From positions 1-43,573 of the IMG/VR virus record IMGVR_UViG_3300047564_000343: a stretch of 43,573 bases of DNA; one strand, written 5' to 3'. The notes beneath the pieces were generated by a model that saw nothing but the letters and a program-made list of their open reading frames with translations, made no database searches and was not told where the DNA came from. Positions 1 through 43,573 of the stretch are shown here, piece after piece. Each line of letters opens with the position of its first letter. Position 1 is the stretch's first letter. Position numbers and translations under genes: made by a program. The stretch is from a virus.

Positions 1-1018
1 TGAATTTCTTATAAACTTCTAAGAATTTTTTATCATCAGTTTTTACTAATTTACTTTCTATCTTATCGATGATTAGTTGTTTACCCTTTAAAGGAATAAC
101 ATCTACGCTCTGATCTTCAGGGTATACCAGTTTATTCATATGAATAGTGTTGTCCCCATCTAGATCTGGATATGATGTAACAATCCAATTATACCAATCA
201 GCAAACCCTAAAACGTTCATCCATGACAATGCATATTGAAAATTTATTCTAAACTTGTTGTCTTGCAATAGATAATACTTGTCGATATTTTTTCTTACTT
301 CGTTAAATTTTCCATTGAATCGTATGAATTCAAAAATATCATCGGTGCCGTCTATGCTGAAACCTAAACCCACATATCTAAGTTCTCTGGAATATTCATA
401 AATGCGTTCATCATAAATGCTTCCATTAGACAAAAAAGTTACCGCAGTTGTTTTAGCATACGGCTGATATGTTAACCATTCTAAGAATTCATATACTAAT
501 GGATTTATTAACGGTTCACCGCCTAAAATATTGAGATTGCATACAGGAATATCTTTATATCCTTGAGTTTTTAGAATTTTACTATAATGGAATGCATACT
601 CATTTAGTGCTGATTTAATAAATTCTAGTTTTTTTGGGCCCTGCTCACTAATGACCCTGTATAATTTATTATTATCTTTTTGTTCATTGGCGATCTGCGT
701 GCTATACCTAGAACTGCAATATGTGCATTTAAAGTTACATAGGTTGTCGAATGAGACAGTTATTCTAAATTCGTTATCACCGATAGTATCTTCTGCTTCT
801 TTTCGTTGACTATATGGATTACCATTTTTTTCTAAGTTAATACAATATTCGCAATTAGTTTCAATGTCTAATTTTGATAGTTGCTCCTGGTAGTCTTTAA
901 TATCTGTTGCGTCTATGTTTGTTTTAAAGTAGCAACAAGGGCGGTAGGCTTTCTCATCATTGCTGATGTAAACCCATTGCTTGTGAGCCTTACAATTTTT
1001 GTACGGCGTTAGATCCAT
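1..1018 (-). CDS. Radical SAM protein with N-terminal twitch-like Cys region (C-terminus cut by window edge)
   Basis: The frame opens at ATG 1018 and is still open at base 1, so 339 residues are visible and the C-terminus is missing. It begins MDLTPYKNC. The radical SAM core motif CNFKCTYC (C94, C98, C101) should hold the [4Fe-4S] cluster that cleaves S-adenosylmethionine, and LGGEPL at 165-170 is the SAM-binding GGE motif. Ahead of the core lie C9, the pair C28-C29, and C56/C59, an arrangement like a SPASM/twitch auxiliary cluster site moved to the N-terminus. The start overlaps the end of the upstream radical SAM gene by 10 bases, suggesting translational coupling. By eye it is more AT-rich than the next radical SAM genes. 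Substrate unknown. The radical SAM call is firm; a role in peptide or glycan modification is inference. Confidence 0.88.
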   Translation of the reverse strand, partial: MDLTPYKNCKAHKQWVYISNDEKAYRPCCYFKTNIDATDIKDYQEQLSKLDIETNCEYCINLEKNGNPYSQRKEAEDTIGDNEFRITVSFDNLCNFKCTYCSSRYSTQIANEQKDNNKLYRVISEQGPKKLEFIKSALNEYAFHYSKILKTQGYKDIPVCNLNILGGEPLINPLVYEFLEWLTYQPYAKTTAVTFLSNGSIYDERIYEYSRELRYVGLGFSIDGTDDIFEFIRFNGKFNEVRKNIDKYYLLQDNKFRINFQYALSWMNVLGFADWYNWIVTSYPDLDGDNTIHMNKLVYPEDQSVDVIPLKGKQLIIDKIESKLVKTDDKKFLEVYKKF

Positions 1019-2298
1019 TCACTTAATTCCTTGAACACATCTTTGAAATTTCTTTCTCTGCGTTTGTCGTACTCATTCGTGAATTTTCTAAATTGATCAG
1101 TACGCCATTCTCGCTCAACATCATTCATAGTAGTCTTGCGAGCCTTCCAGAAATCATAGACCATTTGCCATGTTTCTTTCTCTACGTTTTTGATCAAACT
1201 GTCGTTTTCTTTCATGAAATTGTTAGTATCTTCGAAATAACTATCAGCATGATCTGGAAGTATGCGCAGATCAAACTGCTTAGGATCTACTAATCGTGCG
1301 CAATTAAACATGATATCGATACCATCTTTACGAAACTCAATGACCTTCTTTATGAACGTCTTGAAATTGAACACACTCAACAATCCAAATGTTACCATGA
1401 TTCTTATGGGAACGTGGAATGTAGTGCTGACTTTGCGCACAGTATCTTCCCATTGTTGTACATCAAGACCGTCACGGATATACTCTGCTTGTGGTCCCCA
1501 TGTATCCATGCTTGTATATACTTCAAGACCCTTGATAGTCTTAGCATTCAACAATGTTGTAGCCTTCTCAAAGAACATTTTTAGATTCTTTTCAGGTACG
1601 CATAGATTTGTATTGATCACCAATGTAAGATTGGGGTTGTGATTTTGTGCTACGAAATCTAATAGTTTCATGAAGTTGCGTGTGGCTAATGGCTCACCAC
1701 CTGTGATTCTTAGATAACGCAAATCTTTATACGCATCGGGTAACCACTTCCAGAATGCATCGATGTAGGGATTGTCATCTTCCGGCAACATATCATGCAT
1801 CTTGTCTTTATGTACTGTAGGATCTTCGATAGGATAACTGCCCAATTTACGAACTTCATGCTCCCAGCGTGAACTCTGTCCTGGACTGCAATAACTACAT
1901 GCAAAGTTACAAGTGTTTGCGAAACTGATCTCTAAGTAACTAGGATTGATCGGCTTGTCGTAAGGTGCGTTCAATATCTCTGCTCTGCGTTCAATAGCCC
2001 ATGGCTCGTTAGTGAAACGCTTTCTATCACTTATGACATCAGGATTGATTGCTTCCATATCAAAACAGTAATAGCATTCTTTGGGCTTCTCACCATTCAT
2101 CATTTGTCTGCGCTGTTCTATCTTGTGACCTGTGTTGTGCAATGCTGAAGGGTCTTTGTCGGTCTCTTCACGCTTCCAACGATGTATCGGTGGGTGATAG
2201 CAACTATGGTTCTCGCCCATGCCGAAGTGCATAGTGACCATAAGCCACTTTGCCGCACAAAAACTATCTTTAATCTTTATTGGAATTTCTACGCTCAT
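1009..2298 (-). CDS. Radical SAM protein, N-terminal twitch type, AKW/CYHP subgroup (429 aa)
   Basis: CNFACSYC (C130, C134, C137) is a canonical CX3CX2C radical SAM motif, and TGGEPL at 199-204 is the GGE strand motif. N-terminal cysteines C14 (in DSFCAAKW), C33 (SCYHP), C75 and C78 (ECYYC) make four candidate ligands for one auxiliary Fe-S cluster. With the 510- and 521-aa neighbours it shares the CxAKW and CxHP motifs, an NPY..AFW.W segment before GGEP, and a C-terminal YDKRRERNF-type ending, so the three look like paralogues. The ATG lies in an ATGA overlap with the 392-aa gene and has an AGGTG Shine-Dalgarno-like sequence 7 bases upstream. Database relatives are usually named twitch domain-containing radical SAM proteins. 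Reaction and substrate are unknown. Confidence 0.9.
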   Translation of the reverse strand: MSVEIPIKIKDSFCAAKWLMVTMHFGMGENHSCYHPPIHRWKREETDKDPSALHNTGHKIEQRRQMMNGEKPKECYYCFDMEAINPDVISDRKRFTNEPWAIERRAEILNAPYDKPINPSYLEISFANTCNFACSYCSPGQSSRWEHEVRKLGSYPIEDPTVHKDKMHDMLPEDDNPYIDAFWKWLPDAYKDLRYLRITGGEPLATRNFMKLLDFVAQNHNPNLTLVINTNLCVPEKNLKMFFEKATTLLNAKTIKGLEVYTSMDTWGPQAEYIRDGLDVQQWEDTVRKVSTTFHVPIRIMVTFGLLSVFNFKTFIKKVIEFRKDGIDIMFNCARLVDPKQFDLRILPDHADSYFEDTNNFMKENDSLIKNVEKETWQMVYDFWKARKTTMNDVEREWRTDQFRKFTNEYDKRRERNFKDVFKELSEWI

Positions 2299-3473
2299 AA
2301 TATTTCACCTAATTCTGGTATGTAATCTTTATAACTCAAGTTTCTTGCTTTGTCTACTGCGTTGATGAACTGACTAGCCTTAGTTAATAATTCAGGATCA
2401 TGATCTATCATCAACTTAGCATACAATTCTTCACGCTGCCACTCATGTAATTTATCACTATAATAATCTTTCACTTTCTGCTTGTAACTTTCCGGTAATG
2501 CAGCCAGGCTTAGATAATCCGGATACAACACATAGTTGTGATGGGGTATCTTATTATAGTTTTTCTCAAGCCAGTTATTCAATGTATCTAGTGTCAATAT
2601 ATTCAATATGCTAACGGTCTGTGTGACATGCCAGTATACATTGTCAACCTTGTTTAATTTCTCTATGCTAGTGACAGTTTCATCCCATTGTGTAGGATAT
2701 CTGATATAATAGTTTCTGATATCATAATCATCAATACTTGCGTTGACTGTTACCTTCATGAATGACTTCCACAATTCTATCAGATTATCAGGAATATCCA
2801 TCATGTTTAGGCTATACACAAGATGCACTTTTTTGCTAGTGCCGTTCTTTATTAGATTTTCTAAGTATCTAAAGTGTGCTTTAATCAACGTTGGTTCACC
2901 GCCGTTGATATAAATCTCTTCTACACCCTCGCTATACTTCGTCAATTCATCATAGAATTCTGGATCTTCGAACCATTTAAAGTTCTCTACAGGACGCAGT
3001 TTGAACCAAGGTAAGTCCTTGCTTATTTTCTTTTCATCTGGATACCATTTGCTACTACTGTAACTGTTGCAAGTCAAGCAAGCATTGTTACAAACGTTAC
3101 CTAATCTTAATTCTATATAACGATAGTTAGGTCTTTTGATGAATGATGTCTTCTCAAGTTGATCAATGATATGTGCCCAGCGTTCATTTTCATATTGACG
3201 CTTGCTTTTGATGCCAGTGTCTTCATCACGCCAGCAACCTTCACACTCTATAGGGCGCCTGCCATCTATCATGTCTTGTCTTACTTTGATGAACTTATCG
3301 CTGTTGATGACATCATCAAGACCATCATTATCTAATGTGACTAAACTATTAGTACCTGTCTTTTTAGCCCAACTGACTGCATCATTATGATTGCTACGAC
3401 AGCATAGGCTAACACCGCCATTGGGATGTGTGGCTAAATGCATCCAGGGCAATACACATAATGTCTTGCTCAT
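2295..3473 (-). CDS. Radical SAM protein, N-terminal twitch/SPASM-like, CC subgroup (392 aa)
   Basis: The N-terminus CVLPWMHLATHPNGG followed by SLCC (C6, C24, C25) and then ECEGC (C77, C80) closely resembles a SPASM-type auxiliary cluster motif: C..PW, a glycine turn, CC, then P..C..C. Here it precedes the radical SAM domain, whereas SPASM normally follows it. The core CNNACLTC has C128, C132 and C135, and NGGEP is at 190-194. SPASM/twitch enzymes of known function mostly modify ribosomal peptides or proteins, but no precursor peptide is evident nearby. The gene has ATGA overlaps with both neighbours, and the end of the 465-aa gene (GGTGGG) serves as a plausible ribosome binding site. Function beyond radical SAM chemistry is unknown. 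Confidence 0.9.
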   Translation of the reverse strand: MSKTLCVLPWMHLATHPNGGVSLCCRSNHNDAVSWAKKTGTNSLVTLDNDGLDDVINSDKFIKVRQDMIDGRRPIECEGCWRDEDTGIKSKRQYENERWAHIIDQLEKTSFIKRPNYRYIELRLGNVCNNACLTCNSYSSSKWYPDEKKISKDLPWFKLRPVENFKWFEDPEFYDELTKYSEGVEEIYINGGEPTLIKAHFRYLENLIKNGTSKKVHLVYSLNMMDIPDNLIELWKSFMKVTVNASIDDYDIRNYYIRYPTQWDETVTSIEKLNKVDNVYWHVTQTVSILNILTLDTLNNWLEKNYNKIPHHNYVLYPDYLSLAALPESYKQKVKDYYSDKLHEWQREELYAKLMIDHDPELLTKASQFINAVDKARNLSYKDYIPELGEIL

Positions 3474-4867
3474 ATATTATCCCACCATTGTAGTAACTTA
3501 GGATTACGACTATAGATATCACGCAATGTTAACTTGGCTTCACGAATCTGTTCTAATCTATGTACCCAGCCTTTACCATTCTTAGCAGCCTGTCTGAATG
3601 TATCAGGCCACTCTTCTTCATGCGTCTTTCTAGCATTTTTCAATGCCTCTAAGTTAGCGATTAATGTACCGTGACGCCAATCATCTGCTTTAGGTCTGAT
3701 ATAATCAAGTATGTCATCACACATTTCATTCAACACTTCACGGGGCCAACTAGTTGGGCTCCACATGATATCAGGATGAAATGCAAATGTGATCTTTGTT
3801 TCGATCTTTACACCCAACTCGTTGCTTAAATCAAATAAGTCTTTCAATGCAAACATGCCAGGTGCTGTGATGGTCAAGTCAAGGACCATCTTTTGTCTAC
3901 CACCCGGTAGTTCACAACCACGCTTAAAGTTTTCTAGCCATTTATCCCACTTGATACCTGTGCGTATGTATTCAACGATTTCACCAGTGCCGTCGATACT
4001 TGCGCACATCATCCAATCTTTAAAATTAGGTAGATAGTCATATAGATTCTTGTCACCGAACTGCACACGGCTCAAGTTGCTATTATATCTTAGATAACAG
4101 TTTTTGGCGCTACCGTTCTTTAGCATTTCTTCCAACGTCCACCAATGTACATCATACATCAATGGTTCACCGCCTACCCAATACATTTCTTCAACTATAC
4201 CACGACTTACTGCATCACGGAATTCTGGTTCAACTACGGTCTGTTGAAAATCCTGCATTGCATCTTTGATTTCAGGAACCATGAATGGTTGATTCTTAGG
4301 AGTCCACATGTTGTGCAACTTCTTTTCAGTTTCCCATGAACTACTTAATTGCTCACCGCACATGCGACACTTGAAGTTACATAGATTGCTGAAGCGATAG
4401 TCAAATGATATAGGTTCCATAGTAGTATAACCTGTATCATCCGTCTTATCGAATGCCTCTTGTATCTTATGCTTGAATAACGTGCCGGTAAACCATCCAC
4501 GATAACTATGACCTTCCATCAATAGATTCTTATTACAAACATCACATTGCGGAATCTCTTCTCCGCGCATGAGTTTGACACGTATATCACGCATATAAGG
4601 ACTATTCCAATGCTCTTTAAGATTCATTGGTGTATATTTGTCTAATGATGTCTCACTATCTTTAGTTTTACCATAGCGTTCATCGTTACTGCTATCGATA
4701 TATTGTTTTTGAAAACTATGCTCTTCGCGGCTAGCACAACATAATCTACGTTCGCTCTGAGGACTTATATAGGTATGAGTCCAAGGAGCCATGCAAAAGA
4801 CTTTGTTTTGACTATCTTTAGCAGGCTTAGCATCATCGCCCCATATAGGAATTATTTTGTTGTCCAT
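3470..4867 (-). CDS. Radical SAM protein, N-terminal twitch/SPASM-like, CC subgroup (465 aa)
   Basis: CNFKCRMC (C163, C167, C170) is the radical SAM core and VGGEPL at 231-236 the SAM-binding motif. The N-terminal auxiliary-type cysteines are C25 (FCMAPWTH), C43-C44 (RLCC), C108 and C111 (CDVC). About 20 residues precede the first conserved cysteine, more than in the 392-aa paralogue. The start overlaps the SGNH hydrolase end by 16 bases, and the end overlaps the 392-aa gene by ATGA. The C-terminus (LRDIYSRNPKLLQWW) differs from the RRxxNF ending of the AKW subgroup, so this is a separate lineage within the cluster. The upstream ribosome binding site is weak, which fits translational coupling. 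Substrate unknown. Confidence 0.9.
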   Translation of the reverse strand: MDNKIIPIWGDDAKPAKDSQNKVFCMAPWTHTYISPQSERRLCCASREEHSFQKQYIDSSNDERYGKTKDSETSLDKYTPMNLKEHWNSPYMRDIRVKLMRGEEIPQCDVCNKNLLMEGHSYRGWFTGTLFKHKIQEAFDKTDDTGYTTMEPISFDYRFSNLCNFKCRMCGEQLSSSWETEKKLHNMWTPKNQPFMVPEIKDAMQDFQQTVVEPEFRDAVSRGIVEEMYWVGGEPLMYDVHWWTLEEMLKNGSAKNCYLRYNSNLSRVQFGDKNLYDYLPNFKDWMMCASIDGTGEIVEYIRTGIKWDKWLENFKRGCELPGGRQKMVLDLTITAPGMFALKDLFDLSNELGVKIETKITFAFHPDIMWSPTSWPREVLNEMCDDILDYIRPKADDWRHGTLIANLEALKNARKTHEEEWPDTFRQAAKNGKGWVHRLEQIREAKLTLRDIYSRNPKLLQWWDNI

Positions 4868-5577
4868 TTTAGTTCTCGTAGTTTAGGTAATACCAAATTA
4901 TTTGTTATAGATTTATGACCTTCATCACTAGGGTGTTTAGTATCATCTATCTGATTTATATCAATGACGTACTGATCGATTCCGTGTGCGATGCCATTCT
5001 TTTCATAAGTTAAAGTTTCACAATTGAGTGGGAACTCAGAAAAATTCATTTCTTCTACAGTATGTGCATTGTGCAACCCTAATAAAAATAAAAATTTATT
5101 ATTTTTAAGTTTGAGTGCTTCTGATAAAAGATTCATCTGAAAAGAAAAATCTCTCACTCTATCTACATCATCATACGCCGAGGCATATGACCAATATTCT
5201 TTCCCCCATTTAGGAAGTTGAGCCTTTATTCCCGACAATAGATACAGTTTACCATAAATCTCTTTTATAAGAGTAGGGTAATTTTGAATGATATTATGAT
5301 TATCTGCAAATAAACGCCCATGTGTATTCGGTGAAATATCAATGTCCTCTCTGCTTATCGAGGTAGATTGATATATTACAATACAATCAACAAAATCTAA
5401 TTTTTTATAATACCAATGAGAATAAAAATTATGCAAAATAGTTTTATTAGATGCACCCGACACAGAGAACTTGACTACAGGTTTGTCAATCACAGTTGAT
5501 AGGTGGTCAGCCCAACTAAATTTATAGTCAGTAAAACTGTCACCTATCGCTATGATTGAATCCTTGATCAACTTCAT
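4852..5577 (-). CDS. SGNH/GDSL-family hydrolase (241 aa)
   Basis: IIAIGDSFTD near the N-terminus places the block I nucleophile at S14, and DTKHPSDEGH near the C-terminus gives the block V Asp-x-x-His pair (D212, H215). These are the ends of an SGNH esterase/acyl-hydrolase fold, and 241 aa is a normal length. Family members remove or transfer acyl groups, often acetyl, on glycans or lipids. I could not place the block II Gly and block III Asn with certainty. No signal peptide or membrane segment is obvious, so it probably acts in the cytoplasm or inside the assembling particle. It lies between two radical SAM genes, with an ATGA overlap upstream and a 16-base overlap downstream. It is clearly more AT-rich than the flanking genes, suggesting separate acquisition. 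The acyl substrate is unknown. Confidence 0.72.
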   Translation of the reverse strand: MKLIKDSIIAIGDSFTDYKFSWADHLSTVIDKPVVKFSVSGASNKTILHNFYSHWYYKKLDFVDCIVIYQSTSISREDIDISPNTHGRLFADNHNIIQNYPTLIKEIYGKLYLLSGIKAQLPKWGKEYWSYASAYDDVDRVRDFSFQMNLLSEALKLKNNKFLFLLGLHNAHTVEEMNFSEFPLNCETLTYEKNGIAHGIDQYVIDINQIDDTKHPSDEGHKSITNNLVLPKLRELKWTTK

Positions 5578-7106
5578 AGTAAGTCTGGATTTACAAACTC
5601 TTCTTTACTAGGATCTTCAGGAGGATGCTCTGGCACTAAGTCCATGCCCGGACGATAATTGCCCGTGATGATCTCAGCACTTGAAGGCACTTCAGTATCA
5701 ATGCTGTCATACCATGCAACGAATTCTTCCGGGAAAGTCTCACGGAAATTCTTTGCACGGCGTACATCATACTGACTATAGAATTGCTTGAAGTCACGCT
5801 TGTTCTGTTCTGGATCCTTGACGTTCTTGTGAGGTGTCTTGATAACGTCAAGATAGTCAACAAGGCGTTGTGTCTGTTCACGCTCAATAGCAGTCAAGAT
5901 AGGTTCACCGTTAGTAGTTCTCTCGTCAAGATGAATATTGAAGTTTAACCATTTCTGCAACTGGTCGCTATATTTCTGACGAATATCCATTGGAAGCATA
6001 GCGCAACTTTGGAAACTTGGGAAACGTAGAATATTTAAACTCATAGTTGGATATGTTGAATCATGCTTACGCTTGAACTTCAATATCTCGTCCATGAATT
6101 CTGTGATGCTAGCCAAGCATAGGCTATTGATAGTCATCATAATATGTGTGCGCTTGACATTGCCTTCAGTATGCAGTCTCTCTAAGTTGCGCAACCATAT
6201 ATCCCAATTGAATCCATCGCGTATATATTCGCTATGCTTACCCATGCTCTCACAACTTGTGTACACTTCAAGCCACGGAACATAGTGACTCAATTCAATG
6301 AATCTATCCATGAGATCGTCTTTAGGTACTAGGTTGCTATTGATAGCATAACGCATGACTTTACCATCAGGGCGATTCTTAACACGCTCTTGATTAGCCT
6401 TGAACCATTCGAATAGTTTCCATACGCCGGCTGCCATTAATGGCTCGCCACCAGTGATACGGATCTCTTCTAGGTTATCCGCAAGACCGTTTGGTTGTTC
6501 CCACCATTGCCAGAAGGCTTTAGTATATGGGTTTTCTTCATCAGGGATAGGCTTAGCGTGATCTGCTTTGTTGATGAAGTGACTACGTGCGTCTCCATTG
6601 ATGTTGCGATATGGTCCGAACTTCGATATATCTTTTACCCATGTAGTACTAAAACTTGGATTGCAGTATGAGCAAGCAAAGTTGCAAGTTCTATCGAATG
6701 CGATCTCAAGTGTGCGCAACATAGTGTTTTCTTGCCAGTCTGCCTTAGCAGTCTGTTCGATATACTCCTCTTGGTGAACCGCAGTCTTGTATACACGGTC
6801 GCTGATATTACCGCGATTGATGTCTTCAATCTTCCAGCAATATTCACATTCTTGAGGACGTGTACCCTCCTGCATCATCTTACGCATCAATTTCTTATGC
6901 GGTGTGTTATGAATAGCAGTAGGATTATCTTTAAGTTCCTTAGCATCGATCTGATGCCCCAATGGGTGGTGACAACTTGCTGTCTGTCCGTTACCCAACC
7001 AAATAGTAGCATTTAGCCACTTAGCGGCACAATAACTGTCGCTGATTACATCAATGACTCGCTTCTTGTACCCCGCGTATGTTTCATCGTTTCTTTTGCC
7101 TGCCAT
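5574..7106 (-). CDS. Radical SAM protein, N-terminal twitch type, AKW/CHHP subgroup (510 aa)
   Basis: The core CNFACSYC has C141, C145 and C148, and TGGEPL is at 218-223. N-terminal candidate cluster ligands are C26 (SYCAAKW), C45 (SCHHP), C87 and C90 (CEYC). It shares HNTPHK and NPYTKAFW.WW with the 521-aa neighbour and the 429-aa gene, and a YDVRRAKNFRETFPE ending. It then has an extra Pro/Glu-rich tail of about 45 residues (ending EEFVNPDLL) absent from its paralogues. The ATG follows a TTGAGGA ribosome binding site that overlaps the stop of the 521-aa gene 7 bases upstream. Duplication from its neighbour is likely but the two are well diverged. Substrate unknown. Confidence 0.9.
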   Translation of the reverse strand: MAGKRNDETYAGYKKRVIDVISDSYCAAKWLNATIWLGNGQTASCHHPLGHQIDAKELKDNPTAIHNTPHKKLMRKMMQEGTRPQECEYCWKIEDINRGNISDRVYKTAVHQEEYIEQTAKADWQENTMLRTLEIAFDRTCNFACSYCNPSFSTTWVKDISKFGPYRNINGDARSHFINKADHAKPIPDEENPYTKAFWQWWEQPNGLADNLEEIRITGGEPLMAAGVWKLFEWFKANQERVKNRPDGKVMRYAINSNLVPKDDLMDRFIELSHYVPWLEVYTSCESMGKHSEYIRDGFNWDIWLRNLERLHTEGNVKRTHIMMTINSLCLASITEFMDEILKFKRKHDSTYPTMSLNILRFPSFQSCAMLPMDIRQKYSDQLQKWLNFNIHLDERTTNGEPILTAIEREQTQRLVDYLDVIKTPHKNVKDPEQNKRDFKQFYSQYDVRRAKNFRETFPEEFVAWYDSIDTEVPSSAEIITGNYRPGMDLVPEHPPEDPSKEEFVNPDLL

Positions 7107-7113
7107 GTTATCC

Positions 7114-8679
7114 TCAATGTTGTGTATATGCTTTTACGCACTCTTTCCAATAGTTTTTAAACTCAGGAAAGGTGAGTAAGAAGTTTGTGCCCCGTCTTTT
7201 GTCAAATTCTTTAATAAAAAGATAGAAATTCTTCTTATTTATTGACTTCTGATTTTGGGGTAAAGATTCCTTCATTACTGCTAAATCTCGCTTGACTTTT
7301 AGTATCTCATAGGGCTTGAAGCCCTCAAATGTCTCTAGGTAGTCATCACCTTGTACATTATCTTCCATAAACTTCAAACAGCGTTCTACTTCTTGTATCT
7401 CAGATTCAGTAGCGTTCGACACGCTAAACCATGGTGGGAATCTAAGTATGGGTATGTCGAAAAACACACGCTGAAACTTCTTTTGAGTATAGACTTTGTG
7501 TACTATGCCGTGTTCTTTTTCTGTCTCGGTTTGCTCAGGATTAATAGTGAACTCAGTCTGCATACGACCGCCGAACTCTTTACGCAACTCTAATATCATC
7601 TCAAGGAACTTGTGTAGGCTTGGAATGCTCAATAAGTTAAACGTATTGATGAAACTCACCGTAGTATACTTTGTCTCACGCAAGAAAGTCCTGATGTTGT
7701 TTAACATCCTATCATATTCTAATCCGGTGCGCATGTATTCTGCTTGCTTACCCGCACCATCTAATGATACGAATAGCCAAAAATGCTTGAAGCCTTTATC
7801 TACATACCAGTGATTTCCGCTGAACTCGTTGAAGTTTTCCTTGTCTTCATATGTACGCAACTCTTCGATAGCCTTGACCTTCTCAAGGAACTTGTCAAAT
7901 AGTTTCTGATCGGGCGGGCACATATTACTTGTGATACTCAATTCAAGTTGACCATGGGGGTTCTTATTCACATAGTCTAAGACTTTGAATGTGTTCTTAT
8001 CCATGAGTGGCTCGCCACCTGTCATACGGAACACACGCAACTTTCTATAGATAGTAGGCCACCACTTCCAGAATGCCTCGACATAAGGATTTTCTTTCTG
8101 CGCTACTCTAATGGGCATGAGGCCTTTTTGTTCTAATGATGGTAGATCATTATGAACATAATTATCTAACACGAATCCGCCATACTTTCGTACTTCTTCT
8201 TCCCATGTCGTTGACAAGTGTGGACTGCAATACATGCACTTGAAGTTACATGCTTGGTTGAAGTTGACTTCTACATATCGAGGAGTCACATCGTAGTCCC
8301 AGGGATTACCTGTAACTTCATCAAATGTAGGTGCGTTCCACCATTCACTACTGCGATAATGACGATCACTCAAATGACCTTTAGGGTCATCACTTTGCGC
8401 ATCTTCTACACGCCAGCAATATGCACAGCCTTCAGGTCGTTTGCCTTCTAGCATCATCTTGCGTTCACTAATCTTTTGCGGTGTGTTATGTAATGCGCTT
8501 GGTTGTTTTTCTAACAACTCTACAGGAATCTTGTGTGTAGGAGGATGATAGCAACTCTGCGTCAGTCCTTGCGGCAAGTGTAAACTGACTTGTTGCCATT
8601 TTGCTAGACATAGAGAAGGACTGACCGCATTCAAGCGGTCACGCATATCTCTAGCAAACTGATCATATTCTCCCGACAT
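7114..8679 (-). CDS. Radical SAM protein, N-terminal twitch type, AKW/CYHP subgroup (521 aa)
   Basis: CNFKCMYC (C144, C148, C151) is the radical SAM core and TGGEPL at 220-225 the SAM motif. N-terminal C24 (SLCLAKW), C43 (SCYHPP), C85 and C88 (CAYC) provide four further cysteines in twitch-like spacing. The C-terminal EFDKRRGTNFLLTFPEF matches the same position in the 429- and 510-aa paralogues, defining a subgroup signature. The region between the GGEP motif and the mid-protein SLDGAGKQAEYMRTG is longer than in the paralogues. The gene shares one base with the glycosyltransferase-like gene upstream (TAATG), with a GAGGG ribosome binding site. It is the first radical SAM gene of the series in transcription order. 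Substrate unknown. Confidence 0.9.
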   Translation of the reverse strand: MSGEYDQFARDMRDRLNAVSPSLCLAKWQQVSLHLPQGLTQSCYHPPTHKIPVELLEKQPSALHNTPQKISERKMMLEGKRPEGCAYCWRVEDAQSDDPKGHLSDRHYRSSEWWNAPTFDEVTGNPWDYDVTPRYVEVNFNQACNFKCMYCSPHLSTTWEEEVRKYGGFVLDNYVHNDLPSLEQKGLMPIRVAQKENPYVEAFWKWWPTIYRKLRVFRMTGGEPLMDKNTFKVLDYVNKNPHGQLELSITSNMCPPDQKLFDKFLEKVKAIEELRTYEDKENFNEFSGNHWYVDKGFKHFWLFVSLDGAGKQAEYMRTGLEYDRMLNNIRTFLRETKYTTVSFINTFNLLSIPSLHKFLEMILELRKEFGGRMQTEFTINPEQTETEKEHGIVHKVYTQKKFQRVFFDIPILRFPPWFSVSNATESEIQEVERCLKFMEDNVQGDDYLETFEGFKPYEILKVKRDLAVMKESLPQNQKSINKKNFYLFIKEFDKRRGTNFLLTFPEFKNYWKECVKAYTQH

Positions 8680-9632
8680 TACCAGCCCTCGATCCTGCGT
8701 ATCACATCCATCTCAGTAACCAATGGGCCTAGATTATGCTTGTCACTATTATAATGACGTTTGAAGAACTTGCTTTGATCTGGCGTCAATGTGCAGATCG
8801 GTAATCCTAACTTGTGTTGAAGTTGTGCCCCTACATCTTCCATAGCGACTTTAGGATCTTTACCTTCACTATATTCTTTCCACAGTTCAGGATAGTTGTC
8901 AAACCATTGTACATTGGTATGATCCCATTCAGACAACATTGTTAAGAATGTACCTAGCCTTGCACCATACATAGCCCAATAACCATTTTCTACATCACTA
9001 CCAACATTCTGCCATATAGTTAGATTGTTAAGATTACGGCTTGCTACAGAGTCTTTGAACTCTTCTACTGTGGGTACCGCACCTTTGTTCAAGCACATCT
9101 TTACGCCTTCGCGGAAACCTGCGCGCCATGCTTGAAATGGTGTATAGTTAGGATATGTCGTTGAGTAACAATCATACATTGCCCAATATAAATTATCTTT
9201 ACTATCTAAACAGAAATCAGCCACACGGGCTAGATCGCCTTCAGTCTGATGCTCATGTGTTTTCATCTCACGCACATAAGTCTTTGTCCAACTGCTCATG
9301 CCACCATTACCATAGCGTAATCCATTGATAGCGTTGATAGCCTTCCAGCGAAACTGTGCTAACTTATACTTAGGGTCTTTATCCGTGAAGTCTAATTGAA
9401 TGTTAAAGAATGATTCATCGGGCATGTTATCCCCGTCGATAAGGATGAATCGTTCTGTATCGCTTGCTTCGCCGGCTGCTTTATGTGCGGCATCACTACC
9501 TTTGACACCATCAACACGCTTTGCCCAAGGAACCATGTTTTGAATCTGCATCCAGAATTCTTCTTTCTGCGGTTCATCATAACTCAAGTATATACAGTCT
9601 AACTCTGCAATGTCTACAATATCATAACTCAT
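8679..9632 (-). CDS. Putative glycosyltransferase, GT-A-like (317 aa)
   Basis: The segment RFILIDGDNMPDESFF (DGD at residues 66-68 from the chosen start) looks like the nucleotide-sugar/metal-binding DxD region of GT-A glycosyltransferases. RYGNGGMSSW at 107-116 resembles an acceptor or substrate loop. Trp and Tyr are abundant. I chose ATG 9632 (MSYDIVDIAELD): it overlaps the 120-aa gene by 11 bases, whereas the longer frame to 9680 would start at TTG, overlap by 59 bases and add a poorly structured leader. An ATG at 9671 is a third option. It lies directly upstream of the radical SAM genes and is coupled to them. Family assignment is from motifs only; sugar and acceptor are unknown. Confidence 0.6.
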   Translation of the reverse strand: MSYDIVDIAELDCIYLSYDEPQKEEFWMQIQNMVPWAKRVDGVKGSDAAHKAAGEASDTERFILIDGDNMPDESFFNIQLDFTDKDPKYKLAQFRWKAINAINGLRYGNGGMSSWTKTYVREMKTHEHQTEGDLARVADFCLDSKDNLYWAMYDCYSTTYPNYTPFQAWRAGFREGVKMCLNKGAVPTVEEFKDSVASRNLNNLTIWQNVGSDVENGYWAMYGARLGTFLTMLSEWDHTNVQWFDNYPELWKEYSEGKDPKVAMEDVGAQLQHKLGLPICTLTPDQSKFFKRHYNSDKHNLGPLVTEMDVIRRIEGW

Positions 9633-9978
9633 ATGTGTGTAATTTCCATTTTTGTTGTTCAGGGTATCCATCGCCGACAATAATACTGATATCTGATTCT
9701 GCTGTGCGTTGACCTTCGCTATCAGGTTTTAGTTTTTGTACGATCATGCCGGGAATCACTTTCGATATCTTACCATCTATAACTCTGACATCCATGCGCA
9801 TTTCGCTGAAAGTCTGATTGTCGATGATGATATAATTTCCTTCTGGTTTTTCACAGGTGTAAAATTGTACACTACCATCATCATTGTAGTATAATCTAAA
9901 CTCTACGGGCTGTTGTACAGTTTCTTCTGCCACTAGATATTCTACCCCGTTTATTTCGATTACTTTAAGTCTTTCCAT
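9622..9978 (-). CDS. Conserved-looking hypothetical protein (118 aa)
   Basis: I do not recognise a domain. The protein is acidic and beta-rich in appearance: MERLKVIEINGVEYLV, a single cysteine in YTCEKPEGNY, then QTFSEMRMDVRVIDGK and a polar tail ending KWKLHTYEL. There is no signal peptide or membrane segment. ATG 9978 is preferred over an in-frame GTG at 9984, reducing the overlap with the upstream glycosyltransferase gene to 14 bases. It lies between two glycosyltransferase-like genes and is surely part of the same transcript. A structural accessory or small substrate or partner of the module are both possible, with no direct evidence for either. Confidence 0.7.
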   Translation of the reverse strand: MERLKVIEINGVEYLVAEETVQQPVEFRLYYNDDGSVQFYTCEKPEGNYIIIDNQTFSEMRMDVRVIDGKISKVIPGMIVQKLKPDSEGQRTAESDISIIVGDGYPEQQKWKLHTYEL

Positions 9979-10768
9979 ATGCACGTTCTATTTTACTACA
10001 AAAACCCTTAACATGATAATGAAAAGGATACTTTTGCGGTACTGTATTCACCCTTAAACTATAAGGTGTTATCTCATATATAAGTTGATCAGTCCAGTCT
10101 TCTGTTTTCAGTTCATTGATAGCCTGTTTCATGTGAATCATACTGAAGTCACGAAACATCGGTAATGTAGTTTTTTCAGAACCTATGATGTGGCAAGCAA
10201 TAGCATATACCCAATCTGTTGTTGCTTCTTCATCGACTTTGCATTGTATTACAGTCTTATAGTCGTTCCAATTTTCAAAAATATGTTTTACTAATTTAAA
10301 AAAGTATTCGCCTGTGCTAGATTTTTTAAAATAAGTGATAGCGTTATAGCAATCAGGTAAGTTATTGTTATCGATGAATTTTCTATAAAATCTGTTTGTA
10401 GATATGTTTTGATCATAACTTCTTATGTTAGTGCAGACCACTACATCTTGTACAGAACAAACGTCAAACCAATGCTCAATCGATCTAGGCATATACAGAT
10501 CGGCTTCTAGTTTGATAGTCTCATCATATGGACTGGCTTCATACACTTGCCAATCATTGATTAGTTTCCACTCGCTGTCTTTTGCTTGATCACCATACGG
10601 TAGTGCGATAACTTGATCAAAGTATGGACTAGAATCAACGTCATCACTCACTAATGAGATATTCATGTTGGGCATGACTTTCTTGACACTTCTAGCCAAA
10701 ACTTCTGCACATTTTACATAATCAACATCTTTTGTGTTTTGTGCTAGTACTAGGAAACCTTTGCTCAT
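9965..10768 (-). CDS. Putative glycosyltransferase, GT-A-like with EAD in place of DxD (267 aa)
   Basis: It begins MSKGFLVLAQNTK and has an N-terminal nucleotide-binding-like half followed by EASPYDETIKLEADLYMP. The upstream paralogue has ELSPYDETILLDVDYVV at the same place, so EAD (88-90) occupies the DxD position. This resembles GT-A enzymes of the GT8-like or stealth-like sort that read a donor sugar from a short DxD-type loop. ATG 10768 forms an exact ATGA overlap with the upstream stop and has GGAG 8 bases before it, so I prefer it to the GTG at 10774. The first acidic residue is Glu rather than Asp, which may be tolerated or may signal altered metal or donor use. The product and target glycan are unknown. 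Confidence 0.62.
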   Translation of the reverse strand: MSKGFLVLAQNTKDVDYVKCAEVLARSVKKVMPNMNISLVSDDVDSSPYFDQVIALPYGDQAKDSEWKLINDWQVYEASPYDETIKLEADLYMPRSIEHWFDVCSVQDVVVCTNIRSYDQNISTNRFYRKFIDNNNLPDCYNAITYFKKSSTGEYFFKLVKHIFENWNDYKTVIQCKVDEEATTDWVYAIACHIIGSEKTTLPMFRDFSMIHMKQAINELKTEDWTDQLIYEITPYSLRVNTVPQKYPFHYHVKGFCSKIERAYGKT

Positions 10769-11577
10769 TCGCACAACTCCATGAAGATATCTTTATTGAT
10801 GACATGAAAATCCATATTCTTGATTGTGATATATTCTTTCTTAATCTTGCCACGCATCCACTTGTCATATACGATTGTATAATCTGTACAAAATTCATCA
10901 TCATTATTCTTATACACATATGTCTTAGGGCCTATATGTGTGAGATTCCAAGGTATGACATCTGATCTTACATCTGCGTGTCCATTAACTATCCTATGTG
11001 CTATAGTCAATCCATAGTCATTGCGATATGTATCACATGAGAATTTATGTATATTCCCATAATGTTGATAGTTCTCTTGCACCATCTTTAAGCATTGAAA
11101 GATATTCTCGACTCTTTTTGTCTTTTTAAAACCCACAACAGTAGCCCATAATGTAGGTAATGTCAATACGTTACTAAAATCAAGATGTTCTTTTTTGTTG
11201 TATTCATTCATCAAAAAGTTGATTGATTCGTGGCAGCAAAAATCATCCATTACATCAAACACTTTAAGTAAGGTATCAGAGTTAACTACATAATCCACAT
11301 CTAATAAAATAGTCTCGTCATATGGGCTTAATTCATAACTACGATAACGGCCTTTGTTTAGCCATACTCTTCCTTGAAATGTATTATTAGGGTCGCTATC
11401 TATAGTATAGACATTATCGAAAGCATAACCAGTACTGGTTGCGTAGGAGTTTTTATCAGTAACTATGCTTACTGGTAAATTTAAAAAATGATTGACTCGC
11501 TTTGCTGTGAACTCTGCCATTTTGAAGTAGTTATACTCAGGCGAGTTAAACGCAAAAAGCAATATGCCTCTATTCAT
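10765..11577 (-). CDS. Putative glycosyltransferase, GT-A-like (270 aa)
   Basis: MNRGILLFAFNSPEYNYFKMAE leads a Rossmann-like N-terminal half. SPYDETILLDVDYVVNS then holds a DxD motif (D93-V-D95), the usual metal/nucleotide-sugar site of GT-A glycosyltransferases. The SPYDETI signature and overall length match the next gene, making them tandem paralogues. The start is an ATGA overlap with the 101-aa gene. Base composition is notably AT-rich, unlike the third glycosyltransferase-like gene at 8679-9632. No membrane anchor is visible, so it is probably a cytoplasmic enzyme acting on a phage or host acceptor. The exact GT family cannot be fixed by eye. Confidence 0.65.
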   Translation of the reverse strand: MNRGILLFAFNSPEYNYFKMAEFTAKRVNHFLNLPVSIVTDKNSYATSTGYAFDNVYTIDSDPNNTFQGRVWLNKGRYRSYELSPYDETILLDVDYVVNSDTLLKVFDVMDDFCCHESINFLMNEYNKKEHLDFSNVLTLPTLWATVVGFKKTKRVENIFQCLKMVQENYQHYGNIHKFSCDTYRNDYGLTIAHRIVNGHADVRSDVIPWNLTHIGPKTYVYKNNDDEFCTDYTIVYDKWMRGKIKKEYITIKNMDFHVINKDIFMELCE

Positions 11578-11879
11578 CTTTTAGTCTCTAACTCTTTAAA
11601 CTCGCTAAGGTATAAACTCATGGTTTCTTGATGAACCGTTTTAAGTTTGGTTAGAAGAGATAGTCTATCTATTTCGACAGGCCTATTGTGTGTATCGATC
11701 AATATTACTTTATCTGTGTCGAAACTTTGAAGTGTTGCTATGGTGGTAACATCGGCAACCCATAGCCCGTTTTGGTCAGCGACCAAAAATTTATTTTTGT
11801 ATTTTTCTCTTAAGTAATCTTTAGCAGAATTGTGGGCGAACCGTGCTTTGGCTTCAGACAACAAACTTTGGATATCCAT
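11574..11879 (-). CDS. Small hypothetical protein, first gene of the accessory module (101 aa)
   Basis: No domain recognised. The N-terminus (MDIQSLLSEAKARFAHN) and C-terminus (HQETMSLYLSEFKELE) look helical. They flank a short beta-type middle (KFLVADQNGLWVADVTT, DKVILIDTHNRPVEI). The gene has a strong ribosome binding site, GAGGAG at 11885-11890, five bases from the ATG. It directly follows a TATAAATA late promoter motif at 11898-11905, so it heads the transcript that continues into the glycosyltransferases and radical SAM genes. The stop overlaps the next start by ATGA. A virion accessory or a regulator/partner of the module would both fit. Confidence 0.75.
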   Translation of the reverse strand: MDIQSLLSEAKARFAHNSAKDYLREKYKNKFLVADQNGLWVADVTTIATLQSFDTDKVILIDTHNRPVEIDRLSLLTKLKTVHQETMSLYLSEFKELETKR

Positions 11880-11884
11880 ATAAA

Positions 11885-11890
11885 CTCCTC
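11885..11890 (-). promoter_or_regulatory. Strong ribosome binding site GAGGAG
   Basis: GAGGAG on the minus strand, five bases before ATG 11879. It is among the best Shine-Dalgarno matches in the window and fixes the start of the 101-aa gene. Confidence 0.75.
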
Positions 11891-11897
11891 TTGCGAG

Positions 11898-11905
11898 TAT
11901 TTATA
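11898..11905 (-). promoter_or_regulatory. T4-type late promoter motif TATAAATA upstream of the accessory module
   Basis: An exact TATAAATA octamer, the core of T4 gp55-dependent late promoters, lies 19 bases before the ATG of the 101-aa gene in the 48-base gap after the fibre gene. No comparable gap follows for more than 11 kb, so it may drive the whole glycosyltransferase/radical SAM run. The motif is seen; the function is by analogy with T4-like phages. Confidence 0.6.
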
Positions 11906-11927
11906 TGGTGCTAGATTGTGCTGAAAA

Positions 11928-12875
11928 TTAGGCTGTAACGTTCGCGCCGGCTAAAGTGATGGCGCCCCAAGTATTGGCGATATTAGTTGTTGACGGTGGC
12001 ACCAATGTGCAAGTCACGGTTGAACCACTACCAACTGTACCGTTACCACTTATCTTGTCGAATAAGCAATGAACAGTAACTACGGAACCGTTATCACCAT
12101 TTGAACCCTGCACACCATTCGTTCTTGCTAGATATTGAATCTGAACTGTAGTAGTATATGGTGCTGTGCCTGAGTCTTGGTCAAAGATTGTTGTGTTTGC
12201 TGTGCCTAGTCCGAAATAACCTGAGTTAGTTGAGACTGTTGGTGAACCGCTACCGCCTGTCTTAGTGACCCCTGTGTATGATGTACCTGCAATAGTGCGT
12301 GAACCTGAGTTCTGACCACTGATATTGAGAGTACCTGTTGCAGTTGCCAATGTCTGCATGGCAGCGTTAATACCTGCTGTGCTATTTGAGTGCGAGCATG
12401 TGAACTTCAACTGACCGCCTGCATTGAAGAAATAACGAGCGGCATCACCGTTCGCAAATGTGCAAGTGAATGTGAAGTTTGCATAGTCTGTCCATGCGGC
12501 AGTAGTAGTTTGTGTGTTGGAAGTAGTACTACCTTGTGCAGTAGCATTGCCTCTGCTTCCCCATATGGTCTGTAAATTTGTAGGAATTGCGCTGATGAAA
12601 GTGACGATACCGCCTGCTACCGGAGCAGTAACACCAGTAATGGTTGAACCCTGATGTGCGGCTGCGCTAGCAGTATTATTAACTAATGCTGCCCAGTTTG
12701 TGGCTGCTACAACTTGGCCGGATGCTACGTTAGCAACAGCAGTCTGACCATAACCGCCTTGACCGCTACCTGTAGCCCAAGTAGCATTTAAAGTGTTGGC
12801 CGATGAAGTAGGATTACCTCCAACCAAGTTGTTAAAGTCTGTTGCTTCAATCAAATTAAATTGTGCGTAGCTCAT
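11928..12875 (-). CDS. Virion/tail-fibre-associated protein of marine T4-like phage type (315 aa)
   Basis: MSYAQFNLIEATDFNNLVGG, GQGGYGQTAVANV and ARYFFNAGGQLKFTCSHSN resemble a protein family I associate with tail regions of aquatic T4-like phages. Composition is typical of phage adhesins and fibres: rich in Thr, Ser, Gly, Ala and Asn, few charged residues, no signal peptide. The C-terminal half alternates short beta segments. It probably sits at the tail or baseplate periphery; binding to a receptor is inference. The ATG follows a TAGGA ribosome binding site and its own GATAAATA motif. The gene stops 48 bases before the accessory module. A specific fibre name is not justified. Confidence 0.65.
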   Translation of the reverse strand: MSYAQFNLIEATDFNNLVGGNPTSSANTLNATWATGSGQGGYGQTAVANVASGQVVAATNWAALVNNTASAAAHQGSTITGVTAPVAGGIVTFISAIPTNLQTIWGSRGNATAQGSTTSNTQTTTAAWTDYANFTFTCTFANGDAARYFFNAGGQLKFTCSHSNSTAGINAAMQTLATATGTLNISGQNSGSRTIAGTSYTGVTKTGGSGSPTVSTNSGYFGLGTANTTIFDQDSGTAPYTTTVQIQYLARTNGVQGSNGDNGSVVTVHCLFDKISGNGTVGSGSTVTCTLVPPSTTNIANTWGAITLAGANVTA

Positions 12876-12900
12876 GTTTTAAATTCCTATCCTATATACT

Positions 12901-12908
12901 TATTTATC
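12901..12908 (-). promoter_or_regulatory. Late promoter-like motif GATAAATA before the 315-aa gene
   Basis: GATAAATA on the minus strand, one base off the T4 late consensus TATAAATA, in the short gap before ATG 12875. It contains the TAA stop of the 350-aa gene (12904-12906), so promoter and stop codon share bases. Confidence 0.5.
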
Positions 12909-13956
12909 TTATAATCACGATTGCCTCGACCTCTCCTAGGTCAGGACCGTGCTTGTCTTCTAAACTTCTACCGATCGTATTAAACGCGGTAGCCTCGCCT
13001 TGTTTTGCTGCCCTGGCAATACCACCACCTGCGCTAACTAAACGATCACCTTTATTTATATTTCCGGTGACTTTTACTTTTACACGGCCTGACATGGCTA
13101 CGGGAGGATGTGTCTCATCAGTTCCGGCACCTGCGTTCATCAAATATGCCGCTGTATTAGAAATTACCCCGAATACATCTTCACTTAATTCATAACGAAC
13201 TGCTCTGATTTCTTTGCTTCCGCCTAATTCTACGACAGTACCCGGGCTCAGTTCAGTTTCAGACTCAAATCTTTCTGCTAAGTCGGCATATGTGGCTTGT
13301 ATTCTAGAACCTGTGCTTAATGTCCAGTTACCTGTGATAATTCCTGCTGTAGTATTGGAACCTGAAGTCAATGTCGCAGTTTGAATAAATCCTGTGTTAG
13401 CGACAATATTAGCCGCTGTGATAGTACCGCTAACGTTTAGACTTGTCAATGTACCTAAACTTGTTACATTGGGCTGTGCCACTGTTGTTAATGTGCCGGA
13501 AATCAACGTACAGTTGATATTACCTGCATTAATATTTCCTGATGCGGTTAGACCAGTAGTAGTGATATTGCCTGATACTGAAAGATCGCCACCGGCGGCT
13601 ATATCATCACCTACTGTCAAATCAGTGGCTATAACAACATTACCGAAATTAGTATTTCCACTTGGACTTGTTGCTGATAAAACTAACCAATTGCTAGTGA
13701 CTGTCTCACCATCAGCAGGACATACACATAGTGTGCTGGTGTTTGTGTTATACCATAACTGACCACGCAATGGGTTTGGTGGTGGAGTGCTGTCTGCGAA
13801 ATTTTCTATGATATGCACGAAAGAAGTATCCTGAACTACTCCATAACCAGCGTAGTTACGACCAGGAAGTCCTACTGACGTACTGGTCGTGTTGATCTGC
13901 CCGTCGGCGATGGTAGTAAGTACTGTTCCGTCGCTTTTAACAATCGTATATGCCAT
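12904..13956 (-). CDS. Tail fibre-type protein with C-terminal ADLAERF domain (350 aa)
   Basis: The N-terminus (MAYTIVKSDGTVLTTIADGQ, GLPGRNYAGYG, then ENFADSTPPPNPLRGQLWY) matches a module I know from fibre-like proteins of marine T4-like phages. The middle (about residues 105-225) is a Gly/Thr/Asn repeat region with DLTVGDDIAAGGDLSVSGNI, consistent with a trimeric beta-helical shaft. The C-terminal third begins YADLAERFESETELSPGTVV and contains an AMSGRVKVKVTG strand. Similar C-terminal domains in phage fibres can be intramolecular chaperones, but I see no proof of autocleavage. It likely contributes to host contact. It has its own late-type motif upstream and abuts the 315-aa gene. Confidence 0.75.
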   Translation of the reverse strand: MAYTIVKSDGTVLTTIADGQINTTSTSVGLPGRNYAGYGVVQDTSFVHIIENFADSTPPPNPLRGQLWYNTNTSTLCVCPADGETVTSNWLVLSATSPSGNTNFGNVVIATDLTVGDDIAAGGDLSVSGNITTTGLTASGNINAGNINCTLISGTLTTVAQPNVTSLGTLTSLNVSGTITAANIVANTGFIQTATLTSGSNTTAGIITGNWTLSTGSRIQATYADLAERFESETELSPGTVVELGGSKEIRAVRYELSEDVFGVISNTAAYLMNAGAGTDETHPPVAMSGRVKVKVTGNINKGDRLVSAGGGIARAAKQGEATAFNTIGRSLEDKHGPDLGEVEAIVIIR

Positions 13957-13976
13957 AGTTTATAATCCGCTATTTT

Positions 13977-13984
13977 TATTTATC
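13977..13984 (-). promoter_or_regulatory. Late promoter-like motif GATAAATA before the 350-aa fibre gene
   Basis: GATAAATA lies two bases after the stop of the 204-aa gene and about 20 bases before ATG 13956. The placement is nearly identical to the motif before the 315-aa gene. Confidence 0.55.
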
Positions 13985-13985
13985 T

Positions 13986-14600
13986 TTACAAAGTTATCTG
14001 ATTTGTGAGGCTCTGTATTCTCACAGTATAATCTATCTGTATCTGACGATTTAGCGATTTTTGAACTGGGTGGAATATAACATGAGTCAACAATCTTGTT
14101 ATGATGTTTCCATCGCTGTCAGTACCATAATTCGCTAATAATCCTAATTCATCAAATATGTAACTTGAATCTGTTTCTGTGCTATTATCGAAAGCCATCT
14201 GTCCTGCAGGCTCACCATAATCTAATAAGCATTGCACTAAAATGTCTGTATATAATCTACCTGAAGTATGATTCACAGTCATTTTGTTTCTAGTAGGATC
14301 CTGGTTAAAAACGCTAGTATCGTCTACTATCTTAGCATAGGTTTCATTATAAAGAGCGGCGTTTTGCCCTGTTGTATTGGGCGGCAGATATGTAATAATA
14401 CCTGTTTCGTCTACGCTAGCACCACCGTTGCCGAAGGCCATCTGATAAATCTCGCCGTATCCACGATTGCTTAGTGTGTCGGCAAGAGCCTCACTCATGT
14501 TTTCATAATTGATGGCATTTTTCTTGTCTACAAATACTTCCAAACTATTTGGATCGTAGATTTTCAAAAATCCCTCAATCTTATAAGATAGTGTTATCAT
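13986..14600 (-). CDS. Virion structural protein, possible baseplate component (204 aa)
   Basis: MITLSYKIEGFLKIYDPNSLEVFVDKK opens the protein. YQMAFGNGGASVDETGIITY and a C-terminal LLTHVIFHPVQKSLNR followed by QIDYTVRIQS look like a conserved structural family of aquatic T4-like phages. There is no signal peptide or transmembrane segment. It lies just after the giant protein, where gp8 sits in T4 gene order, but at 204 aa it is shorter than T4 gp8 (334 aa) and I cannot show homology. Its ATG directly abuts the stop of the 54-aa ORF (TAA-ATG), with GAGGG about 12 bases upstream. It shares a KIYDPN..EVFV motif with that ORF. Confidence 0.65.
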   Translation of the reverse strand: MITLSYKIEGFLKIYDPNSLEVFVDKKNAINYENMSEALADTLSNRGYGEIYQMAFGNGGASVDETGIITYLPPNTTGQNAALYNETYAKIVDDTSVFNQDPTRNKMTVNHTSGRLYTDILVQCLLDYGEPAGQMAFDNSTETDSSYIFDELGLLANYGTDSDGNIITRLLTHVIFHPVQKSLNRQIQIDYTVRIQSLTNQITL

Positions 14601-14765
14601 TTAATCGTCAGCCCTCTTTTGCACAAAAACTTCCTTTGTGTTAGGATCATAAATCTTCACATGTGACGACATATAAACCCCGCTATTTTCGTTGGGTTTT
14701 TTCTGCTGGTATTCCGGCTTTTTATCGTCAGGTTCCGACTTTTTCCCTATTGAATTATTTATCAT
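14601..14765 (-). CDS. Small Lys-rich ORF sharing a motif with the next gene (54 aa)
   Basis: This 55-codon frame fills the gap between the giant gene and the 204-aa gene. Its ATG follows the giant gene's TAA with no spacer, and its own TAA abuts the next ATG. The sequence is polar and Lys-rich (MINNSIGKKSEPDDKKPEYQ) and ends KIYDPNTKEVFVQKRADD. The same KIYDPN..EVFV.K motif occurs at residues 13-26 of the next protein, so it is either a partial duplication or a shared interaction peptide. The ATG overlaps a GATAAATA motif, so translation may instead begin at the internal ATG (residue 32), giving 23 residues. Function unknown. Confidence 0.55.
   Translation of the reverse strand: MINNSIGKKSEPDDKKPEYQQKKPNENSGVYMSSHVKIYDPNTKEVFVQKRADD
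14756..14763 (-). promoter_or_regulatory. Late promoter-like motif GATAAATA at the end of the giant gene
   Basis: GATAAATA overlaps the first codons of the 54-aa ORF, right after the giant gene's stop. If used, transcripts would start inside that ORF, favouring its internal start or expression of only the 204-aa gene. Confidence 0.5.
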
Positions 14766-17700
14766 TTAAGTAACATCCACTTTTAAGAATCTAGCACCTG
14801 CTGTATCAGCGATCTGTAAAGGATCTCCCTCAGTCACGTTATAGACCCCGGGTATAGGATTCCAGACACTATTGTAATTAGTCTCGGTCATCTTGTTGTA
14901 TTCTAAAATACTGAATACTGTGCTGTATCTAGGAATAGTTGGATTTATGATAGATCCTAACACTCCTCTTTGTACATCGATTGTGTTTAGGTCCTCATCA
15001 ACTCCCAATATCTGCATGTATTCACCATTGACATAGATGAACTTACCTTCTAGTGTAGTGATAGTCAACATATCACCTGTGCTGATCCAGTCGCCGTCTT
15101 GTATAGAAACTAATGCTCCTAAACCGCTTGCGCTTAATATCAAGTAATCCTGATCTATATCAAGACCTTTAGTATCATTATGAACCTTGACTTGTAACGT
15201 ATCTAGCCTATTTGATATCAAGGGTACAGTACGATATCCAAACTCGCTATTAGGTGTAACTGAAGTCTGTGTGACTTTATTGGTCAATCTAGTCGAGTCT
15301 GCTACTTTTATAGTAGTTGCATACTCACCGACACGCTCACTCAACCAAGTTCTTGTTTCAGAATTTGCGCGGTATACACTTGATTGTCCCGCAACATCTA
15401 CTATCTGTAGATAAGTCTGTTGATCAGGTGTTGCTGAAGGCATCATGCTAGTGATGATGACTGTATCAGTTGGTAATATTTCAGTCAATATAGATACTTC
15501 ATTAGCATCGTGCAATTTCAATTTGCTTGACGCTACGCGCTGTCCGTTAACTGTTACCCATAGACGATCAACATTTGTCTGCTCCCATTGAGCGACATTT
15601 ATATTCAAGCCTGACTGTACAGATAATGTTTTCGCAACACCGTTTCTAGTATTAGAAATACTAAACTTGTCGTTACTACTGTCTATCTCAATTACTTCCT
15701 TGATATAGTATTCTACACCAGCAACAATCTCTGGTATGTTTGTTGGGTCGCCAAGGTCTTTACCTGCTTCTGTGAAGTATACCGGAGTTCCTTCTACTAA
15801 ACCAGTTGCTTTGTTTACAAAAATATAATTTGCATCACTTGATACTGCTATCTTGTTATATAACATATAACTCTGATGTAATGAAACATATCCACCACTT
15901 ACGTAAGTGTTAACATCGGTCAACGGTACTGACGCTGTGTATGGGACATTAGGTATATACTCATATAGTGCAAATGTGTCCGGAGTCAATACATTGATTG
16001 TGAACAACTGTCCATTTAATTGCACCGATCCTGATACACCTTCTATTCGCACTACGTCATTGTCAGATAAATTATGTCCAGGAGCAGTTACTACTGCAGG
16101 TATCACTACGTTGTTTACATAAGTGATTGGAGTCACTTGCTGTCCTGTATACTGATTAGTAAACAGGTATTGTCTGTTTGTATCATTGTAAGTAGTTACA
16201 GCGATGGTGCTTGAACTGCTCGGAGTCAATGAATTGAATACCAATGCACCTGTAGTATAATTGACATTGTATTCTGTTGGACTTCTTCTTAATCCGTCAA
16301 CTTCAACTACGGCATTTTCTGGATTGAATCCTGACAAGTTATTTGTCAATATATATGGTCCAACGGTGCCGTTACCTAAGAACTGCTGTGTCTGCGGTAT
16401 TGTGAATCCATATTGTAACGGCTGTGTTTCGCCGAAGAATGAGTATGAAATATAATCTGTTAACATATCATAATGATCAGCGAACACAACTTTCGCAGTT
16501 ATCTGATTATCAGCAGGCATAGCCGCATAGTCTTCTGTGACAAATAGTGCGGTGCCAGTAGCACCTATTAATGTTACGGGATTACCAAATTGATCTTTGA
16601 TGGTGAAAGCAGTTCCCGACAGTACTTGATCTATATAGTAACTAACCAACGGAGTTATTCCACCGAACATTGTTTCGCTAAATGTAATTCTTTGATCTGT
16701 GAGGAATCCAGTTGTGCTGAATGTTGTAATCGAATTATTGATTGCATTTGTAGATATAGCATAATTTGCTAGACCCGGTACCAACTTAGTGCCATTGTAG
16801 AATACCGCAGGTTCTGTATAGAATTCTCCGTCAGTATATACTTGCACTATACCACCGCCATTATAATCTAGATTGGTGTAATTGCAATCGAGTGCTATCT
16901 CATCGAATCCAGTAGTCAAATTGATTTCGATAGGGTCGTTATCAGTATTTGATTTAACTAGTTGCTCACCGTTACCAACTTCATAAACATCAATGCGTAC
17001 TTTTTGTCCTGATGTTAATGGGTTATTCAAAAACACAATCTTATTATACCAATCAACAGTATAATCAATATTTTCATATAATGTGATGCTTAATCCATCA
17101 ACCATGAAGAACACATTTATTTGTGCTGGCGTCTGAGTAGCATAACCAAATTTATATTCATTTGTTATTGTTCTATCAAGTTCTAATGAAACAACTTTGT
17201 ATCCTACATGCGCATATTGATTTGCTGGCCAATTTGTTCCTGGTCTTGTGTTTACAGTCATCACTAACTGATCCGACACGATACCCGGCACCATTTCTTC
17301 TGGGCCATAACCTGACATGAACGGATCACCTTGTATAGTGTATTCTGTTCTGACTTCTTGGAATATATTAGTAGTGCCCCACAATACTGTGCCGGCTGTG
17401 ATGTTGCTAGTCTGTAACACAGTATTGTTGTTACCAACTATAGTCCATTGATTCTTTTCAGGCACATACATTACGCTGTTTAGATTTTCAGTAGTTCCCG
17501 TAGTCTTAGTCACGAAATTAATACCATCCGTAGATGTTTGTACCAATCCGTTATTTCCTACTAATACTAATATTCCATTGGCATAGTATACATCGTTGAA
17601 TACGTTACCTGTTGACGTAATTAATGTCCAATTAGTACTGTCTGTGCTATAGGCAATAATTTGATTACCTACCGCATATATCTTACCGAATCCCGATGTT

Positions 17701-20700
17701 ACTGCGTTTAGTCCACTATTAATTGGACCAGTAAATTCTGTCCAGTTTAGACCATTAAGACTCTTATAGATTACGCCGGCACCGGGCTTTGAACCTACTG
17801 TTATATAACCAGTAAATCCAGATGCAGTAACATACGCTACATCATTCAATATTGTTGTAGCACCAAGTGACGGCAATCTTGCTTGCCAGTTAACTAGATC
17901 GGTGCTAGTTACGATATTAGTATTGACTGCTATGAACAACCCGTTATTGCATATTACAGCATTATATGCTTGATTTGCTTCTATCATTCTTATCTTGAAG
18001 ATATCACGCCCAATTTCCGGGACGCCGAAAGGCACAAAGTAAGTATCGGTTTTCCAAACAGTTTGATTGTCGCTTGTGAATAAAGGTATTGCTCTATTAT
18101 TTGATGTCATCACATATTGGTCACCATATCTAACAATGTCTGTGAATGACAATGTATCATTTGCTAACTTATATAATGACCAATCATTTTGCACTTCTAT
18201 GTCTGCAATGATGCCTGAATAATTAGGAAGATTTGCAGGAGCAATATAATTAGTACCGTCAAACGCCACAGCAGGTATGTTAACATTAGTAGCAACGAAT
18301 GATTGATCTATCAACTGTGTATCGATAGGATACTGCTGATCAGGATCGAATTGATTGCCTTTATATGTTGTATTAGGATAAGTCAAACCTGTAAACAACT
18401 GTGTCAAATCTCTGCCCGGCATGTTAATAGTAGGTTGATAATAACCTTCTGCGCGATCAAGTGCGTTCAATCTCATATCGCCGCTACTTAATAATTCCCA
18501 ATTACCAAACACGAATTGATTATCATTATTTGATATCACGCATGACCATAGACGATTGTTATAGCGAACTATGCTTGGTGTGAATGTGAATGGTTCTGGT
18601 AACAACGCAAAACTGCCTACTGTAGCCATAGTCATTGAACCGCTGGCGCTGGTTGTAAAGTTGATTACTGCACCGCCTTCTGTAGCCGCCAAGCGAACTG
18701 TTGTTGATGTTGGCTTGTCGTAGATATAGTAAGTCTTACCTAATATGATTTCAGATGAGAACATTGTACCAGTAAACACGACCGGATCATCAATATCAAA
18801 AGCCGCTGAACTTGTAACAGTTACTCTATCGTCCGATGATGTGATCGCTGTGGCAGTAGTTGTAGTAAAGCCGGCGTATGTGAAATCTGCACCCGCAACT
18901 GGAACTTGCAATAACGGATCGCTATACACTTCAAATGTGTTAGCACTACGAACCTTCAAGTAGTAATCAGTAGTTATACCCAATGCATAATCACTAGGTG
19001 AACTATAGAATGTAAACTTCTGTCCATTAACTTGACCTGGGCTCACCGGCAATGATATGCTCATAGTAGCACTTTGTGAAGTTGTAGCCACTAATTGCTT
19101 GACCTCTGTCTGACTTGTGATGAAGCAATATGTCAATGGATCTGATACTTGTGTAGTTGTGATGAATGTGCCACCTGTAGGTGTAGTACTGATACTGATT
19201 ATATTGGTACTGATGCTCTTTATATAATAAATCTGTTGTTTGTTGATACCACCAAATGTATCCTGAGACACACCATTCACGTACATACCATCAAATACTA
19301 TAGGATCTCCTACCTTCAATCCATTAGTAGTCTCTACGCTTATGTTGCCGAATGCATCTGTAGATAACACTCTGATATAAACTGTATCCATATTTTCGGA
19401 TACTGAGAATGCTTCAGAGCCGAATAGTGATACTACGTAATAAACCTTATTAGCCTCTAATCCACCAAACACGTTACCTGTGAATATAACCGGTACATTG
19501 AGATACATTCCGTTAGTACCACCGGTACCTATAGCACTCAACGGTACTGTAATAGAATTGTTAGTAGTATTCGTACCTGTGATAGTTCTTATACCAGGAT
19601 AGTTAGCGGTGATTACTGTAGTGTCTGTGACTTTGGCAACAAAACATTTCATGTTTGTCAATACGCCAGTTGTCAATGACAATGCAGGGCCGCCTATAGT
19701 TGCACTTATTGTGAATGAATCTCTATCTATAATAGATTGAACATAATATACAGTATTAGCAACTATACCTGCCTCAGTTCTTGTGAATTTTATAGGCATA
19801 CCAACTGTCATACCTGTTGTACCACCAGATGGATATTGATCAGCAGGTGAACTCGTAGTACTTAGATTGATGTCAGTACTGCTAGTGATTCCACCTACAG
19901 TTCTTACAAGATTTGACCATTCAGTCAATGTATTATTTGCTACTGACACTATAGGAAACACTGTTCCCTCTGCGCTTGACAATATAATATTGATGTCCGG
20001 TTGTGATGAAGCCAATGAAACTCCACTTGATGAACCATCTAAGTAATAGCCCACAAACTGACTACCATAGAATGTATTCGGTGTCCAGTCTGTTATCTGT
20101 GTGTTGTAACTTGTTCTATCAAATCTCAAGTTGATGTTGTTTTCTCTCACAGGATAACTTGTCGATATCGCTATGGCTCTAGCACCAATAGTGATAGACT
20201 GCGTGCCTGTACCTTGAGCAAGGAATGTTACTCTATTCTTGTCTTCTAGCGCATTTAGATATGAGTCATATAATGCTATGATAGTGTTAGGACTTGAATC
20301 TAGTACGTTGACATAATAATATTCTTTGTTAGATAAACCACCGATGTTGGTAGTGCCAGATACATATCTAACCATATCTCCTGTATCCAATGCTGAGGCA
20401 TTTAACTCTATCGTGTTACTGGTCAGATTGACATTTGCACTAGCAAATTCAAATGTTTCAGCAGTCTCTATTCTGATCTCAGGAGTCACAGCATAACCTG
20501 CACCCGGATTGATAACATTGATTCCTGTAACTTTGTCTAGGCTCATAACCACTTGAAGTTCAGCCTGAACTCTTGGTTCTGGATACTTTTCTGTATCGAT
20601 ATAAGCAATCACTCTAGGCGGGCTAGAATAGTTCTTACCGCTATCTAATACAATTATCGGTTCTAAATCCATGAATATATCTGAATTTGGTAAATGTATT

Positions 20701-23700
20701 GATACGTCTGTTTGATTTGCACCTCTAGTCAAACCAGTTAGCACTCCGGTGGCTCTGTCTACGCTGGCATAAGTTATCAATTCATCGCCGATCTTTATAG
20801 TACCATTGACTGGATACCCTTGTGCATTGTCAACTACGATTGAGGTGCTAACCATTGTCACATAAGACAATAGTTTGCCCATGAGATAACTAGTCTCTCC
20901 GGTTAGACTTACGCCGTAATTATTGAACCAGTTAGTATAATTCTGTGCTTGCCATACGTTTGCGCTAGGTAAGAATTCATAGTCGGTATTAACGTTGTTG
21001 TATACAAGTTGCGGGCTAACAAATTTATTGATAGTCGAATCGAATTGTGCAGGAACATCAAAGTCTGTTATAGTCCCTGGATATACATCACCGCCTGTGT
21101 AATTAAACAAGAATTCTTTTATCACTACGTGATATGGTTTTGTTTCATTGACATAACCTGACAAGAATTCTTGATTATCACCAATAAAGTTTTTCAACTC
21201 TTTTAGTTCACGAATCTTGTGTGATACATCGATTAATGAAGTCTTATTGAGCCATGGTAGATAGTTTTGATTCTCTATTGTTTCTTCTTGGATATATTCA
21301 AACAACAATATCAAACTCTTATTTCTATGGATCAATAACTCATTAGTATAAATCTGTTCGCTTAATGCGCGAACGATCCAGCGTGTAGGCTGACTTGGGT
21401 AAGAATCAAAACTATCAGTATCGTAGAATGTTCCACCAAAGCCATATCCGGCTGCGCTATAATCATACAGGCTACTCTTAAATTGTATAGTACCGTTTTG
21501 CAAACCTATTCTAGTCCATACACCTGCGCCTTCGTAAATGTATGTTTCGCTAGAACCTAAACCGTTCTTAGATACTGTGACTATGGTTCCCGATGCTACA
21601 TCTAATGCTGATAGATCGGCATAGATAGGTACTTGCAATACTGATCTTGTATTGTTATCGTAGCCAGGTGCCCACCAGTTGATATATTCCCAATAATCTT
21701 GAGTATCATAATATGTACCTGACTCAAACAAGAAATCGAATGATCTGAGTTCTGCTATCGGGTACAATGTCATTATAGTGTTTGCATATTGAATGTAATT
21801 CTTTAATGCCGCATATCTGTCATAGAAGAAACTCTGTCTTGGACGAGCGAGAACACCACTCTGAACTGCCTTAGGTAAGAATGGATCCGGTACTGATTGC
21901 CCTATCTCATCTACACCACTCAAACTATCAAGTAATCTGTCATACAACGATTCTGGTTCTTTGACTCCTAATATACCTGGAACACCCGGTAAGAAATCAT
22001 CCGGGAAATCACTTCTTATCAAATCAAACTGCTGGTGCGCAGGATTGCTCTCAGTACCAGTATTGTAACCTACATGCAATACGCTATCATTAGCATTGAT
22101 ATAGCCTTTACAATTGTATACGGCAAAAACATTTGTTGATAATGGAGCCAAATATGCGATACCTGTACCCTGCGGATTGGCTATGTAATTAGCAATGTTT
22201 GTATCTGCTAATGTCTTATTTGGATCCACGATTCCAGTATTTCTTACCCAGAAATAATATATAGGTACTACAGTATTATTTGAGTTCAACGATGTCTGTA
22301 CTGTGAACGCTGCCACGTTCTTAGGTGTGCCGGGTCCTTGATACTCTGTAGGAGGTACTGTACTTGCAACCCATGTGCAAACTGCTACATCACTACCTGG
22401 GAACAATTGTCCCCAGTATCTTGCATTGTACAGATTATCATTTTGATGGTAGTTTATGAAACGTATGTTAGTAGTATCGAACCATATCTTACCTATTTGA
22501 TCTGCGCCCCAAACTAAGTTTGGTAATGTGCTTGTAGTATTATTATATCCTGCAGGATCAGTATTAGTGATAAAATCTATGTTTTGTCTTACTGCGCCTA
22601 GTATCTTACCCTGCAATGGATCGATATAGTCTAAGTTGATTAGTGTGTTATTAGTTTCCGCGCTGAAAATCTGTATGTTTTCTAATCTTTCGATATCTAC
22701 TATAGGATTAGTCTGTCTATAAACTTCCCAGTTCTGAACGCCATAATTATTGATATATGTCACCACTTGACCATCTTGTACATTAGGTCTAAAGTTAGGT
22801 GCACCTATCACTATTCTATCATCATTCCATTCTAATGCATCGCCATAACGCGGCTGTGCCCCGTATTCTAGATTTTTTGCATTCACACTTTGTGCGTAAG
22901 TATAATTGCCTATGTTAGTCAATGACTCAAGGTAATTACTTAGATAGTCAAATGTATAAACAGCACCTGCATTATTGAAAACATCGACAAATTGTGTCGA
23001 ATTGTTATCGAATATAGTATCGTTATCATTATTGGTATCATCAATAAAATCAAATGTTGTTGCTGAATATCTATCTGCTACAGGCGCGCTAATAGCCACG
23101 CTGTTGTATTCATTAAATTTAACTGCGGTACCAAACTGGCTTGCACCTACTTCATGAGGATTATTGATTATTTGAGTTTGTGTATATATTGTCAATCCTA
23201 ATTGAGTCAATGCTATTGGATCGTATGTAGTAATCAACAACTCTTGATTTACATTTGCTAAATCATGATTTGCTAAACTTATTATCAGTTTACCATCATT
23301 ATGATCAGCAATCACATTTGTTATTTTAGCGTTGTTGATAGATGCGGCCGCATTTTCTGCATTGCCGGCGGTAATCGTTACCAAGAATCCATTGATCAAT
23401 ATTTGTCTAGGTGCTGTAACAGTAGTATTGATAGTACCTATCACAGTACCAAATCTTGCACCACCGTTAGTGTATCTGAATACTCCGCCCTCTACATTGC
23501 CTGTACCTAGGTAGTATGGCGCACCTACTAATATCTCAGTACCAGAAGTATTGGTGTCGCAACTATAACCAAATTGAACACCGATTCTAGGTGCTTGTTC
23601 GTTAGTCAATGTCTGAATCAATACAAATTGACTACCGCTTACATTCAATATATCTCCATAACTAAACTGTCCGCTATATGTCAATGTAGTACCTGACACA

Positions 23701-26700
23701 GAATACAATGAAGTATCTACAAGTATACCGTTCTTAGTTACAGTTAATGGAAGCGTTGGATCGGGAGCCCATATCAATGTGAATTGCGCAGGTGTAACTG
23801 AATTATAAGCCTGGTTGATTTCTATGTTCTGTACTAATCTGTCATAGACATAAGAATTGCCATAGTTTAGTACAGTACCATCGTCAACATAAGGTGCCCC
23901 TACTACTAGAGTAGTACCATAGTAATTAGTGGCGATTGAATATCCAAACTTATCAACGCTTATTGAACCATTAGTAATGGTTGTCATGTACTGATAATCG
24001 CAACGTGTTGCTGTACCTGTGCCAGTACCAATCAATGTTCCCGGGGGCGAACTGCCATCATCAGCAACAAAGTATATACCAACTTCATTTGATACTGCAC
24101 CTACGGCAGTAAAATCAGTTGTGCCTATACTTGTTATTTGATAAGTTTTTCCTACTACGAAACTTCCAGCAGTAGTACTGATGTTTCTTCTACGGAAAGC
24201 ATGAACTTTGTTTCTAGCAGACGGAGTATTTTCATTAAAATCGCTGATATATAGCCAGTTCAAGTCGCCTGACAATGCTACTGCACTACCAAAATTAGTA
24301 CTACCGTTAGTAGCGACATTATCAGATGCCAATATAGTTTGATATGATATCAAATCATTGCTAATAGTAGTATCGTTTAATGTATAAATCTTTACACGAG
24401 GATTAGTAGTAGGTTGTGATATGACATAGATGTTGTCTTTATGTGCTATGCTAGTACCAAAACTTGCGTCACCGGTCAATGTTGCAGTATTGTCGTAATC
24501 GCCGGTTATGACGTTTAATGTATATCTGTAAACATTGTTAGCACCACTGTCTGCGATCAAGTATCCAACTGAGGAATCGAACGCTACTGCGTTACCAAAA
24601 TTCACAGCATTTGTTTTGTAATATTCTGCATCATATTGATAGTTGATGCTCTTCTGATATACTGCCCATCCGCCGTCATTGTTAGTATCAACCCATACTT
24701 TATTCTTTACGAATTCAGTATTGACTAATGGTAAACTATTGATATCGCCGGGTTGTTCCACTCTTTGAGACAAGAACTTTAAGCCTATACCTTCACCTGT
24801 TAATACCTTAGTTGATCCCGGTAATGTCAATGATACCAATACTTGTCTAGTATTAATGATAGTAGATGCTGTGAAATAGCCATTGACGCTTGAATCAAAA
24901 TTGATTATAGCGAATACTTCATACTGTGATAGATCATGATCATCAGCGAAAGTTACTGTGCAAGTGCCGTTCAGATTGGCGCGTACTTGAACTACTCTTC
25001 CGCTAGTGACAGGTGTCAGTATCTGCCAAGTCGATTGATTATCTGCTAGCCATACATAATCATTTACATATAGATCGGATAATGGTACTAGTATACCATT
25101 CTGATCAACTCCGGTTGGCAAGTTGCTGTAGAAATAAGCAGACATCTTGACATCGTTGATATTGACATATCCAGCATTAGGATATACTCTATCAGGAGTA
25201 TCGCTAGCCACTGTAGGTAATATATACGGAGTATTGATCGGTCTACCATAATTATATAGGCTATATAACGGTACTAATTCTTGTGCGCCCGGTACGTCAT
25301 TTCCATCAGTTAAACCTATGATGCCAGGATTGCCAGTCAATTGACTTTCATTCAATTTGAATTCAATGAAATTGTCATTTAACGTTCCGCCAAATGTTCC
25401 TTGTAATATCGCCCAGTTCTCATAGACATCATAATCTATGCCGCCTTGAGGTAAATTAGAACCCTTGAATGCTTTTACTGCGTTCAATGTACCTTTTTCT
25501 TTGATCAAGTTCTTGTACACGTTGACCTGTGTTATGTCAGTCAAGTCTGCGCTTGCCATGTACTCTCTAGGTCTAAAGCCTATCAAACTGAAACCCAATA
25601 GATCAGCATCTTTCTCTAGATTTGCCTCATCAGTATTGTAGTACAATGCACTTTCATAACTGCGTGTGCTACTGTTAGGTAACAAGCCTTTTTGTATCTC
25701 ATCATAATCGGTGATCTTCCACTGGTTCTGATTGAACTTAGGATTAGGTTGTATGATTTCGAGTGCAGTAAAGAATTTATTCTTATATTTGACGATCTGA
25801 CCTTTAGTATATTTGAGATCGCCTGACCACTCTTGTATATTGTCTTGATTGTAAATGAAACCGCTAGCAAACATAGTGCCGTTCCATTCAGCACTCTTAG
25901 TACCGCGAACATAGATACGATTCTGCTTCAAGCCTGAAACAAGATTATAGATGACATCGTTGAACAATGTCTCATTCTGGAATACGATACCGTGTTCTAT
26001 ATTGCTTAAATTAAACTGTCCGTATGCGATTGCATCACCGTCGTTCAACGGCTTGATCTGGAATAATGTTTGATCTCTTGCTATAGCCAAGTCTTTATTT
26101 TGTATTGGATACAAATTATTGTTCAACACAAAGTTTGTTTGGTTATAAGTTAAAGGTTGTACGATATGATCTGCTTTATCGATAGTCAACTGTTTAGCAG
26201 ATGGATTCAATGTGATTACGCTGCCTGAGATGAATCCCACTTGTGTCCAATACAAGAATTCTGCAACCATCTGATTCCAATTAATCGGAACGTTCTGTAT
26301 CTGGTCATCAAATACTGCGCCCCTGCTTTCTAACCATGCACCATAGTCTACTAAGAATTGTGCGACATCGGTAGTGGTATAGAATATAGTACCATAAGGG
26401 GTGATTACTTCAGTAGGATAATGATCTTTTGCTACTGATACTGTAGTATCCTGTACTGTTATTCTGTCTTTCGGACCGTTCAATACAGGGCGCAATGTTC
26501 TAAAGAATGCGCTAGTCTGGCTGTTGCCAAATACAGCAAATCCCTCAGTAGTTTTTTGTATCACTACACCGGAATAAACTAGTTTTACTGATGGCTGATT
26601 TTCATATAACAACACTTGATAACTCTCATCAGGAATTATCAAACTGCTATTCTGCGCATCCGGGGTGCCTTTCTCGACAAAGAATTTTAAAATAGACTTG

Positions 26701-29700
26701 TCGCTGAAACCCGCTAGCCTATGAACTAATCTTACATCTAAGTTCGTCAATAATTTTTTGATGTTAGTGGTAGCATCAACACCTAATTGTTTTTCATAGT
26801 CAACGATCCAATTGATGTAACTAGTTTTCGCTGTACCGTTGCCGTAAATCTCTATCTCACTAGGAACTAAGTGTGTTCTACCATTCACTAGGAACTGATC
26901 GAACTCGCTGTTATACTTGTAATTGTCTAAGTCTGCACCTAAGTTATAAAAATCTGCCGGCACTAATAATGCCTGCAATCGCATCAAGTCGAATGGATAT
27001 GTTGAACTTTTACGATATGAGTATTCTACAGGAGCATCATCGCCCACCATCCAATTACGTTTGAACGTTAATTGATTATAATTTGCTATTACTGTGTCTA
27101 AAGGTTCTTTGAGATTACCCTGATCATCTACAGGTATTATGTTTAACAGACCCGGTCTCTTGTATAAAGGTCTTACTACAGGATCACCGTTGTTATAATC
27201 TATTCCATCTTGTAAATCAGTCCACAATATCAAGTTTTGATTTGTGTAGGGTGCAGGACCATAACGATCTTCCCACCAACTTGGCTTAGTAGAATAACCG
27301 ATCATAGCCCATGGTGTCAAGTTAGGAGTCGATGTATCATAAACATATTGATAGATACCTCTCCAGTTACCCTGCATCACTAAACTGTTGTCTAGTTTTA
27401 ATGTGCTTTCTCTATAATTATAAGTATATGGATCTGGTGCTCTGTATAATTGTGTCTTATAATCTAATCTGTTTTGACCTACCCAATCTAAGAAATTCTT
27501 GCTATAAACTTCTGTCCACTCTAGATAACTTAATGCAGTACTTCTGAAATAACCAGGAACAATCAATGCAAGATCGACAGGTAATGATCTGCTTAACTTG
27601 ATATTGTTATAAACTCTTGTCTCATATTCAAGTAATGCTTGATCTCTGAAATCAGACGGTACACCGAATACAGCATCATATTCTCCGTATAGTTTGTTAT
27701 ACGAACCATCATGACCTTGTATGAAATAAGTAGGTTCTGCGTAAGTATTATCTAATAATATCTTAGGTTCAAACAATGGATATAGACCTAACTTAGTTGG
27801 AGTATTAGGAATATATGAACCATATGTTTGATTATATTCTTTGATTATGATTTTGTCATCAGTCTGCAAGAATACATTGACTGTCACGCTAGGGCTAGTT
27901 GTGCTGATTACGTACTGTGTATCTCTCAATAACTGTTTAGTTACCGCGACACCTTGAATCTTTCTTTGTAGATATATTAATACGCCATCATAGTTTGCAG
28001 TACTGAAATCATAAATCTTGCTTAGTGGGAATACTGATGTCTCTGCTTGGTTAGCGAACGTATAAGTGTTGCTGATAAACGGAGCCTTGTTAGGTATCAT
28101 GTCAGACCAAAAGAAAGGCTGTTCTTTGCTCTTTACGCTTGTAATGATATCGATGGCTTCATCTAATAATGCGGAAGGATCAAACTTTTGTTGAGCCGCG
28201 ATTTGGTTGACAGTATCGATTAATAGATTCTTAAATTTGATATATTCTCTACTGTTGAACAATAATGCATCATATAGATTATGTTGTGGATCGCGCAAAA
28301 ATGCGCCCGGTAACACTAAACTTGCGCTGTTCTGAGTTATGGCTGTGCCCCATGGCACTAGATTTCCTAGATCACGATAGTTGTTTGGTCCAAACATCTC
28401 TCCTGTAGTATCAGGATTGTTTTCAAATATAGATTGATATTGACCTCTGATATCACCGATATCGACAGATGTGGGGTCAGTATTAAATGGGTTGTTCTTT
28501 AAGTTTATAGGTATGCTATAATATGCATGTTCACTTACCTTGTCGCTTAATATTAATACTTGTATAGGTGTATCGATATCTTCTGACAACTGTATAGTTA
28601 TGATAGTTGAGTCTGTCTTGTTTTCTACTGTGTAGTCTGTGCCTAATGTCAATATATTATTATTGTTGTATACTTGCAGACTTGGCCATATAGTATCATC
28701 TACATTTAGTTGCGGCACATCAACATCTACTGTGAATTCTATAGTATCTCCCGCATTCAATATTTGTGCAGGAACATTGGCTACATAATTAAATTGAAAT
28801 ACTTGATATTGAGTGCTTGGTGCTACCGCAGTTTGCCAACCCAATAATCTTTCATATTCGGTTCTAGAAGTATAGTTGTATACGAATCCATTCTTTACTG
28901 TACTAGTGATAGAATTTCCATCGCTGATGTAATCGAAAGTTTGAGTATTCAAAGATATCTCAAAACTAATGTCACCTACATTATTGATAGAACTATAACT
29001 TATAGGGAATCCCAATACAGCATCGTTAATACCAACACCCAACTTGTAATTGAAAAGTTTACAGCCGTCAAATGTAGATGATTGATATACTAAATCATCA
29101 CTATAACTGATACCGTTCTCGTCAAACAAATCAAATTTAGGTGCTTGATTTACTGTGGTCTTTTGTTGTGCTTCAGGGAAGTCATCAACGGTTCCTGAAT
29201 AATATTCACCATTAAAATATACAGCAAGCCCTTTAAAATTAAATCCATTACTAATAGAGAACTGATCGCCTGCTAATACAAAGCTGTCTACTGCTTCAGT
29301 TAATGTAATGACCGGATAAGATGTAGAACTTATAGTATTGACTTCTGCTACATATATCTTGTTTCTTATTTCTAAATTATCATCTTTAGCGAATACCACT
29401 CTTGCGCCTGGGAATAATAATAAATCCGTGTTATCGGTTGGGTTAGCAACGAATGATGCATTTGTAGTAGCAGGTATAGCGGCGCTAGGTATAGGCCAAT
29501 ATACAGTCATCTGATACGTAGGATTGCTAGCGTCTATAGATAAGATTCTAGTACCTGTAGGCAATACACTAGCAGAACCCATGATTAAATCATTGATCCA
29601 CAATCCCTGGCTAAACGTGCCTTCTACTATATCACTTGCATTGATAGATATAGTGGTTGTAGTCTTTTGTAGTACTTGACCAGTACCTTGAACACTTATA

Positions 29701-32156
29701 CCTGTGCCATAAGTAGTGATAACTTGACCGGGTACAGTTGAAGGGGTAGATGCTGTAAAAATCTCACCGACTGCTGGTGTCGCACTAGCGCCTATCAAAC
29801 TCCATATAGTATTACCTAGTTCAACGATAGTATAACTATAACCATTAATAAATGTATTTGTAGTGTATCCTGTTTGAGTAGATTTGAACAATCTCTGCAG
29901 GGCAGTGCCAGTACCTATAGTATTACCTCTAGTTGCTCCGCATGTTATGATATCCCCATTGACATAAGGGGTTATTCTTTTTACTTTTCCATTTCCAGAA
30001 CCCACTGCTGTAGCCGTGAATGTCGCTCCAGGTACTGGTATACCTACAACACCTATACTAGCCCAGTTAGTAGTATCACCTACTATCAAAATTTGATATT
30101 GTATACCAACTTCAATCTCATTTACAAATATGTTGCTAGTTCCGGCTATAGTACTCCAGTCAGACTGTGTAGTTGTTCCTAAATCATAAATGATATATTC
30201 TGTACCGGTCTGAAATTCTCCGTCTACATCTAATACAGCACCTAGTTGAATCCAAGTATCTGATTGTGTAGTGCCTAATGTCTTTATCTGATAATATTGA
30301 TTTTCTAATATACTTGATAAACCAATCTGCGTGGCATTAGAATTTATAGTGCCTGTGTATTCAGTATATGTCTGTACATCAGGATAATAGCATTGTTGAT
30401 TCTCGACAGACTCAAATGCATTTGTAGTTCTATTATCTAAGAAATCAACATTAGTCTTACCTACATTACCGCTATTGAATAACTTTAAGTTAGGATAGAA
30501 TTCAATGATAGGTCTTTTCGCTTTAGACCCAGATGATGCATAATCAACTGCAATCTGCGGATTGTCATTATATTGCGCGGTGGCATTAATGACATCAATA
30601 TGGAACCAGCGATTGCTACGCGACCAAGCATTTTTGCTTATGCTATTTCTTGCTATGGTCACGTAATCTGGTGTGCTAGGAATATTTAATGATTCATCAA
30701 ATGGTCCTATGTCATAATTTAATATGTCATATGGATTAGATGTCTTAGTAGTGAACGGTTCTGGAATGTCTAGCGATTCTACTGGTACTAACTGTATGCC
30801 ACCACCGGTAGTAGCAGTCGTGCCTACTCCTTCAACATAGTATTCACCTTCAAGGTAACTTGCCGGTACTACATCACCGTCAAATTCAACTTTCAATCCG
30901 TTAGTGAACACTACACCATTCTTAGAAGTATATGTCGGTTGACCTAAAATGTCATTCTCAACATCTATAGTATTTGTTTCATTGCTTTCGATTAATCTGA
31001 TGACACCCACTCTGTTGGCATTTGTTCCATCTTGATAATATAATGTGTCTAATGGTGCAGATAGGTAAGGTAACTGATTGATTACACCTGAAGTATCTTT
31101 ATAGAAGTGTAAGCCTGCATAATCATTACCATATAATGGTGTTATCTTTTCATTATTAGGTATAGTGGTCAAAGGAATTAATTGAGAAATGTTTCCGTTG
31201 ACATCAATTCTTATGCGCCAGTAATAATCACTAACCTTATATGTAATTGGACCTATAGTCACAGTTTCATTATTATCACCTGTGTCATAGAACATTACAG
31301 TTCTATTATTAAGGAATGTAACTCCGTCAACACCTGATGATGAACTGGAACCCAACAACTGATTATAAGGTCTTGTGCTGATTAAATCTACTGTATTATT
31401 TCCAGGAAGATTAAATTCATTTTGTGCATCTTTCTGCGGTACGACAAATGTAATTACGCCTACTTTGGCGCCATTATTCGTCACGCCATATATGTCTCTA
31501 ACATAAAGATTTTCTTGTGTGGCACTATAGCCACTTATTCCAGGTTCGCCTTGTATCCAAAATTCGCTATCCTGTTCAACGATAAAATTATAAGTACCGC
31601 CTCTTAATAATGTAATAGTAGGATTATCTGAACCCTGACTGCTTCCTATAGATTTAATGCTATATGCGTCGGGTGTTGGTGTGACAATATAATCATTGTT
31701 GTTGTATACGATTGATGCGCTGACTGTTACTGCAGGAGCACCGAGCGGCAACCAATAGTACTGATTGTAATTGATTATCTTATCTAAATTAGTGAAACTA
31801 TCCCAACTGTAAAATTGACTCTGAAATAAACTACTATTTTTATTAGTTATAGTACCTTGCAATTTCAATGCATCTAATATGCCGGGATAACTTATGAAAT
31901 CTTTAGCAGTAACTTCATTATCTGTAGTGAATACGACACCCGGTTCTAGTTGATAATCTCTTCTTACCTTTGTAGGTTCTGTCACATAATAATCTTTAGC
32001 GTTTATGCCATAACCTACTTTACTGCCAATAAATCCCTGAATCTTTTTAGTGACAGGGGGATTCACTAACTGGTCAAGTGTGGCTCCTAAAAACTGACTA
32101 TTAGTTTCAGTTTGGAATATCGATGGTAGAAAATCAAGTGTTCTTATTCTAGTCAT
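14766..32156 (-). CDS. Giant modular baseplate/tail structural protein in the gp7 position (5,796 aa)
   Basis: A single uninterrupted frame. It begins one base after the gp6 stop (TGA-T-ATG), where gp7, the wedge core protein, lies in T4 order; T4 gp7 is 1,032 aa, so this would be more than five times longer. The N-terminus (MTRIRTLDFLPSIFQTETNS) starts a globular region. Approximate residue map: four LGTT-W repeats at 619-792; seven FG-GAP-like repeats at 2,520-3,140; a KPYHVVIKEF segment near 3,670; about nine YYI-type repeats between 3,930 and 5,510; a BNR/Ycf48-like propeller at 4,650-4,925; and several beta-sandwich modules with NG...YTV...I.F patterns. Cysteine is scarce and no membrane segment is seen. 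It is probably a baseplate-periphery and adhesin scaffold. The gp7 link is positional inference; the modular structure is directly visible. Confidence 0.8.
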   Translation of the reverse strand: MTRIRTLDFLPSIFQTETNSQFLGATLDQLVNPPVTKKIQGFIGSKVGYGINAKDYYVTEPTKVRRDYQLEPGVVFTTDNEVTAKDFISYPGILDALKLQGTITNKNSSLFQSQFYSWDSFTNLDKIINYNQYYWLPLGAPAVTVSASIVYNNNDYIVTPTPDAYSIKSIGSSQGSDNPTITLLRGGTYNFIVEQDSEFWIQGEPGISGYSATQENLYVRDIYGVTNNGAKVGVITFVVPQKDAQNEFNLPGNNTVDLISTRPYNQLLGSSSSSGVDGVTFLNNRTVMFYDTGDNNETVTIGPITYKVSDYYWRIRIDVNGNISQLIPLTTIPNNEKITPLYGNDYAGLHFYKDTSGVINQLPYLSAPLDTLYYQDGTNANRVGVIRLIESNETNTIDVENDILGQPTYTSKNGVVFTNGLKVEFDGDVVPASYLEGEYYVEGVGTTATTGGGIQLVPVESLDIPEPFTTKTSNPYDILNYDIGPFDESLNIPSTPDYVTIARNSISKNAWSRSNRWFHIDVINATAQYNDNPQIAVDYASSGSKAKRPIIEFYPNLKLFNSGNVGKTNVDFLDNRTTNAFESVENQQCYYPDVQTYTEYTGTINSNATQIGLSSILENQYYQIKTLGTTQSDTWIQLGAVLDVDGEFQTGTEYIIYDLGTTTQSDWSTIAGTSNIFVNEIEVGIQYQILIVGDTTNWASIGVVGIPVPGATFTATAVGSGNGKVKRITPYVNGDIITCGATRGNTIGTGTALQRLFKSTQTGYTTNTFINGYSYTIVELGNTIWSLIGASATPAVGEIFTASTPSTVPGQVITTYGTGISVQGTGQVLQKTTTTISINASDIVEGTFSQGLWINDLIMGSASVLPTGTRILSIDASNPTYQMTVYWPIPSAAIPATTNASFVANPTDNTDLLLFPGARVVFAKDDNLEIRNKIYVAEVNTISSTSYPVITLTEAVDSFVLAGDQFSISNGFNFKGLAVYFNGEYYSGTVDDFPEAQQKTTVNQAPKFDLFDENGISYSDDLVYQSSTFDGCKLFNYKLGVGINDAVLGFPISYSSINNVGDISFEISLNTQTFDYISDGNSITSTVKNGFVYNYTSRTEYERLLGWQTAVAPSTQYQVFQFNYVANVPAQILNAGDTIEFTVDVDVPQLNVDDTIWPSLQVYNNNNILTLGTDYTVENKTDSTIITIQLSEDIDTPIQVLILSDKVSEHAYYSIPINLKNNPFNTDPTSVDIGDIRGQYQSIFENNPDTTGEMFGPNNYRDLGNLVPWGTAITQNSASLVLPGAFLRDPQHNLYDALLFNSREYIKFKNLLIDTVNQIAAQQKFDPSALLDEAIDIITSVKSKEQPFFWSDMIPNKAPFISNTYTFANQAETSVFPLSKIYDFSTANYDGVLIYLQRKIQGVAVTKQLLRDTQYVISTTSPSVTVNVFLQTDDKIIIKEYNQTYGSYIPNTPTKLGLYPLFEPKILLDNTYAEPTYFIQGHDGSYNKLYGEYDAVFGVPSDFRDQALLEYETRVYNNIKLSRSLPVDLALIVPGYFRSTALSYLEWTEVYSKNFLDWVGQNRLDYKTQLYRAPDPYTYNYRESTLKLDNSLVMQGNWRGIYQYVYDTSTPNLTPWAMIGYSTKPSWWEDRYGPAPYTNQNLILWTDLQDGIDYNNGDPVVRPLYKRPGLLNIIPVDDQGNLKEPLDTVIANYNQLTFKRNWMVGDDAPVEYSYRKSSTYPFDLMRLQALLVPADFYNLGADLDNYKYNSEFDQFLVNGRTHLVPSEIEIYGNGTAKTSYINWIVDYEKQLGVDATTNIKKLLTNLDVRLVHRLAGFSDKSILKFFVEKGTPDAQNSSLIIPDESYQVLLYENQPSVKLVYSGVVIQKTTEGFAVFGNSQTSAFFRTLRPVLNGPKDRITVQDTTVSVAKDHYPTEVITPYGTIFYTTTDVAQFLVDYGAWLESRGAVFDDQIQNVPINWNQMVAEFLYWTQVGFISGSVITLNPSAKQLTIDKADHIVQPLTYNQTNFVLNNNLYPIQNKDLAIARDQTLFQIKPLNDGDAIAYGQFNLSNIEHGIVFQNETLFNDVIYNLVSGLKQNRIYVRGTKSAEWNGTMFASGFIYNQDNIQEWSGDLKYTKGQIVKYKNKFFTALEIIQPNPKFNQNQWKITDYDEIQKGLLPNSSTRSYESALYYNTDEANLEKDADLLGFSLIGFRPREYMASADLTDITQVNVYKNLIKEKGTLNAVKAFKGSNLPQGGIDYDVYENWAILQGTFGGTLNDNFIEFKLNESQLTGNPGIIGLTDGNDVPGAQELVPLYSLYNYGRPINTPYILPTVASDTPDRVYPNAGYVNINDVKMSAYFYSNLPTGVDQNGILVPLSDLYVNDYVWLADNQSTWQILTPVTSGRVVQVRANLNGTCTVTFADDHDLSQYEVFAIINFDSSVNGYFTASTIINTRQVLVSLTLPGSTKVLTGEGIGLKFLSQRVEQPGDINSLPLVNTEFVKNKVWVDTNNDGGWAVYQKSINYQYDAEYYKTNAVNFGNAVAFDSSVGYLIADSGANNVYRYTLNVITGDYDNTATLTGDASFGTSIAHKDNIYVISQPTTNPRVKIYTLNDTTISNDLISYQTILASDNVATNGSTNFGSAVALSGDLNWLYISDFNENTPSARNKVHAFRRRNISTTAGSFVVGKTYQITSIGTTDFTAVGAVSNEVGIYFVADDGSSPPGTLIGTGTGTATRCDYQYMTTITNGSISVDKFGYSIATNYYGTTLVVGAPYVDDGTVLNYGNSYVYDRLVQNIEINQAYNSVTPAQFTLIWAPDPTLPLTVTKNGILVDTSLYSVSGTTLTYSGQFSYGDILNVSGSQFVLIQTLTNEQAPRIGVQFGYSCDTNTSGTEILVGAPYYLGTGNVEGGVFRYTNGGARFGTVIGTINTTVTAPRQILINGFLVTITAGNAENAAASINNAKITNVIADHNDGKLIISLANHDLANVNQELLITTYDPIALTQLGLTIYTQTQIINNPHEVGASQFGTAVKFNEYNSVAISAPVADRYSATTFDFIDDTNNDNDTIFDNNSTQFVDVFNNAGAVYTFDYLSNYLESLTNIGNYTYAQSVNAKNLEYGAQPRYGDALEWNDDRIVIGAPNFRPNVQDGQVVTYINNYGVQNWEVYRQTNPIVDIERLENIQIFSAETNNTLINLDYIDPLQGKILGAVRQNIDFITNTDPAGYNNTTSTLPNLVWGADQIGKIWFDTTNIRFINYHQNDNLYNARYWGQLFPGSDVAVCTWVASTVPPTEYQGPGTPKNVAAFTVQTSLNSNNTVVPIYYFWVRNTGIVDPNKTLADTNIANYIANPQGTGIAYLAPLSTNVFAVYNCKGYINANDSVLHVGYNTGTESNPAHQQFDLIRSDFPDDFLPGVPGILGVKEPESLYDRLLDSLSGVDEIGQSVPDPFLPKAVQSGVLARPRQSFFYDRYAALKNYIQYANTIMTLYPIAELRSFDFLFESGTYYDTQDYWEYINWWAPGYDNNTRSVLQVPIYADLSALDVASGTIVTVSKNGLGSSETYIYEGAGVWTRIGLQNGTIQFKSSLYDYSAAGYGFGGTFYDTDSFDSYPSQPTRWIVRALSEQIYTNELLIHRNKSLILLFEYIQEETIENQNYLPWLNKTSLIDVSHKIRELKELKNFIGDNQEFLSGYVNETKPYHVVIKEFLFNYTGGDVYPGTITDFDVPAQFDSTINKFVSPQLVYNNVNTDYEFLPSANVWQAQNYTNWFNNYGVSLTGETSYLMGKLLSYVTMVSTSIVVDNAQGYPVNGTIKIGDELITYASVDRATGVLTGLTRGANQTDVSIHLPNSDIFMDLEPIIVLDSGKNYSSPPRVIAYIDTEKYPEPRVQAELQVVMSLDKVTGINVINPGAGYAVTPEIRIETAETFEFASANVNLTSNTIELNASALDTGDMVRYVSGTTNIGGLSNKEYYYVNVLDSSPNTIIALYDSYLNALEDKNRVTFLAQGTGTQSITIGARAIAISTSYPVRENNINLRFDRTSYNTQITDWTPNTFYGSQFVGYYLDGSSSGVSLASSQPDINIILSSAEGTVFPIVSVANNTLTEWSNLVRTVGGITSSTDINLSTTSSPADQYPSGGTTGMTVGMPIKFTRTEAGIVANTVYYVQSIIDRDSFTISATIGGPALSLTTGVLTNMKCFVAKVTDTTVITANYPGIRTITGTNTTNNSITVPLSAIGTGGTNGMYLNVPVIFTGNVFGGLEANKVYYVVSLFGSEAFSVSENMDTVYIRVLSTDAFGNISVETTNGLKVGDPIVFDGMYVNGVSQDTFGGINKQQIYYIKSISTNIISISTTPTGGTFITTTQVSDPLTYCFITSQTEVKQLVATTSQSATMSISLPVSPGQVNGQKFTFYSSPSDYALGITTDYYLKVRSANTFEVYSDPLLQVPVAGADFTYAGFTTTTATAITSSDDRVTVTSSAAFDIDDPVVFTGTMFSSEIILGKTYYIYDKPTSTTVRLAATEGGAVINFTTSASGSMTMATVGSFALLPEPFTFTPSIVRYNNRLWSCVISNNDNQFVFGNWELLSSGDMRLNALDRAEGYYQPTINMPGRDLTQLFTGLTYPNTTYKGNQFDPDQQYPIDTQLIDQSFVATNVNIPAVAFDGTNYIAPANLPNYSGIIADIEVQNDWSLYKLANDTLSFTDIVRYGDQYVMTSNNRAIPLFTSDNQTVWKTDTYFVPFGVPEIGRDIFKIRMIEANQAYNAVICNNGLFIAVNTNIVTSTDLVNWQARLPSLGATTILNDVAYVTASGFTGYITVGSKPGAGVIYKSLNGLNWTEFTGPINSGLNAVTSGFGKIYAVGNQIIAYSTDSTNWTLITSTGNVFNDVYYANGILVLVGNNGLVQTSTDGINFVTKTTGTTENLNSVMYVPEKNQWTIVGNNNTVLQTSNITAGTVLWGTTNIFQEVRTEYTIQGDPFMSGYGPEEMVPGIVSDQLVMTVNTRPGTNWPANQYAHVGYKVVSLELDRTITNEYKFGYATQTPAQINVFFMVDGLSITLYENIDYTVDWYNKIVFLNNPLTSGQKVRIDVYEVGNGEQLVKSNTDNDPIEINLTTGFDEIALDCNYTNLDYNGGGIVQVYTDGEFYTEPAVFYNGTKLVPGLANYAISTNAINNSITTFSTTGFLTDQRITFSETMFGGITPLVSYYIDQVLSGTAFTIKDQFGNPVTLIGATGTALFVTEDYAAMPADNQITAKVVFADHYDMLTDYISYSFFGETQPLQYGFTIPQTQQFLGNGTVGPYILTNNLSGFNPENAVVEVDGLRRSPTEYNVNYTTGALVFNSLTPSSSSTIAVTTYNDTNRQYLFTNQYTGQQVTPITYVNNVVIPAVVTAPGHNLSDNDVVRIEGVSGSVQLNGQLFTINVLTPDTFALYEYIPNVPYTASVPLTDVNTYVSGGYVSLHQSYMLYNKIAVSSDANYIFVNKATGLVEGTPVYFTEAGKDLGDPTNIPEIVAGVEYYIKEVIEIDSSNDKFSISNTRNGVAKTLSVQSGLNINVAQWEQTNVDRLWVTVNGQRVASSKLKLHDANEVSILTEILPTDTVIITSMMPSATPDQQTYLQIVDVAGQSSVYRANSETRTWLSERVGEYATTIKVADSTRLTNKVTQTSVTPNSEFGYRTVPLISNRLDTLQVKVHNDTKGLDIDQDYLILSASGLGALVSIQDGDWISTGDMLTITTLEGKFIYVNGEYMQILGVDEDLNTIDVQRGVLGSIINPTIPRYSTVFSILEYNKMTETNYNSVWNPIPGVYNVTEGDPLQIADTAGARFLKVDVT
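15620..20360 (-). repeat. Dispersed YYI-type repeats in the C-terminal third of the giant protein
   Basis: Units with F.G..FGG or similar, then YYI/YYV, a short loop, F.I/S and a G...L strand. Examples are NTVYYVQSIIDRDSFTIS, NKVYYVVSLFGSEAFSV, QQIYYIKSISTNIISIS, KTYYIYDKPTSTTVRLA, VSYYIDQVLSGTAFTI and VEYYIKEVIEI. About nine copies are spread over 4.7 kb, interrupted by the BNR-like region. Confidence 0.65.
17380..18200 (-). repeat. BNR/Ycf48-like repeats (second putative beta-propeller)
   Basis: Repeated units of the form TSTD..NW, then LN.V.Y..G...VG..G.I: ISTSTDLVNWQ-type, YKSLNGLNWTEF, YSTDSTNWTLI and TSTDGINFVTK. The links LNDVAY, LNAVTSG, FNDVYYANG and LNSVMYV lie between them. The Asp-box-like S-D/N-G-NW signature is seen in BNR and Ycf48-type propellers. 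Confidence 0.62.
22740..24605 (-). repeat. Seven FG-GAP-like repeats (putative integrin-alpha-type beta-propeller)
   Basis: Seven repeats start near 24600 (FGNAVAF), 24460 (FGTSIAH), 24300 (FGSAVALSG), 23950 (FGYSIATN), 23575 (FGYSCDTN), 23135 (FGTAVKFN) and 22850 (YGDALEWN). Four of them (4-7) are followed by VGAP, VGAP, ISAP or IGAP, and most end in a VY.Y-type strand. Seven is the blade number of integrin-alpha FG-GAP propellers. The later repeats are longer because other modules are inserted between blades. Confidence 0.7.
29780..30300 (-). repeat. Four protein repeats of the Y.I..LGTT.W..IGA type
   Basis: Within the giant protein, YYQIKTLGTTQSDTWIQLGA, EYIIYDLGTTTQSDWSTIAG, QYQILIVGDTTNWASIGVVG and YSYTIVELGNTIWSLIGASA occur in series. 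The last two are followed by G..FTA and GTG-type segments. A fifth copy (KTYQITSIGTTDFTAVGA) lies far away at about 24100-24160. Confidence 0.75.
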
Positions 32157-32157
32157 A

Positions 32158-35100
32158 TCACGCTACTTGTAATTGGTCTGGTGTTAAGGCTGCGATCACT
32201 CTAATATCATTAGCAGTAGCCGCATTCACAAAAATCTCATATGGTTTACATTTAATCTCATACAATGTTCCAAAAGGCTCAGTTGGATTATTTGGCACCA
32301 ATACTGCTGAACTAATTATATCTCCTAGTTTGTTATGTAGGTATGCGCTTAGTTCGCTGAAATAGAATGTATCTCCGAAGTTCCAATTATTAATATCAAA
32401 ATAATCATTCATTGCAGTTAATACCGCGCTCTTTATGTCACTGTCACTAGCGGTAGTATCACTAGTTCTAATAACTTTAATAGTACCGCGCAATGCTGAA
32501 ACCGCTTTAGGGCCAAACAACGGCTTGAATACAACGCTGTTCAACACAACGCTGTCACTCAGCATCTTATAATCCTGTATCTGCCCATATTGTGCGCTCA
32601 ACTCATTGATAGTTGGTCTTGATGGTAGTGGAACTGTGTTAGTTGAATCTTGTATGTAATTTTGATATTGAGTATAGTATGCCTGTGTGACAACATATAA
32701 ATCTATGATATTTGTCGTAGCAGGATCTATTCTAGTAGTGTTATTGCTGTTATGTCTATATAGGTAACTCAAGCCTTGACGACCTGGTTGTACAGAATAA
32801 TTAGGTTGCTCAACTAATGTGTAACTAGTTTGAGTGACTGTGACATCCTGTACTGATTTATAAAATTTATTGTCTGAATACGCATAGAACAACTGTCCCA
32901 CAGGATAGTCATACTTCACAACTTCAATTTGGCTCTTGACAGCATAAATGTAAATTACATCTGTGCTTGGAATTATTTGCAATCTTGTTAGATTGAGTGC
33001 GTCTTGTATCTCTTCAAAGAATACATATTTACCTATGTTAGATGAACCTGGAACTATGCCTGTGACTTCTTGGAAGAAATCAGGGTTAACAACTAATAGA
33101 TTATTGTTGATATCTGTACTTGCTACTTCAACTTCAAAGTCATTAACATATCCGTCAGATTCTACAGTCTGTCCTATGATATTCACAGGTATGTCATAAC
33201 CCAATGCATTAGTGCTGCCTGGCTTAGTATTGATTCCCAATACGTTGACGAAATCTTGTAGTATCTTTCCTGAGTATGGATCGTAAACTAATTCATTCAA
33301 TGCATATGTGAAACGTGTCTCGTCCACGCTACCGAAATAATAACGCAATGAGCGATATTGTACTGTGTAAGTGTTGTCTGCTACATTGTTAAAATAAACA
33401 AACCAATTATCAGCCTGTCCTAATTCTAGTGACCATCTGTTATTATCGATTCTACTATTATCATATACCAAACTGAAATCTTGTTGTAACTCAATTCTTA
33501 GTATGGCTTCTTGTATGATTGATACAGGCAAACTATTGTCCCAAGCAGGAATCACTACGCTTAATATTGCACCGTTTGGCACGTAGCCATTCAATGTGAC
33601 TGGTCCAGTACCATTGCTGAAGTCGCCTTGACCTGTATTACTGCCATCACCTACTACATTTAATACTGTAGTCCATATATAAGTCTTGTCGCTAGAACTA
33701 GGGACACCTGACACTAATCTATTATTTTGATCAAAATAATAACCAGTAGGCGCAATGAATTTACATAATGAACCTTTAATGATGTATTTTCTAGTAGTAT
33801 CTGTGTTGGCACCTAACATGACAGGTGTCTCAATAGTATTATCTAAAACATAGAAATATCCATTGACGCTGTTACCAGTGACATTGCTAGTGTTGAAATA
33901 AGTGCTATTAACTCCAGTAGCAAATGTATAACGATTATAGTGAGACTGTGTAGTATCACCGGTGGCATTTATATAATATTGTATAGTTCTGTTATCGCTC
34001 AATATAGCAGAAAGAGTTTCTGTGAAGAATGATATGACACTACTTGAATTGATGACATTGAAATTCACATAGCCCAATTGATCGTCTTGCCACATGCCGC
34101 CGTCACTACCTAGATTATTAATGCTAGAATATTTGCCGGTAGGATCTAAAAGATCAAGGTTCTTGCTGACACCTATGCTACTGCGATTTACTGCTTTTGA
34201 TTTGATGATTGATGAATACAATGTGAATGGGAAGTTGTTGTAGTCTTCTCCATTTACCATTCTATTTTGTGTGTAATATCTAGTAGGTGCTCTTTGCTTG
34301 ATGCTAGCGATACTCTCACGTGCCTGAGCATTGCTCACTGGTTGTGTCAAACTCAAACCTAATGTCAATGTTTCTGCGCGACCCTCACGGCTGATATAAG
34401 TAAAAGCAACGCTGATACCTTGCATCTCATTGATATCTATTGTATAAGTCAATCCGTTGCTTGCACGAACGTATGAACGGAAAGTTCCTACTGGAATATT
34501 GCTGAACACCCCGTCACCGAACACATATGTTACTTGGTCGTTGAATCGTGAATTGACACTAAAGATATTCTTCTTGCTAGTGTCAGTTTGCAAATATGCA
34601 TCTGCATAAACGTTGTTTACTTTTTCCCATACCAATCTTGAATCGTTATTAAGGTTCAATTGGTACAACCACGTGTCTGTGTTGTTGATACCTTGTATAT
34701 CGATATTGACAGTTTGGTTACTGATCTGTTGTTCTAATACGAAATCGTAATTGTTTAATACGCCCTGCTTGAAATAAAAGAAGTAGCCTGTGTTTGCGCT
34801 AGCAAAACCCAATCTATCATTTCTATACAAGAAATTAAATCGACCGGTCGGTGCAGGTGGAATCTCATATAGGTAATCTTCATCTACGCTAGTGACGCTA
34901 ACAAGTTCAAAGTTCATGTTAGTGCCGTCTACTGTGCTAGTGAAAGGTACTATAGGCAAACTACCATCCGGTATGTTCATGGTATATTCTGCTGTGGTGA
35001 CTCCTAATATCTCTGATACGTTACCAGGGCGACCTACTTTCTGAGAACTGATTAAGGTGGCATTTAAAATAGTATTAAATTGCTCGAACCAATTTGGGTT

Positions 35101-35544
35101 AGCAGGGTCATTCCATAATATAGGAAGATTGCTTAGGTTCACTCCATTAAAATCTGTTATAGATTGACTAGTTTGTATGCTAGTGATCTTTAATGTGCCT
35201 TCAGCGCAAATGTTTCTTTTTGGTGTATAACTGACTAAATTGGCTAACTTAATGACGCTATCACGGCGTTCTGCTGTATCTATGAAGTTCTCACGGGCAT
35301 TCAAGTCATTTCTGAATGCTAAACCTTGACCCATGAACGCCATGACATCTAATAATGCGATGAATTCGCTAGATTCGATGTAGTCGTTGTATGTTTCAGG
35401 ATAGTAGACACGCAGGTAATCTATGAAACTCTTGCGTAGTGTCTCGTAATCGTAACTTCGGAAATCGACCTCACGGAAAGTTTGGTAGATCGCTTTCCAA
35501 TCATTTACTCCGAATAGTGCTGCCTGTCTAGAACTTTTAGCCAT
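32158..35544 (-). CDS. gp6: Baseplate wedge protein gp6 (1,128 aa)
   Basis: The N-terminal 120 residues carry the recognisable T4-type gp6 signature: FREVDFRSYDYETLRKSF, then YIESSEFIALLDVMAFMGQG, LAFRNDLNARENFIDTAERR and LVSYTPKRN. The C-terminus (SALRGTIKVIRTSD, DYFDINNWNFGDTFYFSEL) fits the gpJ-like core used for wedge-to-wedge contact. gp6 forms the inner baseplate ring and, in T4, the wedge core bundle with gp7. T4 gp6 is 660 aa; this one is much longer, with Asn/Thr/Tyr-rich beta insertions in the middle. It is preceded by a GATAAATA motif and followed one base later by the giant gene, which is consistent with gp6-gp7 pairing. Homology is confident, the role of the insertions unknown. 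Confidence 0.93.
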   Translation of the reverse strand: MAKSSRQAALFGVNDWKAIYQTFREVDFRSYDYETLRKSFIDYLRVYYPETYNDYIESSEFIALLDVMAFMGQGLAFRNDLNARENFIDTAERRDSVIKLANLVSYTPKRNICAEGTLKITSIQTSQSITDFNGVNLSNLPILWNDPANPNWFEQFNTILNATLISSQKVGRPGNVSEILGVTTAEYTMNIPDGSLPIVPFTSTVDGTNMNFELVSVTSVDEDYLYEIPPAPTGRFNFLYRNDRLGFASANTGYFFYFKQGVLNNYDFVLEQQISNQTVNIDIQGINNTDTWLYQLNLNNDSRLVWEKVNNVYADAYLQTDTSKKNIFSVNSRFNDQVTYVFGDGVFSNIPVGTFRSYVRASNGLTYTIDINEMQGISVAFTYISREGRAETLTLGLSLTQPVSNAQARESIASIKQRAPTRYYTQNRMVNGEDYNNFPFTLYSSIIKSKAVNRSSIGVSKNLDLLDPTGKYSSINNLGSDGGMWQDDQLGYVNFNVINSSSVISFFTETLSAILSDNRTIQYYINATGDTTQSHYNRYTFATGVNSTYFNTSNVTGNSVNGYFYVLDNTIETPVMLGANTDTTRKYIIKGSLCKFIAPTGYYFDQNNRLVSGVPSSSDKTYIWTTVLNVVGDGSNTGQGDFSNGTGPVTLNGYVPNGAILSVVIPAWDNSLPVSIIQEAILRIELQQDFSLVYDNSRIDNNRWSLELGQADNWFVYFNNVADNTYTVQYRSLRYYFGSVDETRFTYALNELVYDPYSGKILQDFVNVLGINTKPGSTNALGYDIPVNIIGQTVESDGYVNDFEVEVASTDINNNLLVVNPDFFQEVTGIVPGSSNIGKYVFFEEIQDALNLTRLQIIPSTDVIYIYAVKSQIEVVKYDYPVGQLFYAYSDNKFYKSVQDVTVTQTSYTLVEQPNYSVQPGRQGLSYLYRHNSNNTTRIDPATTNIIDLYVVTQAYYTQYQNYIQDSTNTVPLPSRPTINELSAQYGQIQDYKMLSDSVVLNSVVFKPLFGPKAVSALRGTIKVIRTSDTTASDSDIKSAVLTAMNDYFDINNWNFGDTFYFSELSAYLHNKLGDIISSAVLVPNNPTEPFGTLYEIKCKPYEIFVNAATANDIRVIAALTPDQLQVA

Positions 35545-35563
35545 AATTAATCTCTGATTTGAT

Positions 35564-35571
35564 TATTTATC
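35564..35571 (-). promoter_or_regulatory. Late promoter-like motif GATAAATA before gp6, inside an inverted repeat
   Basis: GATAAATA lies 20 bases before the gp6 ATG. It falls within an inverted repeat whose 8-base arms are GATTTGAT and ATCAAATC around a 5-base AAATA loop. A perfect 14-base palindrome (AAAACCGCGGTTTT) sits at 35579-35592, between it and the gp25 stop. Confidence 0.52.
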
Positions 35572-35578
35572 AAATCCG

Positions 35579-35592
35579 AAAACCGCGGTTTT
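35579..35592. repeat. 14-bp perfect palindrome in the gp25-gp6 gap
   Basis: AAAACCGCGGTTTT, six bases after the gp25 stop on the minus strand. It could act as a weak hairpin or a protein site. As a terminator it is poor: the self-complementary centre leaves little loop and only four T residues follow. Confidence 0.5.
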
Positions 35593-35597
35593 TAAGA

Positions 35598-36047
35598 TTA
35601 TTGTGTATTTGCTTTGTTTGTAGTGCTATCTAAGAACACACTTAACAATTGCGCTTCATTGAACGGTTGTACTGCTAATTCAACTTCTAACAGTATGCCA
35701 TTCTCTTGCGGGTATGCTTTAACTGAGTTTAAAACTATTCTAGGATCCAAACTAGCAACACGGGTGATCTCATTTTCTAGGCTAAATTGAACATCAGGGG
35801 TATTGGGTTCGAAAACAAAGTTCCACAATGTGGTACCATATTGCGGTTGCCCTACTTTCTCCCCTTGACGTATATTCAACGCATTGATGAAATCTTGTAT
35901 GACTAACGTTTCGTCAGTTACTTTAAACTTTTTACCCGCGCTTATCCCATTGGTTATTGATCCTACACCACCGTCAATACCCGGTTTGGCATTGGTAGTC
36001 TTGGGTTTGTTTGCGTTTACTGTAGAAAAACCAATATATTGAGGCAT
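35598..36047 (-). CDS. gp25: Baseplate wedge protein gp25 (149 aa)
   Basis: The C-terminal two thirds is a GPW/gp25 domain: VIQDFINALNIRQGEKVGQP, YGTTLWNFVFEPN, ENEITRVASLDPRI, then ILLEVELAVQPF. In T4, gp25 (132 aa) joins gp6 near the sheath-initiation face of the baseplate and resembles lysozyme-like sheath-polymerisation initiators of contractile systems. About 35 Gly/Lys-rich residues precede the domain, longer than in T4. No alternative Met is available downstream. There is almost no Shine-Dalgarno sequence, because the 12-base gap after gp5 is occupied by TATAAATA. Position between gp5 and gp6 agrees with the assignment. Confidence 0.95.
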   Translation of the reverse strand: MPQYIGFSTVNANKPKTTNAKPGIDGGVGSITNGISAGKKFKVTDETLVIQDFINALNIRQGEKVGQPQYGTTLWNFVFEPNTPDVQFSLENEITRVASLDPRIVLNSVKAYPQENGILLEVELAVQPFNEAQLLSVFLDSTTNKANTQ

Positions 36048-36051
36048 AAAG

Positions 36052-36059
36052 TATTTATA
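36052..36059 (-). promoter_or_regulatory. Late promoter motif TATAAATA immediately before gp25
   Basis: Exact TATAAATA, ending four bases before the gp25 ATG and beginning right after the gp5 TGA. A T4-type late start would fall at or beside the ATG, implying a leaderless or nearly leaderless gp25 mRNA if the motif is functional. Confidence 0.5.
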
Positions 36060-39000
36060 TCAAGCCTTTATCACCTTAGTAGTAACTACACTTACTGTGG
36101 TGTTGCTTGTGTTATTTGAGTTTGTTTCTGTAGTTGAATTACCATATAACGCTAATGCGACTGCAGGGTATTGTTCATCTAGTTCTTTTAGTTTATCTTG
36201 TGAAGAGATGTATTCTGCTATAGCGGCATCATATGCTGATTTAGCCACATCGACTTGCGGATCCCCCGCAGGCAGATTCTGTTGCATAGTCAGATATTTG
36301 TCTAATGCTTCGTTCATACTATTTTCGGCTTTTAGACTTGCTATAACTAATTCACCTTGTGCTAAGATATACTCAGTTTTCTGATTTGCTAAATCATCGA
36401 CTTTGCCTATAGCAGCCTCACTTATTTCACCAAAATTTGGAGAAGGTATATCAGGATCTCCCAATTGGCTAGTTATAGCACCTGTTATGCTACTTCTATC
36501 TGTAGTATTCAATGCAATGCTAGGTACTTTGATTCCGCTACCTGCACTTGCTATAGACCCTAATGCACTTTGTAGTCCGGCTGCGGCACCTGCAGGCAAT
36601 CCTGCAGTTGCTAATGATACTAATGAGTCTGCTCCGCCCTTTAATTTGCCTAATAGATCACCTGCTTTACCGGTAACTTGATTACCTAGGTTGTTCATAA
36701 CATCTGTCACACCGCCGGATATAGCAGATTTAATGTTATCTACTCCTGGTATGCCAGGTAATGATCCTTTAGCAAGATTAGTCACACTAGAAACTGCGCT
36801 TTGTCCGCCAGGTAAGTTAGATAGACCGCTTGCTACTGAACTTGTTCCGACGTTTATACCTGTAGCCTTAGCGGCAGCCGCTGAAGACAATGCCGCCGCG
36901 CCTGAAGTAACAGAACCTGCAAATGCTGTAGCAGCCGTTGCTACTGATTTTCCTGTACCCGTTAATAAATCTTTACCTGCCGTTGTTAATGCAGTTTGTA
37001 ATGAGCCGCCTGTTTTATTAGTTGCCGCTTGAACTAAACTGTCGGCCACGCTGCCGGCGGCCGGTATCAATTTTGTCACACTTCCCAATGCAGATCCTAC
37101 TGTTCTATTCAATGATACGCTTGCCAATCCAGTAGCCATGCCTACGGCTGCATCGCCTGCTTGACCTAAACTAGATTTCAATTGAGAACCTAACGATTCG
37201 GCTGCTTGTGAAACAGCATTAGTAGCATCTGTAGCACTTGCATCGATTGTTGCTTCAGCAGACTCTTTAGCCAATGCTGTTAAGTTCTGCGGAACTCCTG
37301 CTTTCATTGGCTTGAATGTTGATGCTATGGCAGAGAACGCGCTGGCTGCTAAACCTTTTGCCTGGTCTGTTACTGCTGCCAATGATGGGGATTTTACTGC
37401 GGCTTCTAACGAACTTTCTAATCCAGATAGTACACCACCTATACCTTCGCCGGCCGCTGCCGCGAAATTACCTGCTGATATATCTTGCATTACACCATCT
37501 AACTTACCTGTAGGTAAATTAGGCATACCGGGTATAGAACCTGCCGCGCTCTTTATAGCACCTAAAGTGTCTGACAATCCATTTTTAGCCGCGCTCATTA
37601 CCATACCGCCTACTTGACTTGCAGTTTCATTACCCGTCAATGCTCCGGCATTTTGCAATTTACTTTGAGCCTGTGATATGTTAGTGGCTAATGCCGCAGA
37701 CTGCGCAGGTACATTATTGACAAGTACTTGTAGATTCTGTGCGCCAGGCTTACCTGTAAACAAATTAGTAGTCATGCTTGTAGCCACATTTCCTGTAGTG
37801 GCTGCTAGATTCGCTACTAATGCTCCTGAACCAGGTTTCAATGTGCCTGCTTTATCTAATTGCTCAGGGGTCAATGCGAATTTACCTACACCTACTGTAG
37901 TACCCGCCGCTGTCTGCGCTATAGCAGTTCCCTTTGTTACTGCATCTTTCAATGGACCCGTAGCCGCAGACTGTGCGACGGCTGCTGTTATAGATTGTGT
38001 AGCTTTAGCATTTAATGCCGCGCTTGCTGCCGGCACGCTAGGTGCTGTTGCAGTTGATGCAGTAGCCACTGGGTTTGTTAATGATCCTGCCGCTAATGAA
38101 TTAGTCTGTTGTATGCTTGCTGATGGTGATGCCGGTAATTGACTGCTAGCGTTCAAATCGGTCTTAACGTCAACTCCTTGACCTGCGTTAGCCCAGGGGG
38201 CATGTGCCGGTGTACGACTTGTTATACTGACTAACTTAGCAGGTGCAGCCAAGAAACCTTTTTCTTCATCAAATAATGTATCTGTGTGTAATGTTTTATC
38301 GATAGCCGGAACTTCTTTTGGTTGCGTAGATGTTTGACCGCTATTGAGATTTACCTTGCTACCATTAACATATGCTTCTGCTACAGAAGCCATGCTTGCT
38401 TGTCCATCAGCCTTTACGCTATATGCGCTAGCCACTTTTGTTGTATGATTACCTTTAGTATAATTACTATAATCGCTACCCACTCTTTGCTTATATTCTT
38501 TTTCAGTATTGACATGAATATTCTCGCCTTGCAAATTTAAATCTTTTGCGGCATGAATATTGATATTGTTATCAGCGTGTAAGTTTAAATCACCTTGTGT
38601 GCGCAAATTGATTGAGTTCGTTGAATAGATATCTACTGTACCCTCTTTACCCAACTCAATATAACTTTGACCATTGCTGTGTAATATCATCAATGTCTGA
38701 CCATCATCACTCATCAATATCTGATGACCTAATGATGTTCGAATTCTTACTAATTGATCACGACCGATAATGTCGCCGTCATCCATTACTATACTATGAC
38801 CACCTCTGCGCGATACTACACGTAGTTGTTTGGCATTCTCACCTTTTAGATTGTCTGCGATAGATGTATCATCAAAACCGCCTTCATAGATAGGTCTACC
38901 TGGTGTGCTTACGCCCCAACCAACTCTTGATGGACTTTCACGTTGACTGCTTGAACTGATAGGACCGCGAATAGGATCACGCAATATACCCTGCTGAAAC

Positions 39001-39578
39001 ATTATAGTTGAACTATAACTATGTACAGGCTTAGGTGCAGTTAGATATTCTGCGCTGTCCGCAACATCTTTATTATTCGTGTTTATGTTTGTTACTGGTA
39101 ATCTTTTAGCACCACCATAACTCTTTGCTTCACCTTCGTTTGGTATGATATTATCTGTAGCACCTATAGCAGGAACCATTTGCAGTGCTTCTGGTTGCAT
39201 TACGCAACCAACATAATAGCCATAGTTCATGTCACCGTCAACGAACAAGCATAATACAGTTGTTCCGATATCAGGTGGACTCATCCACATACCATAACTG
39301 CTTGGATTAGTCTTAAATGTGCCTAATTCTGTATCACCTGCGTCCGGTCTCGTCACACCATAGAATGGACTTAGCATTGTGACTGGACGCCAGTTATCTT
39401 TGTTCTCTGGGTCTAAACCACTGTTGTCTGTGATATAGACAAATATCTGACCGCTGCGTTTAGGATCGACATTATCTTTGACGATGCCTAATGCAGGCAC
39501 CATGCGTGGATTACTACCTCCTGCATCAGGTGAACTTCTCTTTAACGCGCCTTTTGGTTTGATGATGTCCTGTGCCAT
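36060..39578 (-). CDS. gp5: Baseplate central spike gp5-like protein with long Ala-rich extension (1,172 aa)
   Basis: Residues about 24-135 form the OB-fold of gp5/VgrG spikes (MVPALGIVKDNVDPKRSGQI, DIGTTVLCLFVDGDMNYGYY). Residues about 260-415 are the repetitive beta-helix (GHQILMSDDGQTLMILHSNG, INLRTQGDLNLHADNNINIH). The T4 lysozyme domain is not present: only a Gly/Pro/Ser linker (136-250) separates the two. From about 470 to 1,060 there is an extraordinary Ala/Ser/Gly-rich stretch, then a helical C-terminus (about 1,060-1,172). T4 gp5 has 575 residues. It should form the trimeric membrane-puncturing needle; the extension may wrap the spike or act inside the tail. GGAGG six bases before the ATG is an excellent ribosome binding site. 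Confidence 0.9.
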   Translation of the reverse strand: MAQDIIKPKGALKRSSPDAGGSNPRMVPALGIVKDNVDPKRSGQIFVYITDNSGLDPENKDNWRPVTMLSPFYGVTRPDAGDTELGTFKTNPSSYGMWMSPPDIGTTVLCLFVDGDMNYGYYVGCVMQPEALQMVPAIGATDNIIPNEGEAKSYGGAKRLPVTNINTNNKDVADSAEYLTAPKPVHSYSSTIMFQQGILRDPIRGPISSSSQRESPSRVGWGVSTPGRPIYEGGFDDTSIADNLKGENAKQLRVVSRRGGHSIVMDDGDIIGRDQLVRIRTSLGHQILMSDDGQTLMILHSNGQSYIELGKEGTVDIYSTNSINLRTQGDLNLHADNNINIHAAKDLNLQGENIHVNTEKEYKQRVGSDYSNYTKGNHTTKVASAYSVKADGQASMASVAEAYVNGSKVNLNSGQTSTQPKEVPAIDKTLHTDTLFDEEKGFLAAPAKLVSITSRTPAHAPWANAGQGVDVKTDLNASSQLPASPSASIQQTNSLAAGSLTNPVATASTATAPSVPAASAALNAKATQSITAAVAQSAATGPLKDAVTKGTAIAQTAAGTTVGVGKFALTPEQLDKAGTLKPGSGALVANLAATTGNVATSMTTNLFTGKPGAQNLQVLVNNVPAQSAALATNISQAQSKLQNAGALTGNETASQVGGMVMSAAKNGLSDTLGAIKSAAGSIPGMPNLPTGKLDGVMQDISAGNFAAAAGEGIGGVLSGLESSLEAAVKSPSLAAVTDQAKGLAASAFSAIASTFKPMKAGVPQNLTALAKESAEATIDASATDATNAVSQAAESLGSQLKSSLGQAGDAAVGMATGLASVSLNRTVGSALGSVTKLIPAAGSVADSLVQAATNKTGGSLQTALTTAGKDLLTGTGKSVATAATAFAGSVTSGAAALSSAAAAKATGINVGTSSVASGLSNLPGGQSAVSSVTNLAKGSLPGIPGVDNIKSAISGGVTDVMNNLGNQVTGKAGDLLGKLKGGADSLVSLATAGLPAGAAAGLQSALGSIASAGSGIKVPSIALNTTDRSSITGAITSQLGDPDIPSPNFGEISEAAIGKVDDLANQKTEYILAQGELVIASLKAENSMNEALDKYLTMQQNLPAGDPQVDVAKSAYDAAIAEYISSQDKLKELDEQYPAVALALYGNSTTETNSNNTSNTTVSVVTTKVIKA

Positions 39579-39580
39579 GA

Positions 39581-41968
39581 TTATCCTCCGCGTGGGCTAT
39601 CGTCTAAATTTTTAAGTGGCTCGGGCTGGTCGAGCGGTTTCAAATCATCATCTTGCGGCGCTGTTTGTGCTGTAGTTGTTCCTGAACTTGATGTAGCGGC
39701 AGACGAGTCTGTTCCTGGTTCGCCTGTGTCGAATGCAGGCCCCACCAATGTTAAAGTTTGCTCAAAACGTCCACCTGTAAAGGAACTTATAACGTCTGTC
39801 ACTTCCCATATTACTGCACCTTGTGTCATATCTTTGATATATTGTGGATAATTTAAAAAGAATATATTTTCATTTATCTGCATCAAACCCGTGCTATTTT
39901 TATAATCTACTGCCTCTTTGAAAGCAACTTCAATGAAGATTTGACCACCGTTGGCACTAATAGTATATCCATCGGTGTCATAAAATTTGTTATAGAGTGA
40001 TGCTATAGATGTGGCAGCATCTCTAATCAAAAAATCCGGATCGCCTAAAATTCTTAATTTTCCATTAGCATACGCACCAACATCATGTAAACTAGTTACT
40101 ATACTGTTTTGTACTTCTAAGCCAACTGCCAAAGTTCCAGTTCTATCTCCCTTAGATTTTACACCGGTTTTTACAGATGTACCCCCTGCTGTTGCTGTAC
40201 CTGCACTTGAATCTTTGGCGCCGGGCGGCGGTGCGTCTGTTTTTTGACCTGTATTTCCTGATGTGGTTTTAGTGTTGCCAGTAGATGATCCTGAACCACC
40301 AGCCGGTGCTTCTTGACCTTCTCTTTCAGCGCCTGGATTTTGAGCACGGGAAATACTGACAAAATCTTTACTTTCTATGCCTAATACTGTATTAAAATAT
40401 AAGTTATCAAACTGAAGATTGTATTCTAATATTTCACTATTCTGTCCTGTAAAGAAATAATCATATCGTTTATGGGGTCCATAATATTTTGTTGAATCAG
40501 GTGCGTAAGGTGTCTGTACAGAAGGTATTTCATAGACACTTATGATGAAATTTTGTTCATATGCCCAATCGCTGATTTTTTGATCCCATTCACATTTGAC
40601 TATTTCTGAACTTACTGAAAACCATGCTAGAGGTAATGGATTATCTCTTTTGACTTGCGGGTTATTTTTCTGTTTGATGTCCGGTTCTTTAGTATTTGCA
40701 TATACTGTTTTCAACGCATTTTCCATATATGTACTGCGTTTTATGACCTGTTCAATAGCCTGAATTATTGACACATCATTGTTAAAAATTATCATTCTTT
40801 CATTTGGATCAGGAGGTTTGGCCCCTTTAGCGTCTGTTGATTCCGTTGTATTTTTGGCTCCAGATCCAGGCCATTTAATTTTATCAAGGTCCGATTGGGT
40901 GACCATGCTAGCCATTCCTATTCTAGACTCTGCATCACCTTGATATACAATTTTATATTTGTTTGGAATAGAGGCGTCTGGTTCACTTTTGTTAACTTTA
41001 GCCAATTCCATTTCATTTAATTTAGTGATTAAACCATTAAGTCCTTGTAAAGCATCATTTACTGATTTACCTTGAACTTTTACACCAGTAGGAATTCTAC
41101 CTCTTTTAACACCTAATAATGCATGTGCATTGATACTCATCGCTTCAATATTATAAACAACTACTTTACCGTCCAGTCGAAACTTAACGTTGGCAATTTC
41201 AATATCGTAGAAATTTTCAAATAGTGCGTCAGATCCAGCTGGATCTATGGGTGCGCCATATAGCGAGTCACTGGGTTTGATGAGATTACCATTGATATCA
41301 TATCCATAAAATCTTATACCCAGTATAAAAATGTTTTTAAAATTATTGCTTAAATTTTTATAACTTGTACTATCGGTATACGCTTTTAAGGCATCCGCTG
41401 CTCGTTTTAAATTTGTTAAAAAACTAAATCCATATGGTTCTGTTACTTGAAAGGTCACATCAGATATGGTTGTTGTGCTAGTACCTGTACCTTTAGCACC
41501 TACAAATGTGTTAAATTTTAATTGATCAATATAATAATCTAATTCAAAACCCGGAGCCCTGCGTGATACTTTATTATTGATGCCACCGCTTTGTGCTATC
41601 AAATATGCTCCGGCGCCGGCACCAGTAGGATTAGCATCACTTACTGGTCCTGCAGTCTTTAATGCGTCTATATTTCTTCTACCGCTATTGACGAATTCTG
41701 AATAAGCATCTGGAGTTATCATGTACCAAGATATCTGATAAGTGTAACTTGCCAGTTTTGATAATGGATTGAATAATCTTTTGCCTGGTCTTTCTGAACC
41801 ACCCACGCCTGCTAAACCGGGGCTGGCTACGGTACCTGTAGCGGTACCTGTAGTAGATATACTTGTCGGTACTCCCGAACCTGCAGGCAACACATTTTGA
41901 TATTGATTTAAGTACGATGCCGCTAGATTGTTAAGATCATCATCAACTTGATTTACATTGACAGCCAT
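39581..41968 (-). CDS. Probable baseplate hub structural protein (795 aa)
   Basis: Not assigned to a named family with certainty. The N-terminal 60 residues are Ala/Gly/Ser/Thr-rich. A folded part begins at LFNPLSKLASYTYQISWYMI, with LKFNTFVGAKGTG, FKNIFILGIRFYGYDINGN and a YDYFFTGQNSEILEYNLQFD strand typical of phage hub/tail proteins. A disordered Gly/Ser/Thr/Pro linker spans residues about 546-613. A beta-rich C-terminal domain follows, with KLRILGDPDFLIRDAA and TDVISSFTGGRFEQTLTLVG, reminiscent of gp27/gpD-type hub domains. It lies immediately upstream of gp5, where a hub partner (gp27 in T4) would make sense. Hub identity is inference from strand motifs and position. Confidence 0.55.
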   Translation of the reverse strand: MAVNVNQVDDDLNNLAASYLNQYQNVLPAGSGVPTSISTTGTATGTVASPGLAGVGGSERPGKRLFNPLSKLASYTYQISWYMITPDAYSEFVNSGRRNIDALKTAGPVSDANPTGAGAGAYLIAQSGGINNKVSRRAPGFELDYYIDQLKFNTFVGAKGTGTSTTTISDVTFQVTEPYGFSFLTNLKRAADALKAYTDSTSYKNLSNNFKNIFILGIRFYGYDINGNLIKPSDSLYGAPIDPAGSDALFENFYDIEIANVKFRLDGKVVVYNIEAMSINAHALLGVKRGRIPTGVKVQGKSVNDALQGLNGLITKLNEMELAKVNKSEPDASIPNKYKIVYQGDAESRIGMASMVTQSDLDKIKWPGSGAKNTTESTDAKGAKPPDPNERMIIFNNDVSIIQAIEQVIKRSTYMENALKTVYANTKEPDIKQKNNPQVKRDNPLPLAWFSVSSEIVKCEWDQKISDWAYEQNFIISVYEIPSVQTPYAPDSTKYYGPHKRYDYFFTGQNSEILEYNLQFDNLYFNTVLGIESKDFVSISRAQNPGAEREGQEAPAGGSGSSTGNTKTTSGNTGQKTDAPPPGAKDSSAGTATAGGTSVKTGVKSKGDRTGTLAVGLEVQNSIVTSLHDVGAYANGKLRILGDPDFLIRDAATSIASLYNKFYDTDGYTISANGGQIFIEVAFKEAVDYKNSTGLMQINENIFFLNYPQYIKDMTQGAVIWEVTDVISSFTGGRFEQTLTLVGPAFDTGEPGTDSSAATSSSGTTTAQTAPQDDDLKPLDQPEPLKNLDDSPRGG
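39585..39589 (-). promoter_or_regulatory. Ribosome binding site GGAGG for gp5
   Basis: GGAGG lies in the last codons of the 795-aa gene, six bases before ATG 39578. It fixes the gp5 start and couples the two genes. Confidence 0.8.
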
Positions 41969-41971
41969 TTA

Positions 41972-42286
41972 TTATATACCTAAAACTTGTCTTAGTGTGT
42001 CCATTGTGGGGACATAAAATTCTACCCCCGCCTTAAAATCAAAATAAGGATCAGGTCCCAATCTGTTTGGATTACGTGCGGCAAACACCCACCACAATCT
42101 GCTATCGCCGTATAAGTCATATGCCAATAGATCAGGTCTATATTGATATACTTCTGCCAACGTGATCATGATATCGCTAGGTTGACTTGGTATTGGTCTG
42201 TTTACCATGAAGTCTAGAAACTTCTTGTTATAAACGTCCGTATCCTTATAAGGACTAGTTCTTGGATATAAACTATTCGAAGACAT
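41972..42286 (-). CDS. gp53: Baseplate wedge protein gp53 (104 aa)
   Basis: SDIMITLAEVYQYRPDLLAY, LYGDSRLWWVFAARNPNRLG and DPYFDFKAGVEFYVPTMDTL give the conserved gp53 core, which has a LysM-like fold. In T4, gp53 (196 aa) clamps adjacent wedges around the gp6 ring during baseplate assembly; this protein keeps essentially the core domain. The ATG forms a TAATG junction with the gp48-like gene, with GGAGG nine bases upstream. The stop is three bases before the next ATG. The motif match and setting among baseplate genes make this one of the surest calls here. Confidence 0.93.
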   Translation of the reverse strand: MSSNSLYPRTSPYKDTDVYNKKFLDFMVNRPIPSQPSDIMITLAEVYQYRPDLLAYDLYGDSRLWWVFAARNPNRLGPDPYFDFKAGVEFYVPTMDTLRQVLGI

Positions 42287-43573
42287 TACCAGAATCCTCC
42301 ACCTGCACGTTTGACCCCATTCAATAATTTACCACTAGCATAATCTTTGACACTAAAGTTGTTACTGACTTCATACCTACTTACTATCGGTACTGCGCTG
42401 ATGCTGATATTGATCTTAGTGGGTACATACGTAGGGTCTTTAGTGCCCGGCGGAACTGTTGAATTAAATCCAGTACTATTTTGGCTTCCGTTAAAATTGG
42501 GCCCTGCTAATTTACCACCCGGTATTACTTTTGATAATATATCACCGGCTACTCCACCTATTTTTTTGACTGCATTTTGTGCTAGTCTTTCTCCCACTGC
42601 TTGAAATGGATTAGTCTTTTTGGGTTTTTTTGCATCAGCCTCCGGTGCTCTGCTTGATCCTGGAGGTAGTGTTATTGCCCCTGCTCTTATATAGTCAACA
42701 TCAGTAGGTAAACTATATGTGAAGTTTGTTATCGCTAATGGATGTGCGTTGAATTGAAATTCTCCCAATCCAAACAAATAGCATAGCGGGGGCGGTGTGC
42801 CTGGTTTAGGAAATTCATCTTGTCCATAAAACATTTTTGTCACGCTACGGAAGAAATGAATGACTGCTAAAATATAATTAGCCTCATCTGTATCCTGCGC
42901 TGTGAAATCGCATGTGATGCTTATGCTATCAACGTTACTGCTCTCATATTGAAATATCTTATAGTTGCTATGTGCTGGTATTACTGAATTATATGTCGCG
43001 CCATATGTCACATTGATAGCCGGGGTATAAGGGAATATCACTCCATCAGTAGCCTGTAATGGCGCTAATATGCCCGGTGTGTCTGAATAATAAAGATATT
43101 TCGCTTGCTGTGCACCTGGGCTCAATGCTAATCTTACACGCCAGTCTTTGCGCTGTTTAAAGTTAGTAGTATCTTGTAGTGTAGCCTGCGCTCTTGTGTT
43201 CTTTACTTGGCCGGGTAAACCTGCATTAGTGTTGAGCTTATCAGGTCCTTTAGCCTCAGCCTTCGCTAATTCTTCTGCTTTCCTTTTTTCTTCTTCTGCT
43301 ACTTTAGGATCGTTTGCGGCAGTAACTGTTTGGGGAGCCCTCTTACCGGTAACTGATACCTCCTCGTTCAATCCGCCTGTTGTTTCGGTCGTTACTGTAA
43401 CCGGTGGTGGTTCCGTAGTTTTAGTCTTAGATGCGTCTGCTCCTTCACCTGCTGTACCCGGTGTGCCTGTTCCTGAGTTATTCTCTTTTTTGGCTGCTTC
43501 TTCTGCTTCAAATCTTTCTATTAAATTTGTAAAATTACTTACTCTATCATTTTGCTCATCTCTCTGTAACAGC
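42286..43573 (-). CDS. gp48: gp48-like baseplate/tail-tube protein (N-terminus cut by window edge)
   Basis: The reading frame is open through the right edge, giving 428 visible residues; a TTG at 43371 is internal and no ATG lies upstream, so the true start is outside. The visible N-terminus is a low-complexity linker (Ala/Glu/Lys, then Thr/Pro/Gly). The folded core runs from KDWRVRLALSPGAQQAKYLY through FPYTPAINVTYGATYNS, SITCDFTAQDTDEANYILAV, HFFRSVTKMFYGQDE and LPTDVDYIRAG. This matches what I know of gp48-type tube/baseplate proteins in T4-like cyanophages: gp48 (364 aa in T4) starts the tail tube on the baseplate. gp54 is the main alternative. An Ala/Lys/Gly segment and a final beta part (INISISAVPIVSRYEVSN) follow. 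Confidence 0.72.
   Translation of the reverse strand, partial: LLQRDEQNDRVSNFTNLIERFEAEEAAKKENNSGTGTPGTAGEGADASKTKTTEPPPVTVTTETTGGLNEEVSVTGKRAPQTVTAANDPKVAEEEKRKAEELAKAEAKGPDKLNTNAGLPGQVKNTRAQATLQDTTNFKQRKDWRVRLALSPGAQQAKYLYYSDTPGILAPLQATDGVIFPYTPAINVTYGATYNSVIPAHSNYKIFQYESSNVDSISITCDFTAQDTDEANYILAVIHFFRSVTKMFYGQDEFPKPGTPPPLCYLFGLGEFQFNAHPLAITNFTYSLPTDVDYIRAGAITLPPGSSRAPEADAKKPKKTNPFQAVGERLAQNAVKKIGGVAGDILSKVIPGGKLAGPNFNGSQNSTGFNSTVPPGTKDPTYVPTKINISISAVPIVSRYEVSNNFSVKDYASGKLLNGVKRAGGGFW
42296..42300 (-). promoter_or_regulatory. Ribosome binding site GGAGG for gp53
   Basis: GGAGG in the last codons of the gp48-like gene, nine bases before ATG 42286. Confidence 0.75.

Follow-up and report, generated by a model that had tools for sequence, protein, structure and literature searches.

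The window, the whole 43,573-nucleotide stretch analysed here, is assigned by sequence to an uncultured T4-superfamily jumbo phage. A T4-superfamily myovirus tail module is present, with gp6-, gp25- and gp5-like baseplate genes all found: the gp6-like wedge (32158-35544, PHROG 10646), which is closest to those of Phosso, Atu_ph07 and Rak2-like jumbo phages, the gp25-like wedge (35598-36047, PHROG 261/43) and a gp5-like gene (PHROG 13211). Adjoining the gp6-like wedge, and upstream of the operon described below, is a tail-module gene encoding a giant protein of 5796 aa (14766..32156, minus strand), which is conserved in relatives.

A run of backbone genes, all on the minus strand, follows the tail genes. 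The one that adjoins them encodes a Ser/Thr/Gly-rich protein (11928..12875), found in one to three tandem copies in relatives, whose composition and position make it a candidate acceptor. Two small proteins of 101 aa (11574..11879) and 118 aa (9622..9978) are conserved in the backbone of the phage relatives and have no Pfam match. Between them lie genes for two putative GT-A-like proteins, a (10765..11577) and b (9965..10768), which are homologous to each other (hhalign probability 99.3%). Protein a carries an LLDxDY motif in which D93 and D95 are invariant, and in protein b the DxD is replaced by EAD. Neither gave a significant family or PDB match, the profile search of the PDB yielding glycogenin at E 1.5. 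The last gene of the run, W8679 (8679..9632), has 218 matching stretches in IMG/VR and no Pfam match. A model of W8679 reached medium confidence (pLDDT 75); the PDB folds ranked highest against it are those of GT-A enzymes and of nucleotidyltransferases related to them. The best match is the PBCV-1 glycosyltransferase A64R (2p6w, 2p73; E 6e-4), in a partial alignment with TMq 0.22; profile search of PDB sequences did not recover A64R. The aspartates of the DxD motif, D66 and D68, are invariant in 33 sequences. W8679 is therefore predicted to be a glycosyltransferase, from its modelled GT-A fold together with the invariant DxD.

Directly behind W8679, open reading frame calls and profile search place six radical SAM (rSAM) genes between positions 2 and 8679, all on the minus strand: R6 (7114..8679), R5 (5574..7106), R4 (3470..4867), R3 (2295..3473), R2 (1009..2298) and R1 (2..1018). 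The first-pass annotation described six rSAM genes in a row. All six are present, but a predicted SGNH/GDSL-like hydrolase gene (4852..5577, minus strand) stands between R4 and R5; its product has a GDSFTD motif and a PF00657 match below the cut-off (E 0.0016). This gene is an optional member of the cassette, with a 56% identical match in one related locus (L067) and none in another (L066). From R1 to W8679, neighbouring genes overlap by 1-16 bases or stand 7 bases apart. Promoter and terminator scans of the window gave signals near the shuffled background. The array is, if anything, larger than first described: the contig end cuts R1 and truncates it, and relatives have 8-13 N-twitch rSAM genes per block and up to 17 per phage record.

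Inspection of all six proteins confirmed CX3CX2C (CNFKCTYC in R1), GGEP and four or five cysteines earlier in the protein. Their best match is NCBIfam NF033640 (N_Twi_rSAM, twitch domain-containing radical SAM protein), whose curated cut-off of 170 bits is exceeded by R2 (297.9 bits), R3 (342.9), R4 (313.3), R5 (295.9) and R6 (292.2); the truncated R1 scores 159.2 bits. Pfam also places SPASM (PF13186) at residues 6-81 of R3 and SPASM at residues 25-112 of R4. The N-terminal position of the auxiliary cysteines, remarked on as unusual in the first pass, thus holds for all six but is not peculiar to this phage, an N-terminal twitch being the defining trait of NF033640. The cysteines lie at residues 9/28/29/56/59 in R1, 14/33/75/78 in R2, 6/24/25/77/80 in R3, 25/43/44/108/111 in R4, 26/45/87/90 in R5 and 24/43/85/88 in R6. 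The four-cysteine pattern is not due to chance, because 381 of 382 complete homologues have C-x(14-24)-C-x(15-110)-C-x2-C ahead of the rSAM core, as against 1.2% of shuffled N-termini and none of 187 non-rSAM phage proteins. All four are invariant columns in an alignment of 43 sequences and are putative ligands of a [4Fe-4S] cluster. R6 gave a confident AF2 model (pLDDT 88). The closest PDB folds of the rSAM model include SuiB and anSME, with viperin, BlsE and NifB ranking alike, and the structural match covers little outside the rSAM core. We searched the literature and met with no paper that addresses the function of NF033640, nor with experimental work on what N-twitch rSAM enzymes do.

The six genes fall in separate clades of the phylogenetic tree, which marks them as old, distinct lines. 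Recent tandem duplication was rejected on this ground, and also because bacterial and phage members are mixed in the clades of R3-R6; that of R3 includes bacterial relatives, and that of R4 both marine phage and bacterial ones. Nor are they pseudogenes, since the frames are intact and purifying selection acts strongly on each of R2-R6 (dN/dS 0.02-0.06; 0.02-0.04 for R2 against close relatives). The copies are indeed non-identical, and a multi-step pathway, as the first-pass annotation suggested, is supported because the lines are separate and old and because selection on R2-R6 is strong. Several of the six lines are common to marine phages and chromosomes of Bdellovibrionota, a phylum of predatory bacteria. 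The bacterial copies are located in chromosomal islands, some near GT2, SIS and PfkB carbohydrate-kinase genes; other bacterial arrays (L147, L209) have no sugar gene nearby. Relatives of W8679 adjoin an N-twitch rSAM gene in two Bdellovibrionota genomes. The order R5-R4-R3 is kept in L147, but R3 and R4 are swapped in L211, so exact synteny was dropped and the claim limited to a shared gene set. These homologues may reflect gene transfer only and are not taken as a sign of the host.

Giant freshwater and marine phages share a layout in which the rSAM operon lies directly behind the tail genes, and this attachment to the tail module is conserved over 80 freshwater loci. With genes in the relatives called as plain ORF picks, an rSAM gene directly follows the W8679-type gene in 74 of 76 freshwater loci, an N-twitch rSAM gene specifically in 64 of the 76, and N-twitch rSAM is present in every one of the 53 loci whose downstream sequence runs to 9.5 kb or more. 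After this pair comes a swappable cassette, which contains between one and eight N-twitch rSAM genes together with a varying choice of genes for nucleotide-sugar epimerases, FkbM methyltransferases, a NodU-type carbamoyltransferase and SGNH-like proteins. The rSAM genes thus share their slot with nucleotide-sugar and glycan-tailoring genes, including NAD-dependent epimerase genes (23 of 53 loci), dTDP-sugar epimerase and UDP-glucose dehydrogenase. The idea that rSAM-rich and sugar cassettes are mutually exclusive was discarded, the number of rSAM genes having no relation to epimerase presence (p 0.98). Genes for IscU and A-type carriers are present as well in the long records. No sequence matches to W8679, R5 or R6 were found in about 50,700 phage records, and the only hit that sequence search gave among phage isolates was a weak one for R3, from a single-cell marine virus. 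Fold and profile comparison did bring out three N-twitch members in the cultured phage KVP40 (KVP40.0260,.0261 and.0272), all below the cut-off; KVP40.0272 is two genes away from a gene annotated with a PF00534 glycosyltransferase match. The picture for an association with virion genes is mixed: it holds for phage copies of the clade, which lie by tail genes, but not for the bacterial copies or for KVP40's three, which are in a non-structural region.

Somewhat short of even confidence, we read the window as carrying the front part, cut off by the contig end, of an operon that is linked to the tail genes and tailors a glycoconjugate. W8679, probably with the two GT-A-like genes upstream, would build or attach a carbohydrate. 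Each N-twitch rSAM enzyme would then abstract hydrogen from one position and pass the electron to its N-terminal auxiliary [4Fe-4S] cluster, and successive steps would give keto-, epimerised or deoxy-sugars. Optional carbamoyl-, methyl- and SGNH enzymes may complete the decoration, and the product, most likely on the tail or virion, would vary surface chemistry. A carbohydrate substrate is supported by the predicted fold of W8679, with capsid-glycosylating A64R as best match, by its pairing with rSAM genes in phages and two Bdellovibrionota genomes, by the epimerase, dehydrogenase, FkbM and carbamoyltransferase genes in the slot, and by the sugar genes near some bacterial N-twitch genes and KVP40.0272. 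The four-cysteine twitch, as in the aminocyclitol oxidiser BtrN (PMC9012708), points the same way, and the IscU and A-type carriers are counted here too. Against it stand W8679's missing Pfam match, partial fold match and medium-confidence model, the sugar-free arrays L147 and L209, PqqD-like proteins beside 9 of 45 bacterial loci, and the indifference of rSAM number to epimerase genes.

In the first pass the preferred role was modification of a peptide or protein. We place it behind glycoconjugate tailoring because the two best-studied twitch enzymes, BtrN (aminocyclitol) and MoaA (GTP), use small molecules (PMC9012708), the slot holds sugar genes, profile search found no PqqD-like (RRE) protein in any of 80 phage loci, and the genes from R1 to W8679 overlap or abut, leaving no room in the operon for a precursor-peptide gene. 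Virion proteins may still be the substrates, although no result implicates them directly. In that case radical epimerisation, cross-linking, or thioether or C-C bond formation would act on proteins such as the 5796-aa tail protein or the Ser/Thr-rich one (11928-12875), with the glycosyltransferases acting on the same proteins. SPASM-type relatives use peptides, the closest folds include SuiB and anSME (though equalled by viperin, BlsE and NifB), the PqqD-family proteins hint at peptides at the bacterial loci, and every phage of the clade has the operon behind its tail genes; the match confined largely to the rSAM core weakens the comparison, and we consider direct modification unlikely. More doubtful still is a change to the host surface polysaccharide during infection, through superinfection exclusion or receptor change, as the pelagimyophage paper proposes for glycosyltransferases in a similar host-recognition region with variable rSAM cassettes (PMC7029224). 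UDP-glucose dehydrogenase and epimerase genes would fit, but no O-antigen-type flippase or acyltransferase was recognised among the genes examined, and late expression is likely because the operon shares its strand with the tail genes and lies a short way downstream of them. Least probable is a diffusible small molecule or secondary metabolite, similar to the proposal for a jumbo-phage cluster with carbamoyltransferases in S-SSM6a (PMC7824862). The many oxidative and transfer enzymes, plus a carbamoyltransferase, agree with it; the fixed place behind the tail genes does not, nor was a carrier-protein or exporter gene recognised among the phage neighbours examined.

Returning to glycoconjugate tailoring, a more speculative extension, which we think rather unlikely in full, is an assembly line in which dissimilar N-twitch rSAM enzymes and a dedicated glycosyltransferase make radical-modified tail sugars, some of these ancient enzymes having passed between giant phages and Bdellovibrionota. 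If the tailoring reading is right, it would mean that phages employ radical chemistry for surface diversification.

Two earlier papers already recorded phages with many rSAM genes, or rSAM cassettes within a host-recognition region: TARA_ERS488813_N000010 is a T4-like phage with 12 rSAM genes (PMC5332604), and pelagimyophages carry rSAM cassettes in a host-recognition cluster (PMC7029224). They resemble the present phage in combining many rSAM genes with Fe-S assembly genes and in having cassettes in the tail-fibre region; the text accessible from those papers gave no description of gene order, twitch placement, a glycosyltransferase partner or bacterial relatives, and we found no description of the conserved glycosyltransferase-rSAM operon in the literature. 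PBCV-1 A64R is the best fold match of W8679, but by part of the fold only. BtrN and MoaA likewise have an rSAM core and one auxiliary-cluster domain (predicted here), with four cysteines as in BtrN (PMC9012708), but their twitch is C-terminal whereas that of the window proteins is N-terminal. The SPASM peptide maturases SuiB, anSME and PqqE share the rSAM core fold, and Pfam SPASM falls in the N-terminal part of both R3 and R4; their auxiliary domain is at the opposite end, and the phage operon has no recognition element or precursor. NF033640 agrees with the six in cysteine pattern and length. Its model description gives no reaction. The window has many members in one operon behind a glycosyltransferase gene. 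This conserved context, one glycosyltransferase gene with a constant rSAM partner and a swappable cassette in more than two hundred aquatic phage contig stretches, offers a direct test bed for the chemistry of the N-twitch family.

The window contains six radical SAM (rSAM) genes, R1 to R6 (2-8679, minus strand throughout), which bear the CX3CX2C and GGEP motifs and extra N-terminal cysteines reported in the first-pass annotation. The six had been described as lying in a row; all are present, but an SGNH/GDSL-like gene separates R4 from R5. All six have as their best family match NCBIfam NF033640, an already known enzyme family defined by an N-terminal twitch (N-twitch) domain. Five exceed its cut-off, while R1 falls slightly below because the gene runs off the contig. 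In R3 and R4, Pfam places a SPASM-type domain N-terminally. Four extra cysteines do not vary across an alignment of 43 relatives. The four-Cys pattern precedes the rSAM core in all but one of 382 complete homologues (381), compared with 1.2% of shuffled N-termini and 0/187 non-rSAM phage proteins. R2-R6 are under purifying selection (dN/dS 0.02-0.06), indicating that each is used.

Directly before R6 in operon order lies W8679 (8679-9632, minus strand), predicted by a medium-confidence model to adopt a GT-A glycosyltransferase (GT) fold, with PBCV-1 A64R its closest match; its DxD motif is invariant. Two genes farther upstream, homologues of one another, may also be GT-A-like, judging by motif. 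From W8679 through R1, neighbouring genes overlap by 1-16 bases or lie 7 bases apart, which fits a single transcript. The operon is preceded by a T4-type tail module with gp6, gp25 and hub genes and a giant tail-module protein several thousand residues long, after which come small proteins and GT-like genes. A Ser/Thr/Gly-rich protein of ~315 aa (11928-12875) adjoins the tail genes and occurs in 1-3 tandem copies in relatives (L101; G010:135892-138745).

The array extends further in relatives than the window shows. Scanning viral contigs with R3 gave 20 relatives, the closer of which, if not cut short, carry about 8-13 N-twitch genes in a single block and a more distant group four; single records have up to 17 N-twitch matches. 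Earlier studies had described phages carrying a dozen rSAM genes (PMC5332604) and rSAM cassettes located within a host-recognition region (PMC7029224). With W8679 as query, 80 further loci were found, which share the same backbone up to W8679. The next gene encodes an N-twitch rSAM protein in 64/76 loci and another rSAM protein in 10/76, and among the 53 loci whose downstream sequence reaches 9.5 kb or more, each has between one and eight N-twitch genes. The cassette behind this pair is variable and may include a NodU-type carbamoyltransferase, SGNH-like proteins, a methyltransferase and a short-chain dehydrogenase; sister phages carry a dTDP-sugar epimerase, NAD-dependent epimerases, UDP-glucose dehydrogenase and FkbM methyltransferases, with an epimerase-type gene in 23 of the 53 loci. 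Some sister phages encode a 640-aa B12-binding-like radical SAM protein in this region (L082:18340-20262). Behind the cassette, proteins of 777-2048 aa (L030/L031, record G003:79029-83312; G001:13995-20141) are built from many FDFSWHPDPTDPPYIYVFGNQW-like repeats and end in a W8679-like C-terminus; they look like a multiplied piece of a GT-A domain.

In long phage records there are, in addition, genes for IscU and A-type Fe-S carriers, first reported from marine T4-like phages (PMC5332604). A compact carrier-IscU-carrier cluster (G010:C1:73428-74440; G011:C1:87125-88137) suggests that the phage provides for the Fe-S enzymes it encodes. The rSAM/W8679 system is nearly absent from isolate phages. 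Cultured phage KVP40 has three N-twitch-like rSAM genes with the same cysteine pattern, under the NF033640 cut-off (KVP40.0260,.0261 and.0272; L217:9056-18497, KVP40 135-144 kb), annotated as moaA/nifB/pqqE family or heme biosynthesis domain. The region around them is non-structural, and one of the three lies two genes away from a gene with a glycosyltransferase match.

An R6 profile scan of bacterial and archaeal genomes matched mainly Bdellovibrionota. It also hit four contigs from other bins (L149, L157, L159, L160), which bear the phage backbone and probably belong to marine phages. NF033640 members exceed the cut-off in 30/114 sampled Bdellovibrionota genomes. Some Bdellovibrionota-type chromosomes hold islands of seven or more N-twitch genes, some beside core genes (G017:C1:745-775 kb; G018:C15:635-666 kb; G021:C7:90-100 kb), and such a genome has up to 33 NF033640 matches at E<=0.001; L211 also adjoins an integrase-like gene. 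In a tree, R1-R6 fall in separate clades, those of R3-R6 mixing bacterial and phage members. One bacterial locus (L147) keeps the R5-R4-R3 order beside ribosomal-protein genes, and W8679 relatives adjoin N-twitch rSAM genes in two Bdellovibrionota genomes. In the open-access literature we found no description of the conserved GT-rSAM pair with its swappable cassette, of this set of old rSAM lines common to phages and Bdellovibrionota, or of the near absence from isolate phages.

Since GT partners and sugar genes share the same slot, the most economical reading, which we put forward tentatively, is that the enzymes sequentially oxidise or epimerise the carbohydrate of a tail or virion conjugate. 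Direct modification of a peptide or virion protein is rather doubtful; the tight W8679-R1 spacing leaves no space for a precursor-peptide gene. Bacterial neighbourhoods differ from those of phages: PqqD-like proteins occur at 9/45 bacterial loci (confirmed over the Pfam cut-off at one and by weak NCBIfam matches at others) and a nucleotidyltransferase-like family at 15/45, each against 0/80 phage loci. One bacterial locus (L165:1967-2469) has, near an R6 homologue, a 66-aa peptide gene together with genes for a PqqD-like protein and GT2-like, S26-like peptidase and CysD/CysN-like genes, which may form a RiPP-like cluster. A change of host surface seems unlikely, and production of a diffusible metabolite is improbable.

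Twitch domains are normally C-terminal and bind one auxiliary cluster. For sequential carbohydrate oxidation or epimerisation, the auxiliary cluster of the N-terminal four-Cys twitch would accept an electron, allowing net two-electron oxidations. Among known twitch enzymes, MoaA acts in GTP cyclisation and BtrN, whose twitch is ligated by four Cys, in aminocyclitol oxidation (PMC9012708); the phage enzymes likewise have a four-Cys twitch, but at the N-terminus.
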